A DNA stretch of 64,000 nucleotides, taken from NCBI GenBank assembly GCA_947642555.1, contig CANRSX010000003.1, forward strand, positions 1 to 64,000, read 5' to 3'. Positions within the stretch are counted from its first letter, which is position 1; the number at the start of each line of letters is the position of its first letter. Below the pieces are notes generated by a model, which ran no database searches, was not told the DNA's origin, and was given only the letters and a program-made list of their open reading frames with translations. Origin of the DNA: an uncultured Roseburia sp. GTDB taxonomy: Bacteria > Bacillota > Clostridia > Lachnospirales > Lachnospiraceae. Both the position numbers and the translations under genes were made by a program. Below, piece after piece: positions 1 through 64,000 of the stretch.

Positions 1-25
1 AAAATGGACGGTCAGGGCTGACCGA

Positions 26-72
26 AAGCTGCCGCTCTGCGATGGAAAACGTCGCGGGGCGGCAGTTTTTTT
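26..72 (+). terminator. Rho-independent terminator of an upstream gene
   Basis: Stem CTGCCGC (29-35) pairs with GCGGCAG (59-65), and an inner CTGCGA/TCGCGG pairing extends it. Seven T follow at 66-72. It ends transcription of a gene left of the window. Confidence 0.85.
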
Positions 73-83
73 GACGGAATTCA

Positions 84-112
84 TTGATTCCTGCGGATAC
101 TGCGGATATAAT
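84..112 (+). promoter_or_regulatory. Sigma-A type promoter for the radical SAM gene
   Basis: TTGATT at 84-89 and a perfect TATAAT at 107-112 are separated by 17 bp, upstream of the gene starting at 151 and just after the preceding terminator. Confidence 0.6.
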
Positions 113-150
113 GAGGTCAGACGAAGCCTTAAAAGAATCGGGAGGAAGAA

Positions 151-1950
151 ATGCTGTCCATACTGCTTGTGGCGATCAATGCAAAATATATCCACTCCAA
201 TCTGGCGGTATACAGCCTGCGCGCCTATGCCCGTAAGTATCTCACAGAGCCTGCGGACCTCCGGATCGGGGAATATACGATCAATCAGCCGGTCGGTGAA
301 ATCCTTGCAGAGATTTACCGAAAGAAGCCGGATGTACTCTGTTTTTCCTGCTATATCTGGAATCTTTCCTATGTGGAGGAGCTGGCGGAGGAATTTCATA
401 AGCTGTGCCCGCAGATCCCGGTCTGGGTGGGTGGCCCCGAGGTATCCTACGAGACGGAGGCGTTTCTGCGACATCATCCGGCTGTCACGGGGATTATGGC
501 AGGAGAGGGCGAGCAGACCTTTCTTGAGCTGTGCGAAGCATATGCAGAGATGAAACGTGTGGGCGAAAGATCAGAGTCTGTGCCATCCGGCCTTCAGAAG
601 ATCGCGGGCCTGATTTACCGCGACGGGGACAGAATCCACGCCGCCGGGGAGCGGGCGCCGCTTGATATGGACCGGATTCCGTTCTGCTATGACGACCCGG
701 AGGAATTCCGCCACCGTATCGTTTACTATGAATCGAGCCGCGGCTGTCCGTTTTTGTGCAGCTACTGTCTGTCCTCCGTGGAAAAATGTCTCCGGTTCCG
801 CAGTATGGAACTGGTGGAGCGGGAGCTTTTGTATTTCCTGGAAAACCGGACGCCGCAGGTAAAGTTTGTGGACCGCACCTTTAACTGTGTGCCGGAGAGG
901 GCGATGCGGATCTGGCGGTTCATCCGGGAGCATGACAACGGCGTGACCAATTTTCACTTCGAGATCGCGGCGGATCTGATGACGGATGAGATGCTTGCGC
1001 TGCTTGACGGGATGCGGCCCGGGCAGGTTCAGTTTGAGATCGGCGTGCAGTCTGCGAATGAGGCGACGATCGCAGAAATCCGGCGCACCATGCGGTTAGA
1101 CCGTGTAAAAGAGGTTGCGGGGCGGCTTCAGGATGCAGGGCGGATTCATGTGCATCTGGATCTGATTGCCGGGCTGCCGTATGAGGGGGCGGAATCGTTT
1201 GCCCGGTCGTTTGACGAGATTTATGCGTTGAAGCCCGGTCAGCTGCAGCTGGGATTTTTAAAGGTGCTCAAAGGCTCGTATCTCTATGAGCACCGCGAGG
1301 CGTACGGCATGATTTACCAGAGCAGGCCGCCGTATGAAGTGATGGAGACGGCCTGGCTGACATACGGGGAGCTGCTTGGCATCCGTCAGGCGGAGGAGAT
1401 GCTGGAGGTTTACTACAACAGCGGACAGTATGCGGTTTCCATGAAGCTTTTGGAGACGCGGTACGGCAGCGCGTTTGCAATGTACCGGCAGCTGGGAGAA
1501 TTTTATGAAAGAAAAGGATATTTCTCGATGAGCCATTCGCGCATCCGGCGGGCGGAGATTCTTTTGGAATTTGCACAGGAGAATGCGCCGGAACTTGCTA
1601 AAATATTAAAAGAGGGATTAATTTTTGACCTGTACTGCCGGGAAAACTGTAAGAGCCGTCCGGCATGGGCCGATGATCCGTCGGAGTGGAAGGACGTGTC
1701 CCGGGCGGTCTGCGGCAGGGACAGGCAGCGGCATGTGGAGCGCGTGCATTATCGTTTCCCGGACAGCAAAGAGCGGACGATTCATGCACTGCCGGCGTGG
1801 CGGGAAGAACCGCTGTATGTGAGATTTGATTATTCCGGGAGGGATCCGGTGAGCGGTCAGGTATCGTGGGAATACTGCGGCGGACAGGATATGGATGCGG
1901 CCGGGAACTACAGTGCGGCGAATAATCAGGGGAGCAGGAGAATAAATTGA
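151..1950 (+). CDS. B12-binding domain / radical SAM protein (DUF4080 family)
   Basis: 599 residues. The N-terminus (about 1-130) looks like a cobalamin-binding Rossmann domain of the B12-radical SAM class. A radical SAM core follows with the 4Fe-4S motif CPFLCSYC (C199, C203, C206; CX3CX2C). The C-terminal 130 residues fit the DUF4080 region. The start has a clear GGGAGGAAG ribosome site six bases upstream. The substrate is unknown; relatives are called tRNA- or cofactor-modifying enzymes only by analogy. The stop overlaps the TTG start of the next gene, so the two are translationally coupled. Family assignment is good, function is not. Confidence 0.85.
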   Translation: MLSILLVAINAKYIHSNLAVYSLRAYARKYLTEPADLRIGEYTINQPVGEILAEIYRKKPDVLCFSCYIWNLSYVEELAEEFHKLCPQIPVWVGGPEVSYETEAFLRHHPAVTGIMAGEGEQTFLELCEAYAEMKRVGERSESVPSGLQKIAGLIYRDGDRIHAAGERAPLDMDRIPFCYDDPEEFRHRIVYYESSRGCPFLCSYCLSSVEKCLRFRSMELVERELLYFLENRTPQVKFVDRTFNCVPERAMRIWRFIREHDNGVTNFHFEIAADLMTDEMLALLDGMRPGQVQFEIGVQSANEATIAEIRRTMRLDRVKEVAGRLQDAGRIHVHLDLIAGLPYEGAESFARSFDEIYALKPGQLQLGFLKVLKGSYLYEHREAYGMIYQSRPPYEVMETAWLTYGELLGIRQAEEMLEVYYNSGQYAVSMKLLETRYGSAFAMYRQLGEFYERKGYFSMSHSRIRRAEILLEFAQENAPELAKILKEGLIFDLYCRENCKSRPAWADDPSEWKDVSRAVCGRDRQRHVERVHYRFPDSKERTIHALPAWREEPLYVRFDYSGRDPVSGQVSWEYCGGQDMDAAGNYSAANNQGSRRIN

Positions 1951-2678
1951 TAGAAGACTATGTGGTAATCGACCTGGAAATGACAGGGCTGAAAGTGAAG
2001 ACGGATGCGATTCTCGAGGTGGGGGCGGTGCGTGTGCGGCAGGGCAGCGCGGCGGATACGTATTCGGCGCTGCTTTATACGGATAAACCGCTGCCAGAGG
2101 AAGTGAGCGCGCTGACCGGGATCACCCCGGAGATGGCGGAAAACGGCCGCGACCCGGAGGAGGTGATGGCGGAGTTTTTCGCATTCCTCGGCGAGGATAC
2201 GCTGGTAGGGCAGAATGTGATGTTCGACTACAGCTTTTTAAAGCAGTGGGCGGTAAATCACGATTTTACTTTTGAGAGAAATGCTGTGGATACGCTGAAG
2301 ATCGCGCGGCATTTCCTGCCCGCGGAGCAGAAGAAGGATCTCGTCAGTCTGTGCGTGTACTTTTCGATCGGACGGGAACATGTGCATCGCGCGCTCGATG
2401 ACGCGCTGGCGACACATCAGCTGCTGGAATGTCTGAAGGAGAGATACGGAGAGACGGAGGAAGCGGCCTTCCTTCCGAAGCAGCTGTGCTATAAGGTGAA
2501 AAAACAGATGCCTGCGACGCCGCGCCAGCTGGCATATCTGAAACGGTATGCGCAGTATTACGGGATAGAGCTGCCGCCGCAGACCGAGCGGCTGAACCGC
2601 AGCGAGGTATCGCGCCTGACGGACCGCCTGATCGCGCAGTATGGCAGGATGGTGGCTGATCCTGCCAGGGAAGAATAA
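1947..2678 (+). CDS. DnaQ/PolC-epsilon-like 3'-5' exonuclease
   Basis: 243 residues starting at TTG that overlaps the upstream stop. The DEDDh exonuclease pattern is visible: D9 and E11 in the first motif (IDLEMTG), a middle Asp in MFDYSFL, and a final HRALDDAL stretch with His and Asp near residues 146-151. This is the domain found in PolC and in stand-alone epsilon-like nucleases. The last 60 residues (RQLAYLKRYAQYYG onward) are a short helical tail seen in many clostridial members. Likely a DNA or RNA 3' exonuclease acting in repair or turnover; the exact substrate is not visible. Confidence 0.85.
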   Translation: MIEDYVVIDLEMTGLKVKTDAILEVGAVRVRQGSAADTYSALLYTDKPLPEEVSALTGITPEMAENGRDPEEVMAEFFAFLGEDTLVGQNVMFDYSFLKQWAVNHDFTFERNAVDTLKIARHFLPAEQKKDLVSLCVYFSIGREHVHRALDDALATHQLLECLKERYGETEEAAFLPKQLCYKVKKQMPATPRQLAYLKRYAQYYGIELPPQTERLNRSEVSRLTDRLIAQYGRMVADPAREE

Positions 2679-2708
2679 CGTCCGGCCGGATGCGCCGGCA
2701 GATTCGCG

Positions 2709-3299
2709 TCAACTGTCGAAACATTTTAAGATCGCATGCTTCATGGGTGATTCCAGCGCCTCTGCCTGTTTCCGAAGCTCGTCGAGCTTTTCGGACGCGT
2801 TCTGGCTGCGGTAGAGCTCTGCCAGAAGCCGGTAGTTTTTGCTGTGGTCGGATCCGCAGGAAATGCCGTACTCGAGCACGGTCTGCGCTTCCGCGGGGTG
2901 CTCAAGCGCAAGAAGGCATTCCGCGTAGGAGACGAGCGTGCGGCAGAGCGTGGCAAAATTCTGGTCGTATTCGGAGAGCGCGTCTAAGTTGGCCAGCCCG
3001 TACGCCAGCTTTAGATCCGTGTTTGTCTGATTGCTGAGATTTAAAATTTTTTCGCCGGAGAGCGCTTTTAACGTCTCCTCACACTCTTTTAATTCCGGCT
3101 GGTCAAAGATGCCTATTGGCAGCTGGTCCAAAGGTATGGTAAGATAGGGGAGTCCGCTGATATCCTGGCGGCGGGTGTGGTTGGCCTCGCGTTCGCGCTC
3201 CCAGAAGGCGTCCCTCGCGTCCTCGCTGGCTCTGGTGTCTCTTTTCCGGAAAAATGCGATCAGGCAGACCACAAAGATAAAAATACCAAGATATACCAT
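2709..3299 (-). CDS. Membrane-anchored TPR-like hypothetical protein
   Basis: 196 residues from ATG at 3299, chosen because AAAGGA lies nine bases upstream; an in-frame ATG at 3317 is less well placed. One N-terminal transmembrane helix (MVYLGIFIFVVCLIAFF) is followed by a soluble region. Helical pairs with alternating small and Leu residues (about 100-190: ATLCRTLVSYAECLLAL, SKNYRLLAELYRSQ) resemble tetratricopeptide repeats. It probably serves as a membrane-tethered interaction scaffold; no enzyme motif is visible. It faces the exonuclease gene convergently and is divergent from the 34-residue peptide gene. Confidence 0.7.
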   Translation of the reverse strand: MVYLGIFIFVVCLIAFFRKRDTRASEDARDAFWEREREANHTRRQDISGLPYLTIPLDQLPIGIFDQPELKECEETLKALSGEKILNLSNQTNTDLKLAYGLANLDALSEYDQNFATLCRTLVSYAECLLALEHPAEAQTVLEYGISCGSDHSKNYRLLAELYRSQNASEKLDELRKQAEALESPMKHAILKCFDS

Positions 3300-3337
3300 A
3301 AAAACAGATCCTTTCATACAACAAAACGGAGGTTAAC

Positions 3338-3442
3338 ATGTACAATTTCGGAAAGAAAAAAAACAGAAAGCTGCTGGCGCTCATTGTGATCCTGATTGTC
3401 GGGACAATGCTGCTGACCACGGTGCTCGCGGCGCTTCTGTAG
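3338..3442 (+). CDS. 34-residue single-pass membrane peptide (Prli42-like)
   Basis: Short gene reading MYNFGKKKNRKLLAL then one hydrophobic helix with the motif GTMLLTTVLAALL and a stop. A perfect GGAGG lies six bases upstream of ATG. Size, basic N-terminus, single helix and the MLLTT motif resemble Prli42, the small Firmicutes peptide that tethers the stressosome, but similarity over such a short length is weak evidence. Conserved small membrane peptides of this form are common in Clostridia. Confidence 0.6.
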   Translation: MYNFGKKKNRKLLALIVILIVGTMLLTTVLAALL

Positions 3443-3609
3443 CGTCCTGTGCGCCGGGGCGCGGCTTTCATGTAAAATATACTAAAAATCGCGGCCCGAG
3501 TCAATGATATTCGTGCTTATGCATCTTTGAAAAAACAGGTGTTTGTGATAAAATGATCATCGGAGAATCAGAACGATACACAGATTATTTCTGCATGTCA
3601 GAGGAAGAT

Positions 3610-5163
3610 ATGCGTATGGAGAAGAGGATGAAGAGATTAAAACAGTTTTATGTGCTGCCGGCTGTCGCAGCGGCTGTCTGCCTTGTGTTTGCGGGGAGGA
3701 CGGTCATGCACGCAGAGCAGGCGGAGACGATTGCGGAGGGTGTGTATATCGGAGGGATCGACGTCGGCGGGATGACCGCGGACGAGGCGGCATCGGCAGT
3801 GGAGTCATATGTAAAGGACGCCGGTGAGGCGCAGTTTACGCTCTCGGCCGGAGAGCGGCAGATCACGGTGCCTGCTTCTGACCTCGGCCTTCATTTTTCG
3901 GATATGAGCGTCGTTCAGGAGGCCATGGACGTCGGCCGGAGCGGCAGCCCGATCCGGCGCTACAAGGACAAGAAGGATCTGGAGCATGGCAATAAGGTGA
4001 TCCCGTTAGAGCTGGATGTGGATCCGGCGGCGGTCACGGCGGTTCTGACAGAGCACGCGGACGATCTGAATCAGGAAGCAGTGGACTGCGGGCTGGTGCG
4101 TGAGGACGGCGCGTTCCATATCACGGACGGCGCGCAGGGGATCGAGGTAAATACCGCGGATTCCGCCCGGCTGATCAGCGCGTATGTCAGCGACGGGTGG
4201 GATGGCGGCAGCGCGCAGATCGAGCTGGCGGCCGAGATTGTGGATCCGCGCGGGACGCGGGAAGAGCTCTCAAAGATTCAGGATGTGCTGGGCACTTATA
4301 ATACGAATTACAGCGATTCCGGAGCGAGCCGGTGCACCAATATCGCGGTTGCGGCGGGAAAGATTAACGGCACGGTGCTCTATCCGGGGGATGAATTCTC
4401 GGTGGCGGATGCGATCGGCCCGTTAAACGCGTCAAACGGTTATGAGCTGGCCGGGGCTTACGAGAACGGCCAGACGGTACAGTCCTATGGCGGCGGCGTC
4501 TGCCAGGTGTCCTCCACGCTGTACAACGCGGTGATTCTGGCGGAGCTTGAGGTTACCGAGCGGTCCAATCACTCGATGATCGTCACCTACGTGAGCCCGT
4601 CCATGGACGCGGCGATCGCCGGAGATTATAAAGACCTGTGTTTTGTGAATAACCGGGATGTCCCGATTTATTTGGAGGGCTATACGTCCGGCAAGAATGT
4701 ATATTTTACGATCTACGGGGAAGAGACCAGGCCGTCGAACCGTGTGGTCACCTATGAGAGCGAGGTAGTCTCCAGACAGGATCCGGGTACGCAGTTTGTG
4801 GCGACCGGCGATCCCGCGGGCTATATCGGTACCGTCCAGGGAAAGCATGTCGGCTATGTCGCGCAGCTCTGGAAGGTGGTGACGGTGGACGGACATGAGG
4901 AGAGCCGTGAGCTGTTCAACAAGAGTACATACCGCGCGTCGCCGAAGGTGGTGCATGTGGGAACGGCATCCGCGGATCCGAATGTATCGGCCGTGATCGG
5001 CGCGGCGCTCGCGACCGGCGACGAGGCAACGATTTATGGCGCGGTCGCGCCGTACACAGCGGCGGCAGCGGCGGTGCAGCAGCCTCCGGTACAGCAGCCG
5101 ACGCCGGAGGAGCAGGCGATCACCGGAACGGTGGATGAGAGCCAGATCACCGGCGGACAATAA
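3610..5163 (+). CDS. VanW family protein with YoaR-like and G5 domains
   Basis: About 517 residues from ATG 3610, which has GAGG five bases upstream; ATG 3616 and an upstream ATG at 3553 without a ribosome site are alternatives. Signal anchor KQFYVLPAVAAAVCLVFAG, then a YoaR/PG_binding_4-like region (about 45-215), a VanW domain (about 235-375, with ARCTNIAVAAGKING and GGGVCQVSSTLYNAV typical of the family), and a G5-like module ending in NKSTYRASPKVVHVG. Gln/Pro-rich tail. Predicted extracytoplasmic and peptidoglycan-associated. VanW proteins occur with glycopeptide resistance clusters but stand-alone copies like this are common and do not imply resistance. Confidence 0.88.
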   Translation: MRMEKRMKRLKQFYVLPAVAAAVCLVFAGRTVMHAEQAETIAEGVYIGGIDVGGMTADEAASAVESYVKDAGEAQFTLSAGERQITVPASDLGLHFSDMSVVQEAMDVGRSGSPIRRYKDKKDLEHGNKVIPLELDVDPAAVTAVLTEHADDLNQEAVDCGLVREDGAFHITDGAQGIEVNTADSARLISAYVSDGWDGGSAQIELAAEIVDPRGTREELSKIQDVLGTYNTNYSDSGASRCTNIAVAAGKINGTVLYPGDEFSVADAIGPLNASNGYELAGAYENGQTVQSYGGGVCQVSSTLYNAVILAELEVTERSNHSMIVTYVSPSMDAAIAGDYKDLCFVNNRDVPIYLEGYTSGKNVYFTIYGEETRPSNRVVTYESEVVSRQDPGTQFVATGDPAGYIGTVQGKHVGYVAQLWKVVTVDGHEESRELFNKSTYRASPKVVHVGTASADPNVSAVIGAALATGDEATIYGAVAPYTAAAAAVQQPPVQQPTPEEQAITGTVDESQITGGQ

Positions 5164-5192
5164 AAAATATGCAGGATATGTGAGAACGATGT

Positions 5193-5218
5193 AAGGCTGC
5201 CTCGTACGAGACAGCCTT
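5193..5218. terminator. Hairpin after the VanW gene (weak terminator)
   Basis: AAGGCTG at 5193-5199 pairs with CAGCCTT at 5212-5218, enclosing a CTCGTACGAG palindrome. There is no T tract on either side, so termination is uncertain. Confidence 0.4.
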
Positions 5219-5245
5219 ATGCGGTATGAAGGGGCGGAAACGACG

Positions 5246-6253
5246 ATGAAGATAGGAAAAGTGCCGGAGAATGTATTAAAACGCTCTGTGTTTGGGCAGA
5301 TTCATATGAAACGGCCGGAGGTTGTTCTCGGTGCGGGTGTCGGCGAGGACTGCGCGGCGGTAAAGCTTGCGCCGGACGAGACGCTTGTCATGTCCACGGA
5401 CCCGATCACCGGGACGGCAAAGGATATCGGTACACTGGCGATTCAGATCACGGTAAACGATCTTGCGAGCTCAGGAGCAGAGCCGGTCGGCGTGCTGCTG
5501 ACCGTGCTGCTTCCGGCGTCTGTGGAGGAGCCGGAGCTTCGTCTTATGATGGCGCAGGTGGAGGCGGAATGTGAGAAGGCCGGCGTGCAGATCATGGGCG
5601 GCCACACGGAGGTGACGGCAGTGGTAAATCAGCCTGTGGTCACGGTCTGCGGCGTGGGAAAGGTAAAGGACGGCCGGCTGGTATCCACCGCGGGCGCAAA
5701 GCCGGGGATGGATATCCTGGTGAGCAAGTGGATCGGGATCGAGGGGACCGCGATCATTGCAAAGGAAAAAGAAGCGGAGCTTCTGACCAGGTTTACTTCT
5801 TCGTTTGTAGATGAAGCGAAGCGGCTGGATCAGTATATTTCCGTGCAGAAGGAGGCCGCCGCAGCGGTCCGGTGCGGTGTAGGAGCGATGCATGACGTGA
5901 CGGAGGGCGGGATCTTCGGCGCGCTTTGGGAGATGGCGGAGGCATCCGGGGTGGGACTTTCGATTGATCTTAAAAGCATTCCGGTCCGGCAGGAGACGAT
6001 CGAGATCTGCGAATTTTTCGGGATCAATCCGTATCAGCTGATTTCAAGCGGCTGTATGCTGATGGCCGCGGACGACGGCAATGCGCTGGTGCGGGAGCTG
6101 AAAAAAGAGGGGATCCCGGCGACTGTGATCGGAAAGGCTTTGGACGGAAAGGACCGCGTGCTGGAAAACGGGGACGAGAGAAGATTTTTAGAACCGCCAA
6201 AGACAGATGAGCTGTACCGGGTGTGCGGTCCGGATGCGGAAAAAGAAGTGTAA
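5246..6253 (+). CDS. AIR synthase family protein (HypE/ThiL/PurM-like)
   Basis: 335 residues from ATG 5246, preceded by AAGGGGCGG; an ATG at 5219 lies inside the preceding hairpin. The fold family binds ATP with a Gly/Asp-rich N-terminal motif, here GAGVGEDCAAVKL (about residues 27-39). GGHTEVT and HDVTEGGIFGALWE are characteristic of HypE-like AIR synthase members. HypE itself dehydrates a carbamoyl-Cys to make the CN ligand of NiFe hydrogenase, but its C-terminal PRIC motif is absent and there are no hyp genes nearby, so this is probably a different ATP-dependent enzyme. It leads a run with the Lrp and aminotransferase genes. Confidence 0.8.
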   Translation: MKIGKVPENVLKRSVFGQIHMKRPEVVLGAGVGEDCAAVKLAPDETLVMSTDPITGTAKDIGTLAIQITVNDLASSGAEPVGVLLTVLLPASVEEPELRLMMAQVEAECEKAGVQIMGGHTEVTAVVNQPVVTVCGVGKVKDGRLVSTAGAKPGMDILVSKWIGIEGTAIIAKEKEAELLTRFTSSFVDEAKRLDQYISVQKEAAAAVRCGVGAMHDVTEGGIFGALWEMAEASGVGLSIDLKSIPVRQETIEICEFFGINPYQLISSGCMLMAADDGNALVRELKKEGIPATVIGKALDGKDRVLENGDERRFLEPPKTDELYRVCGPDAEKEV

Positions 6254-6289
6254 TGCCGCGAGAAAAGGGATAGAGGAGGAAGAAAACAT

Positions 6290-6772
6290 ATGCGGGAGAA
6301 AATTTTGACATTCATCGAGAAGAACAGCCGGATCGATTTAAAGGAGCTGGCGATCGTGCTCGGGGTTGAGGAATCGGCTGTCATAAATGAGCTGGAGCAG
6401 ATGGAGGCGGAGCATATCATCTGCGGGTATCACACGATTATCGACTGGGATAAGGTCGGACAGGACAAAGTGATGGCGATGATCGAGGTGCGTGTGACGC
6501 CGCAGCGCGGGATGGGCTTTGACAAGGTGGCGGAGCGCATTTACAATTATCCGGAGGTAAACGCGGTATATCTGATTTCCGGCGGGTTTGATTTTATGGT
6601 GATCTTAGAGGGAAAGACGCTGCGCGAGGTGGCGCAGTTTGTCTCCGACAAGCTCTCCCCGCTGGATTCGGTCTTAAGCACCAAGACGAATTTTATCCTG
6701 AAAAAATATAAGGATCACGGAACCGTTATCGCGTCGAAGACTAAGGATGAAAGGATACAGATGATACCATGA
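6290..6772 (+). CDS. Lrp/AsnC family transcriptional regulator
   Basis: 160 residues with an N-terminal winged helix-turn-helix (about 1-60, SRIDLKELAIVLGVEESAVI) and a C-terminal RAM ligand-binding domain (about 70-140, containing EVNAVYLISGGFDFMVILEG). Lrp proteins form octamers and sense amino acids. The stop codon overlaps the ATG of the aminotransferase by four bases, so the natural inference is that it regulates that gene in response to an amino acid. AGAGGAGGAAG stands upstream of the start. Confidence 0.92.
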   Translation: MREKILTFIEKNSRIDLKELAIVLGVEESAVINELEQMEAEHIICGYHTIIDWDKVGQDKVMAMIEVRVTPQRGMGFDKVAERIYNYPEVNAVYLISGGFDFMVILEGKTLREVAQFVSDKLSPLDSVLSTKTNFILKKYKDHGTVIASKTKDERIQMIP

Positions 6773-7935
6773 GAAATCCGTTAAATAAAACGATTGTGAC
6801 GATAGAGCCGTCCGGCATCCGGAAGTTTTTCGACATTGTCAGCGAGATGAAGGACGCGATTTCGCTTGGCGTGGGGGAGCCGGATTTTGATACGCCCTGG
6901 CATATCCGCGACGAGGGGATTTATTCGCTGGAAAAGGGACGGACGCATTATACGTCGAATGCAGGATTAAAGGAGTTAAAGGCCGAGATCGCGAAGTTTC
7001 TTTCCAGGAGGTACGGGCTTTCTTATGATTATAATAAGGAAATGTTCGTGACGGTCGGCGGGAGCGAGGCGATCGATATCGCGATGCGCGCCATGCTCGA
7101 TCCGGGGGACGAGGTGTTAATCCCGCAGCCGAGCTATGTGTCCTATCTGCCGTGCGCGGTGCTGGCAAACGGGACGCCGGTGGTGATCGAGTTAAAGGAG
7201 GAGAATCAGTTCCGGCTGACGGCGGAGGAGCTGGAAGCGGCCATTACGCCGAAGACGAAGCTTCTGGTGCTGCCGTTTCCGAACAATCCGACCGGTGCGG
7301 TCATGGAGAAGGAGGATCTGGAACGGATTGCGGAGCTTGTGATCCGCCATGATCTGTTTGTGTTAAGCGATGAGATCTATTCGGAGCTCACCTATCTGGA
7401 GCGGCACGTCTCGATCGCGTCGCTTCCGGGGATGCGCGAGCGCACGCTTGTCATCAACGGATTTTCCAAATCCCATGCGATGACCGGCTGGCGGCTGGGC
7501 TATGTGTGCGGGCCGGAGGCGATTATCACACAGATGCTCAAGATCCATCAGTATGCGATCATGTGCGCGCCGACAATGGCGCAGTACGCCGCGGTGGCAG
7601 CAATGCGCGACGGCGACGAGGACGTCGCGGGGATGCGTGAGGAATATAATGGGAGGCGGCGCTATCTGATGCACCGGTTCCGCGAAATGGGCCTGCAGTG
7701 CTTTGAGCCGTTCGGCGCGTTTTATGTCTTCCCGTGTATTAAGGAGTTCGGGATGAGCTCAGAGGAGTTCGCGGAGACACTGCTTGCCTCGCAGAAGCTT
7801 GCCGTGGTGCCGGGGACGGCGTTCGGAGAGTGCGGCGAGGGCTTTATACGGATTTCATATGCATATTCGCTGGAAAGCTTAAAGACGGCGATGGACCGCC
7901 TGGAGGCGTTTGTGGAGGAGCGGAGAAAGGGATAG
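6769..7935 (+). CDS. Class I/II PLP-dependent aminotransferase
   Basis: 388 residues of aspartate-aminotransferase fold type I. Visible signatures are the PNNPTG substrate/cofactor motif (about 171-176), D201 and Y204 contacting PLP, the Schiff-base lysine K234 in NGFSKSHAMTGWR, and the final FIRISYA arginine for the substrate carboxylate. Length and motifs fit the AspC/PatA-like subgroup; the amino donor cannot be told from sequence. ATGA overlap with the Lrp regulator implies coupled translation. Confidence 0.92.
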   Translation: MRNPLNKTIVTIEPSGIRKFFDIVSEMKDAISLGVGEPDFDTPWHIRDEGIYSLEKGRTHYTSNAGLKELKAEIAKFLSRRYGLSYDYNKEMFVTVGGSEAIDIAMRAMLDPGDEVLIPQPSYVSYLPCAVLANGTPVVIELKEENQFRLTAEELEAAITPKTKLLVLPFPNNPTGAVMEKEDLERIAELVIRHDLFVLSDEIYSELTYLERHVSIASLPGMRERTLVINGFSKSHAMTGWRLGYVCGPEAIITQMLKIHQYAIMCAPTMAQYAAVAAMRDGDEDVAGMREEYNGRRRYLMHRFREMGLQCFEPFGAFYVFPCIKEFGMSSEEFAETLLASQKLAVVPGTAFGECGEGFIRISYAYSLESLKTAMDRLEAFVEERRKG

Positions 7936-8000
7936 CAGAACCGCGGGAGTACGCCGGCGCGGAGTTATATGGCGGCAGAATAACGGGAAAAGATAAAATT

Positions 8001-8513
8001 ATGTCTGGATTTAACATTGTACTATATGAGCCGGAGATCCCGGCAAACACCGGGAACATCGGCAGGACCTGCGTGGCGACAGGAACGAGGCTGCACCTGA
8101 TCGAGCCGCTGGGATTTCACCTGGACGAGAAATCGATCCGAAGAGCCGGGATGGATTACTGGAAGGAGCTGGATGTCACGACGTATGTCAACTGGCAGGA
8201 ATTCTGTGAGCGCAATCCGGATGCAGTGCTTTATATGGCGACGACAAAGGGACGGCATGTCTATACGGAGGTGTCCTATGTGCCGGACAGCTATCTGGTA
8301 TTCGGCAAAGAGAGCGCCGGGATACCAGAGGAGATCTTAAAGGAGCATCCCGACACCTGCGTGCGGATCCCGATGCTGGGGGAGACGCGTTCCTTAAACC
8401 TGTCGAATTCGGTGGCGGTGGTGCTCTATGAAGCGCTGCGGCAGAATGCGTTCGCCGGCATGAAGCTTGCGGGAGAGCTGCACCGGCTGCGATGGGAGGA
8501 AACGGCGGAATGA
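8001..8513 (+). CDS. trmL: tRNA (cytidine(34)-2'-O)-methyltransferase
   Basis: 170 residues from ATG 8001, where similarity begins; longer in-frame translation into the aminotransferase gene is not supported. SPOUT-fold SpoU family: motif 1 NTGNIGRTC (with the catalytic-type Arg), motif 2 [13 protein letters not shown], and motif 3 [21 protein letters not shown], which form the trefoil-knot SAM site. The short length without an extra RNA-binding domain is typical of TrmL, which methylates the wobble ribose of leucine tRNAs. The stop overlaps the ecfA1 start (ATGA). Confidence 0.93.
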
Positions 8514-9382
8514 GAGGAAGCATGGGAATTATAAAAGCGGTTCAGCTGGTTCACGAATATATCCGGCGCGACGAGGAGGGAAATGTGGAGTCCATCTCCA
8601 CGGCGCTCGACCACGTCAGTCTGGATGTGGAGCCGGGAGAATTTATTGCGATACTCGGGCACAACGGTTCCGGGAAGTCCACGCTGGCAAAGCACATCAA
8701 TGCGCTTTTAATGCCCGGGGAAGGGACGCTGTGGGTCGACGGGCGCGATACGTCGGAGGAGGAGAATATTTTTCCGGTGCGGCAGACCGCCGGCATGGTG
8801 TTTCAGAATCCCGACAATCAGATCATCGCGAGCGTGGTGGAGGAGGACGTGGGATTCGGCCCGGAAAATATTGGGGTTCCGACGGATGAGATCTGGCAGC
8901 GCGTGGAGGAGAGCTTAAAAGCGGTCGGCATGTTAAAATACCGCCATCATTCCCCGAATAAGCTTTCCGGGGGGCAGAAGCAGCGCGTGGCGATCGCCGG
9001 CGTGGTGGCGATGCAGCCGAAGTGTATTGTGCTCGACGAGCCGACGGCGATGCTCGACCCGAACGGACGAGCCGACGTCATACGGACAGCACATGAGCTG
9101 AACCGGAAAAAGGGCGTCACGATCATCCTGATCACGCACTATATGGAGGAGGTCGTGGACGCGGACCGTGTCTTTGTGATGGATCAGGGAAAGATCGTGA
9201 TGCAGGGGACGCCGCGGGAGATTTTTTCACAGGTCGGGAAATTAAAGGAATACCGGCTGGATGTCCCGCAGGTGACGATTCTGGCGGATCTGCTGCGGCA
9301 GTCCGGGGTGAACGTGCCGGTTGGCGTGCTGAGGCGGGAGGAGCTTGTGGACGCGATTTTAAAGGCGGCGCAGATTGCTTAG
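8510..9382 (+). CDS. ecfA1: ECF transporter ATPase component EcfA1
   Basis: 290 residues. Start ATG 8510 is chosen for the GGAGG nine bases upstream and the ATGA overlap with trmL. ABC ATPase: Walker [11 protein letters not shown]-loop FQNPDNQ, signature LSGGQKQR, Walker [14 protein letters not shown], switch His in LITHYMEE. With EcfA2 and EcfT it forms the shared energising module that serves several substrate-binding S subunits for vitamins and cofactors. No S component lies here, so this is a group II (shared module) arrangement, as usual in Firmicutes. Confidence 0.95.
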
Positions 9383-9454
9383 GATGCGTTTTTCAGATAG
9401 GTAAGGAACGCGGACAGCGGAGCCAGGCATGTGGAAAGGACAGGGACTGACGAA

Positions 9455-10333
9455 ATGTCAATCATACTGGATAAGGTAAATTATATATACAGCGCGGATA
9501 CGGCATATCAGATTCAGGCGTTAAAGGATGTGAGTCTGGAGCTAAAGGACGGGCAGTTTATCGGGATCATCGGACATACCGGTTCCGGGAAGTCGACGCT
9601 GATCCAGCATTTAAACGGTCTGATGAAGGCGACCTCAGGCGCCATCTATTTTCATGGGCAGGATATCTATGACGAGGATTTTGATTTAAGGGAGCTGCGC
9701 AACCGTGTGGGCCTGGTGTTCCAGTACCCGGAGCATCAGCTGTTTGAGACGACCATTTTTGACGACGTCTGTTTCGGGCCGAAGAACCAGGGCTTAAGTA
9801 AGGAGGAAGCCGGACTGCGGGCGTTTGAGGCGCTGCGGAGCGTCGGTATGCCGGAGGAGCTTTACTATCAGTCGCCGTTTGACCTCTCCGGCGGGCAGAA
9901 GAGGCGCGTGGCGATTGCCGGCGTGCTGGCGATGAAGCCGGAGGTCCTGATCTTAGACGAGCCGACGGCCGGGCTGGATCCCGCCGGGCGCGACGAGATT
10001 CTGGATCTGATCGCGCGGATGCATAAGGAGCGCGGGATGACGGTGGTGCTCGTCTCGCACAGCATGGAGGATGTCGCGAAGTACGTGGAGCGCATTATCG
10101 TGATGAACCAGGGACAGGTGATGTTCGACGATGCGCCCAGAGAGGTGTTCCGCCATTATAAGGAGCTGGAAGCGGTGGGGCTTGCGGCGCCGCAGGTGAC
10201 ATACCTGATGCACGAGCTGCGGGAGCACGGCCTTTTGGTGGACACGGACGCAACTACGGTCGAAGAAGCGCGCGCGAGCCTGCTCGAGGCCCTGACGGGG
10301 CTGGATGCACAGCACAGGGATATTCATGTGTAG
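9455..10333 (+). CDS. ecfA2: ECF transporter ATPase component EcfA2
   Basis: 292 residues from ATG 9455; an upstream in-frame ATG at 9431 adds eight unconserved residues. ABC ATPase with Walker A GHTGSGKST, Q-loop FQYPEHQ, signature LSGGQKRR, Walker B VLILDEPTAGLDP and switch HSMED. It pairs with EcfA1 as a heterodimer. Located 72 bp after ecfA1, 38 bp before ecfT. Confidence 0.95.
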   Translation: MSIILDKVNYIYSADTAYQIQALKDVSLELKDGQFIGIIGHTGSGKSTLIQHLNGLMKATSGAIYFHGQDIYDEDFDLRELRNRVGLVFQYPEHQLFETTIFDDVCFGPKNQGLSKEEAGLRAFEALRSVGMPEELYYQSPFDLSGGQKRRVAIAGVLAMKPEVLILDEPTAGLDPAGRDEILDLIARMHKERGMTVVLVSHSMEDVAKYVERIIVMNQGQVMFDDAPREVFRHYKELEAVGLAAPQVTYLMHELREHGLLVDTDATTVEEARASLLEALTGLDAQHRDIHV

Positions 10334-10371
10334 GACGGAAAGGCGAAAGACGGCATGGAGGAAGAAAAAGA

Positions 10372-11184
10372 ATGTTAAGAGATATCACACTGGGACAGTA
10401 TTATCCGGCGGATTCCGTCATTCACAGGCTGGATCCCCGCGTCAAGCTGTTCTGTACGATGATTTATATCATATCCCTGTTCTGCTTCAGGGGAGTGGCG
10501 GCGCTTGGCGCGGCCACTGTTTTTCTGATCGCGGTGATCCGGCTGTCGCATGTCCCGTTTCGGTTTATGATCAAAGGACTTCGGGCGATTCTGATCCTGA
10601 TGCTGATCACGGGCCTGTTTAACCTGTTCTTAACGCCGGGCGAGCCGATCGTCACGTTCTGGGTTTTTAAAATCACGGCGGAGGGGATCGCGAACGCGGC
10701 GATTATGGTGATCCGGCTGACGTACCTGATCCTCGGCACCTCGATCATGACGCTCACCACGACGCCGAACCAGCTGACGGACGGGCTGGAAAAATCGCTG
10801 ATGCCGCTTTCCAGAATCGGGGTGCCGGTGCATGTGGTCGCGATGATGATGTCGATCGCGCTCCGGTTTATCCCGATCCTGATCGAGGAGACGGACAAGA
10901 TCATGAAGGCGCAGATGGCCAGGGGGGCGGATTTTGAGAGCGGGAATCTGTTTAAAAAGGTAAAAAATATGATTCCGCTGCTGGTGCCGCTGTTTGTGTC
11001 GGCATTCCGGCGGGCGGATGATCTGGCGATGGCGATGGAGGCCAGGTGCTATCACGGCGGCGAGGGAAGAACGAAGATGAAGCCTTTGCGCTACGAGGGG
11101 CGCGACCGGCTGGCGTACCTTCTGATCCTGTTGTATTTTGCCCTGATCCTGTTGTGCCGGAAGTTCCTGCGGTGGCCGCAGTGA
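10372..11184 (+). CDS. ecfT: ECF transporter transmembrane component EcfT
   Basis: 270 residues with about six hydrophobic helices in two blocks. The two Ala-Arg-Gly-like coupling motifs of EcfT that dock on the ATPases are present as QMARGADFESGN and AMEARCYHGG. It links the EcfA pair to S components in the membrane. Preceded by GGAGGAAGAAAAAGA. Followed 87 bp later by truA, the conserved order downstream of ECF genes in Firmicutes. Confidence 0.95.
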   Translation: MLRDITLGQYYPADSVIHRLDPRVKLFCTMIYIISLFCFRGVAALGAATVFLIAVIRLSHVPFRFMIKGLRAILILMLITGLFNLFLTPGEPIVTFWVFKITAEGIANAAIMVIRLTYLILGTSIMTLTTTPNQLTDGLEKSLMPLSRIGVPVHVVAMMMSIALRFIPILIEETDKIMKAQMARGADFESGNLFKKVKNMIPLLVPLFVSAFRRADDLAMAMEARCYHGGEGRTKMKPLRYEGRDRLAYLLILLYFALILLCRKFLRWPQ

Positions 11185-11271
11185 GAGCGGAAGCAGCGGC
11201 AGTGCAGAGACCGACAGGGGAACGACAGCGCGCAGGGCGGCGGAATCCGGGAAGGCAGGAAACGGAAAGAT

Positions 11272-12015
11272 ATGATAAAGCGGGTAAAATTAACGGTCGC
11301 GTACGACGGGACGAATTATAAGGGCTGGCAGATACAGCCGAACGGAATCACGATCGAGGAAGTGTTAAACCGTGAGCTCTCCCGGCTTCTCGGTGAAACG
11401 GTCACGGTGACGGGCGCGAGCCGGACCGACTCGGGGGTGCATTCCCTGGGAAATGTTGCGGTGTTTGACACGGGCGCGCGGATGCCGGCGGAAAAAATCT
11501 CGTTTGCGCTCAATCAGAGACTTCCGGCGGACATTGTCGTGCAGGATTCCTGCGAGGTTGCGCCCGACTGGCATCCGCGGTACCAGAACAGCCGGAAAAC
11601 CTATGAGTACCGGATTTTAAACCGCACCTTCCGCCTGCCATCGCGGCGCTTTGACACGTATTTTTATCACCATCCGCTGGATGTTGCGGCGATGCGCAGG
11701 GCGGCGGAATATCTTGTGGGGGAGCATGATTTTAAAAGCTTCTGCGCGGTAAACGCACAGGTGCGCTCCACTGTGCGGACGGTTTACGCCTGCGATGTCT
11801 TAAGGGAGGGCGATCTCATCACGATCCGCGTGACGGGAAACGGGTTTTTATATAATATGGTAAGGATCATTGCGGGGACGCTGATTAAGGCCGGAAGCGG
11901 GGAGCTTATGCCGGATCGGATGCCGGAAATCCTCGCGGCGCGCGACCGCGGCGCTGCCGGGCCGACGGCTCCTGCCTACGGACTTACGATGATCGGGATT
12001 GAGTATGAATCGTAA
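11272..12015 (+). CDS. truA: tRNA pseudouridine(38-40) synthase
   Basis: 247 residues, the usual TruA length. The catalytic aspartate is D53 in GASRTDSGVHS, and the FSFALNQ-like and YNMVRIIAGTL motifs of the family are present. It isomerises uridines 38-40 in the anticodon stem of many tRNAs. GGAAAGAT lies upstream of the ATG. Confidence 0.96.
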   Translation: MIKRVKLTVAYDGTNYKGWQIQPNGITIEEVLNRELSRLLGETVTVTGASRTDSGVHSLGNVAVFDTGARMPAEKISFALNQRLPADIVVQDSCEVAPDWHPRYQNSRKTYEYRILNRTFRLPSRRFDTYFYHHPLDVAAMRRAAEYLVGEHDFKSFCAVNAQVRSTVRTVYACDVLREGDLITIRVTGNGFLYNMVRIIAGTLIKAGSGELMPDRMPEILAARDRGAAGPTAPAYGLTMIGIEYES

Positions 12016-12039
12016 CAATCGGAAAATTCCAAAAAGTGA

Positions 12040-12068
12040 TTGACACGCGTGGACTCGTGTACTATAAT
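12040..12068 (+). promoter_or_regulatory. Consensus promoter of rplM-rpsI
   Basis: TTGACA at 12040-12045 and TATAAT at 12063-12068 with a 17-bp spacer match the vegetative sigma consensus perfectly, as expected for a ribosomal protein operon. Confidence 0.92.
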
Positions 12069-12069
12069 A

Positions 12070-12205
12070 TTTAGGTCTGTGATAGTGAATAAATGTCAGT
12101 CCACAGCCCCGGAGTGACATTTCAACTATAAACAAATATGACGCGCAGATGCGGTGTGTCCGGACATTCATGCTGTTTTGGCGCGGAATACTTTTTTCAG
12201 GAGGA
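12070..12205 (+). promoter_or_regulatory. Probable L13 leader (ribosomal protein autoregulatory RNA)
   Basis: The 5' untranslated region between the promoter and rplM is about 140 nt. It contains AAATGTCA (12091-12098) pairing perfectly with TGACATTT (12115-12122), and CTGTG near 12077 facing CCACAG near 12101. Size, place and the compact hairpin fit the Firmicutes L13 leader family by which L13 represses its own operon; assignment is by context, not by covariance search. Confidence 0.6.
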
Positions 12206-12211
12206 GAAGCA

Positions 12212-12640
12212 ATGAAGACTTTTATGGCCAGCCCGGCTACCATTGACAGAAAATGGTACGTAGTTGACGCTGAAGGTATGACGTTAGGACGCCTGGCATC
12301 TGAGGTTGCCAGTGTATTAAGAGGAAAGAATAAGCCGATTTTCACCCCGCATATGGATACCGGTGATTATGTGATCGTCGTGAATGCCGAGAAGGTTAAG
12401 GTGACCGGCAGAAAGCTGAGTCAGAAGATCTACTACAGACACTCCGCGTATGTGGGCGGGATGAAAGAGACCACGCTGAAGGAAATGTTAGCAAAGCATC
12501 CGGAGAGAGTGATCGAGCATGCAGTGAAGGGAATGCTTCCGAAGGGACCGTTGGGCAGCGAGATGTACAGGAAGCTGTTCGTATACGCAGGACCGGAGCA
12601 CAAGCATGCAGCTCAGAAGCCGGAAGTTTTAACATTTTAA
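12212..12640 (+). CDS. rplM: 50S ribosomal protein L13
   Basis: 142 residues from ATG 12212 behind a strong CAGGAGGAG. Typical L13 features are [33 protein letters not shown], and [18 protein letters not shown]. It binds 23S rRNA early in large-subunit assembly and is the likely ligand of its own leader. Cotranscribed with rpsI 17 bp downstream. Confidence 0.98.
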
Positions 12641-12657
12641 TGGGGAGGTAAGAGACA

Positions 12658-13050
12658 TTGGCGAACGTAAAGAATTACGGAACTGGAAGAAGAAAATCAT
12701 CGGTTGCCAGGGTGTATCTGGTACCGGGTACAGGTAAGATTACGATCAATAAAAGAGATATGGACGATTATTTCGGGCTGGACACCTTAAAGGTGATCGT
12801 GCGTCAGCCGCTGGTGCTGACCGAGACAGCCGATAAGTTTGACGTGAAGGTAAACGTCCGCGGCGGTGGATACACCGGACAGGCAGGCGCGATCCGTCAC
12901 GGTATCGCACGCGCGCTGCTGACGGTTGACAGAGATTTCAGGCCGGCGTTAAAGAGCGCAGGGTATCTGACGAGAGATCCGCGTATGAAAGAGCGTAAGA
13001 AGTACGGTCTCAAAGCGGCTCGTCGCGCTCCGCAGTTTAGCAAGCGATAA
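12658..13050 (+). CDS. rpsI: 30S ribosomal protein S9
   Basis: 130 residues starting at TTG behind GGGGAGGT. The family signature [10 protein letters not shown] is at the N-terminus, and the C-terminal tail ends in SKR, the conserved residues that reach the P-site tRNA. The stop codon TAA lies at the junction with the prophage: the last bases GCAAGCGATA are duplicated at the other end, so integration keeps the protein intact but swaps TAG for TAA and replaces the terminator. Confidence 0.98.
13040..13049 (+). repeat. attL core candidate
   Basis: GCAAGCGATA at the last codons and stop of rpsI. Extending leftwards, 18 of 23 bases match the right end (13028-13050 against 50530-50552), as expected if attP mimics the rpsI 3' end. 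Confidence 0.6.
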
Positions 13051-13078
13051 TTCAAAGCAAATACAGAAAAGAACACAG

Positions 13079-13110
13079 ACCCAGGAAATGCTTATATTTC
13101 CTGGGTTTTC
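13079..13110 (+). terminator. Terminator supplied by the prophage behind rpsI
   Basis: ACCCAGGAAAT (13079-13089) pairs with ATTTCCTGGGT (13096-13106), followed by TTTTCTCT. It lies inside the left end, so it replaces the native rpsI terminator now displaced to 50578-50611. Confidence 0.85.
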
Positions 13111-13161
13111 TCTATGCCCTGTGATTTTATGGAGTACCACAAAAAAGGCTAAATTTTCGTC

Positions 13162-13196
13162 GGTAACTTACACATAACTTACACGTAACTTACAAA
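13162..13196 (+). repeat. Left integrase arm-type repeats
   Basis: Three tandem near-copies of TAACTTACAC (about 13164, 13175 and 13186). TTACACGTAACTTACAA at 13179-13195 recurs exactly at the right end (50486-50502). Clustered direct repeats inside both ends are the pattern of arm-binding sites for tyrosine integrases. Confidence 0.65.
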
Positions 13197-13212
13197 TGCA
13201 AAAAGAAAAAGC

Positions 13213-13241
13213 TTGTGTCTTATGTAAGACTTTGCTACAAT
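13213..13241 (+). promoter_or_regulatory. Promoter for the RHH gene at the left end
   Basis: TTGTGT (13213-13218), 17 bp, then TACAAT (13236-13241), 28 bp before the ATG at 13270. Confidence 0.5.
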
Positions 13242-13269
13242 GTGGAAAAGACGAAAGAAGGGGCAAAAG

Positions 13270-13677
13270 ATGAACAGGACGGCTTACAAGAATCAGCATT
13301 GTAGGGAACATTACGACAGGATATATTTAACGATTCCGAAGGGGGAGAAGGACAGGATAAAGGCGACTGCCGCCGCCCTGGGAATGTCAGTTAATGAATA
13401 TCTGTACGCCTTAGTTTGTGACGACCTGGCAGCAGGGGAAAGCCGCTTAGGAAAGAAGAAACAGGGCTTTAATGAGGAACAAAGAAGAATGTTAGAAAAG
13501 TGGCAAGTACCCCGGAAGTATTACGATATGATAGAGGATTTATCATACACGAAGGACGAAGGCTACTTTATCTACTTGAAAGCCGGATATATAAACGACG
13601 TAACGGGCAGCAGGAATATACATTGTGAGAAGACAGCAGAGGTAAGAAGAATCATAGGGAAGACACACAAGAAATAA
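13270..13677 (+). CDS. Arc-like ribbon-helix-helix protein
   Basis: 135 residues from ATG 13270, preceded by AAGGGG. Near the N-terminus a beta strand RIYLTIPKGEKDRIKATAA is followed by LGMSVNEYLYALV, the ribbon-helix-helix arrangement of Arc/MetJ DNA-binding proteins. The remainder is a small unrecognised domain. Placed between the arm sites and the integrase and read convergently with it, it could act as directionality factor or integrase regulator; that role is inferred from position only. Confidence 0.7.
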   Translation: MNRTAYKNQHCREHYDRIYLTIPKGEKDRIKATAAALGMSVNEYLYALVCDDLAAGESRLGKKKQGFNEEQRRMLEKWQVPRKYYDMIEDLSYTKDEGYFIYLKAGYINDVTGSRNIHCEKTAEVRRIIGKTHKK

Positions 13678-13701
13678 AGGCGGGGCTTATCCCGCCTTAG
13701 A

Positions 13702-14754
13702 TTATATTTTGTTGATCGCGTCTAAAAGTTCTTCTATCTCAAAGTGAGTATATACCGTTTCTGTTACGCCTTGTCCCTTGTGTCCTACGATCTTCTTTAT
13801 GATCTTATCAGACACGCCAGCAACGGTAAGCATACTTATACAGGTGTGCCGGGTGTCGTGTGGGCGGTGGGACATTCCTACAGCTTCTATAAGCGGTATC
13901 CAGTAACTATCATAATAATTTCTGTATTTGAAGTGTTCGCCTTCCGGGGTGCTTAACAAGTACTCACAGTTATTAAGGTTATACCAGTATTCAAAGAATG
14001 GGTATACTTTTTCTGATATGGGCGCGGTACGGATTCCGGCAGCGGTTTTAGCTTCTATGATTTTAAACCAGCGTTCTTCTAAATTTACATTTTCCTTTTT
14101 CAAGTCCAGTAATTCACTTATACGGCAGCCGGAATAGATCAGCATAAGGACTACAGTATAATATATATTTGTGTCCTTAACCTTCCATATACGGTTAACT
14201 TCGGTTTTGCTAAAGGGCTTCCGATCGTAAGCGTTGGGGTTGCCAGCGTTCTTTATATTCACATATTCTACTAAATTTCTTTCCTTCGGGATAATTTCAT
14301 GTATTACAGCATATTTGTACATAAGGCTTAAGAGCGCCTTAAGCTTCCGAAGCGTCGGGTAGTTCTTTCCCGATTCGTCAACAATCATTTGCAGATGATC
14401 TAATTTTACGTCTACGAAACGCATTTTAGCGATCTTATCACAGAGCAGCCAGGCGGCTTTATATCCCTTTACGTTAGAATCGCTGACAGTTGGGAAGTGT
14501 TCACTACTCCAACGTTCGTATACATCTTCAAAAGTAACCTTAGCGGCGTTTACGTCGTAAGGATTGGCGTTAAATTCTGCTAAGGCGGTTAAAGCTTCTT
14601 TCCGGGTGGGGTAGTAACCGACGATAGTATAAAGTTGCTTTGCCTTCCCTGTTTCCGGGTTAATCTCCCAGCCCTTCGTTTTCTTTGCTACATAGGGGTT
14701 ACGGCGGTTTCCAGGCTGCTTATAAACAGTCCCGAAGCCGTTAGGTAATTTCAT
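13702..14754 (-). CDS. int: Tyrosine-type site-specific integrase
   Basis: 350 residues. ATG 14754 is preferred over GTG 14763 because the AAAGGA site is too close to the GTG. N-terminal AP2-like arm-binding region, SAM-like core-binding domain (about 75-165), then the catalytic domain with R211 (SGCRISELL), K236, H299-x-x-R302 (HDTRHT), H325 (VGHKG) and the nucleophile Y335 (TVYTHF), all five to six residues intact. It would insert the phage at rpsI. Reads towards attL. Confidence 0.95.
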   Translation of the reverse strand: MKLPNGFGTVYKQPGNRRNPYVAKKTKGWEINPETGKAKQLYTIVGYYPTRKEALTALAEFNANPYDVNAAKVTFEDVYERWSSEHFPTVSDSNVKGYKAAWLLCDKIAKMRFVDVKLDHLQMIVDESGKNYPTLRKLKALLSLMYKYAVIHEIIPKERNLVEYVNIKNAGNPNAYDRKPFSKTEVNRIWKVKDTNIYYTVVLMLIYSGCRISELLDLKKENVNLEERWFKIIEAKTAAGIRTAPISEKVYPFFEYWYNLNNCEYLLSTPEGEHFKYRNYYDSYWIPLIEAVGMSHRPHDTRHTCISMLTVAGVSDKIIKKIVGHKGQGVTETVYTHFEIEELLDAINKI

Positions 14755-14797
14755 ATAATGCACCGTCCTTTAAAAAAAGGGCGCAAAAAATAAGCCC

Positions 14798-14826
14798 TTT
14801 ATAAAAAGCTGGGCTTATGGTATAAT
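14798..14826 (+). promoter_or_regulatory. Extended -10 promoter of a candidate small RNA
   Basis: TTTATA (14798-14803), 17 bp, then TGGTATAAT with TATAAT at 14821-14826. It points away from the integrase, with no open reading frame before the terminator 80 bp on. Confidence 0.5.
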
Positions 14827-14832
14827 CTGCTT

Positions 14833-14909
14833 TGTAGAGTGATTCTTATAAGCCCATGTTTATAGGTATCGCGTGAGCCGTTCCGGGTGGCAGCCTGGGG
14901 CGGCTTTTT
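14833..14909 (+). ncRNA. Candidate phage small RNA of about 77 nt
   Basis: Bounded by an extended -10 promoter and by a terminator in which GCCG (14877-14880) and CGGC (14901-14904) close a hairpin followed by five T. No coding frame is apparent. It contains ATAAGCCC, whose complement GGGCTTAT lies in the promoter region, and a 24-nt segment (14850-14873) repeated with 22/24 identity at 18389-18412. Function unknown. Confidence 0.45.
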
Positions 14910-14930
14910 ATATGTTAAAAATTTGGAATG

Positions 14931-14960
14931 TGTAATACAAAATCAGGAATTTGTATTACA
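14931..14960. promoter_or_regulatory. Palindromic operator, copy 1
   Basis: TGTAATACAAA (14931-14941) and its exact complement TTTGTATTACA (14950-14960) flank an 8-bp spacer. Nearly the same sequence recurs at 16472-16506. This copy overlaps the stop codon of the 58-residue RHH gene. Confidence 0.6.
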
Positions 14961-15119
14961 TTTTTCTTTTGTGTAATCATGTACTAAATTCTTAAGCTTT
15001 TCGGAAAAGTTACGTCCCCTGTAATTTGAAATAGCTTCAAAAGTAGAAGGGTCAAAACGAACCGATTTTAAGACGCTACAATCATCATTAGTATATTTTC
15101 CGTTTTTATATGCGTACAT
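14943..15119 (-). CDS. Small ribbon-helix-helix regulator (58 residues)
   Basis: Reverse-strand gene starting MYAYKNGKYTNDDC. The segment SVRFDPSTFEAIS, then a basic turn and FSEKLKNLVHDY, is a compact ribbon-helix-helix: one strand with alternating DNA-contact residues and two helices. Its 3' end lies within an 11-bp inverted repeat shared with 16472-16506, so autoregulation or control of the gene at 16578 is plausible. Divergent from the Cro-like gene at 15189. Confidence 0.65.
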   Translation of the reverse strand: MYAYKNGKYTNDDCSVLKSVRFDPSTFEAISNYRGRNFSEKLKNLVHDYTKEKCNTNS

Positions 15120-15188
15120 AAATACACCAACTTTCTGCGTAAAAGTAGTTTAGTACCATTGTTCTATCACGCGGAAAGGTGGTAGAAC

Positions 15189-15389
15189 ATGGTAAAAATT
15201 AAGCTATGGGAAGTGCGTACAGCTAAAGGCTTAAAGCTGGAAGCAGTAGCGCTATTAACTGGTGTAAGCAAGTCCACACTTAATAACATTGAAAACGGTA
15301 AGACTTCGCCTACGCTGGCAAACCTGGAAAAGATCGCCAGGGGCTTAGGCTGCCGTATTAGTGATCTGTACGATTCAGAATATAAGTAG
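15189..15389 (+). CDS. Small XRE-family helix-turn-helix regulator (Cro-like)
   Basis: 66 residues, almost entirely one lambda-repressor-like domain: LKLEAVALLTGVSKSTLNNIENGKTSPTLANLEKIARGL, where the recognition helix is VSKSTLNNIEN. Such stand-alone domains serve as Cro-type regulators. Preceded by GGAAAGGTGG. Confidence 0.85.
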   Translation: MVKIKLWEVRTAKGLKLEAVALLTGVSKSTLNNIENGKTSPTLANLEKIARGLGCRISDLYDSEYK

Positions 15390-15430
15390 TATATCATAAC
15401 AAAGCCTTGCAAGCCCTGGCAGTAAAAATA

Positions 15431-15449
15431 TTTCCTATATCCTGGAAAT
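15431..15449 (+). promoter_or_regulatory. 19-bp operator-like element, lysogeny copy
   Basis: TTTCCTATATCCTGGAAAT, with dyad ends TTTCC/GGAAA. Its exact reverse complement lies at 45820-45838 upstream of avd in the DGR. Here it sits 13 bp before the -35 of the promoter at 15463-15491. Confidence 0.6.
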
Positions 15450-15462
15450 CTTTTTAGGATAT

Positions 15463-15491
15463 GAGACAAGCCGGGCGAAATCTTGTATAAT
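15463..15491 (+). promoter_or_regulatory. Promoter for the 32-residue peptide gene
   Basis: GAGACA (15463-15468), 17 bp, TATAAT (15486-15491). The poor -35 and the adjacent dyad suggest dependence on a bound regulator. Confidence 0.5.
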
Positions 15492-15524
15492 GGCTAGTGT
15501 CAAAGGAAGGGGGCTTAACTATAA

Positions 15525-15623
15525 ATGCGTGAGAAGCTACACGACCTTATAGACACTATCCAGGACGAAAGATTACTTAGAAAGATATACTTTTATATCC
15601 TGGGATTGAAGGGTAGGCGTTAA
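15525..15623 (+). CDS. 32-residue phage peptide
   Basis: Short gene starting MREKLHDLIDTIQDERLLRKIY and ending LGLKGRR, preceded by AAAGGAAGGGGG. It is amphipathic-helical and resembles tiny genes next to repressors in clostridial prophages. It is convergent with the repressor gene and shares its terminator. Function unknown. Confidence 0.5.
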   Translation: MREKLHDLIDTIQDERLLRKIYFYILGLKGRR

Positions 15624-15640
15624 AAGCGTCTATCCTTCTT
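15608..15640. terminator. Bidirectional terminator between peptide gene and repressor
   Basis: GAAGGGTAGGCG (15608-15619) pairs with CGTCTATCCTTC (15627-15638) through 12 pairs including two G-T wobbles, with short T runs on both strands. It overlaps both gene ends. Confidence 0.6.
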
Positions 15641-16013
15641 TCATTTCTGAAATAATTTTCTTAAGTACGTCCCATTCATCTTCCGTAAGTTTGCAAAGAG
15701 CCTTAAGAAGATTCTTTTTAAAATTGTCGTCGCTGCCGGATATGCGCCCTATGTATAAGTCTAATTCTTCGTCTTCGGACATTGGGTTAAACATATCGCC
15801 CGCGCCAGTTCTAAGCCAGTCTTCATTAACGTTAAATTCCCGGCAAATAGATATAACGATTTGATTAGAAGGAGAACGTAACCCCGTTTCATACTTTGTT
15901 ATGGTATTTTGAGTAAGCCCTATTCTAACGGCAAAATCGCTTTGTGTCATTTCTAAAGTTTTTCGTAATTCTCTAATGCGTAAGCCAAAAGAAATATTTT
16001 CACCATTTTCCAT
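15630..16013 (-). CDS. XRE-family phage repressor (CI-like, no protease domain)
   Basis: 127 residues from ATG 16013 behind AAAGGGGG. The N-terminal helix-turn-helix is RIRELRKTLEMTQSDFAVRIGLTQNTITKYE; the linker FNVNEDWLRTGAGDMF is typical of Firmicutes phage repressors. The C-terminal half lacks the LexA-like Ser/Lys protease, so induction by self-cleavage is not expected. Transcribed from a promoter divergent to the early promoter at 16095, with inverted and direct repeats between them. Confidence 0.85.
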   Translation of the reverse strand: MENGENISFGLRIRELRKTLEMTQSDFAVRIGLTQNTITKYETGLRSPSNQIVISICREFNVNEDWLRTGAGDMFNPMSEDEELDLYIGRISGSDDNFKKNLLKALCKLTEDEWDVLKKIISEMKEG

Positions 16014-16047
16014 AATGCACCCCCTTTCTTCGTAACTGGTAAATAGA

Positions 16048-16137
16048 ATATACATTAAAAAAACTCCATTGTCAATATTTTTTGAAACAAAGTATTGACA
16101 AACACGCCAAAGGAATATATAATAACTCCATAGTCAA
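16048..16137. promoter_or_regulatory. Divergent lysogeny promoters with operator repeats
   Basis: Rightward promoter: TTGACA (16095-16100), 17 bp, TATAAT (16118-16123), both perfect. Leftward promoter: TTGACA (complement of 16070-16075), 17 bp, TATATT. TTGTCAATA (16069-16077) and TATTGACAA (16093-16101) form a 9-bp inverted repeat covering both -35 boxes, and ACTCCATtGTCAA / ACTCCATaGTCAA are direct repeats near 16064 and 16126. This is the arrangement of a CI/Cro switch. Confidence 0.75.
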
Positions 16138-16164
16138 GAAAACCACATACAAAACGGCAATAGA

Positions 16165-16198
16165 AAAGCTGCCGTACCCTTAATACGACAGCCTTTCA
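16165..16198. terminator. Imperfect hairpin terminating the 54-residue gene
   Basis: AAAGCTG-CCGTA (16165-16176) pairs with TACGACAGCCTTT (16184-16196) with one bulge and one mismatch. On the minus strand it is followed by TTTTC, so it may end the gene at 16249; on the plus strand it may attenuate the early promoter. Confidence 0.45.
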
Positions 16199-16248
16199 AT
16201 GTTGGATAATTATGTAACTATCCATTTTGTCTTTAGTGGCTAAAGCTA

Positions 16249-16413
16249 TTACTTCAAAGGTGTAACACCAGCCGACTTCTTAACCTCTTTTATATAATCG
16301 GCAACCGATTTTTCTGTATCAAGGTTAAGAGAAGATAAGATTTGCTTTTCAGCAACGGCTAAAGGATTGGTAATAACTTTTTCGTCTTTCGCGATTGGGT
16401 TAGTACCACTCAT
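16249..16413 (-). CDS. Hypothetical phage protein (54 residues)
   Basis: Start ATG 16413 has GAAAGGGGG upstream; the longer in-frame ATG at 16449 does not. Hydrophilic, ending KSVADYIKEVKKSAGVTPLK. Not recognised. Transcribed with the repressor side of the switch, in the region between the two promoters and the second palindrome. Confidence 0.5.
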   Translation of the reverse strand: MSGTNPIAKDEKVITNPLAVAEKQILSSLNLDTEKSVADYIKEVKKSAGVTPLK

Positions 16414-16471
16414 GCGGACACCCCCTTTCACAAAGAGATTAGCAACCAAAGTTACGACATTATTCTACAAC

Positions 16472-16506
16472 TTTTGTAATACAAAATCAAGAAATGTATT
16501 ACAAAA
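16472..16506. promoter_or_regulatory. Palindromic operator, copy 2
   Basis: TTTTGTAATACA (16472-16483) and its exact complement TGTATTACAAAA (16495-16506) around an 11-bp centre. The inner 26 bases are almost the same as copy 1 at 14931-14960. It lies between the divergent genes at 16413 (minus) and 16578 (plus). Confidence 0.6.
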
Positions 16507-16577
16507 TATGCCGTAAAATGTGGTTTTTGAGACTATACCCAAGGAATCAAGCAGAACATAGAAAGGAAGGCGGAAAT

Positions 16578-16898
16578 ATGGTTAGTATAGGAATCGCGCC
16601 CGTTATGGTAGAAGGGAAAAGAAAATGGATTGTATCTAAAACGACGGACGGAAAGGAATTTAAAACAGAAATTTTAGAAAAAACAATAGAAGAAATTTTA
16701 GAGGAATTGGGAACGATCGAAGATGAAATAGTAATAGGTTTCGATCATTGGGGGTCAACTACATTGATAGAAACTATTGCAAATTTCATAAGTGAAAGAA
16801 GCAATATGAAAATTTCCTTAGAGAAATTGACAGGAGAATATAAGGCGAGACTTTCAGCGGAACAATTAGCAGTAAACGTCTTAAATAGATTTAGATAA
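16578..16898 (+). CDS. Hypothetical early phage protein (106 residues)
   Basis: From ATG 16578 with GGAAGGCGG upstream. Starts MVSIGIAPVMVEGKRKWIV; acidic middle with EKTIEEILEELGTIEDEIVIGFDHW. No recognised domain. The palindromic operator 70 bp upstream suggests it is repressed in the lysogen. Confidence 0.55.
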   Translation: MVSIGIAPVMVEGKRKWIVSKTTDGKEFKTEILEKTIEEILEELGTIEDEIVIGFDHWGSTTLIETIANFISERSNMKISLEKLTGEYKARLSAEQLAVNVLNRFR

Positions 16899-16979
16899 GA
16901 AAATTTCACTAAGAGGATTAGCAATTAAAAAATTGCTTAAGCACATTATAACACGCCAAAGAAGAAAGGAAAAAGCAGA

Positions 16980-17210
16980 ATGAGTAAAGAAGCGTTTGAA
17001 ATATGGGACGGGGTAGTAGAGAAGGGCGCGGAAAAGATTAAACGGTATGAAAACGCCTTGCTGAAAAGGGATAAGGAAGAATTTAACCGCTTACATGAAG
17101 AATATGTAGCCTTTTTAGATCAAGTGGCGGCAGTAACCGGGATACGGGACAGAGAGTTAGACCGCTGCTTTTTAAACAGGCATTTAGAAAACTTAGAGAA
17201 AGAAGCGTAA
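16980..17210 (+). CDS. Hypothetical phage protein (76 residues)
   Basis: Short, mostly helical, charged protein (KYENALLKRDKEEFNRLHEEYVAFLDQVAAVTGI). AGAAAGGAAAAAG precedes the ATG. Not recognised. Confidence 0.55.
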   Translation: MSKEAFEIWDGVVEKGAEKIKRYENALLKRDKEEFNRLHEEYVAFLDQVAAVTGIRDRELDRCFLNRHLENLEKEA

Positions 17211-17240
17211 AAGACCAGGGCGGCAGCAGTCCGCCCGGCA
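17206..17240 (+). repeat. Intergenic hairpin repeat, copy 1
   Basis: AAAGACCAGGGCGGCAGCAGT is shared exactly with 18025-18045. GGGCGG pairs with CCGCCC around a CAGCAGT loop. It abuts the tRNA-like sequence. Confidence 0.55.
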
Positions 17241-17241
17241 A

Positions 17242-17305
17242 GCGCCCTTAATTCAGTGGTAGAAACGCATTACGCGGGGCGCTGGTTCGATTCCAGCAGG
17301 GCGCA
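17242..17305 (+). other. tRNA-like sequence with shortened anticodon arm (64 nt)
   Basis: Acceptor-like arms GCGCCCT (17242-17248) and AGGGCGC (17298-17304) pair over seven bases; a D-arm-like TAATTCAGTGGTAGAA resembles glycine tRNA; a perfect T arm GCTGG-TTCGATT-CCAGC lies at 17281-17297. Only 15 nt remain between D and T arms instead of about 23, so no normal 5-bp anticodon stem with 7-nt loop can form. It is therefore a degenerate tRNA or a tRNA mimic, not a decoding tRNA. Confidence 0.6.
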
Positions 17306-17554
17306 TTAGAAGCAAGGGCGGCAACCTTGCGGCAGATATAGCAAGCGAATAGCTGTATTTGTATATCGTGCAAAAATAGCGGCGGTCATACCAGCTATAG
17401 AGTATGTGGGCGGTCAACAAGTTTTTAAGCAGCTTTTTTAATGAGAAAAAGCGCCTACACGATAAATTTACGCCGGAATAGGGGTAAATAGAGCATGAGA
17501 GAAGCGCGACAACGCGCCCCGCCCTGGGAGAAGGCAGAAAGAGAGGTTAGAAAC
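17306..17554 (+). other. Non-coding stretch after the tRNA-like sequence
   Basis: No convincing gene. Short self-complementary parts are visible (CTTGC/GCAAG near 17330-17350; ATCGTG near 17367 and CACGAT near 17458), and TTTTTT at 17429. It may form part of a structured transcript with the tRNA-like element. Confidence 0.3.
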
Positions 17555-17698
17555 ATGGCAGAAAACAGAAAAGAAGCCGCCGAAAGGCTTCGGCAGCTTG
17601 CAAACAGTAATTTTAAAAATGATGAAGTGAAAATAAGCGTAAGCTATGACATTTGCTTATCAAAAACAGATACAAGCTTGTTGATCGTGAATAAGTAG
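17555..17698 (+). CDS. Hypothetical small phage protein (47 residues)
   Basis: ATG 17555 follows AGAGAGG; the frame is open from an ATG at 17495. Reads MAENRKEAAERLRQLANSNF. Its 3' end overlaps the reverse-strand gene at 17644 by 55 bp. Weak candidate. Confidence 0.35.
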   Translation: MAENRKEAAERLRQLANSNFKNDEVKISVSYDICLSKTDTSLLIVNK

Positions 17699-17970
17699 CC
17701 TGTACATTTCTTCTTTGTTTCTGTATCTGTTTCAAGTTCGCCCTGGTTAATCAGTTGTGCGGCGTGAAGGGAAGCGTAAATAACGCGAAACTCATTAGGG
17801 GCTATATCAGTGCGGCGCTTAATAAGTTTTTCCCCGGCAGATCGGCAGCATTGTAAGTTAATAGCTGCCTGGGCTTCCGTTTCTTCCAGTTCGAGAGACG
17901 GGAAGACAGTAAGGGTAAAAAGTATAACTTCAATATCGGAATCGGAAAAAGAGTAAGAAATGTGTTTCAT
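17644..17970 (-). CDS. Hypothetical phage protein on the opposite strand (108 residues)
   Basis: ATG 17970 has AAGGGGGT upstream. Reads MKHISYSFSDSDIEVILFTL, acidic at the start, with no recognised domain. It is one of the few leftward genes outside the switch, so it may be expressed in the lysogen. Confidence 0.55.
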   Translation of the reverse strand: MKHISYSFSDSDIEVILFTLTVFPSLELEETEAQAAINLQCCRSAGEKLIKRRTDIAPNEFRVIYASLHAAQLINQGELETDTETKKKCTGYLFTINKLVSVFDKQMS

Positions 17971-18024
17971 GGTAAACCCCCTTAAGCAATTTTTTAAAGT
18001 ATAGCACAAAAGGGCGGAGATATA

Positions 18025-18053
18025 AAGACCAGGGCGGCAGCAGTCGCCCGGCG
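18025..18053 (+). repeat. Intergenic hairpin repeat, copy 2
   Basis: Second copy of the AAAGACCAGGGCGGCAGCAGT element; GGGCG pairs with CGCCC around GCAGCAGT. One C has been lost relative to copy 1 but the stem is kept. Confidence 0.5.
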
Positions 18054-18134
18054 TAATGCAGCCTACCAACGGTAGCCAGTCCCCAGCCTGGATAAATGCA
18101 GAGGGCGCAGGAATACATAGGAAGGCGGGATAGA

Positions 18135-18362
18135 TTGAGGGATAACAACATAAAACCAGCGGAAGCGGCGGATATATTAGGCGTGTCGCCGCAGTTTGTC
18201 CGCGTGGCTATGCAGTTAGGGCAGCTTCCTATAGGCGTGGCTATTAAGCTTCCTGGTTCAACAGAGTTTACATATCAAATAAGCGACAATCTGTTACAGG
18301 AAAGGACTTCTAAGAACGTACAGGAAGAAATACGCCGGATACGGGAACGGAACAAAAGATAA
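18135..18362 (+). CDS. Excisionase/MerR-like helix-turn-helix protein
   Basis: 75 residues if started at TTG 18135, which has AGGAAGG nine bases upstream; ATG 18096 has none. KPAEAADILGVSPQFVRVAMQLGQLPIG is a winged-helix of the Xis/MerR type common in Firmicutes phages. The rest (STEFTYQISDNLL) completes the small domain. It may be a directionality factor or early regulator. Confidence 0.6.
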   Translation: MRDNNIKPAEAADILGVSPQFVRVAMQLGQLPIGVAIKLPGSTEFTYQISDNLLQERTSKNVQEEIRRIRERNKR

Positions 18363-18388
18363 AAGGATTGTGGCAGCAGTCCAAAGAA

Positions 18389-18412
18389 AAGCCCTTGTTT
18401 AGAGGTATCGCG
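18389..18412 (+). repeat. 24-nt element shared with the candidate small RNA
   Basis: Matches 14850-14873 at 22 of 24 positions (AAGCCC-x-TGTTTA-x-AGGTATCGCG). Here it ends 2 bp before the ATG at 18415, covering the ribosome-binding region. Confidence 0.5.
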
Positions 18413-18414
18413 GA

Positions 18415-18546
18415 ATGATCTTTATAAAGGTAATTGTAATAGTGGCAGCAGTAGCAACGGCGGCAGCAGTCATAGCGGCAGGGATAGGAACGGTAATAAC
18501 AACAGCGGTTATTAACTGGTTCTTCCGGGAAGGTGGCAGCGGTTGA
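18415..18546 (+). CDS. Small hydrophobic phage peptide (43 residues)
   Basis: MIFIKVIVIVAAVATAAAVI followed by a glycine-rich hydrophobic stretch and WFFREGGSG: one or two membrane helices. Its stop overlaps the TTG start of the next gene. Two copies of GGCAGCAGT lie inside. Function unknown. Confidence 0.45.
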   Translation: MIFIKVIVIVAAVATAAAVIAAGIGTVITTAVINWFFREGGSG

Positions 18547-18818
18547 AAGGAGAGTACAAAGAGATAAGCGCCGATCTTTTAGCCCTGGCGCGTGGTAATG
18601 CGTGGAGTATTGAAAACATGGAAGCACACGAAGTGGGCGGACGATCGGTAGACTACATAGGCAGCAGGACGGAAGGAAACATAGTATACGACTATTACCG
18701 GGACAGCGCCGGGGCGTTTTGGTATAAAAACCGGGCAATCATAAACGGGGAAATAGTCAGTATGGAAAAATATATTTTCGGGCATGAGGTAAGCAGAAAC
18801 CGGGCGCGGAAATGGTAG
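18543..18818 (+). CDS. Hypothetical phage protein (91 residues)
   Basis: TTG start overlapping the previous stop. Starts MKGEYKEISADLLALARGNA; tyrosine-rich centre (NIVYDYYRDSAGAFWYKN). Not recognised. Confidence 0.5.
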   Translation: MKGEYKEISADLLALARGNAWSIENMEAHEVGGRSVDYIGSRTEGNIVYDYYRDSAGAFWYKNRAIINGEIVSMEKYIFGHEVSRNRARKW

Positions 18819-18833
18819 AAAGGAAAGCAGAGA

Positions 18834-19088
18834 ATGAGGAAATTTGTAGTAGAAGTAGAGACAGCCGGAAGGCGGCAGACAAGATTAGTACCAGCAAAGG
18901 ACGAAGCGACAGCGCGCCGGAACTGTACTACGGACAAGTCTAAAGTTATTTCCTGTGTGCCGTATGCCGGGCAGAAGGTAGAGGTAAGCGGACAGTTTGA
19001 CGACAGCGAAGGGGAACGGCTTACGCGCGGATTCCTGGCAGCGAACAGACGAAAGAAAGGGGGCTATACAATATGGAAGCAGCAGTAG
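18834..19088 (+). CDS. Hypothetical phage protein (84 residues)
   Basis: Starts MRKFVVEVETAGRRQTRLV behind AGAAAGGAAAGCAGAG. Basic, mixed alpha/beta character. Overlaps the following gene by 16 bp. Not recognised. Confidence 0.5.
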   Translation: MRKFVVEVETAGRRQTRLVPAKDEATARRNCTTDKSKVISCVPYAGQKVEVSGQFDDSEGERLTRGFLAANRRKKGGYTIWKQQ

Positions 19089-19255
19089 AAAGCTTAGAGC
19101 GTAAGAAGGCAAGGGTAGAAGAAGCAAACGCTTTATTAAGCCAGTTGGACGAAGTAACACAAAAGGCGGTATATATCGCTACAACCATGTTTTTAGCGAA
19201 GAAAGACACCGTAACAGCAGATAACGGCAAAGGGGGCGTAGGAAATGGTTTTTAA
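19073..19255 (+). CDS. Hypothetical helical phage protein (60 residues)
   Basis: GAAAGGGGG precedes the ATG. Helical with heptad-like pattern (ESLERKKARVEEANALLSQLD), so possibly coiled coil. Overlaps the next gene by 11 bp. Confidence 0.5.
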   Translation: MEAAVESLERKKARVEEANALLSQLDEVTQKAVYIATTMFLAKKDTVTADNGKGGVGNGF

Positions 19256-19451
19256 GATATTTTTAGCCGTTATTATCGTCCTGGCGCTGCTTGCGGCGAT
19301 CGGTGCAAATGTGCAGGAAAATAAACGGCTGGCGGTAGCGGTAGCGATCGTAGCGCTTATTGTCCTGGCGGTAGTGTTCTTACAGGGAGACAGTAGGGCA
19401 GCGCCGGAAGTGGGACAGATTACGGCAGATCAGATAGAAGGGAGTGTATAA
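19245..19451 (+). CDS. Two-helix membrane protein (68 residues)
   Basis: Two hydrophobic helices (FKIFLAVIIVLALLAAIGA and LAVAVAIVALIVLAVVF) joined by the short polar turn NVQENKR, then a soluble tail. Located among early genes rather than the lysis cassette, so not obviously a holin; role unknown. Confidence 0.55.
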   Translation: MVFKIFLAVIIVLALLAAIGANVQENKRLAVAVAIVALIVLAVVFLQGDSRAAPEVGQITADQIEGSV

Positions 19452-19454
19452 CCA

Positions 19455-20120
19455 ATGAATGAAGCAAATAATTATATTCTGCTTTTTGGTGAGCCTGTAG
19501 ACTATCCCCAGCAGGTGAGTGTAGACAGGCAGGGGAAAGCTTATTACAAGTTCAACATGGCAGTAGAAAGGGGAAGCGGCATTATTGATATTTTACCGAT
19601 CGTAGTAGAAGAAGATACGGCAGCTTATAACGCCCTGGCAGACATTGACGAAAAAAGCGAGATCGTAGGCGCACAGCTTGTAATTAAAGGCGAAGTCAGA
19701 ACCAGGAACTTAAAAGGGAAGGATAGCGGAAAGCTGGATATTTCCGTTAGGGCTTTTGAGATCACAGAAGACGACAATTACAAAGGCATTACGAACCGGG
19801 TAATTATTACGGGGCATATATGCAAAGAGATACCGACCAGGACAACGCCGCGCGGCTTTACTATAGCGGACGTTACCTTAGCAGTAAACCGGGAAGACGG
19901 GAGTAATTTAAGCGATTATATCCCGTCTATCATGTGGAACGGCACAGCAACCAGGGCAAGTAAGAAATTACGCGTAGGGGACGTTATAGAAGCCGTAGGG
20001 CGCTTACAGAGCCGCGAATATATAAAAGACTTAGGGGACGGGGACAAAGAGCCTAGAACGTGCTACGAACTGTCCGTAAGCAAGTACGAAATACTTAAGA
20101 CAAGTGAAGTATCAGCTTAA
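19455..20120 (+). CDS. Single-stranded DNA-binding protein with two OB folds
   Basis: 221 residues with two OB-fold-like halves: one around GKAYYKFNMAVERGSGIIDILPIVV (about 25-100) and a second starting NRVIITGHICKEIP (about 114-215), with VTLAVNRE and GDVIEAVGRLQSREY matching the strand pattern of SSB. Likely coats ssDNA made during rolling-circle replication by the adjacent Rep. Tandem OB domains in one chain differ from the usual single-domain bacterial SSB. Confidence 0.72.
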   Translation: MNEANNYILLFGEPVDYPQQVSVDRQGKAYYKFNMAVERGSGIIDILPIVVEEDTAAYNALADIDEKSEIVGAQLVIKGEVRTRNLKGKDSGKLDISVRAFEITEDDNYKGITNRVIITGHICKEIPTRTTPRGFTIADVTLAVNREDGSNLSDYIPSIMWNGTATRASKKLRVGDVIEAVGRLQSREYIKDLGDGDKEPRTCYELSVSKYEILKTSEVSA

Positions 20121-20346
20121 CAGCGATACGGAATATATACACCCGACGACAGCCACAAAAAGGACGAAAAAATAGCCGCTAGATTATCGGGAAATAACCT
20201 AGCGGCTTCGCCGTACATTCAAGTACTTACTCATATAAATAGTATACCAAAATGTACGGCGGAAGTCAACGAAAAACACGCATTTTTCAAGGGTTTTCCG
20301 CCCTTTTTATGGCTTGATTAAAGTATTAACTATAGGGTGGTAGGAT
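20121..20346. other. Repeat-rich region upstream of Rep: candidate replication origin
   Basis: A long hairpin (AGCCGCTAG 20174-20182 with CTAGCGGCT 20199-20207, plus inner TTAT/ATAA) is followed by an 11-bp inverted repeat CGCCGTACATT (20209-20219) and AATGTACGGCG (20251-20261) around an AT-rich centre. A third GCCGTACATT is inside the Rep start (20349-20358). AAGGG/CCCTT with T run at 20289-20305 may be a terminator. Such arrays next to an HUH Rep are typical of double-strand origins; the nick site is not identified. Confidence 0.5.
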
Positions 20347-21138
20347 ATGCCGTACATTATAGAGATCGTTAAGGCAGGACAGACGGTAGAGGTATTAAAG
20401 TACTATAGCAGTAGGTATAACAAGAAGGGGATAGGAAGGGGGGATAGGAAGAAGTTAACTACAGAGGAACAAAGGAAAGTAAATAAGAGAGCAGCAGAGA
20501 AAAAACTAAGAAGGCTGATTAACGAGAACTTCCAGGAAGGGGACACACATTTAGTACTTGACTATAAGTTAAGTGAACGTCCAGCAGGGCGGGAAGGCAT
20601 GAGGGCAGACGCGGACGACTTCTTAAAGGAAATGCGGAAGCTGTATAAGTCCCTGGGGATACCATTTAAGTATATTCATGTAATGGAGATCGGGAAGAAG
20701 GGCGCATTACATCACCACTTAGTTATAAATACACCCGAAGGAGTAAGCCAGCGGGCAATAACAAAAGCCTGGAAGGGAAGGGGGCGGACACACTTTAACC
20801 CCCTGGACGATACCGGGCAGTATGCAAAGTTAGCCGCCTATCTGATAAAGCAAAGTGACGGAATGTTAAAAGACCCGGACGCGCTACAGGGCAAACGCTG
20901 GAATAGTTCTAAGAACCTAAGAAAACCGACAGTTATAAGAAAAGAGCCTATAAAAGATAAGGGCTGGTACAACAGGGTAGCAAAGCTTCCTAAGAAGCTG
21001 GCAGATTCTTATTATTTGGACGGTGACAGCATACAGGAAGGCATACACGAAAGGACGGGCTATACATTCTTTTCTTATACGTTCGTAAGGATAAATCAAA
21101 CATGGAAGGAAACAGAAATAGAATGGGAAAAACTTTAG
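20347..21138 (+). CDS. HUH-type rolling-circle replication initiator
   Basis: 263 residues. The metal-binding HUH motif is LHHHLVIN (H122-H124) and the catalytic-tyrosine helix is YAKLAAYLIKQ (Y159, Y165, K168). N-terminal strands precede, including IHVMEIGKKGA. This matches rolling-circle Rep proteins (REP_ORF2-G2P type) of Firmicutes elements, which nick the double-strand origin and stay covalently bound to the 5' end. Context agrees: SSB upstream and repeat-rich DNA right before it. GGGTGGTAGGAT precedes the ATG. Confidence 0.8.
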   Translation: MPYIIEIVKAGQTVEVLKYYSSRYNKKGIGRGDRKKLTTEEQRKVNKRAAEKKLRRLINENFQEGDTHLVLDYKLSERPAGREGMRADADDFLKEMRKLYKSLGIPFKYIHVMEIGKKGALHHHLVINTPEGVSQRAITKAWKGRGRTHFNPLDDTGQYAKLAAYLIKQSDGMLKDPDALQGKRWNSSKNLRKPTVIRKEPIKDKGWYNRVAKLPKKLADSYYLDGDSIQEGIHERTGYTFFSYTFVRINQTWKETEIEWEKL

Positions 21139-21449
21139 GCATTGACAGGGACACAGCAAGGCGTATTAAGCGCATGAGTACGAAAGAGTTAGACGGGTAC
21201 TTAAGCAGAGTGACAGACAGAAGTTACGATAACGGATACGAAGAAGGCTTAGTAAACGGCGTAGCGCTGGCGGGACAGGCTTTAGACGCGGTATTAGCAC
21301 AGCACGTTATAGCCGGGGGAATGACGGAAGACCGGGCAGACGAAATTAAGAAGGCGGTAGGCGTACATATTGCGGAAGCGCCGGAAAGAGCGCGGCAGCA
21401 GATGAAGAAGGAAGCGGCAGCAGTCCGGGAAAGGAGTGAGGGCGAATGA
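21123..21449 (+). CDS. Hypothetical phage protein (108 residues)
   Basis: ATG 21123 lies 11 bp after AAGGAAA and overlaps the Rep stop. Helical, starts MGKTLGIDRDTARRIKRM; contains an AAAV run with a GGCAGCAGTCC copy. Function unknown. Overlaps the next gene by four bases. Confidence 0.5.
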   Translation: MGKTLGIDRDTARRIKRMSTKELDGYLSRVTDRSYDNGYEEGLVNGVALAGQALDAVLAQHVIAGGMTEDRADEIKKAVGVHIAEAPERARQQMKKEAAAVRERSEGE

Positions 21450-21634
21450 ATAGGACTAACATAGTATGCGGCGTGAAGGCTTGTAAATATTGCAGCATTA
21501 GCGGGTGCAGGAAAAAAGTTGTAATGCTGGATGATAAAGGGAACTGCTTAAGCAAAGAGATTATAACCGGGAAGGACGCGGCAGACGGGGCAGCCCAGGA
21601 CGCGGCGGAAGGGGTGTTAATGTATGGGGCTTAA
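21446..21634 (+). CDS. Cysteine-rich small protein (DUF1540-like)
   Basis: 62 residues with VCGVKACKYCSISGCRKK near the N-terminus: four cysteines likely to bind one metal, reminiscent of DUF1540. The adjacent nuclease carries a similar Cys cluster at its C-terminus. Coupled by overlaps on both sides. Confidence 0.55.
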   Translation: MNRTNIVCGVKACKYCSISGCRKKVVMLDDKGNCLSKEIITGKDAADGAAQDAAEGVLMYGA

Positions 21635-22133
21635 GGAATCAGAAGACCAGGCACAGGCGGCTATATTTAGCTGGGCGCGCTGGCAGCAGTCCAAATACCC
21701 GGCGCTTAAGTCCATGTATCACGCGGCGAACGAAGGAAAGCGGAGCCGGGCAGCGGGGGCAAACTTGAAGCGCCAGGGCATGAAGCCGGGCGTTAGTGAT
21801 ATTTGCTTACCATATGCAGCCGGGGGCTACAATAACCTTTATATCGAATTAAAGGTAGGAAATAACAAAGCTTCGGACGCACAGTTAGCCTTTATCGACA
21901 CGATCAACGAAATAGGCGGGAAAGCCTTAGTAGTGTATGAAGCGGACAACGCTATAGAAGTGATTACGGCTTACCTGGAAGAAAGAATAGACGGCATAGG
22001 GATAGTAAGCGATACATACCCGGCAGACAAAGCGAAGATTACAGAAAGGGTAAATAAGAAGCGTTTTATAGGCTTTTGCGGGACGGATTGTAGAACTTGT
22101 GATAATACGGGCTGCCTGGGAAAGAAGGCTTAA
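21624..22133 (+). CDS. VRR-NUC domain nuclease
   Basis: 169 residues. PD-(D/E)XK-type VRR-NUC signatures: SEDQAQAAIFSWAR, GMKPGVSDICLPYA (catalytic Asp) and LYIELKVGNNKASDAQLAFI (E-x-K). It could cut branched or recombining phage DNA. A C-terminal extension of about 25 residues ends in a cluster CGTDCRTCDNTGC that resembles the preceding small protein and is unusual for this family. Confidence 0.82.
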   Translation: MGLKESEDQAQAAIFSWARWQQSKYPALKSMYHAANEGKRSRAAGANLKRQGMKPGVSDICLPYAAGGYNNLYIELKVGNNKASDAQLAFIDTINEIGGKALVVYEADNAIEVITAYLEERIDGIGIVSDTYPADKAKITERVNKKRFIGFCGTDCRTCDNTGCLGKKA

Positions 22134-22134
22134 A

Positions 22135-22434
22135 ATGAGATTCTACGACGACTTCTACAGGTATGCAAAGCAAATGCGGCTATATGTCAATGAGTGGACG
22201 CGAAAGGAAATAGGGCGCGATACCTGGAAGGAACTTTTAAAGGAGTTCGTAGGGCAGCTTACAATAGACAGGGCGCGCGGCAGCAGTCTTAATAGCATAT
22301 GGGAAGAATTAGTAGGCATATTCCCGTATCTATTCAGCATAGAGACAGCAAACGAAGCAGACCAGCTTTTAGAGTTCTTCCGGGTATATAGAGAAGCCAG
22401 GAAGGAAAGGAAGCAGAACAGGCACGAAAGATAA
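22135..22434 (+). CDS. Hypothetical phage protein (99 residues)
   Basis: ATG 22135 follows the nuclease stop directly. Helical, starting MRFYDDFYRYAKQMRLYVNE with hydrophobic centre IFPYLFSIETANEADQLLEFF. No domain recognised. Confidence 0.5.
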   Translation: MRFYDDFYRYAKQMRLYVNEWTRKEIGRDTWKELLKEFVGQLTIDRARGSSLNSIWEELVGIFPYLFSIETANEADQLLEFFRVYREARKERKQNRHER

Positions 22435-22550
22435 AACCCTTTAAGGGACTGGCAAAGCAAGGAAATCTATCACGAATAGTAACCAGGAAACAGGAACACG
22501 CGCGGCAGAGTATATAACGACTGCTGCCGCAGAAAGGAAGGTTTAGGGAA

Positions 22551-22907
22551 GTGAAAGAGAGGATAAAAAGAGCGATCGTAAAAGCTGGGGAAAAATTTAT
22601 AACTTTTATAGTGTGGCTTGCAAAGGAATTATTTACAGTTGATCGGATAGAGGAACCAAGAAAAATACACTATGTTAAGTGTGAATCAACATTCTTTGAA
22701 GATGTGATAAACAATCGTAAGCCGTTTGAGGTTAGGAAGAATGATAGAGACTACAGGGCGGGCGACGATATGATATTAAAAGAATGGGATAAGGACTTAC
22801 AGGAATATACAGGAGTAGAAGACAGGGTAACTATTATTTATATGCTGGAAAACTACCCAGGAATAGAACCGGGTTACTGTGTTTTAGGGATAGAAAGATA
22901 CTATTAG
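22551..22907 (+). CDS. DUF3850 (ASCH/PUA-like) protein
   Basis: 118 residues from GTG 22551. After a hydrophobic helix, the core HYVKCESTFFEDVINNRKPFEVRKNDRDYRAGD... is the ASCH-like DUF3850 fold with the conserved FEVRKNDRD stretch, ending in GYCVLGIE. ASCH domains are suspected RNA-binding modules; the phage role is unknown. The N-terminal 35-residue amphipathic extension is unusual. Confidence 0.75.
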   Translation: MKERIKRAIVKAGEKFITFIVWLAKELFTVDRIEEPRKIHYVKCESTFFEDVINNRKPFEVRKNDRDYRAGDDMILKEWDKDLQEYTGVEDRVTIIYMLENYPGIEPGYCVLGIERYY

Positions 22908-22927
22908 GGAAAGGACGGTAGGAAGAA

Positions 22928-23704
22928 ATGAGGACGGCAGCAGTAGTAAATTTAAAAGGCGGAGTAGCGAAAAGCACGACAGCTATTAACATGGCGTTGA
23001 TCTTGACAACGGTACATAAAAAGCGGGTATTACTGGTTGACAATGATATACAGGCAAACGTAAGCAAGTTCTTTAGCGTCCACAGCTACGACTATAAAAG
23101 CATGGAAGACGTATTAAGGGACGAAGAAGCAATAGCGGAAGACGTGATAAGAAGCAGCGGGCGCTATGGTTTAGATATTATCCCGGCTAATATGAATATG
23201 GACGCGGCAGCAGTTGACCTTATGTTAGACCAGGAAGCCAGCCAGTTAACAAGGCTTCGGGAAGTACTTAACCAGGTGGAAGACCGTTACGACTATTGCT
23301 TTATCGACTGCCCGCCTGGGGTGGGAATAAACGTACTTAACGCACTGGCGGCGGCAAATGATGTAATTATACCGATCAAGGCAGATAAGAACGCCTTAGA
23401 CGGTATGGAAGAACTGGCAGAGGTTATAGAGGAAATCAGACCATATAACCCCGGCTTAAGCCTGGTAAAGTGCCTTGTAACTATGTTTACGAATGACATA
23501 GACGTAGTAAAAGGGGAAGAAGCTTTACAGAAAAGCGAATACAGCACATTTAATACTCATATCAGATTCAGTAAACGGGTAAATAGCTGGACGTATGAGA
23601 AGGGAAAGAGCCTGGTAGAAGTCACGCCCAGGAGCGCGGCGACAAAGGACTATAAGAACCTGGTATTAGAGTATATAAGGTTGGCAGAGGGCGCGGAAAG
23701 ATGA
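22928..23704 (+). CDS. ParA/Soj family ATPase
   Basis: 258 residues. Deviant Walker A KGGVAKST (residues 10-17, with the signature lysine K10), Walker A' LLVDNDIQANVS, Walker B FIDCPPG. This is the ParA/MinD superfamily that partitions plasmids and some phage prophages. A ParB-like protein is encoded 1.4 kb downstream. Its stop overlaps the next ATG by four bases. Confidence 0.9.
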   Translation: MRTAAVVNLKGGVAKSTTAINMALILTTVHKKRVLLVDNDIQANVSKFFSVHSYDYKSMEDVLRDEEAIAEDVIRSSGRYGLDIIPANMNMDAAAVDLMLDQEASQLTRLREVLNQVEDRYDYCFIDCPPGVGINVLNALAAANDVIIPIKADKNALDGMEELAEVIEEIRPYNPGLSLVKCLVTMFTNDIDVVKGEEALQKSEYSTFNTHIRFSKRVNSWTYEKGKSLVEVTPRSAATKDYKNLVLEYIRLAEGAER

Positions 23705-24687
23705 AAATAGGGCTTGTTAATGTAGATAGTCACAACTTCCCGAACCTGTGTTTAATGAAGTTGAGCAGTTATCATAAAAAGCGCGGTGATCTTGTGGAAT
23801 TTTGGGACAAGGATAAAAGTTACGATCGCGTATATGTTTCTAAGATATTTACAGAAAGCATATTACCGATCGTAGAAAATGCTACGGAAGTAATAATAGG
23901 CGGAAGCGGTGTAGACCTGGTTAATGAACTGCCGGAAGAAATCGAACACGAAACGCCGGACTATTCTTTATTTCCGCAATATGATTTTGCTTTAGGAATG
24001 TTAACAAGAGGTTGTCCGCGTGTAAATCATGGTTTTTGCATAACCCCACAAAAAGACGGTTGCATATCAAGAAAAGTAGCAGATTTAAAAGAATTTTGGA
24101 CGGGGCAAAAGAAAATTATTTTATTAGATCAGAACCTTTTAGCGTGTAAGGATAGGGAAACGCTGTTAGATCAGTTGATAGGCAGCAGCGCGGAAGTGGA
24201 ATTTAACGGCGGCTTAGACGTTAGGTATATGAATGAAAAAGTAATAGAAAAGGTAAGGCGAATAAAGATAAAAGATCATCATTTTGCATGGGACGACCCG
24301 AAGGAAGATTTACAGCCGTATTTTAAAAGGCTGGTGGAAGCAAAAATTAAAAGCCCGGATAGAATCGGCGTTTATGTTTTAACTAATTTTTGGTCTACGA
24401 TCGAAGAAGACTTATATAGGGTGTACGAACTACGGAAGCTGGGACTTATGCCTTTTATAATGATCTACGATAAACAAAAATTTGTAGACAGCCGGGGAAA
24501 GTGGATAAAAGGCGTAGAAGAAAGATTTACCAAAGAAGAATTAAGGCATTTTAAAACAGTACAGCATATGCAGCGTTGGTGTAATAACAGAAAACTAATT
24601 ACCATATCGCCGGACTTTGAAGGATACGAACCGTATAAGAAATGGAAGCAGCAGGGAAAACCAGTACCACAAAGAAAGGGGGCGTAA
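23701..24687 (+). CDS. Phage-type radical SAM protein with atypical cysteine motif
   Basis: 328 residues. The region MLTRGCPRVNHGFCITPQKDGC occupies the usual place of the radical SAM CX3CX2C motif but spaces cysteines as C105-X7-C113-X7-C121. Downstream FNGGLDVRYMN, HFAWDDP and GVYVLTNFW fit a TIM-barrel radical SAM core seen in gut phages. Substrate unknown; the lost middle cysteine raises the question of whether a standard 4Fe-4S cluster forms. Coupled to parA and to the following zinc-ribbon-like gene. Confidence 0.7.
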   Translation: MKIGLVNVDSHNFPNLCLMKLSSYHKKRGDLVEFWDKDKSYDRVYVSKIFTESILPIVENATEVIIGGSGVDLVNELPEEIEHETPDYSLFPQYDFALGMLTRGCPRVNHGFCITPQKDGCISRKVADLKEFWTGQKKIILLDQNLLACKDRETLLDQLIGSSAEVEFNGGLDVRYMNEKVIEKVRRIKIKDHHFAWDDPKEDLQPYFKRLVEAKIKSPDRIGVYVLTNFWSTIEEDLYRVYELRKLGLMPFIMIYDKQKFVDSRGKWIKGVEERFTKEELRHFKTVQHMQRWCNNRKLITISPDFEGYEPYKKWKQQGKPVPQRKGA

Positions 24688-24690
24688 GAA

Positions 24691-25080
24691 GTGGCAGTAT
24701 TTAGAGAAACGCGGACAGAAGTATATTGCGATAATTGCGGGGAACTGCTGGCAGCCTGGAAAGGCGTAGCGGGGGTAAGCAAAGGATGGGCGAAATACTT
24801 TGTAAGGCAGGAAGGCGCGACGACAGGAAAAAGAATAACGTGTAAGAAGTGCGGGATAGAAGCGCGTATAGAAAAATGCGGCTTGATTAAGAAGTGCGGA
24901 AGCCCGGGAAGGGATAGCGACGGCTGCTTAGGCTTCGGAAAGGAATTTGACGACGAACCTATAGAGAAATGCAAGAACTGTATAGCGTGTACGGCGTTTG
25001 ATTGGGAAGAAGAAGCACACAGGCTAAGTATAGAAGGAAGGCACGATAGAAGAATGAAGGGAGTTATAAAGAATGGGTAA
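24691..25080 (+). CDS. Cysteine-rich zinc-ribbon-like phage protein
   Basis: 129 residues from GTG 24691 behind AAAGGGGGCG. Two CxxC pairs at the N-terminus (CDNC and CKKC) suggest a zinc ribbon; more cysteines follow in KKCGSPGRDSDGC and EKCKNCIAC. Overlaps the parB-like start by eight bases. Function unknown. Confidence 0.6.
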   Translation: MAVFRETRTEVYCDNCGELLAAWKGVAGVSKGWAKYFVRQEGATTGKRITCKKCGIEARIEKCGLIKKCGSPGRDSDGCLGFGKEFDDEPIEKCKNCIACTAFDWEEEAHRLSIEGRHDRRMKGVIKNG

Positions 25081-26782
25081 ACTAGGTTTAGGCGATCGGC
25101 TGAATAGTAACAGCAGACAGGGCGTTATATTTACAGATGAATACAGGAAGGTAAGGTTAGACCCGCGTACACTGATTCCCAGCGAAAGGAACAAATACAG
25201 CCAGGACGATATAGAAGAACTGGCGGACAATATGTTACTTGTAGGGCAGCTACAGGAAGTCATAGTAGGGCGGGTAGACGGGAAAGACAGAATTATAGTA
25301 GGACATAGGAGAACGGCGGCAGCAGTCCTTAACATCAATAGAGGGCATGACGGCTTTAAACTGATTGACTGTAAAGTTAGGGAAATGACGGAAGCTTTAT
25401 TTATGCTTACGTTGCATAGCGCAAATATCTTTAACAGGCGCTTAAGCGATTGGGAATTGACCGAAGGCGTAGCGGAGTTTAAAAAGTATCTGATTGCAGC
25501 CAGGGAAGCCGGGGAAGTGGAGATAACCGGGAAAATGCGCGATTACATAGCGGACGCGATCGGAGTATCTACGGGAAAAATGGCGCAAATGGAAAGCATT
25601 ACTAATAACCTGTGCGAAGAAGGGAAGGAAGCTTTTAAGAACGGGGACATAAACTTTACGAAGGCTTACGAAACGTCCAGGCTGCCGGAAGACAAACAAA
25701 AAGAAGTGATCGCTTCCGGGGAAATGCTTAGTAAAGAAGTTAAGCAAATGGTAGACCAGGAAAGGGAGAAGAAAGAGCCTACAGCGGCAGCAGTCAAGAA
25801 GTTTTACGAAGCACACGCGAAAAAGTACGACGGGGACAGAAGCAAGCTTAAGGAACTGCTTATAGAGCATTTAGGAAAGTGCAAGGCTGGCGGGGATAGT
25901 GGCGGGGTAAACTTTGATTGTAGCTTACGCGGGGTAAAGCTGGGGAGTGCAACGGAAATAACCTGGACGCGCTTTGTACAGTTGGTTAATGATCTGTACC
26001 CGGTTACGGAAGCAGAGCCGGAAGAACAGATAGAAGGGCAGCAGGACTTAGACGAATACCCGGAAGTGACAGGCGGCGTAAGCATAAAGCGGGATACAGC
26101 ACACTTTAAAATAGACGGGGTATTAAACCTGGACTATACGCCTATGGGACTTCCGTATAGCTGCTATATTACGGCTATTCTTCATTCGGGAATATTTAGC
26201 CAGGACTTCATAGAAAACTATAAGAGTAGCAGGGGAATAAATGCGCTGCTTAACATCATTGAAAACTACAGGAAAAAGCTTTGTTATGGAGAAGACGGAA
26301 AATACGCGCCGGGTAAGAAAAGCTTTGATTTTAAGCATGAGGGGAAAGAATACGCCGCGTATTTTGATAACCGGGGCTTTAATGTAGACAGCAAGGACAA
26401 CCAGTACAAGGAATATTTACGGGACTATGACTTAATGGAATTGCTGGAAGCTATGTTAGAAGCCGGGTATTTTGGAGTAGTGGAAACCCTTAAAAATACG
26501 ATCAAAAGAACGGTTAAAAAGGTGTCAGAACATGACACCGGGCGGCAGCAGGACAAGACAGAAAATACAGGCGCTATAAATGAATCGGAAACAGGGCAGC
26601 AGGAAGAAGACCAGGCGGCAGCAGTCGAAGAAGAATTAGACATAGCGGAAGCTACAGGTATTCTTACAGCCGATCTATTCCAGCTTAGGGAATTTATCAA
26701 CGAAGACGATTTTTACACTTTGCAGGAAATTGTTATTAACTGTGAACTGGCGGCGCGACATTTACACGAAGTAAAGGAGTAA
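25073..26782 (+). CDS. ParB-like nuclease/partition domain protein
   Basis: 569 residues. The N-terminal ParB/sulfiredoxin domain (about 25-110) has GQLQEVIVGRV and IIVGHRRTAAAV, the ParB GHRR-type CTP/phosphate motif, followed by a helix-turn-helix-like segment (about 150-190, IGVSTGKMAQMESITNNL). The large C-terminal half is unrecognised and contains a Glu/Gln-rich linker (about 485-530). With ParA it may form a partition pair or act in DNA modification/replication. No classical parS was found by eye. Confidence 0.75.
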   Translation: MGKLGLGDRLNSNSRQGVIFTDEYRKVRLDPRTLIPSERNKYSQDDIEELADNMLLVGQLQEVIVGRVDGKDRIIVGHRRTAAAVLNINRGHDGFKLIDCKVREMTEALFMLTLHSANIFNRRLSDWELTEGVAEFKKYLIAAREAGEVEITGKMRDYIADAIGVSTGKMAQMESITNNLCEEGKEAFKNGDINFTKAYETSRLPEDKQKEVIASGEMLSKEVKQMVDQEREKKEPTAAAVKKFYEAHAKKYDGDRSKLKELLIEHLGKCKAGGDSGGVNFDCSLRGVKLGSATEITWTRFVQLVNDLYPVTEAEPEEQIEGQQDLDEYPEVTGGVSIKRDTAHFKIDGVLNLDYTPMGLPYSCYITAILHSGIFSQDFIENYKSSRGINALLNIIENYRKKLCYGEDGKYAPGKKSFDFKHEGKEYAAYFDNRGFNVDSKDNQYKEYLRDYDLMELLEAMLEAGYFGVVETLKNTIKRTVKKVSEHDTGRQQDKTENTGAINESETGQQEEDQAAAVEEELDIAEATGILTADLFQLREFINEDDFYTLQEIVINCELAARHLHEVKE

Positions 26783-26788
26783 AGAGGA

Positions 26789-27052
26789 ATGAAGACAAAA
26801 GAAGTTAAAAGCTTTGCAGAGGTAGACACAAGCGACTTAAGACAGCCTATTATATGTGTTTTCAGAAACCCGAAAGACTACCCGGACAAATGCGTAGCCC
26901 GGATATTTGACGGAACGAAACCGACAAATATAGTAATAACAAGGGATACAGTAGACGAAATAAGGGAAGATATTGTAAGACGCTTCCCGGATAAGCTGCC
27001 TTTTGCCAGGTGCAAAGAAGATCATAAAAGCGTAGTAGAAAGTTGGATATAA
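26789..27052 (+). CDS. Hypothetical phage protein (87 residues)
   Basis: Starts MKTKEVKSFAEVDTSDLRQP, preceded by AAGAGGA. No recognised domain. Confidence 0.5.
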   Translation: MKTKEVKSFAEVDTSDLRQPIICVFRNPKDYPDKCVARIFDGTKPTNIVITRDTVDEIREDIVRRFPDKLPFARCKEDHKSVVESWI

Positions 27053-27053
27053 A

Positions 27054-27233
27054 ATGATGGATATTAAAGACGCAAGGAAGGTTATTAACGACCTGGAAAA
27101 TAAGCCGTTTTTGTGTAGTGATACGGAGATACAGACAGAAAGCGGATATATTATAACCCGGAAAGAGGTAAAGAAAAATGGAGATCAGAAAAGGACAGAA
27201 GGTAAAAGTAATATGCACAGAAGCCAGGCTTAA
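27054..27233 (+). CDS. Possible small phage protein (59 residues)
   Basis: Open frame from ATGATGGAT with start MMDIKDARKVINDLENKPF. It overlaps the next, better supported gene by 56 bp in another frame, and its ribosome site is weak. The N-terminal half has sensible composition; the C-terminal half may be an overlap artefact. Confidence 0.35.
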   Translation: MMDIKDARKVINDLENKPFLCSDTEIQTESGYIITRKEVKKNGDQKRTEGKSNMHRSQA

Positions 27234-27462
27234 GGAAGTTGGGGTAAAGCAGAAGCATATTAAGCATATCCTGGGGAAGATCGGGACAATAAAGGAAGTA
27301 CGGACGCTGCCGGATATGGATATACCCGCCTACTTTGTACACTTCCGTTACATAAACCTTAAGGCAGCACCAGGAAACAGAAAGCCTTATTATGTATTCC
27401 TAGAAGATATGATAGAGCCTTTAAAGCTGGAAGTGATAGAAGGGAATAAGAAAGATGAATGA
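27178..27462 (+). CDS. Hypothetical phage protein (94 residues), SH3/KOW-like
   Basis: GAAAGAGG stands before the ATG. RKGQKVKVICTEARLKE ... GKIGTIKEV and YFVHF look like a small SH3-like barrel, but no family is named. Overlaps the next gene by eight bases. Confidence 0.5.
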   Translation: MEIRKGQKVKVICTEARLKEVGVKQKHIKHILGKIGTIKEVRTLPDMDIPAYFVHFRYINLKAAPGNRKPYYVFLEDMIEPLKLEVIEGNKKDE

Positions 27463-27784
27463 TACTTTATATGAATTTGCGGCAGCAGTCGGGGCGTTTG
27501 GCGTGGCAGCGGGTGAAGCACTTAGGGATATGCTGAATAAAATAGGGGAAGCCGGAAAGCCTGTTATAAAGTCGTTCAATGATCTTTATAATGAACTGGC
27601 GGCAGCCCTGGGGAATGAAGCCGTAAAGAAGCGGTTACGGCAGCAGTCAATAAGAGACAGGCGGCAACAGTTGGAGAGAAGCAGGAAGCGGCAGCAGTTG
27701 TTAGAGCAGAACAGGGACAAGCCTAATAACTGGAAGCGCCTACATGGACTGCCAGCAGCAAGGAAAAAGCGGTACAGAAAATAA
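27455..27784 (+). CDS. Hypothetical phage protein (109 residues), basic tail
   Basis: An N-terminal half of mixed helices (AAAVGAFGVAAGEALRDML) is followed by a strongly basic, Gln/Arg-rich C-terminal half (KRLRQQSIRDRRQQLERS), suggesting nucleic-acid contact. Three GGCAGCAGT copies lie within it, in two reading frames. Last gene of the early block. Confidence 0.5.
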   Translation: MNDTLYEFAAAVGAFGVAAGEALRDMLNKIGEAGKPVIKSFNDLYNELAAALGNEAVKKRLRQQSIRDRRQQLERSRKRQQLLEQNRDKPNNWKRLHGLPAARKKRYRK

Positions 27785-27812
27785 AGAAAGTATTATGCAA
27801 TCTCATAAAAAA

Positions 27813-27909
27813 GTAATTGAAACATTAAAAACTTTATGGTAGTATTAAGGCATGAACGAGAGAAGAACCAGGTAAGGGTAACTATCCCCTTGCCTAGTTC
27901 TTCTTTTTT
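27813..27909 (+). promoter_or_regulatory. Putative late promoter with attenuator hairpin
   Basis: TTGAAA (27818-27823), 17 bp, TAGTAT (27841-27846). About 15 bp on, AAGAACCAGG-TAAGGG pairs with CCCTT-GCCT-AGTTCTT, followed by six T (27904-27909). The terminator directly behind the promoter suggests attenuation or antitermination control at the border of early and packaging genes. Confidence 0.5.
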
Positions 27910-27976
27910 GTTTCTTCCTATACTTCCGCGCGCCGCGTGAAATACAGGGCGGCGCGTCAAGAAAGAAGGAAAGCAA

Positions 27977-28441
27977 ATGTTAAAGAAGTTATGCAGTTAT
28001 CCGGGCTGCCACAAAGTTATAGCAGCCGGGGTTAAGTACTGTGAGAAGCACAGGAACACAGACCGGGAGAAGTACAGGGAGTACAAGCGGCGGCGCATGA
28101 AGGACGAAGAAGAAGCCAAGCGGCAGCAGTTTTATAATAGCAAAGCCTGGGAACTATTCAGAACAGCAAGGGCAGCGGAACAATTAGGAATAGATATATA
28201 CGAATACTACACTACGGGAAAGATTGTAGCAGCAGAGAACTATCACCACATAGAAGAAATAACGGAAGCCTGGGCGCGGCGGCTGGACGCGGCGAACGTC
28301 GTAGGGGTAAGTGAAGCGAACCATAGGCGCATACATACAGAGTACGAACGAAGCTATAAGGCTAAAAAGAAAATGCAAAAGATTTTATACGCTATGTTAG
28401 AACGCTTTTACAGGGAATTTGTTCTTGGCGGGGGGATATAA
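27977..28441 (+). CDS. HNH endonuclease
   Basis: 154 residues. A CX4C pair (C6, C11) with C22 and H25 looks like a zinc knuckle. The HNH core is NYHHIEEI (H90, H91), then ANHRRIH (N115, H116, H120). HNH proteins next to terminase are part of the packaging machinery of many HK97-like phages. GAAAGAAGGAAAGC precedes the ATG. Confidence 0.82.
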   Translation: MLKKLCSYPGCHKVIAAGVKYCEKHRNTDREKYREYKRRRMKDEEEAKRQQFYNSKAWELFRTARAAEQLGIDIYEYYTTGKIVAAENYHHIEEITEAWARRLDAANVVGVSEANHRRIHTEYERSYKAKKKMQKILYAMLERFYREFVLGGGI

Positions 28442-28475
28442 AAGTTTAAAAGCAATTTTAAAAAGTCCCGAGTTC

Positions 28476-28505
28476 AAGTCGGCGTGAAAAAATAAGCCGA
28501 TTTTT
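28476..28505 (+). terminator. Terminator after HNH gene
   Basis: GTCGGC (28478-28483) pairs with GCCGA(T) (28496-28501) and five T follow. Confidence 0.6.
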
Positions 28506-28511
28506 GCTATA

Positions 28512-28520
28512 GGGGGGGGG
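28512..28520 (+). repeat. Run of nine G before the terminase small subunit gene
   Basis: Homopolymer G9 in the leader, 17 bp before the ATG at 28538 and just upstream of GGAAGGTGGAG. Prone to slippage and to sequencing error. Confidence 0.7.
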
Positions 28521-28537
28521 TTAAGGAAGGTGGAGAT

Positions 28538-28951
28538 ATGGCAAAAGATGAAAAAGAGAAAGAGAAAAACAAGCCTAAGCCCTGCCCGAAGTGGTTAAAT
28601 GACGTTGCTAAAAAAGAGTGGCGAAGGGTGGCTAAGATTTTTGCAGAAGAAGGGAAAGAATTTACAGACAAAGACCTTAAGGCTTTGGAAGCATACTGTA
28701 TCAACTATGCGAAGTGGCAGCGGTGCGAACAGATCATAGACGAAAAAGGCTACAGTATGGAAGTGGGGGATAACGGATACGAACAGCAACGACCGGAAGT
28801 AAGTATAGCAAACAAGGCACAGGCGGAGTTAAGAGCCTGGGCGAAGGAATTAGGCTTAACGCCAGCGGCGCGGCAGCGCATGAAGGAAAACGGGAGTACA
28901 GCGGACAGCGGTATAGACCCGGAATTAGACGGAATGATAGCGCATGATTAA
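28538..28951 (+). CDS. Terminase small subunit, P27 family
   Basis: 137 residues starting with a Lys-rich tail, then PKWLNDVAKKEWRRVAKIF, FTDKDLKALEAYC and a C-terminal QAELRAWAKELGLTPAARQRM, which is the P27 signature. It binds pac/cos DNA and recruits the large subunit. Overlaps the large subunit start by eight bases. Confidence 0.9.
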   Translation: MAKDEKEKEKNKPKPCPKWLNDVAKKEWRRVAKIFAEEGKEFTDKDLKALEAYCINYAKWQRCEQIIDEKGYSMEVGDNGYEQQRPEVSIANKAQAELRAWAKELGLTPAARQRMKENGSTADSGIDPELDGMIAHD

Positions 28952-30563
28952 AAAGGAACTGCTATTAGCTTCCTGGTTGGAGAAGTTACAAAAGAAGTGG
29001 GATACAGAGGAATATTATTACGACGTAGAAGAAGCGGAAAAGATATTTAACTTTGTGTCGAAGTTGACAAATGACAGAGGGGCAAGCCGTAAGTTTGATC
29101 TATTAGAATTTCAGTTTGAAATAGTGACGGAGATTCTTTGTGTAAGGCGGAGAAGCGACGGCAAGCGGAAACATAGAGAAGCACATATTAACATACCGCG
29201 TAAAAATGGGAAGTCATTTTTAGCGGCGATCATTGTAGTGTATTTGTTTTTCTGTCAACGTCATATCTTCGGCGCACTTTTTATTTTAACGGCAAATACG
29301 ACGAAGCAAGCCGGGGAGTTATACGCGACAGTCGAACACTTTATAAAGACAAATAAGACTTTGCGGCGTTATTGCAAAATTACCAGCAGTACAAAAACGA
29401 TCGTAAGGAAAGATAACGGTAATAAGCTTATGGTTCTTTCTTCCGACGCTGATAACGCGGACAGTTTTAACGATTATGTAGCGGTACTGGACGAAATACA
29501 CCAGGCAAAAAACGACGAAATGTACGGGAAGCTTAGGACGGGGCAAGGCGCATGGGACGAACCGTTAATTATGACGATTACGACGGCTTCCAGCGGAGAA
29601 GACCCGGCTAACCCCGAAATGCAACTTTATACAATGGCGAAGAAAATAGAAGCCGGAGAAATGGACGACCCCAGCTTTTATTACAGGATATACGAAGCAG
29701 ACAAGGAATGTAACGTAGAAGATGAAGAACAGTGGTATAAGTCTAACCCGGCTTTAGGGATATTTAGGAAACTGGAAGACCTGGCGAACTATGCGAAGCG
29801 TATAAGGCTAATGCCGCTTCAAGAAAATATGTTCCGCCGAATGTTTCTTAACCAGCACGTAGCGCTAGACCATGAACAAGGCGCGATCAATATGGACTTG
29901 TGGGACTTATGCACGAAGAAAGTAAACCCGGAAGACCTAAAGGGCTGGAAATGCTGGGGCGGCTTAGATTTATCCAGTAAGAACGATATTACAGGCTTTG
30001 TATTGGTATTCTATGAAGAAACTACAGGGCGCTTTATTGTAGTCCCGTATCTGTATACGCCGAAGGAAACCGTAGCATACAGGCAGCATAAGGACAATAA
30101 CCCTTATGAATACTGGATAAAGAAGGGCGATTTAATAGCCCTGGACGGAAAATACATAAATTTTGAAAGGTTTTTAGACCATGCGACGGAATTAGACGAA
30201 GAATACAGGATAGAACAAATAGGCTTCGACCAATGGGGAAGCCAGACGATCATAAACCGATTAGAAGAACGCTGGGACGTTATACCGTTGGGGCAGGGGA
30301 CTAAAACCATGACACAGGTTATTAACGATTTTGAAAACCTGTTAGTAGATGAAAGACTGATTATAGCAGAAAATGAGTGTTTTAGATTTATGGCGAAAAA
30401 CTGTATAGCAGTCTATGACGAAATGTTAGGCGTAAAATACAGCAAGAAGAAATCTAAATTTAAGATCGACGGTATTATTGCTATGCTTATGGGGCTGCTG
30501 CTGTGTATCGAAGAAAACGGTATAGAACATTATAACCCGGTGGAATACCTGGACGCTATGTAA
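28944..30563 (+). CDS. Terminase large subunit
   Basis: 539 residues. Walker A-like PRKNGKS (85-91), Walker B VAVLDEIHQ (D183, E184), then a RNase H-like nuclease domain with GGLDLSSKNDITGF (catalytic Asp) and a distal IDGIIAML aspartate. The ATPase packs DNA into proheads and the nuclease cuts concatemers. Length is typical of the HK97-like TerL class. Confidence 0.95.
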   Translation: MIKKELLLASWLEKLQKKWDTEEYYYDVEEAEKIFNFVSKLTNDRGASRKFDLLEFQFEIVTEILCVRRRSDGKRKHREAHINIPRKNGKSFLAAIIVVYLFFCQRHIFGALFILTANTTKQAGELYATVEHFIKTNKTLRRYCKITSSTKTIVRKDNGNKLMVLSSDADNADSFNDYVAVLDEIHQAKNDEMYGKLRTGQGAWDEPLIMTITTASSGEDPANPEMQLYTMAKKIEAGEMDDPSFYYRIYEADKECNVEDEEQWYKSNPALGIFRKLEDLANYAKRIRLMPLQENMFRRMFLNQHVALDHEQGAINMDLWDLCTKKVNPEDLKGWKCWGGLDLSSKNDITGFVLVFYEETTGRFIVVPYLYTPKETVAYRQHKDNNPYEYWIKKGDLIALDGKYINFERFLDHATELDEEYRIEQIGFDQWGSQTIINRLEERWDVIPLGQGTKTMTQVINDFENLLVDERLIIAENECFRFMAKNCIAVYDEMLGVKYSKKKSKFKIDGIIAMLMGLLLCIEENGIEHYNPVEYLDAM

Positions 30564-30572
30564 GGGGTAAAA

Positions 30573-30755
30573 ATGCTTAAGAAGATAAAGAAAATAAAAA
30601 ATTTACGGTTGATAATTGCGGACGTGATCTTAATAGCAGCCCTGGCTATTGCGTTTGCTGTTACATACGATATTAACAGACACGCGGGGCTATATCTGTT
30701 AAGTGCGGAACTGTTAGCGGCGGCGGTAATGCTGGTTAGGAGTGGTAAAAAATAA
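30573..30755 (+). CDS. Small membrane protein in the head gene cluster (60 residues)
   Basis: Basic N-terminus MLKKIKKIKNLR and two hydrophobic helices (LIIADVILIAALAIAFAV and LYLLSAELLAAAVMLV). It lies between terminase and portal and overlaps the portal start by one base. Function unknown. Confidence 0.6.
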   Translation: MLKKIKKIKNLRLIIADVILIAALAIAFAVTYDINRHAGLYLLSAELLAAAVMLVRSGKK

Positions 30756-31990
30756 TGTTTTTAGATTTTTTGGAAAAACGGGAAGAAGCGGACACAATTC
30801 AGCTTACGGACGAAGAAAAACTATTTTTAAAAGTGTTCGGAATAGAATCAGATCAGCCAGCGGCAGCTATGCGGGAAGCAACTTACTTTACCTGTATCAA
30901 AAAGTTATCGGAAGCAGTAGCGAAAACGCCGCTTTATTTGGTGCAGGAAACGGAAACGGGGCAGAGAAGGGCGAAGGAAGACCCGTTATATGAACTGTTA
31001 AGCTTGCGTCCTAATCCTTATATGACGGCGGTAGACTTTTGGAAGGCGATAGAAGCAACCAGACAGCACGAAGGAATAAGCGCCGCTGTAAAGCAGTATG
31101 GAAGGAAGGGGGAAATACTGGCGCTGTACCCCTGTACCATAGAAGGGATAACCATAGACGACGCGGGCTTGTTAAGATCAAAGCTTAGAAACAAGGTTTT
31201 GATTGATTACAGGGTAACGGGAAGCAGCATAAGCGAAAGCGGATTTTATGAGGACTTGCTTATATTTAAAGGCTTCACAATGGACGGCATGAACACGAAG
31301 CCAGTAAGGGAGATCGTAAAAAGCACGATCGAAGGACAGATAAAAGCACAAAATTACTTAAATGCGCTTTTTGATAATGGGTTAACTAACAAAATGGTAG
31401 TACAGCTTACTTCCGACATAAAGGAAGAAAAAGAACTAAGGAAAATACAAGATAAGTTTTCAAGGCTTTACAGCAAGGGGAAGCGCATTTTTACAGTCCC
31501 GGCAGGATTCAGCGTACAGCCTGTTAATTTATCCCTGGCAGACGCACAGTACGAACAGATAAGAAGAATGTCAATAAGTCAGATCGCGGCGCTTTTCGGT
31601 ATTAAAATGTACCAGCTAAACGACCTTAAGGACACAAATAACAATTCTTTAGAGCAGCAGCAGTTAAGCTTTTTGGTTGATACGCTGCTAATCATATACG
31701 AAGCGATAGAGCAGGAAGTTACATGGAGCTTATTAACAAAAGAAAAAAGGGCAGCAGGATACAAAGCAAGGCATAACACAAATGTTATTTTAAGGAGTTC
31801 GCCGGAAGTACAGCAAAAAATATTATGCGGGTATGTGGCGGGCGGAATTATTAAGCCGAATGAAGCCAGGTTAGAACTTGGGCGGCAGACAACGCCGGAC
31901 GGCGACGACCTTATAGTTAATGCCGGAGTTTTGAAGCTGAAAGACTTAGGAAAAGATACGAAAGGGGGCGCGGGAAATGCCGACGACTGA
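30755..31990 (+). CDS. Portal protein, HK97 family
   Basis: 411 residues. Typical HK97 portal features: an N-terminal helix, ATYFTCIKKLSEAVAKTPLYLV, then SLRPNPYMTAVDFWKAI, and late QIAALFGIKMYQLND with a glutamine-rich EQQQLSFLVDTL. Twelve copies form the vertex channel for DNA. Overlaps the protease gene. Confidence 0.93.
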   Translation: MFLDFLEKREEADTIQLTDEEKLFLKVFGIESDQPAAAMREATYFTCIKKLSEAVAKTPLYLVQETETGQRRAKEDPLYELLSLRPNPYMTAVDFWKAIEATRQHEGISAAVKQYGRKGEILALYPCTIEGITIDDAGLLRSKLRNKVLIDYRVTGSSISESGFYEDLLIFKGFTMDGMNTKPVREIVKSTIEGQIKAQNYLNALFDNGLTNKMVVQLTSDIKEEKELRKIQDKFSRLYSKGKRIFTVPAGFSVQPVNLSLADAQYEQIRRMSISQIAALFGIKMYQLNDLKDTNNNSLEQQQLSFLVDTLLIIYEAIEQEVTWSLLTKEKRAAGYKARHNTNVILRSSPEVQQKILCGYVAGGIIKPNEARLELGRQTTPDGDDLIVNAGVLKLKDLGKDTKGGAGNADD

Positions 31991-32654
31991 AAAGAAGGAC
32001 GGTGAGAAACTGGAACGCCGGAACTATGCAGCGTATCAGCAGACAACCTTAGAAGTCAGAAAAGAAGCAGAAGGGGAAGGAAGCAATACGATCGGCGGAT
32101 ATGCCGTTAAGTATAATACGCCTGTGCTGATTGTAGACCGCTGGGGCGACAGGTACTTAGAAGAAATCGCGGCGGGCTGCTTTGATGAAAGCTTGAACAG
32201 CAGCAAAGAAGCGGGGAAGGAAATTAAAGCCTTATGGAATCACGACACAGGAAGACCGTTAGGAAGCACGAAAACGGACACGCTACGCTTTAACCAGGAA
32301 GACAAAAGCGGGTTAGCCTATGACATAGACTTACCTAACAATACCTGGGGAAATGACGTAAGGGAAAGCGTAAGGCGTGGGGACGTTGACGGTAGCAGCT
32401 TCGGCTTTATCTGCCAGGAAGACAGGTGGAGTAAGGTAGAACACGAAGGCGAACAGATTTACAAAAGAAGCGTAGTAAAGGCGGAGTTATTAGAAGTAAG
32501 CCCTTGCACATTTCCGGCTTATGACAGTTCGGAAATAAGCTGTAGAAGCTTTGAGAGGGTGAAAGAAGAAGCAAAAGAGGAAAGCAGGATAGAAAAGCTT
32601 AAGTTAGAAGCGAGACTTTTAGAGATCGCAGAAGAAAACAAAAAGGAGAATTAA
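31977..32654 (+). CDS. HK97-type prohead protease
   Basis: 225 residues. After a short lead the fold starts IGGYAVKYNTPV; the catalytic His is in KALWNHDTGRPLGST and the Ser in DVDGSSFGF, with LLEVSPCTFPAY as the conserved end. It cleaves the capsid scaffold domain. GGAGAATT and 4 bp separate it from the capsid gene. Confidence 0.9.
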   Translation: MPTTEKKDGEKLERRNYAAYQQTTLEVRKEAEGEGSNTIGGYAVKYNTPVLIVDRWGDRYLEEIAAGCFDESLNSSKEAGKEIKALWNHDTGRPLGSTKTDTLRFNQEDKSGLAYDIDLPNNTWGNDVRESVRRGDVDGSSFGFICQEDRWSKVEHEGEQIYKRSVVKAELLEVSPCTFPAYDSSEISCRSFERVKEEAKEESRIEKLKLEARLLEIAEENKKEN

Positions 32655-32658
32655 GAGC

Positions 32659-33768
32659 ATGACAGTACAGGAGTTACGGGAGTTAATCGGAAAGAAGACA
32701 GAGGAAATTAACGGCTATTTGGAAAGCCGGGACGCGGACAAGGCGGAAGCTGCCTTAGAGGAAAAAAGGAAATTGCAGAAGCTTTTAGCGATCAGAGAAG
32801 CAGAAGACGACGAAGAAGCCCAGGAATTAAGGGCGCAGCGGGAAAAGAAGGGGGAAAAGCGGGCAACGGCAGCAGTAAGCGAGTTACGCGCAGCGGTAAA
32901 ATATGCGCTTAAGGGCGCGGGGGCGCTTACAGATGAAGAACGCGCGGCGGTGAATATTGACAATAACGCCGCAATTCTGCCGGAACAGTTCGTAAACGAT
33001 ATACAGGTATTGCGCGAAGGCTTCCCCAGCCTTAAGGAACATTGTCACATTGTAAGGGCTACTTCTAATCATGGGAAAATGCCTTTTGCAAAGATCGGCG
33101 GGAAGAAGCTTACTAAGTACAAATCGGGTACAAAGTTAAGCGGGGAAGCGGCAAATACGGAAGATATTTCTTACAATATCGAGAATTACGGCGCACTTGT
33201 ACCGATCGCAAACGATTTACAGGAAGACGAAGCCGTAAATATCGTCCAGGACGTTATTAAGCCGGACTTTGCGGAAGCTGGCGTAAACAGTGAAAACGAC
33301 GAAATTTTACAGATCGTGGAAGCGGCAGCAGTTGACAAGTCGGCGGGCGTTACCGACTGGCGCGGAGTGAAAAGGGTTATTGACGGCGTATTACCGACGC
33401 TTCGCGCCCGGACGATCGTAATTACTAATCTTTCCGGCTATGTGTACTTGCAGTCCCAGGAAGATAAAAACGGGCGCAACCTGGAATTAGTGAAGACGGT
33501 AAACGACAAGGACTATTTTCAGAATAAGCGGCTTATTACGTTGAGTGATGAAGCGATCACAGCAGCAGAAGAAGGGGCGGTAGTCTTTTACGTGGTGAAC
33601 CTGTACGCCCTGGTTAAGTTCTTTGAAAGAAAGGGCTATACCGTATCTACGGACAAGTCCGTATTCTTTGAATCGGACGAACTGGCTTTAAAGGTGCAGG
33701 AACGCTTTGACTGTGAAAAGCTGGACGACCGGGCGGACTTCAAAGTAGAGTTTAAGCCCGCTGCTTAA
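32659..33768 (+). CDS. Major capsid protein, HK97 fold
   Basis: 369 residues. The first 75 or so are a charged coiled coil (KTEEINGYLESRDADKAEAALEE), the delta/scaffold domain removed by the protease. The HK97 body follows with a conserved VPIANDLQEDEAVNIV stretch, TNLSGYVYLQSQEDKNGR in the A domain, and a C-terminal KVQERFDCEKLDDRADFKVEF. Confidence 0.93.
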   Translation: MTVQELRELIGKKTEEINGYLESRDADKAEAALEEKRKLQKLLAIREAEDDEEAQELRAQREKKGEKRATAAVSELRAAVKYALKGAGALTDEERAAVNIDNNAAILPEQFVNDIQVLREGFPSLKEHCHIVRATSNHGKMPFAKIGGKKLTKYKSGTKLSGEAANTEDISYNIENYGALVPIANDLQEDEAVNIVQDVIKPDFAEAGVNSENDEILQIVEAAAVDKSAGVTDWRGVKRVIDGVLPTLRARTIVITNLSGYVYLQSQEDKNGRNLELVKTVNDKDYFQNKRLITLSDEAITAAEEGAVVFYVVNLYALVKFFERKGYTVSTDKSVFFESDELALKVQERFDCEKLDDRADFKVEFKPAA

Positions 33769-33791
33769 TAAGTCCCGGAAGGGGTGAAAAT

Positions 33792-34112
33792 ATGGCGGAA
33801 GAAAAAGAAATACTGACGCTTCAACAGGCGAAGGACTATTTACGGGTAAGCTATGATGAAGACGACGAAGAAATAGAAGGGCTTATATTGACAGCGGAAG
33901 CCTATATAGACAGTTGCGTAGGGACTGGCTATAAAGACAGGGCAAATTATGAAAGCGACGAAGATTACGAAAAAGGGCGGAGAATTGCCGCCCTGCTTCA
34001 AAAGAAGATCATTAGCGATATGTACGAAGTGAGGGCTACGACAGTCCGGGTTAATACCAAAACGGACAGTATCACGAAAACCATATTAGACAAGCTGGCG
34101 AATGTGGGGTAG
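33792..34112 (+). CDS. Head-tail connector (gp6-like)
   Basis: 106 residues: LTLQQAKDYLRVSYDEDDEEIEGLI ... AEAYIDSCVG is the classic DNA-packaging/connector helical motif of HK97 gp6-like proteins. It forms a ring under the portal. Confidence 0.88.
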   Translation: MAEEKEILTLQQAKDYLRVSYDEDDEEIEGLILTAEAYIDSCVGTGYKDRANYESDEDYEKGRRIAALLQKKIISDMYEVRATTVRVNTKTDSITKTILDKLANVG

Positions 34113-34117
34113 GGCGT

Positions 34118-34423
34118 ATGTATTTAATGATTCAGAAACGGAAGAAGACCGTAGAAAAGGGGCGACCTGTAGAAACCTGGGAAGACTATTTTAAGTGCTG
34201 GTGTGATGTAAAAAGCCTGTACGGAAAAGAACTGTATGAAGCCCTGGAAGCGAAGTTAGAAAACGTGCTTAACTTTGAAACCCGGTTTTGTGGCAAGCTG
34301 GAAGCCCTTAATACAAAGGAATACCGCGTAAAATGGGGCGAAAGGCTGTTTAACATTATCAATGTAGACTACGGGAAGTATGAGCGCAGAAAGATAGTGT
34401 TAAAGGCACAGGAAATTATATGA
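34118..34423 (+). CDS. Head-tail adaptor (head closure) protein
   Basis: 101 residues; beta-rich, with TWEDYFKCWCDVKSLYGKELY and a C-terminal RLFNIINVDYGKYERRKIVL, matching SPP1 gp16-like head closure proteins. ATGA overlap with the next gene. Confidence 0.8.
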   Translation: MYLMIQKRKKTVEKGRPVETWEDYFKCWCDVKSLYGKELYEALEAKLENVLNFETRFCGKLEALNTKEYRVKWGERLFNIINVDYGKYERRKIVLKAQEII

Positions 34424-34875
34424 GTTTCAATATTACAATGGAGTTTACGGGGCTTAATGAGACACAGCGGGAAATAGAAAAACTTTCTACGGAATCAGAA
34501 ATAAAGGCGCTTAATAAGAAGATCGTAAAAAGAGCCGGGGAGATCGGGCAGCAGGAAGCAAAAAGCCAGATACGGAAGAAGGCATACAGTAAAAACCCTA
34601 TGAAGTCGGGCAGAAAGGGCAGCAGGACGGGGCAACACGCGGCGGACAATGTACCTAAGAAGGCTTCTACGCAAAGCGGGAATTATGGGGAACTGATAGG
34701 CTGGGACAGGGGCGACGTATCCCCCTTCTTTTACATGAAATTTCACGAATGGGGAACAAGCATACATAAGCCGAAAGGCTTTATGCTGGACGCTGCTAAA
34801 CCGACTTACGCGGCGCTTAAGAGTATTGCGGAAGAAGAATACGAAAGAGTATTGAAGGAAAAGTTAGGGGGTTAA
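34420..34875 (+). CDS. HK97 gp10-like tail-completion protein
   Basis: 151 residues starting MSFNITMEFTGLNETQREIE, a helical N-half and FFYMKFHEWGTSIHKPKGFMLDAAK, the F-x-x-x-HEWGT motif of the HK97 gp10 family. Involved in tail attachment. Confidence 0.85.
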   Translation: MSFNITMEFTGLNETQREIEKLSTESEIKALNKKIVKRAGEIGQQEAKSQIRKKAYSKNPMKSGRKGSRTGQHAADNVPKKASTQSGNYGELIGWDRGDVSPFFYMKFHEWGTSIHKPKGFMLDAAKPTYAALKSIAEEEYERVLKEKLGG

Positions 34876-34877
34876 GC

Positions 34878-35294
34878 ATGGCAAAATTAAGCGGAGAAGA
34901 AAAAGAGAAGCTTAAGCAGATCATAGAAGCTTACCCGAATAATGAAGACCTGGACTTAACGGCATTTATAGCGGAAGTAATAGGAATTACAGGGATACAT
35001 ACGGAAGAAGGCTGGTATAACCAGGATATTAACGAGACACACATAACTTTTTACTTTATGAGTGATGAAGATACAGATTTTAGCGAAGATACCAACGAAA
35101 GCGAAGAATATTACATACAGGTTGATATATGGAGTAAAGAAGACTGTTTTAGGCTTAAGCAGAAGGTTAAACAGTTGCTTAAGAATGCTGGTTTTACATA
35201 TTTCACAGGTAACGACCAGTACGAAAAAGAAACGGGAATCTACCATAAAGCAGCAAGATTTTATTTTGTTATGAATGTGGAAGGAGATAACTAA
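34878..35294 (+). CDS. Putative tail terminator (138 residues)
   Basis: Position between the gp10-like gene and the tail tube gene, and the pattern TFYFMSDEDTDFSE ... YYIQVDIWSKEDCFRLKQKVKQLLKNAGFTY, fit tail terminator proteins that cap the tube. Sequence similarity is too low to be certain. Confidence 0.65.
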   Translation: MAKLSGEEKEKLKQIIEAYPNNEDLDLTAFIAEVIGITGIHTEEGWYNQDINETHITFYFMSDEDTDFSEDTNESEEYYIQVDIWSKEDCFRLKQKVKQLLKNAGFTYFTGNDQYEKETGIYHKAARFYFVMNVEGDN

Positions 35295-35298
35295 CAAA

Positions 35299-35973
35299 AT
35301 GGCAAGAGTAAAGGAAAATGAAAAAACCATTGTACGCAGCCGTTTAGTAGGATTGCGCGATATTTGCGTAGCAGAGGTTACAACAAACGACGAAGACGTA
35401 TATAAAGCGGAAGTCCCGGTAAGGCTGGCTAAGGCACTGGCGGCGACGGTAAAGGATACCTTTAGCGTCGAATACACATACAGCGACGACGAAGTAGAAG
35501 ATACGGTAGAGACATACGAAAAAACAGAGATCGAAATTGAGGTTAACAGGATAACGCCGGGCGATTATGCGTTGATCTTCGACACGCTGTATAAGTTCGG
35601 CTTCCTGGTAAAAGCAGAAGGCGACAAGGCTAAGGAAGTTGCGTTAGGCTTCCGGGCAAAGCAGGGTAACGGGAAGTATGAATTTAACTGGTACTATTGC
35701 GGGAAGGCGGAACACCCGGACGTAACTTACGAGACGGTAAAGGATAAGAAGACGGCGCAGACGATCAAGCTTAAGTTTACCATGTACGCAAGGAAGAAAG
35801 AAGACATTATAGACGGGGAAAGAAAGAAGCTTTACGGAATCACCGTAGACGAAAGTAACTTGCTGGCGGAACACACAACGGCAGCGGAAGCTATAGCGGA
35901 CTGGTTCGGGGAAGTGCAGGAGTACAAGCCCGTACCCGAAAAGGAAGAAGCCGGGGGAGAAACGGGAGCATAA
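35299..35973 (+). CDS. Major tail tube protein
   Basis: 224 residues from ATG 35299, behind GGAAGGAGAT. Beta-rich with LRDICVAEVTTNDEDVYKAE, YSDDEVEDTVETYEKTEIEIEV and ERKKLYGITVDESNL, characteristic of siphovirus tail tube proteins of the phi13/MTP type. Followed by a hairpin. Confidence 0.88.
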   Translation: MARVKENEKTIVRSRLVGLRDICVAEVTTNDEDVYKAEVPVRLAKALAATVKDTFSVEYTYSDDEVEDTVETYEKTEIEIEVNRITPGDYALIFDTLYKFGFLVKAEGDKAKEVALGFRAKQGNGKYEFNWYYCGKAEHPDVTYETVKDKKTAQTIKLKFTMYARKKEDIIDGERKKLYGITVDESNLLAEHTTAAEAIADWFGEVQEYKPVPEKEEAGGETGA

Positions 35974-35978
35974 AGGCG

Positions 35979-35999
35979 GGGTGTCATATTCTGACACCC
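35979..35999 (+). terminator. Hairpin after the tail tube gene
   Basis: GGGTGTCA (35979-35986) pairs perfectly with TGACACCC (35992-35999) around a 5-nt loop; only AAA follows, so it may trim or protect the abundant upstream mRNA rather than terminate. Confidence 0.5.
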
Positions 36000-36021
36000 T
36001 AAACAGAGAAAGGGCGATAAC

Positions 36022-36642
36022 ATGAAGATCAGCTTAAACGGGAAAGAGTACGAAAGCGGAGAAATTACAAGGGAAAAATATAGAAAGTTTGCGGCTGTAT
36101 ATGAAAGCCTGTTAGGAAAAGAGCAGACGGCGCAGACTTTCAGCGACGAAGACTTAGACAATATGGTAGAAGCCATTGTATTAGTCTTCGGAAATCAATT
36201 TACTTTTGATGAAGCGGACGAAGGCTTAGACGAGATCAGCAGCATTATTCTTAATTTCTCATTTATCAACGCGGAAATAATGAATAAGACGAACTTACAG
36301 GCGGAAGCGGTAGCGAAAACCTTAAAGACGAATGTAATTACAATCGGCGGGAAGGAGTACGAAAGCGGGAAGATCGGAAGGAAGAAATACAGGGCGTTTA
36401 GGGAAGTGTATAACGACCTGGTAAAGCCGGAAAAACAGACCTATACAGACAAAGAATTAGACCGTATGGTTACGGCGATTGTAGAAATATATGATAATCA
36501 ATTTTCTTTTGAAGCGGCAAACGAAGAATTAACGGACGTTTCACAGATCATTTTTAATTTTGCACTTATCAACGCAAATATTATAAAACGCCTGGGTGAA
36601 CAGGCGGAAGAAGCAAAAAAAAATTTGAGTTCACGCGCATAA
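36022..36642 (+). CDS. Tail assembly chaperone G-like, internally duplicated
   Basis: 206 residues made of two homologous halves: KEYESGEITREKYRKFAAVYE (residues 8-28) and KEYESGKIGRKKYRAFREVY (about 112-131), each followed by a predicted-helical segment ending NQFTFDEADE.L / NQFSFEAANEEL and an IILNFSFINA / IIFNFALINA motif. It lies immediately before the tape measure region, where gpG/gpGT-type chaperones act. The 3' end carries an A AAA AAA slippery heptamer from which a -1 shift enters the next frame. Confidence 0.82.
   Translation: MKISLNGKEYESGEITREKYRKFAAVYESLLGKEQTAQTFSDEDLDNMVEAIVLVFGNQFTFDEADEGLDEISSIILNFSFINAEIMNKTNLQAEAVAKTLKTNVITIGGKEYESGKIGRKKYRAFREVYNDLVKPEKQTYTDKELDRMVTAIVEIYDNQFSFEAANEELTDVSQIIFNFALINANIIKRLGEQAEEAKKNLSSRA
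36615..36621 (+). promoter_or_regulatory. Programmed -1 ribosomal frameshift site
   Basis: Heptamer A AAA AAA in phase X XXY YYZ with the zero frame (gcA AAA AAA aat). The -1 frame is open from here through the ATG at 36726 to the stop at 37181, with no stop codon in between. A shift yields a fusion of about 386 residues. Confidence 0.85.
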
Positions 36643-37181
36643 TAGATAGCTGTATCGAGTGCGGCGGCGGGCTGAAACGCTTTTATAAAATCACTACATA
36701 CGCTTACAGAAGATATATAAAGCTTATGGGGTTGGTGAGTAAAACCGAAGACGAAAACGACTTATTATACCTGTATTCTGCCGTTATTAGGGCAGTCTTT
36801 AACGACAGGATAGAGGAAGAAGAAATAGAACAGTTGGACGTAGCAGAAATTGTTAATACATTTAAAGCGATCACTGAAATAGTAGACGCTTCTGTAAATG
36901 GGAAGATCAGAGATATAAGCGAACTTTTAAGCGGCGGGCAGGGGGAAACATACGAAGGCAGCGCGTTTGATGAATATGACAGGGAAAACGGGTATACGGA
37001 CGAAGAAACCCAGGAAGAAGCCTGGAAGTCCTACGGAAAAGCCCTGGATAATATTTTACAGATATGTATTAAGAATATGCGAAACAGCTATAGGGATTGC
37101 CTGGAATCTGATTTAAGCGATCTTTTAGACTACGTTGTATTTCAAGTCGAGTATGACAGGGAAACACAAACGAAGGAGTAA
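36621..37181 (+). CDS. Tail assembly chaperone T-like domain, made by -1 frameshift
   Basis: Downstream frame of the G-GT pair: after the slip it reads KFEFTRIIDSCIECGGGLKRF, then continues to the independent-looking ATG at 36726 (MGLVSKTEDENDLLYLYSAV). Helical and acidic, as in GT C-terminal domains that hold the tape measure. The frame is open without a ribosome site at 36726, which supports synthesis as a fusion rather than as a separate protein. Confidence 0.78.
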   Translation, partial: KFEFTRIIDSCIECGGGLKRFYKITTYAYRRYIKLMGLVSKTEDENDLLYLYSAVIRAVFNDRIEEEEIEQLDVAEIVNTFKAITEIVDASVNGKIRDISELLSGGQGETYEGSAFDEYDRENGYTDEETQEEAWKSYGKALDNILQICIKNMRNSYRDCLESDLSDLLDYVVFQVEYDRETQTKE

Positions 37182-37189
37182 CTTAATAA

Positions 37190-40100
37190 ATGGCTGGTGC
37201 TAGTCTTAGGGTAGGGGCGAATACAAGCGAGTTTACCAGTCAAATGCGGTCAATGCTTACGCAAATGAAGCTTGTAACCAGCGAATACAAGGTAGAAGCG
37301 GCACAGGCGAAGGCGTTAGGCAGTCAGACCGATTTACTTAAGGCGAAGAAGACGGAGTTAACGGCTAAGATTAAGCTACAGACGGACGCTATTAAGCTTC
37401 AGCAGACGAACTTAGCAGCACAAAAGCAGAAGCTTACAGAATTACAGGCAGCAGAGCAGAAGCTTAAGGAAAAAGTAGCGGAACTTACCAAAGCTTACGA
37501 CGAAAGCGTTAAGGCGACTGGCGAAGACAGCGAAGAAAGTAAGAAATTAAAGGCACAGCTAGACGAAACTAAGGAAGCACACGCTAAGGCAGAAAATGCG
37601 GTAAAGAAACAGGAAGACGCGATAGCGAAGAATACAATTAAGCTGAATGAATCGCGGGTAGCATTAGCAGAAGAACAAGCAGAACTAAAAGAAACCGAAG
37701 ACAAATTAGAGAGCGCCGGGGACGAGTTCGGAGAGTTCGGGGACGAAGTAGAGAACGCTGGGGACAGCATGGACGAAACCGGGAAGAAAACGGTAAGCCT
37801 GGGCGACATTATAAAAGCTAACTTAATATCAAGTGCGATCATAAACGGGGTTAAGGCGCTTGCGAAGGGCATAAAGGAATTAGCAACGGCGGCGATCGGG
37901 GTAGGCGCGGACTTTGAAAGCGGCATGAGCCAGGTAGCGGCTACTATGGGTATTACCACAGAGGAAATAGCCGCAGGTAGCGAAGAATTTAGCAAGCTGG
38001 AAGCAGCAGCGAAGGAAGCCGGGGCTACTACGCAGTTTTCCGCAACACAGGCGGCGGAAGCGCTTAACTATATGGCTTTAGCCGGATATGATGCGGACAA
38101 GTCTATAGAGACGTTACCGACAGTCTTAAACCTGGCAGCAGCCGGGGGAATGGACTTAGCGACGGCTTCCGACATGGTAACGGACAGCATGAGCGCTTTA
38201 GGCGATACAGCCGGGACTACGGAAAGCTTCGTTGACAAAATGGCGAAGACTTCACAAAAGAGTAATACCAGCGTACAGCAGCTAGGGGAAGCTATTCTAA
38301 CGGTAGGCGGAACGGCTAAGAACCTGGCGGGCGGCGTTGATGAAATGAACACCGTTTTAGGTATATTTGCCGATAACGGCGTAAAAGGCGCAGAGGGCGG
38401 GACGGCTTTAAGAAACATTATTTTGAGCCTTACAGCGCCGACAGACAGCGCCAGGGAGAAAATGAAGGAATTAGGGTTAGAAGTATTTGACGCTAACGGG
38501 AATATGCGCCCGCTGAATGATACTTTTAACGACCTTAACGCAATCCTGGGGACAATGACCCAGGGAGAACAGACCGAAGTACTTAATAACATTTTCAATA
38601 AGACAGACCTTAAGAGCGTTAACGCGCTGCTGGCAAACAGCGGGGAGCGCTTCGACGAATTAAGCGGCTATATTTCAGACTGTGACGGCGCGGCGGCGGA
38701 TATGGCGGCTACAATGAACGACAACCTACAGGGAAAAGTAACGATCTTAAAAAGCGGGTTGGAAGGGCTGGGAATTGCAGCCTATGAGAAGTTCAAAACG
38801 CCGATTACAAACGCCGTAGACAATATTATAACAGTCATAGGGAATTTGCAGAACGATTTAACGGACGGAAGCTTAAGCGGGGCGCTGGAAAAGATCGCTA
38901 CAGGCTTCGGAAACATGGTAGAGAAGGCAAGCGAAATAGTAGCCGCTGTACTTCCGGCAATTCTTGAAGGACTGGGCTGGATTGCAGATAACGGGGAAGC
39001 AGTCGTAAGCATTTTAGCCGGAATTGGCGCGGGTTTTGTGGCGTTTAAAGTAGCGACATTGATAAACGCAGTAACTACAGCTATGCAAGGCTTCAAGATA
39101 GCAACGGCAGCAGCCGAAGTAGTCCAGAAGTTAATGAATATTACAATGGCTGCAAATCCTATGATTTTGTTGGTAGAAGTGATCGCGGCGGTAGTTGCGG
39201 CTATTGTCGGATTTGTAGCAACGAATGAAGACGCAAGGGCGGTAGTTGCGGCAGCCTGGGAAAAGGTAAAAAGCACTGTTAAAAATGCAATCGACGCAGT
39301 AGTAAAACTTTTTCAGAAGGTAGTTAATTTTGTTAAAGATAACTGGCAGGGCTTATTACTGTTTCTTGTGAATCCATTCGCAGGGGCTTTTAAGCTTATA
39401 TACGATAATTGCGAATGGTTTAGAGAAATTATAAACAATATTACAGAAAAGGTAAAAGCTGCATTTGCTGGCGTTGCTACTTTCTTAAAAAATCTTCCGA
39501 GTGAAATTTGGAACGCGATTGTAAGCACAGTTGACGCTATCCGCGAATGGGCGTTAGGGCTTAAGACGGCGGCAGAAGAAGGGATAACCCAGCTTGTAAC
39601 GAATGTAGTAACCTTCTTTTCTGAATTGCCGAACAAAATAGCCTACGTGATCGGTTTTTGCCTGGGGCATATTCTGAAATTTGGAATAGACCTATACACA
39701 TGGGCGACTACGGAAATACCGAAATTTGTAAAAAGTATCATAACCTTCATGCAGCAGTTACCGGGCAAAATTTGGAACGCGATCGTAAGCGCGGTACAAA
39801 AAGTAGCAACCTGGGGCGAGAACATGAAGACCCAGGCAGTAACGAAAGTAACCCAGCTTATAACGAATGTTATTAGCTTCATGCAGCAGTTACCAGGCAA
39901 AATTTGGAACGCGATAGTAGGCGCGGTACAGAAAATAGCAACCTGGGGCGAACAAATGAGAAGCCGCGCAGTATCGGCAGCGACAAGCCTTATAAGCCAG
40001 GTATTTAGTACACTGTCACAAATGCCGGGGAAGGTATGGAACGCGATAGTAGGCGCATTACAACAGGTTGCAAATTGGGGCATACAGTTAGCAGCCAAAG

Positions 40101-40666
40101 GCGCGGCGGCGGCTAAAGGGCTATTTGACGCTGTAGTAAATGGCGTAAGCAGCTTACCGGGGAAAATGGCGGAGATCGGAAGCAATATAGTTTCCGGCAT
40201 ATGGAACGGAATAAGCAGCGGTTGGAGTTGGTTAAAAGACAAAGTTAGCAGCCTGGCAAGCAGTTTATTACAGGGTGCAAAGGACGCTTTAGGTATTAAG
40301 TCGCCTTCCCGACTTTTCCGCGACTTAGTAGGTAAGATGATACCGCAGGGAATAGGCGTAGGAATTGACGAAGAATTACCGACGCTACAGGACGATTTAC
40401 AAAAAGGCTTACAGGGAATGACGGCGAAGGTAGCCGCAGAGGTTAACCCGGTGGCAGCAGTTAAGAACACAGCAAAAGTAATAGCAATAGATAAAAACTT
40501 AGATACAAAGAAAGTAACAGCAAACAATGAGATAACCGTAATTGTCAATACGACGAATACAACTACATTAGATAAAAAAGTAATAGCAAAAGAAGTAAAG
40601 AAGGAAGTTGTTAAGGGTATCACGAAAGACCAAAACGACAAGGATAAGACGAAAGGGGCGGCGTAA
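37190..40666 (+). CDS. Tape measure protein
   Basis: 1158 residues. The N-terminal 190 residues form long coiled coils (QTDAIKLQQTNLAAQKQKLTE), then a TP901-1-type core (GADFESGMSQVAATMGITTEEI, AAEALNYMALAGYD), hydrophobic segments around 620-690, and six 44-residue repeats (39482 to about 40270) with consensus FMQQLPGKIWNAIVGAVQK. It sets tail length and lines the tail lumen. Confidence 0.95.
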   Translation: MAGASLRVGANTSEFTSQMRSMLTQMKLVTSEYKVEAAQAKALGSQTDLLKAKKTELTAKIKLQTDAIKLQQTNLAAQKQKLTELQAAEQKLKEKVAELTKAYDESVKATGEDSEESKKLKAQLDETKEAHAKAENAVKKQEDAIAKNTIKLNESRVALAEEQAELKETEDKLESAGDEFGEFGDEVENAGDSMDETGKKTVSLGDIIKANLISSAIINGVKALAKGIKELATAAIGVGADFESGMSQVAATMGITTEEIAAGSEEFSKLEAAAKEAGATTQFSATQAAEALNYMALAGYDADKSIETLPTVLNLAAAGGMDLATASDMVTDSMSALGDTAGTTESFVDKMAKTSQKSNTSVQQLGEAILTVGGTAKNLAGGVDEMNTVLGIFADNGVKGAEGGTALRNIILSLTAPTDSAREKMKELGLEVFDANGNMRPLNDTFNDLNAILGTMTQGEQTEVLNNIFNKTDLKSVNALLANSGERFDELSGYISDCDGAAADMAATMNDNLQGKVTILKSGLEGLGIAAYEKFKTPITNAVDNIITVIGNLQNDLTDGSLSGALEKIATGFGNMVEKASEIVAAVLPAILEGLGWIADNGEAVVSILAGIGAGFVAFKVATLINAVTTAMQGFKIATAAAEVVQKLMNITMAANPMILLVEVIAAVVAAIVGFVATNEDARAVVAAAWEKVKSTVKNAIDAVVKLFQKVVNFVKDNWQGLLLFLVNPFAGAFKLIYDNCEWFREIINNITEKVKAAFAGVATFLKNLPSEIWNAIVSTVDAIREWALGLKTAAEEGITQLVTNVVTFFSELPNKIAYVIGFCLGHILKFGIDLYTWATTEIPKFVKSIITFMQQLPGKIWNAIVSAVQKVATWGENMKTQAVTKVTQLITNVISFMQQLPGKIWNAIVGAVQKIATWGEQMRSRAVSAATSLISQVFSTLSQMPGKVWNAIVGALQQVANWGIQLAAKGAAAAKGLFDAVVNGVSSLPGKMAEIGSNIVSGIWNGISSGWSWLKDKVSSLASSLLQGAKDALGIKSPSRLFRDLVGKMIPQGIGVGIDEELPTLQDDLQKGLQGMTAKVAAEVNPVAAVKNTAKVIAIDKNLDTKKVTANNEITVIVNTTNTTTLDKKVIAKEVKKEVVKGITKDQNDKDKTKGAA
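39482..40273 (+). repeat. Six tandem 132-bp (44-residue) repeats in the tape measure gene
   Basis: Units start at 39482, 39614, 39746, 39878, 40010 and 40142, each centred on a LPxKIWNAIV-like motif. Units three and four are the most alike, which points to recent unequal exchange. Confidence 0.8.
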
Positions 40667-41376
40667 TGCGGGCAACATTTCACATTTTTTATAATGGTGA
40701 ATCCTGTAAAGATGTAGGGTTGAGCGTGACAAGCCGCCCTACTATCCCGATACCAGAGCGAGAGCATGAGACAATAAAGGTAGAAGGACGGGACGGAGAA
40801 TTACACAGGGACAAAGGGACGTATAAGGATATAGAAATAACAATAGGCTTTAACTTTGTGTCAAAAACCCCGGATATATGGGCGCAGGACTTAAGGAAGG
40901 TTAAAAAGTGGCTTTACAGCGGGAAAGATGAAAGACTGATACTAAGCGACGACCCGGAGTATTTCTATAAAGTGAAACAGGCAGTAATGAGCGACAGCGA
41001 AAGGAAAGCAAGGCGCGTAGGGAAATTTGAAATAACATTCACTTGTGATGCTTATATGTATCGGATAGACGGGCAGGAAGAAAAGGAGATAGCAGGGTAT
41101 TTATATAACCCGTATATGAGGACGCAGCCCCTATATAAGATATACGGAAACGGGGAAATTGTGTTAGAGGTAAACGGAAACCGGGTAACGGCGGAAGTAA
41201 ACGGGCAGCTAAACATAGATACAAAATTAGAAATATGCTATAACGCGGCAAATGAAATAAGCAACGCTTCTCTTTCCGGGAAATACGAAGGGCTTTACCT
41301 GGAAGAAGGCGAAAATACATTTAATTTTACAGAGGGCTTTAGGGTTGTTTTAGTCCCTAACTGGCGGGAATTATGA
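40666..41376 (+). CDS. Distal tail protein (Dit family)
   Basis: 236 residues: short Dit with an N-terminal beta domain (GRDGELHRDKGTYKDIEITIGF is the family signature around residue 42) and a galectin-like C-terminal half. It forms the hub joining tail tube and tail tip. Start overlaps the tape measure stop, end overlaps the next gene. Confidence 0.88.
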   Translation: MRATFHIFYNGESCKDVGLSVTSRPTIPIPEREHETIKVEGRDGELHRDKGTYKDIEITIGFNFVSKTPDIWAQDLRKVKKWLYSGKDERLILSDDPEYFYKVKQAVMSDSERKARRVGKFEITFTCDAYMYRIDGQEEKEIAGYLYNPYMRTQPLYKIYGNGEIVLEVNGNRVTAEVNGQLNIDTKLEICYNAANEISNASLSGKYEGLYLEEGENTFNFTEGFRVVLVPNWREL

Positions 41377-43487
41377 TAGAGGTATATAAGAATACTAACC
41401 GAAACTACCAAAGAAACGGAGATATAACGCTTACGCCCTTAAGCTGTATCTTTGAAATGGGGTTAGACGGCATAAGCCAGGTAGAACTAAGCCACGAATA
41501 CGACGACCTGGGGCGCTGGGAATACCTGGTAAATGACAATGTAATAGCCGCGCCGACACCCTACAGCGACAAACAGTTATTCAGAATATATAACAGGGTG
41601 AAGGGCGACGACGAAGTAACCGTATACGCAAGACATATTTACTATGACAATCTGACAAATGTACTTATAGATACACGACCAACGCTTAAGACCGGGCAGG
41701 AAGCCTTAAACATTATATTCAGCGGGACGAAGTTTAAAGGGCATAGCGATATAACGACGGTAAATACTGCTTATTATGTGCGTAAGAATATAGTAGCAGC
41801 GATCGCCGGGGACGACGAAAACAGCTTTATTAACCGCTGGGGCGGGGAAATGCTGTACGACAACTACGATATATACGTTATGCGGCAGTTAGGAGAGGAT
41901 AAAGGCGTAAGGGCAGAGTTCGGACACAACCTTACAGGGATTGAAGAAAACATAAGCACAGAAGAAACGATAACGCGAATTATCCCAGTAGCATATAACG
42001 GGTATACGCTGGAAGGTAGCAAGCCCTGGGTAGACAGTCCAAAGATCGGGGACTATGCGGAGATTAAAGCGGGCGTTATAGAGTTTTCAGAAATCAAGTT
42101 ACAAGAGGATTGCAGCCAGGACGAAAAAGGATATGCAAACCTTACGGAATTAAGGAAGGCACTTGTAAAAGCGTGTAATGACGAATTTAAAAAGGGAATC
42201 GACGAACCGACAGTAAATTATACCGTAAACATGGTAGAACTTGCTGAAACGGTAGAATATAGGGACTATAAGCAGTTAGAAAATGTGCGGATAGGGGATA
42301 CGATCACTTGTAAGCACAGAAAAATAAAGGTAGAAGCAAAGGCGCGTTGTATCCGCCTTAAGTGGAACTGTTTAACGAAAGAAAACGAAGAAGTAGAATT
42401 AGGGAACTTCTTACAAACTTACTTTGACAAGACAAGCAGCAGCATACAACAGGCGACGGCTTCCATAGAAGGGGCAAATAGCCAGGCTTTAGCGGCGAAA
42501 GAGATAGCCCAGGGAGCCGCAAAGGAAGCGACGGAAGGGGCGGTAGCAGCCCAGGAAGCGGCAAGGGCAGCCCAGGCAGCAGCCGGGACAGCAACCAGCC
42601 GGGCGGCGGAAGCTGGAAGATCAGCAGAAGAAGCGGCAAACCAGGTAGCATTAGCAGCAGCCCAGGCAAAGGAAGCAACCAGCAAGGCGGAGTTATCCGG
42701 GAAAGCGGCGGAAGCGGCGGCAGAAGAAAAGAAGGCAGCCGGGGAGTATGCAGCCCAGGCAGCGGCAAAGGCGAAAGAAGCTTTAGCGGCTAGTGAAGTG
42801 GCAACGACCCAGGCAACGGCAGCCGGGCAGCATGAAGCGGCAGCAGTTAGCCAGGCGAAGGCGGCAGTAATAGCAAAAGAAGCAGCAGAGAAGGCGAAGA
42901 CGGCAGCAGCCGCCGCCCAGGGCGCAGCGGAAACAGCGCAAGGGGAAGCAGAGAAGGCGAAGACGGCAGCAGTCGCCGCCCAGGAAAGGGCAGAAAGCGC
43001 CCAGGGCGTAGCGGAGACAGCAAAGGTAGCAGCGGAAGCGGCAGCCGGGACAGCGACAGAACAAGCCGGAATAGTGACTACAGCAAAAGAAGCAGCAGAG
43101 AAGGCGAAGACGGCAGCAGTCGCCGCCCAGGGCGCAGCAGAAGCGGCGCAAAGGGAAGCAGAGAAGGCGAAGACGGCAGCAGTCACAGCCCAGGAAAGCA
43201 CAGAAGCAGCAAAGACGAAAGCCCAGGAAGCAGCCCAGGCAGCGGCGGGAGATAAAACAGCCGCCCAGGAAGCGGCAGGGAAAGCCAGGGAAGCAGCCGG
43301 GACAGCAACGACCCAGGCAACGGCAGCAGCAGCGGCAGCAAAGACGGCGGCAGAAGGGGAAACAGGCGCGAAACACTATTATGAAATGACAAAAGAACTA
43401 TACGAAGACGCAAGCGTACAGGTGGGGCAGAGTAACGAAGCCTGGTTAGACTTGTCATATATAAATAATTGCTATTTATGCGAGTAA
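41373..43487 (+). CDS. Tail-associated protein (endopeptidase-tail/Tal N-domain) with Ala-rich coiled-coil stalk
   Basis: 704 residues. Residues 1-350 match the gp44/Tal-like tail hub (ISQVELSHEYDDLGRWEYLV, VYARHIYYDNLTN, RIIPVAYNGY). From about 355 to 675 the chain is a long alanine/Lys/Glu coiled-coil stalk built of repeats such as AAEKAKTAAVAAQ. The last 20 residues, NEAWLDLSYINNCYLCE, resemble the end of the next protein. No enzyme domain is obvious beyond the hub. Confidence 0.8.
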   Translation: MIEVYKNTNRNYQRNGDITLTPLSCIFEMGLDGISQVELSHEYDDLGRWEYLVNDNVIAAPTPYSDKQLFRIYNRVKGDDEVTVYARHIYYDNLTNVLIDTRPTLKTGQEALNIIFSGTKFKGHSDITTVNTAYYVRKNIVAAIAGDDENSFINRWGGEMLYDNYDIYVMRQLGEDKGVRAEFGHNLTGIEENISTEETITRIIPVAYNGYTLEGSKPWVDSPKIGDYAEIKAGVIEFSEIKLQEDCSQDEKGYANLTELRKALVKACNDEFKKGIDEPTVNYTVNMVELAETVEYRDYKQLENVRIGDTITCKHRKIKVEAKARCIRLKWNCLTKENEEVELGNFLQTYFDKTSSSIQQATASIEGANSQALAAKEIAQGAAKEATEGAVAAQEAARAAQAAAGTATSRAAEAGRSAEEAANQVALAAAQAKEATSKAELSGKAAEAAAEEKKAAGEYAAQAAAKAKEALAASEVATTQATAAGQHEAAAVSQAKAAVIAKEAAEKAKTAAAAAQGAAETAQGEAEKAKTAAVAAQERAESAQGVAETAKVAAEAAAGTATEQAGIVTTAKEAAEKAKTAAVAAQGAAEAAQREAEKAKTAAVTAQESTEAAKTKAQEAAQAAAGDKTAAQEAAGKAREAAGTATTQATAAAAAAKTAAEGETGAKHYYEMTKELYEDASVQVGQSNEAWLDLSYINNCYLCE
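42871..43200 (+). repeat. Long imperfect direct repeats in the coiled-coil stalk
   Basis: AGCAAAAGAAGCAGCAGAGA and about 40 further bases recur from 42872 and from 43082 with very few differences, 210 bp apart; shorter copies of the AAGGCGAAGACGGCAGCAG core lie at 42953 and 43163. This permits stalk length change by recombination. Confidence 0.7.
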
Positions 43488-43499
43488 GGACGGTGCAAA

Positions 43500-44201
43500 G
43501 TGGTAGTAGGTAGGCTTATATTTGACTTCGCCCGTCATAGCGTAGAAAAGACTATAAGGGTTAAACAATTCGACAGCGAAACGCGCAACCTGTTAATAGT
43601 GCTTCTGAATGACGGCGAACCTTACGAAATGCCGGAAGGGGCAATAGTAAGAATAGAGTGTAGGAAGTCGGACGGGGAAGAAATTTTAAACGACTGTACA
43701 TATGTTGAAAACCTTATTACGGCAGAGATTACGGAACAAATGACAGCCGCCCCAGGGTATGCGGAATGTGCTATTAGTGTATATGAAAAGGACAGCTATA
43801 TAGCTTCCTGGACGTTTAACATTAAAGTAGATACAGCGGTCATAGTGGGCGACAAAATAGAAAGCACAATAGAATATAAAGCGATTATCAACGCTTTGCA
43901 GGAAGTGGAGAAATCGAAAGACACAATAGAAGAAGCGACGGTTTTAGCTGCTACAGCTATGAGGACGGCAAACGATACCATAGGCATAGCGAACCAGGTA
44001 AAGGAAGAAGCGACGGCAGCGGCAGCAGCCAGCCAGGAAGCCGTAAAGGTGGCTACACAGGCAGCACAACAGGCGGAAAACTACAAGGAACTGATAGAAG
44101 ACATTTATAACAATATTGATAAGCTTAACGACTTCGCGGAAGAAGCATGGTTAGATAAATCATACTTAGGAAGCGGATACTTAAGCGAAATGAAAGAGTA
44201 G
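43500..44201 (+). CDS. BppU-like baseplate upper protein
   Basis: 233 residues from GTG 43500. The N-terminal 120 residues (DFARHSVEKTIRVKQFDSETRN, PEGAIVRIECRKSDGEEI) match the BppU N-domain found in Firmicutes siphoviruses, which anchors receptor-binding proteins. A helical stalk follows. The end EEAWLDKSYLGSGYLSEMKE shares a motif with the preceding protein. Confidence 0.8.
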   Translation: MVVGRLIFDFARHSVEKTIRVKQFDSETRNLLIVLLNDGEPYEMPEGAIVRIECRKSDGEEILNDCTYVENLITAEITEQMTAAPGYAECAISVYEKDSYIASWTFNIKVDTAVIVGDKIESTIEYKAIINALQEVEKSKDTIEEATVLAATAMRTANDTIGIANQVKEEATAAAAASQEAVKVATQAAQQAENYKELIEDIYNNIDKLNDFAEEAWLDKSYLGSGYLSEMKE

Positions 44202-44217
44202 AAAGGAAGGGCTAAAT

Positions 44218-44682
44218 ATGCGGAATATGCCTAAAGTGATCGGGACGGGAAAGGACATTTACAACCTGTTAGGAATGGTACAGGCTGGGAAACTGGCAGC
44301 AGGGGAGTTAAGGGAAGCAATACAGGGGATAGAGGAAGAAAAGTACATCTTTTCCCCCGTAATTGATATTTCAGAAGATAAAAGGTACGTGACGACTAAT
44401 TACCTGGCGGAAGCAAAAAAAGGCGCTAAAGTGCTGTGCGAAGGGAAGGTATATACGATCAAGAGCGTAGAACACATTACAGAAGAAGCGGCAGCAGCCG
44501 GAGAAGGAGAAACGGAAACAGAGCAGCGGGAAGACAAGAAGACGGTTATAGGAGTAAACGCCGATCTGAAAGAAGCAGCAGAAAAAGTAGGGATAGAAAA
44601 CCCGGTAAGCGTTTTAGAAAGAATCGGGATAACCCAGGAAGAATTAGACAGCATTAAAGGAGTGTTAGCGAAGTATGAGTAG
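44218..44682 (+). CDS. Hypothetical tail-tip protein (154 residues)
   Basis: Starts MRNMPKVIGTGKDIYNLLGM. Contains a Glu-rich linker (about 95-118) and ends in a helical domain NPVSVLERIGITQEELDSIK. It precedes and overlaps the DGR variable protein by eight bases, so it may be its chaperone or an adaptor to the baseplate; this is inferred from position. Confidence 0.55.
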   Translation: MRNMPKVIGTGKDIYNLLGMVQAGKLAAGELREAIQGIEEEKYIFSPVIDISEDKRYVTTNYLAEAKKGAKVLCEGKVYTIKSVEHITEEAAAAGEGETETEQREDKKTVIGVNADLKEAAEKVGIENPVSVLERIGITQEELDSIKGVLAKYE

Positions 44683-45772
44683 ATTTTTAAGTAATGATTT
44701 TATCAACAAAGACCCACGCGCGAAGCTGACGGTAGCGAAGCTTGCAAATATTGGCGATCTTGTAGCGCCTACGGCGGAGTATTTGACGGCTACAGGGCTT
44801 ACGGAACTTACGGTAACTGCCGGGTGCGTGATTACAATAGGCAGTACAGGCGTTTTTAAGACGGACGCGACAATACTTAGTACGGGCAACCTGGACGCGG
44901 GAAGCGTGTTTACAGTCGGAAAAGATTATTATGTATATATTTGTGATCCAGGAAGTGAAGACCTGGACGAAGTATACAAGATCAGCCTTAACAGCACATA
45001 CCCGGACGGCTACGACGCGGAAACCAGCCGGAAAATAGGCGGCTTCCATTACGGACGGGTAAGACAGGTAAGCAGTAAGCTTATACCGATCAATGCAGCC
45101 GGAGTAGAAAAGGGCAGCGGCTGGGAATCTAACGTAGTTTCCGGCATTGTACCGCGTTCAGTGTGGACGACTAAACACCGTCCAAAATGCAGCCCGGAGG
45201 GTATGGTATACGCTGGGGGTGGATTGTGGGTAGATATATACATAGCTTCCAGCAACGGCGTAGGCGGCGTAAAGTCTGCTTATGGAACTACGCCGCTTAC
45301 AGGCACAGAAGGACATAACAGCTATGATTTTATTGACCTGGGCTTAAAATCGGGTAAGCGGTTACTGTCTTATTCTGAATGGCAGCAGGCGGCTTATGGA
45401 AGCCCGCAGGGGGCAGACGGGAACAATACAAACGCCTGGGCTGCCACGTCCAATACTGCCAGGACGACGACGGGGAAAGTAGTTAATGCTGTATCCGCGA
45501 TCGGTTGCGTAGACTGTGTAGGGAATGTGTGGGAATGGCTGGACGAATTAAGCTACAGGTATGACGGTACACAGTCCTGGGGCTGGAAGGACGTATTAGG
45601 GGCAGGAAACGGACAGGCTTATACAGAAGGGACTTACGGGCTTGTTTGCCTTATCGCGGGCGGCAGCTGGAACTACGGCGTTTACGCTGGCTGCCGCGCG
45701 GTGCACTGTCTCAACTACCCCTGGGGCGTCGGCGCGGGTCTCGGGGCGCGGTTCGGCTGTGACTCTCTGTGA
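44675..45772 (+). CDS. DGR variable protein: FGE/C-type-lectin-fold receptor-binding protein
   Basis: 365 residues. The N-terminal 150 residues are beta-rich with no family named. From about 215 the formylglycine-generating-enzyme/C-type lectin fold is clear: GHNSYDFIDLGL, RLLSYSEWQQAAYGSPQG, CVDCVGNVWEWLDEL. The last 40 residues (326-363) are the variable repeat, LIAGGSWNYGVYAGCRAV through ARFGCD. DGR target proteins place mutable residues on this fold's ligand face. It is probably the tail receptor-binding protein, so variation would alter host range. The protein ends two codons after VR. Confidence 0.92.
   Translation: MSRFLSNDFINKDPRAKLTVAKLANIGDLVAPTAEYLTATGLTELTVTAGCVITIGSTGVFKTDATILSTGNLDAGSVFTVGKDYYVYICDPGSEDLDEVYKISLNSTYPDGYDAETSRKIGGFHYGRVRQVSSKLIPINAAGVEKGSGWESNVVSGIVPRSVWTTKHRPKCSPEGMVYAGGGLWVDIYIASSNGVGGVKSAYGTTPLTGTEGHNSYDFIDLGLKSGKRLLSYSEWQQAAYGSPQGADGNNTNAWAATSNTARTTTGKVVNAVSAIGCVDCVGNVWEWLDELSYRYDGTQSWGWKDVLGAGNGQAYTEGTYGLVCLIAGGSWNYGVYAGCRAVHCLNYPWGVGAGLGARFGCDSL
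45648..45764 (+). repeat. DGR variable repeat (VR)
   Basis: 117 bp matching TR at 46269-46385 with offset 621. Differences are at 45666, 45674, 45704, 45710, 45711, 45725, 45726, 45731, 45732, 45737 and 45740; at every one TR has adenine. The 3' part (45741-45764, TCGGGGCGCGG onward) is identical and almost free of adenine, as for an initiation-of-mutagenic-homing sequence. Confidence 0.97.
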
Positions 45773-45781
45773 TCTGTCTTA

Positions 45782-45801
45782 GTGCGGGCGGAAGCCCGCA
45801 C
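45782..45801 (+). other. DGR target hairpin downstream of VR
   Basis: GTGCGGGC (45782-45789), loop GGAA, GCCCGCAC (45794-45801): a perfect 8-bp stem with 4-nt loop, 17 bp after VR. In the Bordetella phage DGR a hairpin of the same stem and loop size close behind VR promotes retrohoming. No T tract follows, so it is not a terminator. Confidence 0.8.
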
Positions 45802-45819
45802 ACGCGAAAAATTTATAAA

Positions 45820-45838
45820 ATTTCCAGGATATAGGAAA
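45820..45838 (-). promoter_or_regulatory. 19-bp operator-like element, DGR copy
   Basis: Exact reverse complement of 15431-15449 in the lysogeny region. It lies 14 bp before the presumed -35 of the avd promoter (TATAAT at 45876), nearly the same geometry as at 15431. Confidence 0.65.
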
Positions 45839-45852
45839 CAATGAGGGAAAGC

Positions 45853-45881
45853 GGTACAAATAAAAAAGCTTATGATATAAT
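45853..45881 (+). promoter_or_regulatory. Promoter for avd-TR-RT
   Basis: Extended -10 TGATATAAT with TATAAT at 45876-45881, and a poor -35 GGTACA at 45853-45858 (17-bp spacer). It would give the DGR accessory genes and template RNA their own transcript. Confidence 0.55.
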
Positions 45882-45906
45882 CGCCAAACAGGAAGAAGGC
45901 GATTAT

Positions 45907-46245
45907 ATGAAAAGCAATTTGGAAATACAGGAAAAGCTATACGATTTTATAAAGTATATTTACCCGGTGCTAAGGCAGTATCCCAAAAGTGAAAAGTTTT
46001 CACTTCAAAAGGATACGAAAAATTGTATCATGGATATTTTGCGGTACATCATTAGAGCCGGGAAAAGCACTACGAAGAAAAAACTTTTATACGACGCGGA
46101 CGTAGAATTAGTTGTATTGCGGTATTATATCAGAATTGCATACGACCAGCAGTACATAAACGGGCATACATACGGTGTAGCCGCAAAGAAGATAACGGAA
46201 ATAGGAAGAATGTTAGGCGGCTTCATTAAATCGGTACAAAGTTAA
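45907..46245 (+). CDS. avd: DGR accessory variability determinant (Avd-like)
   Basis: 112 residues from ATG 45907, behind GGAAGAAGG; an ATG at 45841 would lie upstream of the promoter -10. All-helical and basic (IQEKLYDFIKYIYPVLRQYPKSEKFSLQ, YYIRIAYDQQYINGHTYG, ITEIGRMLGGFIKS), the four-helix bundle of Avd, which pentamerises and binds RT and template RNA. Its location between VP and TR is canonical. Confidence 0.9.
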   Translation: MKSNLEIQEKLYDFIKYIYPVLRQYPKSEKFSLQKDTKNCIMDILRYIIRAGKSTTKKKLLYDADVELVVLRYYIRIAYDQQYINGHTYGVAAKKITEIGRMLGGFIKSVQS

Positions 46246-46542
46246 TCATATGGGCTATATGTTGCTTCGCCTTATCGCGGGCGGCAACTGGAACAACGGC
46301 GTTTACGCTGGCTGCCGCGCGGTGAACTGTAACAACTACCCCTGGAACGTCAACGCGAGTATCGGGGCGCGGTTCGGCTGTGACTTATGGACTTTCAGAC
46401 TTAGCAAGCTACGGCTTACTAGCAAGGACTATTTTCATATAGTCAGAACGTATAGCCCGTCTGGGGACTTACCCGGCAAATATAAAAAAGGACACTTCCA
46501 CTTAGTAGCGCTGGCGAAGGGTGGAAGCGGGAACGGCGGAAG
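46246..46542 (+). ncRNA. DGR template RNA region
   Basis: Non-coding stretch between avd and RT that contains TR and about 157 nt of spacer. The spacer can fold: CTTCCAC (46495-46501) pairs with GTGGAAG (46521-46527), and AAGC/GCTT lies near 46410. In studied DGRs the RNA from avd's end through the spacer templates mutagenic cDNA synthesis. Confidence 0.8.
46269..46385 (+). repeat. DGR template repeat (TR)
   Basis: 117 bp with 22 adenines, of which 11 have changed in VR; none of the other 95 bases differ. The implied peptide has AAC codons at eight places where VR is free to vary (for example GGNWNNG and VNCNNYPWNVNAS), the usual design of a TR: AAC can mutate to 15 residues but not to stop. 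Confidence 0.97.
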
Positions 46543-47601
46543 ATGAAAAGAAGCAGTATAGGAATACAGGATATAGCAACTTTTGAAAATGCGGAAGACG
46601 CATACAGGAAGGCGCGAAGGTGCAAAAGATACAGGGAAGAAGTCTTAAGGTTTACGGAAAATAAAGAAGCGGAATTGTGCGACATTGTACAGGAACTTTT
46701 GACGGGGACATACAGGCAGGGGGAAGCCCGGCGCTTTGTAGTCTATGAGCCGAAAAAGCGGGATATATACGCGCTGCCTTTCCGGGACAGGGTAGTACAG
46801 CACATGATTAACACAAAGATAGAACCAATAATAGAAAAGCGGTTTTATTTTCACAGTTACGCTTGCAGAAAAAATAAAGGTATGCACAAGGCGGCAGCTT
46901 ACGCCCAGGAGTGCATAAGAAACCGATCTTTTGAAGGCTGCCAGGTGTACGCGCTGAAAGCAGACATACATAAGTATTTTAACAGCGTAGACCATGAGAT
47001 ACTAAAGCAGCTTCTTACAAGGATATTTAAGGACAGGCAGTTAATAGCGCTGCTTTTCTATATCATAGACAGCTACGGCGAAGACGGTAAGGGAATACCA
47101 GTAGGAAACCTTCTTAGTCAGCTTTTTGCAAACCTGGTATTAAATGAGTTAGACACATTCGTAAAAAACGAATTAAAGGTAGAGGACTACCCGCGATATA
47201 TGGACGATTTTGTAGTTATCCATAATGACCGGGAATACTTAAAAGAAGTTTTACAAAAGATAGACGCTTTTATAGGGGAAAGGCTGAAACTTTCCTTAAA
47301 TCCGAAGACCACTATTATAAATACAAAGAACGGCTTAGACTTTTGCGGTTATCGTATTTATAAGGACTATCGGAAGATACGGAAGCGCAGCCCTAAGCAT
47401 ATGAAAGCCGCAATAAAGGCTTATAGGCATGGGAAAATAACAAAAGATAAATTGCTATTGTCTTACAAAAGCTGGGAAGGACACGCGGGACACGCCGATA
47501 CTTTCCGATTGCGGCAGAAGATGAAAGGACAAATAGAAGCGGCGATAAGAGAAAAGGAGTTAATAGAAAATGGCAAAAGGTATAATAAGCCGGATAATTA
47601 A
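46543..47601 (+). CDS. DGR reverse transcriptase
   Basis: 352 residues. RT motifs: YALKADIHKYFNSVDH (catalytic D141), GIPVGNLLSQLFANL (185-199), in which group II intron QGxxxSP is replaced by the DGR-type GxxxSQ, and the active site YMDDFVV (D221, D222). No maturase or endonuclease domain follows, as usual for DGR RTs. Together with Avd it makes adenine-mutagenised cDNA of TR. Confidence 0.96.
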   Translation: MKRSSIGIQDIATFENAEDAYRKARRCKRYREEVLRFTENKEAELCDIVQELLTGTYRQGEARRFVVYEPKKRDIYALPFRDRVVQHMINTKIEPIIEKRFYFHSYACRKNKGMHKAAAYAQECIRNRSFEGCQVYALKADIHKYFNSVDHEILKQLLTRIFKDRQLIALLFYIIDSYGEDGKGIPVGNLLSQLFANLVLNELDTFVKNELKVEDYPRYMDDFVVIHNDREYLKEVLQKIDAFIGERLKLSLNPKTTIINTKNGLDFCGYRIYKDYRKIRKRSPKHMKAAIKAYRHGKITKDKLLLSYKSWEGHAGHADTFRLRQKMKGQIEAAIREKELIENGKRYNKPDN

Positions 47602-47845
47602 CAAGATCAGACACAGGAAGGAAGAAGGAACACACAGCGAAGCAGCCGTAGAAGTAGCGCGGTATGATCTTGACGTAGTGGAAGTACAAAATAGCATTAT
47701 TTCAGACCTGGCAGAAGTTAATAGGATGCTGCTGGAAGAACTGGAAAACTACAGGGCTATAGAAGACGAAGACAGGCATTTACTAATGATGATCGAAGAC
47801 GTAGAAGAAGGAAAGGAAGATTTAAAACGGCTGTTAGAGCCGTAG
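47570..47845 (+). CDS. Hypothetical phage protein (91 residues)
   Basis: Start overlaps the RT gene by 32 bp, behind AAAAGGAG. Helical, acidic C-terminus (EVNRMLLEELENYRAIEDED, MIEDVEEGKEDL). No family recognised; it begins the lysis side. Confidence 0.55.
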   Translation: MAKGIISRIINKIRHRKEEGTHSEAAVEVARYDLDVVEVQNSIISDLAEVNRMLLEELENYRAIEDEDRHLLMMIEDVEEGKEDLKRLLEP

Positions 47846-47863
47846 GGAAGGAGTTAGTAAAGC

Positions 47864-48103
47864 TTGAGTAGTGAATTTTGGATAGGCTTACTTATTCAGT
47901 TGATTGTGTACGGGGTGTCGATCGGTGTAATTTATGGGACGGTAAAGACCAGGCTTAATTATATCGAAGATAAATTAGACAAGCACAACAACGTAGTAGA
48001 ACGGGTGTATAAGCTGGAAACAGACCAGGAAGTATTACAGGAACGGCAGAAGGTAGCGAACCATAGAATAGACGACCTGGAAGAAGCGGCAGCGAAGGCA
48101 TGA
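47864..48103 (+). CDS. XhlA/holin-associated membrane protein (79 residues)
   Basis: TTG start behind GGAAGGAG. One membrane helix (WIGLLIQLIVYGVSIGVIY) and a coiled coil (LNYIEDKLDKHNNVVERVYKLE). This is like XhlA/Bhl-type accessory holins. Overlaps the next gene by four bases. Confidence 0.65.
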   Translation: MSSEFWIGLLIQLIVYGVSIGVIYGTVKTRLNYIEDKLDKHNNVVERVYKLETDQEVLQERQKVANHRIDDLEEAAAKA

Positions 48104-48456
48104 GACGGAAAAAGACAGAATTTAAGAAGAAAGTAGTAATACGGACTGGCTTAATATTTGTGATCGCCTGTTTAGTCGCCCTGTTTTTTTCCTGGCATGA
48201 AAAGCCTACAGAAGTATTTACTTACATTATCCCGGCTTCCGGGGGTATCTTCGGGGCGGCTGTAATTTGGTATCTGAAAGCGGTACAGCTTGAAAACGGT
48301 ATCAAAATACAATTAGGAATGATAAGAAAGCTTATCGACCTGGGAGAAGAAAACCAGGCGGAAGAAATCAAGGAAAGAACCATACAAAAGATGAAGGATA
48401 GGACAGAAGCACTTATAGACGAAGCGTTAGAAGCGACAGACATACAGAACTTTTAG
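48100..48456 (+). CDS. Two-helix membrane protein, possible holin component
   Basis: 118 residues: two membrane helices (TGLIFVIACLVALFF and SGGIFGAAVIWYLKA) and a charged C-terminal helix. Position in the lysis cassette suggests a holin-related role. Confidence 0.55.
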   Translation: MRRKKTEFKKKVVIRTGLIFVIACLVALFFSWHEKPTEVFTYIIPASGGIFGAAVIWYLKAVQLENGIKIQLGMIRKLIDLGEENQAEEIKERTIQKMKDRTEALIDEALEATDIQNF

Positions 48457-48468
48457 AGGTGCTTAAGT

Positions 48469-48885
48469 ATGGAAATTTTACAGAAACTTATTGAAAACTG
48501 GCTTATTTTTGTGATCGCGTTTATCCTGGTATTGCTTACGGTATATGCGATCTTACGTTTTTTGAAGCTTACGCCGAAGCAGCAGCTAAACAAGGTAAGG
48601 ACTGCTTTACTTTACATGGTGACGGAAGCGGAAAAGGAGTTAAAAAGCAAGACAGGGCGCGTAAAGCGTTCTATGGTGTGGGAATGGCTGGTTGAGCGCT
48701 TCCCGATCATAACTTTGTTTATCACAGAAGAAAAGTACGACGAACTGTTAGACCAGGCTTTAGCAGAGTTTAAGAAAATGCTGGAAAATAACGAAAGCCT
48801 GTACGACTATGTACACAATACGCTTACAGTCTCGGAAACAGACACAGCAGAAGACATTATAAGGAAAAGTGTAGAAGGGGCGTAA
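48469..48885 (+). CDS. Phage holin, LLH-like
   Basis: 138 residues with one N-terminal helix (WLIFVIAFILVLLTVYAIL) followed by VRTALLYMVTEAEKELKSKTGRVKRS and VWEWLVERFP, the pattern of the LLH holin family. Directly before the endolysin gene. Confidence 0.75.
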   Translation: MEILQKLIENWLIFVIAFILVLLTVYAILRFLKLTPKQQLNKVRTALLYMVTEAEKELKSKTGRVKRSMVWEWLVERFPIITLFITEEKYDELLDQALAEFKKMLENNESLYDYVHNTLTVSETDTAEDIIRKSVEGA

Positions 48886-48890
48886 GGCGT

Positions 48891-49685
48891 ATGAAGATTT
48901 TACTTATTAGCGGGCATGGCGCGGGGGATTCTGGCGCAGTATCACAGTTTGGAAGGGAAGCAGACGAAACTATATACATGGTGAAGGAAATACAGAAGAC
49001 CTTAAGCCAGTATGCACAGGTTGACTTATACCCTACGGACAGAAACGCATACAGCGACGCGAAAGCCGGAAAGCTGGCGGTTAACTTCGGTAATTATGGT
49101 TATGTGCTGGAAGTGCATTTTAACGCCTGTGTCAATGACACGAAGGGAGACGGAAAGACAACGGGTACGGAAATTTTCGTTACAAAGGCGGAAAAGACCG
49201 TAGGCGTAGAAACAAAGATCGTACAGGCTATAGCCGCCTTCGGTTTAAAGAACCGGGGAGTAAAGCGGACAAACTTTACAGTAATTGCCAGGGCAAAGGC
49301 GGCGGGCGTTTCTTCCGCGCTGCTGGAAACGTGCTTTATAGATGATAAGGACGATATGCAGATATACAGCAGCAAAAAAGCGCAGATCGCGGCAGCGGTG
49401 GCTAATGCGATCGCGGCGCAGTTCGGGCTTAAGAAAAGCAATACGGCAGCAGGAAGCGGCGCACAGGCAGCAGAAAAGGAGATCAGAGCCGGAAGCACAG
49501 TTACAATTAAGGACGGTGCAGTATACGGCGGGTTATCGTCAACAAGAGGTAAGGCAGTACCGAAGGCACAGCGCGGAGGGAAGAAGCACACAGTAGACAA
49601 AATACAGACCAATAAGGGAGTAGTAGAAGCAAGGCTTACAGAGATCAAAAGCTGGGTAGCTGTGACAAGCTTAACGGCTGTATAA
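48891..49685 (+). CDS. Endolysin: N-acetylmuramoyl-L-alanine amidase
   Basis: 264 residues. Amidase_3 zinc ligands: H9 in LISGHGAGDSGAV, E24 near GREADETI, and the His in VLEVHFNAC. A catalytic Glu follows in LLETCFIDD. A C-terminal SH3-like wall-binding segment (about 205-264, IRAGSTVTIKDGAVYGG) completes it. It cuts the stem peptide from the glycan at lysis. Confidence 0.9.
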   Translation: MKILLISGHGAGDSGAVSQFGREADETIYMVKEIQKTLSQYAQVDLYPTDRNAYSDAKAGKLAVNFGNYGYVLEVHFNACVNDTKGDGKTTGTEIFVTKAEKTVGVETKIVQAIAAFGLKNRGVKRTNFTVIARAKAAGVSSALLETCFIDDKDDMQIYSSKKAQIAAAVANAIAAQFGLKKSNTAAGSGAQAAEKEIRAGSTVTIKDGAVYGGLSSTRGKAVPKAQRGGKKHTVDKIQTNKGVVEARLTEIKSWVAVTSLTAV

Positions 49686-49697
49686 GGGGGCTTCTAT

Positions 49698-50450
49698 ATG
49701 ACTACAGCACAGAAGAATTTTATTAAGACGGTGGGCGCGATCGCGTCCGCCGATATGAAGAAGACGGGTGTACTTGCCAGCTTGACAATAGCCCAGGCTA
49801 TATTAGAATCGTCTTACGGGACTTCCGGGCTTGCTATGGGCGGTAAAGCGCTTTTCGGTATCAAAGCTACAAAGACCTGGAAAGGGAAAGTATATTGCAG
49901 CGATACAAAAGAATGTTACGACGGCTTAAACCTGGTAACGGTCAAAAATGCGGCTTTTCGTGCTTATGATAGCTGGGAAGAATCTATTACAGATCACAGC
50001 GCGTTTTTGAAGGCAAATAAGCGGTATAAAGCGGTTGTAGGGGAAACGGACTATAAGAAAGCCTGTGAAGCTATTAAGGCTGCCGGATATGCCACAGACC
50101 CGCGGTATGCGGCGAAGCTTATTAAACTGATTGAGGAAAACAAGCTTACAGAGTACGACGGGGAAGCAGGACGGAAGCCGGAAGCGGCAGAGGATAAGAG
50201 CCAGGCAGCAGCAGGACAGACAGCGGACGGGAAATATTACCGGGTGCAGGCTGGGGCTTACAGGCGCAAGGAAGGCGCTAACCTTATGGCGGATAAGATC
50301 AAACGGACAGGACATACGGACGTATTCGTAAGGCTGTTAAACGGGCTTTACAAAGTCCAGGTAGGCGCGTATACTGACAAGAGAAACGCGGAAACGACGG
50401 TAAGGAAGTTAAAAGCTGCTGGTATCAGTTGCTTTGTTACATACTCATAA
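49698..50450 (+). CDS. Second lysin: glucosaminidase with SPOR domain
   Basis: 250 residues. Mannosyl-glycoprotein endo-beta-N-acetylglucosaminidase domain (about 1-150): SLTIAQAILESSYGTSGLA with the catalytic Glu, and YATDPRYAAKLIKLI. A linker leads to a SPOR domain (about 177-250, YYRVQAGAYRRKEGAN ... GLYKVQVGAYTDKRNAE), which binds denuded glycan. A glycosidase next to an amidase gives two bond specificities. Confidence 0.88.
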   Translation: MTTAQKNFIKTVGAIASADMKKTGVLASLTIAQAILESSYGTSGLAMGGKALFGIKATKTWKGKVYCSDTKECYDGLNLVTVKNAAFRAYDSWEESITDHSAFLKANKRYKAVVGETDYKKACEAIKAAGYATDPRYAAKLIKLIEENKLTEYDGEAGRKPEAAEDKSQAAAGQTADGKYYRVQAGAYRRKEGANLMADKIKRTGHTDVFVRLLNGLYKVQVGAYTDKRNAETTVRKLKAAGISCFVTYS

Positions 50451-50481
50451 AGCAGAAAAAAGCGGCGATAATTGCGGAAGG

Positions 50482-50502
50482 TAATTTACACGTAACTTAC
50501 AA
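50482..50502 (+). repeat. Right integrase arm-type repeat
   Basis: TTACACGTAACTTACAA at 50486-50502 equals 13179-13195; a related GTAATTTACAC precedes it. Lies 40 bp inside the right end. Confidence 0.65.
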
Positions 50503-50541
50503 CTTAATAAAAAACCCTTTATTTGCGGGCTTCGGAGTTAT

Positions 50542-50551
50542 GCAAGCGATA
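50542..50551 (+). repeat. attR core candidate
   Basis: GCAAGCGATA, followed by G. Restoring this end behind rpsI would give the in-frame stop TAG and then the terminator at 50578, consistent with a displaced native gene end. Confidence 0.6.
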
Positions 50552-50577
50552 GGAAATTGCATATTTTATTGCATGAT

Positions 50578-50611
50578 AAACCCACAAACATCGTGTTTGT
50601 GGGTTTTTTTT
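50578..50611 (+). terminator. Displaced native rpsI terminator
   Basis: AAACCCACAAACA (50578-50590) pairs with TGTTTGTGGGTTT (50594-50606) around TCG, with a long T run to 50611. It lies just outside attR where the original rpsI terminator is expected. Confidence 0.85.
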
Positions 50612-50681
50612 AAGTGATAACTGTGGTAAACTTATATTGTCAACTATATATGCTACAGAATGAAATGAGGAGGGAAGTATA

Positions 50682-50942
50682 ATGCCAGAGATATCGTTGT
50701 TTTACGGAATCAGGGTTACAATGTATTATGATGACCATAATCCTCCACATTTCCATGCGGAATATAATGGAAATAAGGCGATTATTGAAATTGATGCAGC
50801 AAGGTGTATAAAAGGTGCATTGCCATCCCGGCAACTCAAATTGATTTTAGCATGGTGTGTTTTACATCAGGATGAACTGATGCAGAATTGGGAATTATCA
50901 AAGGATGGAAAACCGATGAACCGAATCAACCCGTTAGTTTAA
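50682..50942 (+). CDS. DUF4160 domain protein
   Basis: 86 residues: MPEISLFYGIRVTMYYDDHNPPHFHAEYNG is the DUF4160 signature (DHNPPHFHAEY), and RQLKLILAWCVLHQDELMQNWE its C-terminal part. Usually paired with a DUF2442 protein, as here; pairs of this kind are often listed as toxin-antitoxin-like but have no proven activity. Local base composition is lower in GC than the rest of the flank. Confidence 0.88.
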   Translation: MPEISLFYGIRVTMYYDDHNPPHFHAEYNGNKAIIEIDAARCIKGALPSRQLKLILAWCVLHQDELMQNWELSKDGKPMNRINPLV

Positions 50943-50958
50943 AAGTGAGGTGAACATT

Positions 50959-51234
50959 ATGTTTCCGAAGGTTGTACAGGTAATACCAATGGAAAATTAT
51001 TCGGTATATGTATACTTTGAAGATGGTAAAATCGTATGTTATGATATGCTTCAAATGATTGAGAAAGAGGCATTTCGTTCATTGAAAGATATCACTGTTT
51101 TTAAAGAGGCCTGCACAGTGATGAATGATACATTGGCATGGGATATCGGGGGAAACCGAGATAATACGAAGTGTCTGGATATTGACCCGGATACACTGTA
51201 TGATTTACCGATGGAGGCAGAAAAGATAGCATGA
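50959..51234 (+). CDS. DUF2442 domain protein
   Basis: 91 residues from ATG 50959 with GTGAGGTG eight bases upstream (GTG 50950 is an alternative). VYFEDGKIVCYDMLQMIEKEAFRSLKD and AWDIGGNRDNTKCLDIDPDTLYD are typical of DUF2442/NE0471-like proteins. Same operon as the DUF4160 gene. Confidence 0.85.
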   Translation: MFPKVVQVIPMENYSVYVYFEDGKIVCYDMLQMIEKEAFRSLKDITVFKEACTVMNDTLAWDIGGNRDNTKCLDIDPDTLYDLPMEAEKIA

Positions 51235-51378
51235 TATATGGTTTGGAGACAGTATGCGCACATATGAGCGTATATGAGTAACGAACACGTAACTGACAAA
51301 CAAAGATTTCATAATGGAGGAGCTGTTATGTGTAAGAGTGGAAGACCGGCATTTGTGTAACGGGGGGTGACAGCGTCC
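51235..51378. other. Intergenic stretch with an arm-site-like relic
   Basis: ACACGTAACTGACAAA at 51285-51300 differs by one base from the prophage arm repeat. A 10-codon frame (51328-51360) behind GGAGGAGCT ends in TAA; it could be a leader or a remnant. Confidence 0.4.
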
Positions 51379-52074
51379 ATGGACAGACAGGACAAAAGAA
51401 AAGTGATTATAATGTGCCTGGGCTTTCTTGCGGCGCTCGCCGCGGCGAGTATCTTTCTGCTTCCGTATATAAAACGCCTGTCGGAGCCGCAGTATCAGAC
51501 GGCGCTGAAGGAATGGGTGGAGCAGATGGGGATCCTGGGCTTTCTGGCGCTTCTGGGCCTGCAGATGCTGCAGATCGTGATCGCGTTTATTCCCGGGGAA
51601 CCCGTCGAGCTTTTGGCCGGGGTGCTCTATGGGACATGGGGCGGCCTGGGCATCTGCCTGCTCGGCTGCGTGACGGCGTCCGCACTCATTTTTTCGCTTT
51701 CGAAGAGGTTCGGCAGGCGTTTTTTGTACCGGATCTTCGGGGAGGAGAAGGTATGCGGCTGGAAATGGCTGACAGACAGTACGCGGGTGGAGCTGGTGGT
51801 GTTTATCCTGTTCTTTATTCCCGGGACGCCGAAGGACATGCTTACCTATATCGTCGGGATTACGGGGATGCGTGTGTCAAGATTCCTTCTGATCTCCACC
51901 TTTGCACGGATCCCGTCCATTGTCTCGTCCACGCTGATGGGCTCCGCCATGAGCCGGGGCGACTGGAAGCTTACGCTGCTGGTGTTCGTGATCACCGGTG
52001 TAACCGGGATCATGGGTATTGCGTATAAGGAACGGATCCTCTCATTCTGCCGAAAATGGCGCCGGCATCCATAG
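51379..52074 (+). CDS. TVP38/TMEM64 (DedA-like) membrane protein
   Basis: 231 residues from ATG 51379, nine bases after GGGGGGTG. About five membrane segments; VIAFIPGEPVELLAGVLYG and FFIPGTPKDMLTYIVGITG are the paired F-x-P-G reentrant motifs of the VTT/SNARE-associated family, and FARIPSIVSSTLMG is also conserved. Relatives are lipid scramblase-like. Confidence 0.9.
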   Translation: MDRQDKRKVIIMCLGFLAALAAASIFLLPYIKRLSEPQYQTALKEWVEQMGILGFLALLGLQMLQIVIAFIPGEPVELLAGVLYGTWGGLGICLLGCVTASALIFSLSKRFGRRFLYRIFGEEKVCGWKWLTDSTRVELVVFILFFIPGTPKDMLTYIVGITGMRVSRFLLISTFARIPSIVSSTLMGSAMSRGDWKLTLLVFVITGVTGIMGIAYKERILSFCRKWRRHP

Positions 52075-52151
52075 GATGACGATGGCGTCCGAAGGGCGGC
52101 GATGACATGTGTACGTCGGAAAAAGAAAAGTAGTATAGAAGGGATACAGGG

Positions 52152-53057
52152 ATGGAAACGAAAAAAAGAAGGTGGCTGCGCTATATGCTGGAGACAGCTG
52201 TAGTGGTGCTGGGCAACTGCCTGTATGCGCTGGGCATAGTGCTTTTTGTGCTGCCCGGCGGCCTGATTACGGGCGGTTCGACCGGTATCGCACTGTTTGT
52301 AAACCGGATGTCCGGGGTGCCAGTCTCCGCGTTTGTCTTTGGATTTAACACGCTGATGTTTGTGATTGGATTTGCGGTGTTTGGAAAAAAATTTGCGGCA
52401 AACACGATCGTGAGCACAGTCAGTTATCCGCTGGCGTTAGAGGTGATCACAAAGCTTCTTGCCGACGTGCCGCTGACAAACGACCGGATCCTCTGCACGG
52501 TGTTCGGCGGAATCTGCATCGGAGCGGCGATCGGGCTGGTGATACGTGCGGGCGCTTCCACAGGCGGGATGGATATCCCTCCGCTGGTGCTTCAGCGCTA
52601 TTTTAAGATACCGGTTTCCGGATCGATCTACGTCTTTGACATGCTGATCCTTCTGCTTCAGGCGTCGGACAGCAATGGGGAGCAGATCCTTTACGGCATC
52701 CTTCTTGTCATCATCTACAGTGTGGTGCTGGACAAATGCCTGATGCTCGGCGCCGCGAAGCTGCAGATCAAGGTGGTAAGCAGCCGGATTGAGGAGATCC
52801 GGAGCGCGGTGCTTGAGGATATTGACCGCGGTGTGACGATGATAAAAAGCCAGACCGGCTATCAGGAGCATGATACGATGATGCTGCTTTCGGTCGTGTC
52901 GGCGCGGGAGTTAGCGAAAACGGAGAAGCTGATCCACGAGGTGGATGAGGAGGCGTTTATCATTGTCAACAAGGTCAGCGAGGTATCCGGCCGCGGATTT
53001 TCACGGAGAAAAAAATACCTGAAACGGGAGGATTCGGATGACACTGCAACAGCTTAG
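52152..53057 (+). CDS. YitT family membrane protein
   Basis: 301 residues: five to six membrane helices (LVVLGNCLYALGIVLFVLPGGLITGGSTGIAL motif region) and a soluble C-terminal DUF2179 domain (about 215-290). Transport or sensing function unknown. The 3' end overlaps the LysR start by 20 bp. Confidence 0.9.
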   Translation: METKKRRWLRYMLETAVVVLGNCLYALGIVLFVLPGGLITGGSTGIALFVNRMSGVPVSAFVFGFNTLMFVIGFAVFGKKFAANTIVSTVSYPLALEVITKLLADVPLTNDRILCTVFGGICIGAAIGLVIRAGASTGGMDIPPLVLQRYFKIPVSGSIYVFDMLILLLQASDSNGEQILYGILLVIIYSVVLDKCLMLGAAKLQIKVVSSRIEEIRSAVLEDIDRGVTMIKSQTGYQEHDTMMLLSVVSARELAKTEKLIHEVDEEAFIIVNKVSEVSGRGFSRRKKYLKREDSDDTATA

Positions 53058-53943
53058 ATATGCGCAGACCGTCGCGGACTGCGGTTCGATGAACGAGGCG
53101 GCGAAGCGTCTGTTTTTATCACAGCCCGGTCTGTCGGAGACGATTCGCGAGCTTGAGCGCGAGATCGGTTTACAGATATTTCTGCGCACCAACCGGGGAA
53201 TTATCATCACGCCGGAGGGCAGGGAGTTCTTAGGCTACGCCAGACAGGTGACGGAGCAGTTCGGGATTCTGACGTCGCGCTACGTGGAGAAGCGGACCAA
53301 GGAGAAATTCAGCGTGTCGATGCAGCACTATACATTTGCCGTGAAGGCGTTTGTGGAGACCGTGAAGCGTGCCGGGATGGACAGCTACGAATTTGCCGCA
53401 AACGAGACTACTACGTATGACGTAATGGAAAATGTGCGGAATTTTAAAAGTGAGATCGGAGTGCTCTATGTCAATGATTTTAATGAGAAGGTCCTGACAA
53501 AGCTGATCCATGAGAAGAGCCTGGAGTTTATCGGGCTGTTTACCTGCGACACATACGTGTACCTGTGGTCCGGCCATCCGCTCGCCGGGCAGGAGGTGAT
53601 CTCCATGGAGGAGCTGGACCTCTATCCCTGCCTGTCATTTGACCAGGGCAGCCACAACTCCCTTTTCCTCGCGGAGGAGATGAAAAGCACATACGACTAC
53701 AAACGGCTCATAAAAGCGACGGACCGCGCGACGCTCCTTAATTTCATGAAGGGGTTAAACGCATACACGCTCTGCTCCGGCATCATCTGCGAGGAGTTAA
53801 ACGGCAGCGAGTATATGGCGGTTCCGTTAAAGGAGACCGAAAAAATGCGGATCGGCTACGTGAAGCGCAAAGGAGCCGCGATCAGCCATATCGGACAGAT
53901 TTATATTGAAGAGCTGAAAAAATACCGCGAGAAGATCATGTAG
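53038..53943 (+). CDS. LysR family transcriptional regulator
   Basis: 301 residues. Winged HTH MTLQQLRYAQTVADCGSMNEAAKRLFLSQP... (residues 1-60) and a LysR substrate domain (about 90-290). Overlaps yitT, so the two are cotranscribed, unlike the common divergent arrangement. The effector is unknown. Confidence 0.93.
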   Translation: MTLQQLRYAQTVADCGSMNEAAKRLFLSQPGLSETIRELEREIGLQIFLRTNRGIIITPEGREFLGYARQVTEQFGILTSRYVEKRTKEKFSVSMQHYTFAVKAFVETVKRAGMDSYEFAANETTTYDVMENVRNFKSEIGVLYVNDFNEKVLTKLIHEKSLEFIGLFTCDTYVYLWSGHPLAGQEVISMEELDLYPCLSFDQGSHNSLFLAEEMKSTYDYKRLIKATDRATLLNFMKGLNAYTLCSGIICEELNGSEYMAVPLKETEKMRIGYVKRKGAAISHIGQIYIEELKKYREKIM

Positions 53944-53945
53944 CG

Positions 53946-54707
53946 TCAGCGGTGATCCGTCCGGTACTGCTGCGGCGTCACGCCGCTTAGCTTTTTAAAC
54001 TGTCTGTGAAAATAGGAAATATTTGAAAATCCCGTCTTATCGCTGATCTGCTGGAGGGAATAATCGGTGGTGACCAGCAGCTTTTTGGCTTCATGCATCC
54101 GTTCCTCGATGATATAATTGGAGAGGGAAATCCCGGCTTTTTTGTGAAACTGGTGCGACATATAATCCATGTTTATGTGGATTTCATCGGCGATCATATT
54201 GCGGTTTAAATCCGGGGAGGAGAGATTGCGCTTCACGCATTCCTTGATTGCCGTGACGAGGTCCGCCGGCGCCTTTTCCTGCTGCGCGAGCTGCTCTTCG
54301 ACCGCAAACCGCTCTTTTTCAAGAAGCTTTGTCTCCTGTGCATTCCGGACGGCTCTTGTGAGCTCCTCCTTTAAATTCTCCGGATCCACGGGTTTTAAAA
54401 TATAGGAAAAAATGTGGAGATTTAACGCGGTCTGCGCATAGTCAAAGCGCTGATGTCCGGTCAGCACCAGGACCGTCGGGGAAAACCCGTTTTCATTCAT
54501 CCAGGAGACAAGCTCTAACCCGCTCTCCCGCGGCATCTCGATGTCAGTCAGAAGGATATCGATGTCGTCCGGCCCTTCTAAGATCTGCTTTGCCTGCCTG
54601 GCGCTGTAGGCGGGAAACTGTTTTTCGATGCCAAGCGCGCACCAGTCCGTATTCTCAATGATGTTTTTTACAATATAATATTCGTCGTCAACGACCAGAA
54701 TGTTCAT
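53946..54707 (-). CDS. YesN-like response regulator with AraC DNA-binding domain
   Basis: 253 residues from ATG 54707 behind GGAGGATT. Receiver domain: acidic pocket DDE at 7-9, phospho-acceptor in LLTDIEM, conserved Lys in ILKPVDPE. C-terminal AraC tandem HTH: MHEAKKLLVTTDYSLQQIS and ISYFHRQFKKLSGVTPQQYR. Overlaps the kinase gene. It probably activates the importer genes at 56694 via direct repeats at 56551-56587. Confidence 0.94.
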   Translation of the reverse strand: MNILVVDDEYYIVKNIIENTDWCALGIEKQFPAYSARQAKQILEGPDDIDILLTDIEMPRESGLELVSWMNENGFSPTVLVLTGHQRFDYAQTALNLHIFSYILKPVDPENLKEELTRAVRNAQETKLLEKERFAVEEQLAQQEKAPADLVTAIKECVKRNLSSPDLNRNMIADEIHINMDYMSHQFHKKAGISLSNYIIEERMHEAKKLLVTTDYSLQQISDKTGFSNISYFHRQFKKLSGVTPQQYRTDHR

Positions 54708-56514
54708 CCGAATCCTCCGTTTTCTCATAAGGTACATAAGGGATGTCAATATCAATGCGTGCGCCCCAGTCTGGCTCGTTGGAAAAACGGATCCGGGCCG
54801 TCTCACCGTATAACAGCGACATACGCTTTAACACATTATAGAATCCAACGCCGTGTCCGTCAACCGGTTTATGCTCATTCAGGTCATAATGATTCATCCA
54901 GGGCAGATCCTCCGGCGTGAAGCCGTCGCCGGAATCCAGATGCATCAGAAGAAGCCGCGGCGGCTCTTTTGTATCGTCACGCGTTCCGGTGATCTTTACG
55001 GCGAGCTCTTCCCCCATCACCATATTATATTTGATCGTATTTTCCGTCTGCATCAGCAGAAGGAGCGGAAAGACAGAGGCCTCCATGCAGTCCTCTTCCA
55101 CGTCGATCTCATAGCTTAGACAGCCGGGGAACCGGATCTGTGTCAGCTCCAGGTAGTTTTTTACATAATGAAGCTCCTCTGACAGCGGGACCAGGTTCCG
55201 TGTGCTTAAGGTATAGCGCAGATGGTCGGAGAGCGTCTGGATCATACGCTGCGTCATCGCCTGTCCGCCCTCCGTATTGGAGAGAGAGTAGATGGTCGAG
55301 AAGCAGTTGATCAGAAAATGCGGCGCGACCTGTGTTTTTAAATATTCCAGCTCGTATTCCGTCCTGGCGATCTGTTCCTCGTAGACGTTGATCTTAAGGG
55401 CTGAGATCTCGTCAAACAGTGTATTCAGCGTATGGTGGATGGCAAGCACCTCCTCGCAGCGCTCCCCGGTCTGATCCGCTCCGGAAGGAAGATTCCCATG
55501 GTGCACCTGGGAGGTGATCTGCCGCAGCATCAGGGCGGGCCGTGCCAGGAAGCGGTTGACGGACAGAAACATAAAGATTTCCAGCGCCAGGAGCAGGGCA
55601 GCCAGCAGAAAGACAAAGCGGTAGATTGGCGCGAGCGAGGAGCGGATGTGCTCCATCGGCACAAAGGCCATCATATAGCTGTTGCAGAAATCCGGCAGCA
55701 TACTGATCTGAAGGTATTCCATTTCCTCGTCATCTGTAAAAATAACGGAGGAATCCTTAAGGGAAGCGGTTGGGGAAAACCGGTAGGATGCCCAGTCCGT
55801 GGATGTGTAGGGCTTTCCCTTATGGCTGACGTAAAAAAGCTTTGTGCCGGAGTCTTCCACGCCGGTAAAGGCGGAGGTGAGCGTGTCGACCCTGGCCCAG
55901 GCGCCCGCATAGCAGTATTCGAGCTTCATGATGCGGACCAGATAATAGCTTCCATCCAAAGGAACAAAGTACCAGCTGGATGTCTTAAGGCGATCTTCCA
56001 TACCGCTGCCCACCCGCATGCGAAGCAGGGATTTGACATAACTGTTGCATGGTTCGGAGCTGGTATTGCGGCAGCTCGAGATAAAAAGATCGGTCCGCGG
56101 CGCATAGATAAACAGACCGTCAATACTGGAAAAGTAACTCAGCGTATTGGTGAGCAGCTGTCCGGTGCGGATCTGATGGATGACCGCGTCTTTCGGGTCA
56201 CTTAACGTGGATATCAGGGCGACGTCGGTATCATCTACGGAGTAGACAAACAGGCATGCTTCCACAGAAGAGAGATCCTGGCCAAGCTGCCGGCTGTAGA
56301 GGTTCATGGTATCCTGATACTGGCGATAGCTGTTTTTTAACAGCTGATCGGAAAAATAATAGATCAGAAGCCCGGCAAACAAAAGAAAGGCCGCGAGAAA
56401 CAGCAGGAAATACTGAAAGATCCTGTTGCGTAGGGAATACGTCTTTTTCTCAGGTAAAATATTGTTCCATTTGTCAAGGACAGACGTTAACTTCTGTTGA
56501 AATGACGAATCCAA
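54688..56514 (-). CDS. YesM-like sensor histidine kinase
   Basis: 608 residues from TTG 56514, seven bases after GGAGG; ATG 56598 further upstream has no ribosome site and lies within the promoter region of the divergent gene. Two membrane helices (about 30-50 and 290-310) enclose a large extracellular sensor. HAMP-like linker, then the His_kinase domain with QVAPHFLINCFSTIYSL (H-box of the YesM class) and HATPase with ENTIKYN and GVGFYNVLKRM. Phosphorylates the adjacent regulator. Confidence 0.92.
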   Translation of the reverse strand: MDSSFQQKLTSVLDKWNNILPEKKTYSLRNRIFQYFLLFLAAFLLFAGLLIYYFSDQLLKNSYRQYQDTMNLYSRQLGQDLSSVEACLFVYSVDDTDVALISTLSDPKDAVIHQIRTGQLLTNTLSYFSSIDGLFIYAPRTDLFISSCRNTSSEPCNSYVKSLLRMRVGSGMEDRLKTSSWYFVPLDGSYYLVRIMKLEYCYAGAWARVDTLTSAFTGVEDSGTKLFYVSHKGKPYTSTDWASYRFSPTASLKDSSVIFTDDEEMEYLQISMLPDFCNSYMMAFVPMEHIRSSLAPIYRFVFLLAALLLALEIFMFLSVNRFLARPALMLRQITSQVHHGNLPSGADQTGERCEEVLAIHHTLNTLFDEISALKINVYEEQIARTEYELEYLKTQVAPHFLINCFSTIYSLSNTEGGQAMTQRMIQTLSDHLRYTLSTRNLVPLSEELHYVKNYLELTQIRFPGCLSYEIDVEEDCMEASVFPLLLLMQTENTIKYNMVMGEELAVKITGTRDDTKEPPRLLLMHLDSGDGFTPEDLPWMNHYDLNEHKPVDGHGVGFYNVLKRMSLLYGETARIRFSNEPDWGARIDIDIPYVPYEKTEDSDEHSGR

Positions 56515-56550
56515 GCTTACACCTCCGTTCCAAAACTGACGGTTTATACA

Positions 56551-56587
56551 AAAACTAAGAATAGTGCAATGAAAACTAAGAATAGTG
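56551..56587 (+). promoter_or_regulatory. Two 16-bp direct repeats, probable response-regulator operator
   Basis: AAAACTAAGAATAGTG at 56551-56566 and 56572-56587 repeat with a 21-bp period, two DNA turns. They abut the -35 position of the promoter at 56614, as expected for an AraC-type activator. Confidence 0.7.
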
Positions 56588-56590
56588 AAT

Positions 56591-56619
56591 TGCCGCATTT
56601 TATGGTCAGATTATATAAT
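56591..56619 (+). promoter_or_regulatory. Activator-dependent promoter of the sugar importer
   Basis: Perfect TATAAT at 56614-56619 but TGCCGC at the -35 place (56591-56596). The strong -10 and absent -35 fit dependence on the repeats just upstream. Confidence 0.6.
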
Positions 56620-56693
56620 AAATCACGTCAATAGTCAAAACATTCGTTGCCGGAACTGCAATCATATGACCGGCAGCAAAAAGGAGGTTCACT

Positions 56694-58274
56694 ATGAAAA
56701 AAGTATTAGCAGCACTGCTCTGCGGAGCACTGGCAGTCGGATGCCTGGCCGGATGCGGCGGTGGCGGCGATGACGCGGGCGCAGCAGGAGGAAACGCCGG
56801 CGGCGCAGCAGGCACCGAGGCGGCAGGCGGAAACGCAGGCGGCAATGCCAGCGGGGATTACCCGACGGTTGTCATGGCGTACATGAACTGGGCGGGAGCG
56901 CCGGCAGGACTTGAGAGAATCCAGGGACTGATCAACGATTACACCGAGGAAAACCTGGGCGTGAGCTTCGAGCTTGAGATCATGGACTCCGCATCCTACA
57001 GCCAGAACATGAAGCTGATGTTATCTTCCGGGGAGCAGATCGACCTGTTTAATGCGATTTCCGTTGGTTATACGGCCAGCGTGAACAACGGCTACTGCCT
57101 TGACCTCGAGGAGGACGACCTGATCCAGAACTATGGTCAGGGGATCTTAGATACCATGGACGAGGTTTATGTGAACGCATGCCGGATTGACGGCACGTTA
57201 TACGGACTTCCGCAGCAGAGAGATATGGCAACCGGTCTCTTTGGTATTGCAATCGGCGCGGAGTACTTAGACGGGATCGGTTATGACTACGCTTCCATGT
57301 ACAAGGACGGCGAGGAAGTGATTCACACGGATCTTGACGAGATCAGCAATATTTACGCACAGCTGCATGAGAAATATCCGGATCTGTATGTATTCAGCCC
57401 GCAGGAGGCTACGTTAAGCCAGGGACCGAAGGTCGACGCGATCGGCGGCGATACGTTCGGCGTGCTGCTTGACCCGGAAAACAGCCTTGTGGTGGAGAAC
57501 CTTTATACCAGCCAGGCGTTCCGCGATCTGTGCGATATCATGTATGAGTGGAATCAGGCCGGCTATATGTCGCAGGATGCCCTGACCGACACGCTGGCAG
57601 CAACCTCCGCCGTGAAGGCCGGGACCTGTATGTCCTACGCGACGGCGACCAAGCCGGGTATCCGTCAGCAGGAGAGCAACCTCTGCGGACGTCCGATGAT
57701 TATCTTCCAGTGCGGCGATGACTTCTTAAAGTCCTCTTCCGTAGCGGGAATGCCGTGGTGCATCAATTCCGGCTGTGAGGATCCGGTAGCGGCGATGAAG
57801 GTGTTAAACGCGTTCTACACCGATCCGTATCTCTCGAACCTGCTCTGCTGGGGCGAGGAAGGAACCGAGTGGCAGAAGACAGATGACGGGCACATTACGT
57901 TTGCGGATGGCGTGACCGCTGAGAATTCCGAGTATTACAACAACGTGAACTGGGAGCTCCCGAATCAGTTTATCGCTGAGATCTGGGAGGGCGACGAGCT
58001 GGATGTCTGGGATCGCATGGAGAAATTTAACAGCGGCGCTGTAAAATCCAAAGCACTTGGATTCTCATTTGATAACAGTGCGGTTTCCAGCGAGTACACG
58101 GCTCTCACCAATGTTTATAACGAGTATGTGAAGGCGTTATTCTTCGGATTTACCGATCCGGAGACCGGTATTCCGGAGCTGCAGGAGAAGTTAGAGGCAG
58201 CAGGCCTTCAGAAATACATGGATGCAAAGCAGGCTGCGCTTGACGAGTGGGCTGAGGCAAATGGCATCAACTAA
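56694..58274 (+). CDS. Extracellular solute-binding lipoprotein (LplA-like)
   Basis: 526 residues. Lipoprotein signal with lipobox LAGC (C21), then a Gly/Ala linker to about 55, then a large type-1 solute-binding fold (PTVVMAYMNWAGAPAG, FNAISVGYTASVNNGYCLDL). Length and neighbours fit the LplA/YtcQ group that binds complex oligosaccharides. AAAAAGGAGG precedes the ATG. Confidence 0.92.
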   Translation: MKKVLAALLCGALAVGCLAGCGGGGDDAGAAGGNAGGAAGTEAAGGNAGGNASGDYPTVVMAYMNWAGAPAGLERIQGLINDYTEENLGVSFELEIMDSASYSQNMKLMLSSGEQIDLFNAISVGYTASVNNGYCLDLEEDDLIQNYGQGILDTMDEVYVNACRIDGTLYGLPQQRDMATGLFGIAIGAEYLDGIGYDYASMYKDGEEVIHTDLDEISNIYAQLHEKYPDLYVFSPQEATLSQGPKVDAIGGDTFGVLLDPENSLVVENLYTSQAFRDLCDIMYEWNQAGYMSQDALTDTLAATSAVKAGTCMSYATATKPGIRQQESNLCGRPMIIFQCGDDFLKSSSVAGMPWCINSGCEDPVAAMKVLNAFYTDPYLSNLLCWGEEGTEWQKTDDGHITFADGVTAENSEYYNNVNWELPNQFIAEIWEGDELDVWDRMEKFNSGAVKSKALGFSFDNSAVSSEYTALTNVYNEYVKALFFGFTDPETGIPELQEKLEAAGLQKYMDAKQAALDEWAEANGIN

Positions 58275-58394
58275 ATCATGAGCTGCATACAGGATGGAAG
58301 TTGGAATGCATGGGGCTTCCATCCTGTATTCTGTCTTATGGGGATCAGAACAATCTGCTTTTGCAGAACAAGATGACAGGAAAGGGGATCCAAC

Positions 58395-59339
58395 ATGAAA
58401 GAGACGACGGCTGTGACAGCATCCGTTCCCAAAAAGAGATCGAAGTTCAGACGGTTCCTGCCGGTTTACATCATGGCGCTGCCGGGACTTGTTTATCTGT
58501 TTATCAACAACTATATGCCTCTGCCGGGACTGGTGCTGGCATTTAAGAACTATAATGCGAGGAAGGGAATCTACGGTTCCGACTGGGCGGGATTTTCCAA
58601 TTTCAAATACCTGTTTCAGACGCAGGATGCATTTGTAATTACAAGGAATACACTGTGCTATAATATTGTGTTTATTGTGGTGAATATGGTCTGTGCCATC
58701 GCGGTGGCGATCATCCTCTCGGAGCTGACCAGCAAGGCGAAGAAGTTCTACCAGTCGGCGATCCTTCTGCCCTATCTGATCTCGGCGGTTATCGTCAGTT
58801 ACCTGGTGTTCGCGTTCTTATCCACGGAAAACGGATTTGTGAATAATTCGATTTTAAGCCTGTTTGGAAAAGAGCCGGTCTCCTGGTACACCGAGAAAAA
58901 ATACTGGCCCTTTATCCTGGTCTTCGTAAATACCTGGAAGGGTATCGGCTACAACTGTATTATTTATCTGTCCACGATCCTCGGTTTTGACCGCGCCTAC
59001 TATGAGGCGGCTGCGATTGACGGCGCGTCGAAGTGGCAGCAGATCACGAAGATCACGCTTCCGATGTTAAAGCCCACCATTATCATGCTGGTGCTGATGG
59101 CAGTCGGACGTATCTTCTACTCTGACTTCGGTCTGTTCTACCAGGTGCCGCAGAACTCCGGTTCCCTGTATTCCGTGACGAACACGATCGATACCTATGT
59201 GTACCGCGGCCTGTTAGAGCTCGGCGATATCACGATGTCGGCTGCCGCAGGTCTGTATCAGTCGCTGGTAGGATTTGTCCTGGTACTCGGTGCGAACCTT
59301 TTAGTTCGTAAGATTGACAAAGACAGCGCATTGTTCTAG
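58395..59339 (+). CDS. ABC sugar permease, LplB-like
   Basis: 314 residues with six membrane helices and the EAA loop YYEAAAIDGASKWQQITKITLPML that docks on the ATPase. First of two permeases; no ATPase gene nearby, so a shared MsmX-type ATPase is likely. Confidence 0.94.
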   Translation: MKETTAVTASVPKKRSKFRRFLPVYIMALPGLVYLFINNYMPLPGLVLAFKNYNARKGIYGSDWAGFSNFKYLFQTQDAFVITRNTLCYNIVFIVVNMVCAIAVAIILSELTSKAKKFYQSAILLPYLISAVIVSYLVFAFLSTENGFVNNSILSLFGKEPVSWYTEKKYWPFILVFVNTWKGIGYNCIIYLSTILGFDRAYYEAAAIDGASKWQQITKITLPMLKPTIIMLVLMAVGRIFYSDFGLFYQVPQNSGSLYSVTNTIDTYVYRGLLELGDITMSAAAGLYQSLVGFVLVLGANLLVRKIDKDSALF

Positions 59340-59350
59340 GAGGTGGAGAG

Positions 59351-60247
59351 ATGAGAACGAGAGAAGAGAGACGGTTTCAGATCATTGGCAATATCGTGAT
59401 GGTCATTCTGACGGCATGTGCGCTTCTGCCGATGATTCTGCTGGTTCTGTCGTCCCTGACAGACAATGACACGCTGATCCGGAACGGATATTCTTTCTTT
59501 CCGGAGAAGTTCAGCTTACAGGCATATACCTACATTTTCAGCACGGGTAATTCCGTGGTTCACGCGTACGGGATTTCTATACTGCTGACGGTTGTAGGAA
59601 CAACGTGCTCGCTGATTATCACGACGCTGCTGGCCTATGCGCTCTCCAAGAAGGAGCTGCCGGGCAAAGGAATTTTAACCTTTATCGTATTCTTTACGAT
59701 GCTGTTCAACGGCGGACTGGTGCCGACCTACATGAACTATACCAATGTATTCGGCCTGAAAAATACCTTTTTGGGACTTCTGATCCCGAGCCTTTTAACG
59801 AACGGATTTAACATCCTTCTGATGAAATCCTACTTCGTGACCGGCGTGCCGGATGAGGTGCTCGAGGCAGCCTACATCGACGGCGCGAGCGAGTTCAAGA
59901 CCTTCTACAGCATTGCGCTGCCGCTGGCGAAGCCCATTGTGGCGACGATCGGGCTGTTTGCCGGGATCGCATACTGGAACGACTGGATGAACGGTTATAT
60001 TTACCTGACCAAGCGGACGGATCTGTACTCGATCCAGAACCTGCTAAACCGTATGATCCAGAATATTCAGTTCCTGACGCAGAGCTCAGCGAATATTTCA
60101 AATGCGAATGTGGGTCTTTCCTCGATCCCTGCCGTATCGGTGCGTATGGCAATGGCAGTGGTCGGCGTGCTGCCGATCGTCATCGTCTACCCCTTCGTGC
60201 AGAATAACTTCGTAAAAGGTATCACCTTAGGCGGCGTAAAAGGTTAA
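59351..60247 (+). CDS. ABC sugar permease, YtcP-like
   Basis: 298 residues, six helices, EAA loop LEAAYIDGASEFKTFYSIALPL. Ends in the family's usual VQNNFVKGITLGGVKG. Start 11 bp after the first permease, behind AGGAGGTGG. Confidence 0.94.
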   Translation: MRTREERRFQIIGNIVMVILTACALLPMILLVLSSLTDNDTLIRNGYSFFPEKFSLQAYTYIFSTGNSVVHAYGISILLTVVGTTCSLIITTLLAYALSKKELPGKGILTFIVFFTMLFNGGLVPTYMNYTNVFGLKNTFLGLLIPSLLTNGFNILLMKSYFVTGVPDEVLEAAYIDGASEFKTFYSIALPLAKPIVATIGLFAGIAYWNDWMNGYIYLTKRTDLYSIQNLLNRMIQNIQFLTQSSANISNANVGLSSIPAVSVRMAMAVVGVLPIVIVYPFVQNNFVKGITLGGVKG

Positions 60248-60265
60248 GGAAAACGGATAGAAAAG

Positions 60266-60312
60266 AAAACCGGGGGAATATGCTGCATGGCAGGGTATTC
60301 CCCCGGTTTTCG
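60266..60312 (+). terminator. Terminator of the importer operon
   Basis: AAAACCGGGGGAATA pairs with TATTCCCCCGGTTTT around a GC-containing loop centred near 60288; strong stem with short T tract. Confidence 0.85.
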
Positions 60313-60432
60313 CAAGAGATGACATTTTGACTATAATTTTTTTACAGAATGAGAGATCAGGCAATCGCTTTTTGAAGAAATGTGCGGTATAATACATATG
60401 AAATTGCAGAGAAGAAAAGGAGGCAGATGACA

Positions 60433-61707
60433 ATGGGACAGGGATATTATACGATAACAAGGATCACGGATTACGGTCCGTATGTGACAAAGATCATCCT
60501 TCCGGTGCCGCAGACCGTGAAGGAGGGGCAGGTGAAGCCGGAGCAGTTTTCTGTGTATGTGGAGCGGATGGATGAGAAGGGGGAGATCCTTTCCCTGCCG
60601 AAGAGCTGGATGGCGCCGGACGACAAGGAGCCGAGTAAGGGCTTTATCCCGGTGACGGGCGCATATCCGTCCGATATCGACGGAAACAGCGCAGAGAGCG
60701 GCGGTTTTATCACGCTGGAGATGGCGTACGGCCCGCTGATGCAGCTTTCCGCATCGATCTGCGCGCCGAATGGCTTTAATGTTTATATCAAGAGCCGTTA
60801 CCGCATCACGCAGACCGTTGATATCGAGACGGCGGAAGGAAAGCTCGCGGGGCTCTTTTATGATTTCTTACTGGGCAATCAGAGCCCGGATGCGGCGGGC
60901 TTCCTCAACAGCACCTCCTCCTATGAGCCGGAGCCGTTAAATTACGGTTACTTTATCCCGCAGGATGTGGAGGTGGGAAAACGACCGCTGATCGTGTGGC
61001 TGCACGGAGCCGGAGAGGGCGGAGTGGATGCGACGATCGCCTACACTGGTAATAAGGTGGTGCGGCTGGCTTCCCCGGAGGTGCAGAAGCTGTTCGGGGG
61101 CGCCTATATCCTCGCGCCGCAGACAAAGACCTTTTGGTTAAACGACGGGAGCGGCGAGTACGGCAGGACCGGAAAGAGCATGTATGTGGAGGCGTTAAAG
61201 GCCACGATCGACGAGTTTGTGGAGAAAAATGAGAACATTGACCGTGACCGGATCTTTATCGGCGGCGACTCCAACGGCGGGTTTATGACCATGCGCATGA
61301 TCGTCGATTATCCGGAATTTTTCGCAGCGGCATTCCCGATCTGCGAGGCGCTTTATGACGAGCTGATCTCCGATCAGGACATCGAGAACATCAGGCACCT
61401 GCCGATCTGGTTTACACACGCGAAGAACGACCCGGTGGTGGATCCGAATGAGACCGTGGTGCCGACCTATAAGCGGCTGATCGCGGCAGGAGCGCCGGAT
61501 GTGCATTTCACCTTCTGGGATAACGTGAAGGATATCCACGAGGGCTTTAAGGATGCGGACGGCAACCCCTATGAGTACTTCGGACATTTCACCTGGATTC
61601 CGATGTTAAACGACGACTGTAAGGTTGATTTTGACGGGAAGCCGGTGTGTAAGGACGGAAAAGAAGTCACGCTCTTAGAGTGGCTGGCGACACAGAAGAA
61701 AGCCTGA
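60433..61707 (+). CDS. Serine esterase/prolyl-oligopeptidase-like hydrolase
   Basis: 424 residues from ATG 60433, nine bases after GGAGG. N-terminal beta domain (about 1-150), then an alpha/beta hydrolase: oxyanion motif LIVWLHGAGEGG, nucleophile Ser in FIGGDSNGGFM, acid in FTHAKNDPVVD and His in DIHEGF near the end. No signal peptide, so cytoplasmic; placed after the oligosaccharide importer it may deacylate imported sugars. Substrate is inferred from context only. Confidence 0.85.
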   Translation: MGQGYYTITRITDYGPYVTKIILPVPQTVKEGQVKPEQFSVYVERMDEKGEILSLPKSWMAPDDKEPSKGFIPVTGAYPSDIDGNSAESGGFITLEMAYGPLMQLSASICAPNGFNVYIKSRYRITQTVDIETAEGKLAGLFYDFLLGNQSPDAAGFLNSTSSYEPEPLNYGYFIPQDVEVGKRPLIVWLHGAGEGGVDATIAYTGNKVVRLASPEVQKLFGGAYILAPQTKTFWLNDGSGEYGRTGKSMYVEALKATIDEFVEKNENIDRDRIFIGGDSNGGFMTMRMIVDYPEFFAAAFPICEALYDELISDQDIENIRHLPIWFTHAKNDPVVDPNETVVPTYKRLIAAGAPDVHFTFWDNVKDIHEGFKDADGNPYEYFGHFTWIPMLNDDCKVDFDGKPVCKDGKEVTLLEWLATQKKA

Positions 61708-61721
61708 GACGTTGAAACTGT

Positions 61722-61764
61722 AAAAAAATCCCGCGGCCTGTATGTCAGGTGCGGGATTTTTTCT
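61722..61764. terminator. Bidirectional terminator between esterase and metQ
   Basis: AAAAAAATCCCGC (61722-61734) pairs with GCGGGATTTTTT (61751-61762); A and T runs serve both convergent genes. Confidence 0.9.
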
Positions 61765-61809
61765 GCTTCTCTTTTTTCTGCCTGTCTTTTTGCTGCGGAG
61801 AGGAGTTTC

Positions 61810-62775
61810 TTACTCGAAGGGAACGACCGCTCCGTCATACGTATCGTTGATGTACTGCCGGATCTCGTCGGATTTTAACGCGTCCACGAGAGCCGTGATC
61901 TTTTCCTCATTCTCATTTCCCTCTTTGACGGCGATCACATTGACATATGCCTTTGTCACATCGGAATCGGATGCCTCCACGGCGATCGAGTCGTTTGCAA
62001 CGGAATAGCCGGCCTGCAGGGCGTAATTCCCGTTCATCACGACGAAGGCGACCTCCGGGATGACGCGCGGTACCTGCGCTGCCTCGAGCTCCTGGATCTC
62101 GATATTGTGCGGATTCTCCGCGATATCGTTTTTGGTTGCCGCAAGCCCTGCGCCTTCCTTTAACGTGATGATGCCGTTTGCCTGCAGAAGCAGTAGGGCT
62201 CTGGCCTCGTTTGTGGTGTCGTTGGGAACAGCGATCACATCACCGTCGGCAAGGTCGGCGAGGTCGCTTTTGGTTCCAGGATAGATCCCGAACGGCTCGT
62301 AATGGATTTCGCCGGCGCTGACAAGGTGTGTGCCGTGCTCCGTGTTAAAATCATTTAAGTATGTGATGTGCTGAAAATAGTTGGCGTCAAATTCATCGCT
62401 TTCAACGACGTCATTCGGAAGAATGTAGTCGTCGAAGACCTTAATCTGAAGATCCCAGCCCTGCTCCGCCAAAATCGGCTTTGCCTGCTCTAACAGCTCC
62501 GCGTGCGGCGTTGCGGAAGCCGCCACGGTGATGGTTCCCTTTGTGTCTGCCGCGCCCGCCGCATCATCGTCTGCGTCTGCCGCATCGCCCGCACCGTCCG
62601 CGTCGCTGCCGGCGGCGTCCTCCGTGCCGGCCGGTTCCTGCTCCCGGGCGGGGGAACCTGTCTGCGCGCCTGCATCGGCATTGTTTCCCGTGTCTGCATC
62701 TTTATTGCCGCAGCCTGCCAGCGCTGTGACTGCCAGTATGCCTGCAAGAATGGTTGTCAGTACTTTTCTTTTCAT
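61810..62775 (-). CDS. metQ: MetQ-like D-methionine-binding lipoprotein
   Basis: 321 residues from ATG 62775 behind AGAGGGAG. Lipobox LAGC (C22), then an unusually long Ala/Asp/Gly linker (about 23-78) before the NlpA domain: ASATPHAELLEQAKPILAEQGW, DANYFQHITYLNDF, IYPGTKSDLADLADGDVIAVPNDTTNEARAL. Binds methionine for MetNI. Last gene of the metN-metI-metQ run, 101 bp after metI. Confidence 0.92.
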   Translation of the reverse strand: MKRKVLTTILAGILAVTALAGCGNKDADTGNNADAGAQTGSPAREQEPAGTEDAAGSDADGAGDAADADDDAAGAADTKGTITVAASATPHAELLEQAKPILAEQGWDLQIKVFDDYILPNDVVESDEFDANYFQHITYLNDFNTEHGTHLVSAGEIHYEPFGIYPGTKSDLADLADGDVIAVPNDTTNEARALLLLQANGIITLKEGAGLAATKNDIAENPHNIEIQELEAAQVPRVIPEVAFVVMNGNYALQAGYSVANDSIAVEASDSDVTKAYVNVIAVKEGNENEEKITALVDALKSDEIRQYINDTYDGAVVPFE

Positions 62776-62876
62776 AATCTCCCTCTTTTCCGCCGCCTGC
62801 ACTGCGGTTGCAGTGACCGCGGCTGTGATATACGGTTATAATCTGGCGGTATGCCGTGCACCCGCTTTCCGGACCG
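62776..62876 (-). other. metI-metQ intergenic region with small hairpin
   Basis: CACTGC (62800-62805), loop GGTT, GCAGTG (62810-62815). No gene. It may tune metQ level relative to metI. Confidence 0.35.
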
Positions 62877-63536
62877 CTATCTCCTGCGGTCCAGCCGGGA
62901 TGCGACGCGCATGCCGATGGTCTGAAAGATCTGTACCAGGATGACCAGAAGAATCACGGTTACGACCATGATATCCGTCTCATACCGGTGATATCCGTAA
63001 CGGATCGCGATATCGCCGAGCCCGCCGCCGCCCACGGCGCCTGCCATGGCGGAATAGCCCAGGATCGTGCCGATCGCGATCGTACTTCCCGTGATCAGGG
63101 AAGTCTTTGCCTCCACGAGGAGCACCTTTGTGATAATGGTCAGATTGGATGCGCCCATGGAGCGGGCCGCCTCGATCACGCCGTTGTCGACCTCCTTTAA
63201 GGAAGATTCGACCATCCGCGCGATGAAGGGGGCAGCCGCTACGACGAGGGGAACGACGGTTCCGGTCGGGCCGTAGCTCTTCCCGATGATGGCCCTGGTG
63301 AAGGGGATCAGCAGGATTAAAAGGATCAGGAACGGAATGCTGCGGATGATATTGGCCACGACATCCAGTACTTTATAGATGACGGCATTCGGCCGGATCC
63401 CGTCGCGGTCCGTGACGGCGAGGAGGATTCCCATCGGAAGCCCCAGCGCGTAGCCCAGGATCGTGGAGCCTAAGGTCATATATAAGGTTTCGCCGATCCC
63501 CTGTATGATCATGGTTATGATTTCACTGCTCCACAT
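62877..63536 (-). CDS. metI: Methionine ABC transporter permease
   Basis: 219 residues, five membrane helices, and the EAA-type loop GVIEAARSMGASNLTIITKVLLVEA followed by LGYSAMAGAVGGGGLGDIAIRYGY, both diagnostic of MetI. The start, behind GGAGGAGGTGACGG, overlaps the metN 3' end by 14 bp. Confidence 0.95.
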   Translation of the reverse strand: MWSSEIITMIIQGIGETLYMTLGSTILGYALGLPMGILLAVTDRDGIRPNAVIYKVLDVVANIIRSIPFLILLILLIPFTRAIIGKSYGPTGTVVPLVVAAAPFIARMVESSLKEVDNGVIEAARSMGASNLTIITKVLLVEAKTSLITGSTIAIGTILGYSAMAGAVGGGGLGDIAIRYGYHRYETDIMVVTVILLVILVQIFQTIGMRVASRLDRRR

Positions 63537-64000
63537 CGTCCGTCACCTCCTCCAGCTCCAGTCCTTTTTCCAGCAGGTATGCTTCCATCTCGCGCTGCAG
63601 CGCCTCGCCCGCGGGAAGCCCCAGGATCATCTCGCCCTTTGCGACGCCGCCCACGTTTTTCGTGTCCGCGCGCAGGATATTGACCGGCGTCTGAAACTTT
63701 AACACCATATTGGCGATCACAGGCTCAAACGCCGAATTTTCGGAAAAGACGATACGCAGCTTCCGATCCTCCCGCAGACGGTCGATCTGGCCGTCCGCGC
63801 GGTTTGCCGCGGAGCCTTCCCAGCTTCCCTCCGGCCGGTCCTTTAAGATCATGTCCCTTGCGGCCTTTGACTTCGGGTGGTTAAAAATATCCTCCACCAG
63901 TCCCTGCTCGACCAGGACGCCCTGCTCGACGATGGCCACATGGCTGCAGATCTCGCGGATGACTGACATCTGATGCGTGATGATCACGATCGTGATGCCG
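63523..64000 (-). CDS. metN: Methionine ABC transporter ATPase, C-terminal part (cut by window)
   Basis: Only the last 159 codons lie in the window; the frame is open through position 64000. Switch-histidine region VIITHQMSVIREICSHVAIVEQG and the C-terminal NIL/ACT regulatory domain (about the last 90 residues, LRIVFSENSAFEPVIANMVLKF ... NVGGVAKGEMILGLPAGEAL) that senses methionine and inhibits transport. Walker motifs lie beyond the edge. Confidence 0.94.
   Translation of the reverse strand, partial: GITIVIITHQMSVIREICSHVAIVEQGVLVEQGLVEDIFNHPKSKAARDMILKDRPEGSWEGSAANRADGQIDRLREDRKLRIVFSENSAFEPVIANMVLKFQTPVNILRADTKNVGGVAKGEMILGLPAGEALQREMEAYLLEKGLELEEVTDDVEQ

Follow-up and report, generated by a model that had tools for sequence, protein, structure and literature searches.

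A BPP-1-like diversity-generating retroelement in an apparently intact Roseburia prophage, with a candidate operator shared between its predicted promoter and the early region

A tail gene that ends in a near-copy of a neighbouring repeat raises two questions: does the phage rewrite its own receptor-binding protein, and, if so, what decides when? We addressed them in a stretch of 64,000 nucleotides from an uncultured Roseburia sp. (GCA_947642555.1, contig CANRSX010000003.1, positions 1 to 64,000 of the forward strand), referred to below as the window. An initial annotation had read the locus as a complete diversity-generating retroelement (DGR). Every part expected of one was recovered with tools, and the whole resembles the DGR of Bordetella phage BPP-1. 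We regard it as very highly probable that the window holds a complete BPP-1-type DGR in an apparently intact temperate phage, rewriting the variable repeat (VR) of an Mtd-like gene. This call is made because the VR and the template repeat (TR) differ in an adenine-only pattern and because the target, Avd and reverse transcriptase (RT) are homologous to DGR parts with solved structures. Judging from these signatures, the DGR is recently active and of the ordinary kind, one more member of a large and well-described class.

Re-alignment of the repeats reproduced the annotated coordinates (VR 45648-45764, TR 46269-46385) and the claim that all differences between them fall at TR adenines: 11 of 117 positions differ, comprising 11 of 22 adenines and 0 of 95 C, G or T. 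The probability that 11 random VR/TR differences would all hit the 22 adenines of the TR is 8e-10. While the annotated interval lies inside the pair, the repeat reaches three bases further to the left (VR 45645..45764, TR 46266..46385, both on the + strand), and a single non-adenine difference, C-to-T at 45647/46268, stands one base left of the boundary first drawn; in the extended 120-nt repeat, 11 of 12 differences are at TR adenines. The asparagine codons of the target were said to change to Ser, Tyr, His, Leu and, twice, Gly; these products are right, but the codons number six rather than five (331 Ser, 334 Tyr, 344 His, 346 Leu, 351 Gly and 353 Gly). The further changes of residue 355 from Ser to Gly and of residue 356 from Ile to Leu are as annotated. 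A search of the host assembly with 114 bases of the TR matched the VR and TR places only, and a second, remote VR target is thus absent from that assembly.

The target (44675..45772, + strand) encodes a tail protein of 365 aa, predicted from homology to bind a receptor, with the VR at the 3' end of its gene. It matches Pfam mtd_2nd (E 1.2e-43) and the PHROG tail protein family (5.7e-78), and its residues 34-365 match the solved Mtd structures 1yu0-1yu4 and 2iou (E 6.8e-18 to 3.5e-15); an FGE-sulfatase domain was also matched. As in targets of the BPP-1/Mtd type, the VR appears to lie in a C-terminal C-type-lectin-like domain. Identity to the seven annotated phage records matched by the target is just 27-41%, and a nucleotide search of annotated phages with window positions 43500-48500 gave no match. 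From the homology with Mtd we infer that changes in the target could alter host range.

Downstream of the target, avd (45907..46245, + strand; 112 aa from the ATG at 45907) encodes the accessory variability determinant expected of a DGR: it matches Pfam bAvd (PF22296) at 2.1e-33, above the cut-off, and NCBIfam DivGenRetAVD (NF033474) at 6.3e-35, with 119.6 bits against a cut-off of 80, and has a solved relative in PDB 4dwl. The RT gene (46543..47601, + strand) was recognised by Pfam and PHROG profiles (PHROG 1423 Reverse transcriptase, 1.2e-123), and its best solved relative is 8ub7 (1.4e-54), an entry that also includes an Avd chain. Both RT motifs that had been annotated, YMDD and GxxxSQ, are present in the translation, the latter in motif 4 as GNLLSQ; GxxxSQ is the mark of DGR RTs. 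The avd and RT frames are both open.

Most of the spacer between TR and RT is occupied by a structured RNA, as a BPP-1-type DGR would have it, which matches the Rfam family RF02921, RT-14 (46384..46529, + strand; 55.5 bits, gathering score 48.1). Only 6 of 24 relatives reach the gathering score of this model and 12 of 17 genomes with bAvd lack a match, so the model misses many spacer RNAs. The position of the RNA suggests that the RT-14 family, although its name does not refer to DGRs, is a template-RNA scaffold of DGRs; within the literature covered, a search for RT-14 RNA, alone and together with DGRs, found no paper. Past the VR, PMC3240598 gives as DGR hairpin features a GC-rich stem of 7-10 bp and a GRNA loop, 4-34 bp from the VR. 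The window has a DNA hairpin with an 8-bp GC-rich stem and a GGAA loop at 45782..45801 (+ strand), 17 nt 3' of the VR and within these limits; the TR, looked through in the window, has no counterpart. Under a strict rule (stem of at least 7 bp, 4-nt loop), 8 of 32 relatives have a post-VR hairpin, 7 of them with a GRNA loop. By eye, some further relatives show shorter post-VR stems capped by GAAA or a like loop, and these were left uncounted.

By analogy with the DGR literature, the source of our inference both for retrohoming and for an altered host range, an avd-TR-RT transcript would be made, and its TR and folded spacer RNA would be copied by an Avd-RT complex that misreads adenines. With the identical 3' end and the DNA hairpin past the VR as guides, the cDNA would then take the place of the VR with which the Mtd-like gene ends. 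The predicted receptor-binding face would be rewritten in this way and the TR left unchanged.

Gene order in the window is that of the BPP-1 DGR (mtd-avd-TR-brt; AY029185), and the likeness extends to an Mtd target with its VR at the 3' end, to Avd and RT homologs, to a hairpin past the VR and to a folded RNA between the TR and the RT gene. The two targets are 27% identical (tblastn). The 144-nt TR-RT spacer of BPP-1 carries the Rfam Phage_DGR RNA (RF03022), whereas that of the window carries RT-14. The gap between mtd and avd also differs, being 31 nt in BPP-1 and 135 nt in the window, and the extra stretch holds a predicted promoter and a dyad. The best annotated phage match to the target, at 41% over 81% of its length, is in Chromohalobacter phage YPCBV-1 (OP380511), where an Mtd/SUMF1-type target is likewise followed by Avd and RT. 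Unlike in the window, avd of YPCBV-1 overlaps the end of the target and there is therefore no separate promoter region; neither RNA family (RT-14, Phage_DGR) was matched there at E 0.5.

The dyad upstream of avd, TTTCC-N8-GGAAA (45821..45838, + strand), is identical in four sister phages and is a predicted operator. The TATAAT of a predicted avd-TR-RT promoter, part of an extended -10 (TGA-TATAAT, 45873..45881, + strand) that was also followed in the sister alignment, stands 37 nt past it. An inverted repeat, ATAATCGCC-N12-GGCGATTAT (45877..45906, + strand), spans the -10 and the ribosome-binding site up to the avd start, and 8-9 bp of it are kept in the sisters by eye. The window holds exactly two copies of the dyad followed after 37 nt by TATAAT, one upstream of avd and one beside a gene for a small XRE-family regulator, and the four DGR-bearing sisters likewise have the combination twice each, which makes five related phages with the window. 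Counting against control through this site, another DGR phage (contig of L038/L174) does carry an XRE-type dyad, but the gap before avd is 52 nt there and no other match was listed for it.

The regulator (15189..15389, + strand) has 66 aa, matches Pfam HTH_3 and, from its co-occurrence with the dyad, is our candidate binder. Beside its gene stands the second dyad (15431..15448, + strand), the exact reverse complement of the first. To its right by 37 nt a TATAAT (15486..15491, + strand) faces an ORF of 32 aa (15525..15623, + strand) whose homologs adjoin dyads; to its left, also by 37 nt, a TATACT (15388..15393, - strand) faces the gene for a tyrosine integrase (13702..14763, - strand; Pfam Phage_integrase, 1.2e-18). 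The XRE gene lies near that for a CI-like repressor (15630-16055).

The same site thus stands in the regulator's neighbourhood and upstream of a promoter, as predicted for an XRE-controlled operon. On this arrangement we lean towards a cassette with its own promoter, controlled by the small XRE regulator through the dyad at 45821-45838 that it has in common with the regulator-side promoter region. More tentatively, the XRE protein may act through the dyad at three promoters: the divergent pair of the immunity region, one directed towards the integrase gene and one towards the 32-aa ORF, antisense to the CI-like repressor, and that of avd-TR-RT. Tail-tip hypermutation would then be tied to a lysogeny-related decision, being neither constant nor coupled to the late structural genes. 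In the lambda CII regulon, one small phage protein acts at promoters for integrase and other genes. The predicted scheme is alike in this, but its protein is of the XRE type and one of its promoters would drive a DGR. A prophage-borne DGR is also known from Hankyphage, for which PMC12135933 reports activity after silencing of the CI-like repressor RepC-HP, and also in some uninduced cultures. Unlike there, the shared site in the window points to a small XRE protein rather than to the adjacent CI-like repressor, and it lies directly at the avd promoter. Timing of DGR switch-on is little treated in the literature covered, and among those records on DGR regulation that were listed, a part of the whole, none had a title that pointed to an operator at a DGR promoter. 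Through the shared dyad, the timing of targeted hypermutation in a temperate phage becomes a question that can be put to a concrete and cheap test.

If the XRE protein binds the dyad, it could repress the cassette instead of activating it, a reading that we consider quite possible while leaning somewhat away from it. Many small XRE proteins are repressors, and in five of the loci listed a second dyad starts 30 nt further on, near the -10 by eye. On the other side, the avd-promoter dyad in this clade sits some 58 bp ahead of the expected start, further out than the -35 region, whose hexamers look weak by eye in the sister alignment; an activator therefore fits better.

The dyad might also not be an XRE operator at all but serve some other factor, of the phage or of the host, or be a repeat maintained for a different reason; we doubt this, while giving it appreciable weight. 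In its favour, the host genome has 42 copies of the bare dyad but 3 of the reversed pattern, and an XRE homolog is lacking nearby at 48 of the 65 dyad-plus-TATAAT loci in IMG/VR. However, a TATAAT at 34-40 nt from the dyad is confined in the host genome to the two prophage copies, and the other 17 of the 65 loci have an XRE homolog within 700 nt, against 1 of 48 when the arms are permuted. Conversely, starting from the XRE protein gave 9 loci, seven of them on contigs that the dyad search had already yielded. The dyad is present at 8 of the 9, whereas each of six controls with permuted arms scored 0 of 9; the one locus without the dyad casts some doubt on XRE control. The CI-like repressor is disfavoured as the binder, since its N-terminal half differs in one relative (G457) in which both dyads are unchanged.

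Returning to the BPP-1-type DGR itself, we asked how its VR varies among relatives. The TR search was given 43 target loci, the window included: 32 had a TR, in 3 the target ran off the end, and in 8 no TR reached the threshold. In five of the last group (L037, L042, L047, L049 and L052) the sequence ends within 160 bases past the target, and in L058 it goes on for about 6 kb; another (G165) has Avd, TR and RT, and its target frame is broken in the VR; the eighth is G334, described below. Equal change at non-adenine positions among relatives had been named beforehand as an argument against active mutagenic retrohoming. Pooled over the 32 loci, which are related and not independent, the VR was changed at 399 of 801 TR adenines and at 13 of 2874 other bases (C 5/936, G 5/1189, T 3/749); these 13, like the single non-adenine difference at 45647 in the window, tell against the DGR reading. 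A comparison with sister genomes, which bears on adenine mutagenesis and retrohoming indirectly, had also been proposed, and the VR of the nearest one differs from that of the window at 11 of 21 shared TR-adenine columns and 1 of 94 shared non-adenine columns. Over 10.8 kb one sister prophage shares 98.4% identity with the window, while its VR is 13% different; for sister L007, differences from the window amount to 1.6% in the RT, 4.4% in the TR and 13.2% in the VR. TR differences at non-adenine columns are mirrored in the locus's own VR in all locus pairs listed, a result partly built in by the way the repeats were delimited.

The element could still be a relic, complete in outline and now silent, with the VR pattern a trace of past activity. 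Loss does occur in this phage group, since avd-TR-RT is gone from one close relative (G334), in whose genome no match to the RT was found. We nevertheless judge a relic very improbable: the avd and RT frames are open, the sister VR differs, and the 120-base repeat has its one non-adenine difference against seven in the VR of the cassette-less relative when compared with the window TR, some of which may be TR differences that predate the loss. That the repeats are an ordinary duplicated segment diverged by normal mutation, for which the existence of two copies is all that speaks, is hardly credible given the 11 of 11 adenine differences in the repeat as first annotated, the same one-sided pattern across the 32 loci, and the presence of Avd, RT, RNA and hairpin alongside the repeats. 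Six related prophages, of which five keep the cassette and differ in their VRs and one has lost it, form a natural series.

The variable repeat (VR, 45648-45764) at the 3' end of the Mtd-like target gene (44675..45772) and the template repeat (TR, 46269-46385) between avd and the RT gene are 117 bases long and disagree at 11 of them; as the initial annotation had reported, every one of the 11 is a TR adenine (11 of the 22 adenines, 0 of the 95 other bases). These coordinates sit inside a longer ungapped repeat (45645-45764 and 46266-46385), whose three added bases include a single C-to-T difference, at 45647, just beyond the boundary originally drawn. The adenine substitutions do alter codons, but six asparagine codons are affected rather than the five counted earlier; with one serine and one isoleucine, eight residues of the target change. 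No copies of the TR other than VR and TR themselves were found when 114 of its bases were searched against the 4.99-Mb assembly. The 365-aa target matches Pfam mtd_2nd (1.2e-43), and solved Mtd proteins match its residues 34-365. The assignment of Avd was upheld by scores above the curated thresholds of two Avd models, bAvd in Pfam and DivGenRetAVD in NCBIfam, and the closest solved relative of the RT is the reverse transcriptase 8ub7 (1.4e-54), an entry that contains Avd too. The order mtd-avd-TR-brt is that of BPP-1, where 144 bases separate the TR end (5562) from the brt start (5707); the window RT begins 158 bases past the TR end. As first proposed, the element is a diversity-generating retroelement (DGR); it is a new example of an already known kind. 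The host genome carries a second RVT_1 reverse transcriptase (contig C1, 125398-126057) with weak similarity to the DGR RT.

We recovered a TR in 32 of 43 target loci, the window included. Pooled over these 32 loci, VR is changed at 399 of the 801 TR adenines, against 5 of 936 C, 5 of 1189 G and 3 of 749 T; the counts are descriptive, as the repeats come from related loci and were lengthened at their ends solely through matches or A mismatches, the 90-base core of each repeat being picked by identity alone. The initial annotation proposed comparing VR between sister prophages. The nearest one (L007) is 98.4% identical to that of the window over 10.8 kb; divergence between the two is 1.6% for the RT gene, 3.1% for the part of the target preceding VR, 4.4% for TR and 13.2% for VR, and their VRs differ at 11 of the 21 columns with A in both TRs and at 1 of the 94 with the same non-A base in both. 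Where two TRs differ at a non-A column, each VR follows its own TR; this holds in all pairs listed, partly by construction. Another relative, G334, is 91-96% identical to the window prophage, by pieces, and lacks window 45910-47619 (avd-TR-RT); no relative of the RT was found in its genome. It keeps an Mtd-like gene with a VR (locus L078, absence near 8236), and this VR has 20 differences from the window TR, of which 7 are non-A. Some of these seven may be older TR differences, since the comparison used the window TR and not G334's own former one. In a further genome (G165, locus L083, 5151-6851) Avd, TR and RT are all present and the target frame is broken inside VR. At locus L058 (6001-6906), where roughly 6 kb of sequence follows the Mtd-like target, no TR was found at the threshold used.

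A hairpin with an 8-bp stem and a GGAA loop lies 17 nt after VR (45782-45801). It conforms to the stem, loop and distance rules described for hairpins of phage DGRs in PMC3240598, and a comparable hairpin arose in 1 of 500 shuffles. Rfam RF02921 (RT-14) matches 46384-46529, from the last TR bases to nearly the RT start, with 55.5 bits (gathering 48.1). Six of 24 relatives reach the gathering score, the match starting from one base before to 24 bases after the TR end. Matches occur in at least five of 397 genomes of the host's family (four above cut-off), a lower bound given the strict filters of the search, and in all five a same-strand bAvd lies 139-178 nt upstream. bAvd itself matches in 17 of the 397 (12 above cut-off), 12 of these 17 being without an RT-14 match in that strict search. 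In BPP-1 a differently named family, RF03022 (Phage_DGR), occupies the place of RT-14, and neither RF02921 nor RF03022 matched YPCBV-1 and two further DGR loci. Because RT-14 is placed at the TR-RT spacer and co-occurs with bAvd, it most likely serves as template-RNA scaffold in one DGR group; our literature search found no paper naming it as such.

The distance from target stop to avd is 135-138 nt in the window's clade, compared with 31 nt in BPP-1, and ranges from 36 to 199 nt in other relatives. Within this stretch, an extended -10 (TGA-TATAAT) is preceded by a dyad, TTTCCAGGATATAGGAAA (45821..45838), a predicted operator that ends 37 nt short of TATAAT. The 18-mer has exactly two copies in the window: the second, in the early region (15431-15448), is the exact reverse complement of the first, with TATAAT 37 nt downstream. 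Allowing three mismatches (0.04 matches expected) yielded one extra window match, outside the prophage and with three mismatches. The pattern TTTCC-N8-GGAAA-N34-40-TATAAT matches twice in each of five related DGR phages, the window's included, always with a spacing of 37 nt, and a reversed control pattern has zero matches in the same five; in one of them (G460) the two matches are on different contigs and a third lies elsewhere. When the five are aligned, the 18 avd-side bases are identical and their flanks vary; the early copies have unchanged arms and a variable middle. Both sites are altered in G334, which is without the cassette. In IMG/VR a separate second site is listed for this DGR clade's two contigs alone, many other contigs being fragments. 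As a conserved site, the avd/early dyad is well supported. The link between the two control regions, whose mechanism is a prediction, is new as far as the literature was searched: no title among the top matches listed on DGR regulation concerned an operator at a DGR promoter. PMC12135933 reports that silencing of a CI-like repressor in the hankyphage raised phage gene expression and DGR activity. An 8-9 bp inverted repeat (45877-45906), kept in sisters, overlies both the -10 and the avd ribosome-binding site; it could be a further operator or, alternatively, form a hairpin that would mask the start of avd in RNA reading through from the target gene.

A candidate regulator is the small XRE-family protein encoded at 15189-15389. 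In IMG/VR, the 61-nt pattern from dyad to TATAAT occurs at 65 loci. A homolog of this XRE gene lies no more than 700 nt away in 17 of them (16 at E 1e-10), compared with 1 of 48 loci for permuted arms (0 at 1e-10); Fisher tests give 4.4e-4 and 6.5e-5, respectively, with several of the dyad loci near copies of one another. Just 45-62% identity is seen in 11 of these 17 homologs. Conversely, among nine loci found via XRE, the dyad lies 44-46 nt past the matched end in eight and each of six permuted arms in none; seven of the nine are on contigs already found via the dyad, and of the remaining two, one has it. We infer that the XRE protein would control the retroelement, and the position of the dyad upstream suggests that it might do so by activating the cassette. 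That it binds the dyad but represses the cassette is a real possibility, though somewhat short of an even chance. The CI-like protein is an unlikely binder, since in G457 its N-terminal half is different and the dyads are unchanged. Returning to the XRE protein, a fuller scheme would have it act through the dyad at two divergent early promoters and at the avd promoter, tying hypermutation to a lysogeny-related decision. On the XRE side of the early dyad, 16 of 20 loci carry a -10-like hexamer (at least five of six bases) at 37 nt; three of them had been chosen through the XRE side, one matched on both sides, and many loci are close relatives; the same score is reached at 46 nt in 9 and at 32 nt in 7 of the 20. 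Given the equal scores at other spacings and the kinship of the loci, no part of the scheme is weaker than this leftward promoter, which would point towards the integrase gene; consequently we lowered our confidence in the circuit as a whole a little, and regard it as tentative and rather doubtful.

The prophage encodes terminase, portal, protease, major head, major tail, tape measure, Dit and endolysins, together with an integrase, a CI-like regulator, a replication protein and ParA/ParB-like proteins. The CI-like repressor (15630-16055) and its sister-phage counterparts at L087, L094, L096, L097 and L109 have very similar C-terminal halves and differing N-terminal DNA-binding halves, as if immunity types might be swapped by module. 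Since replication-initiation, ParA- and ParB-like and radical SAM proteins are encoded at 20347-26782, extrachromosomal maintenance of the prophage may occur as well. The likely attachment core is a direct repeat of 17 bp, at 13179 and 50486, close to a ribosomal protein L13 gene. Homology to L007 extends to 51302, where a degenerate copy of this repeat lies (near 51280), so a second small insert may be present at the right end. The stretch in question (50503-51302), from the likely right attachment repeat to the degenerate copy, is shared with L007 and carries two small genes (50682-50942 and 50950-51234); it may have inserted separately at that site. Annotated phages contain no nucleotide relative of 43500-48500, and seven annotated phage records match the target protein at 27-41% identity. 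A tail protein gene at 41373-43487 has internal repeats, two arrays of 21-nt units separated by 210 nt, and alignments to sister phages fragment within it.
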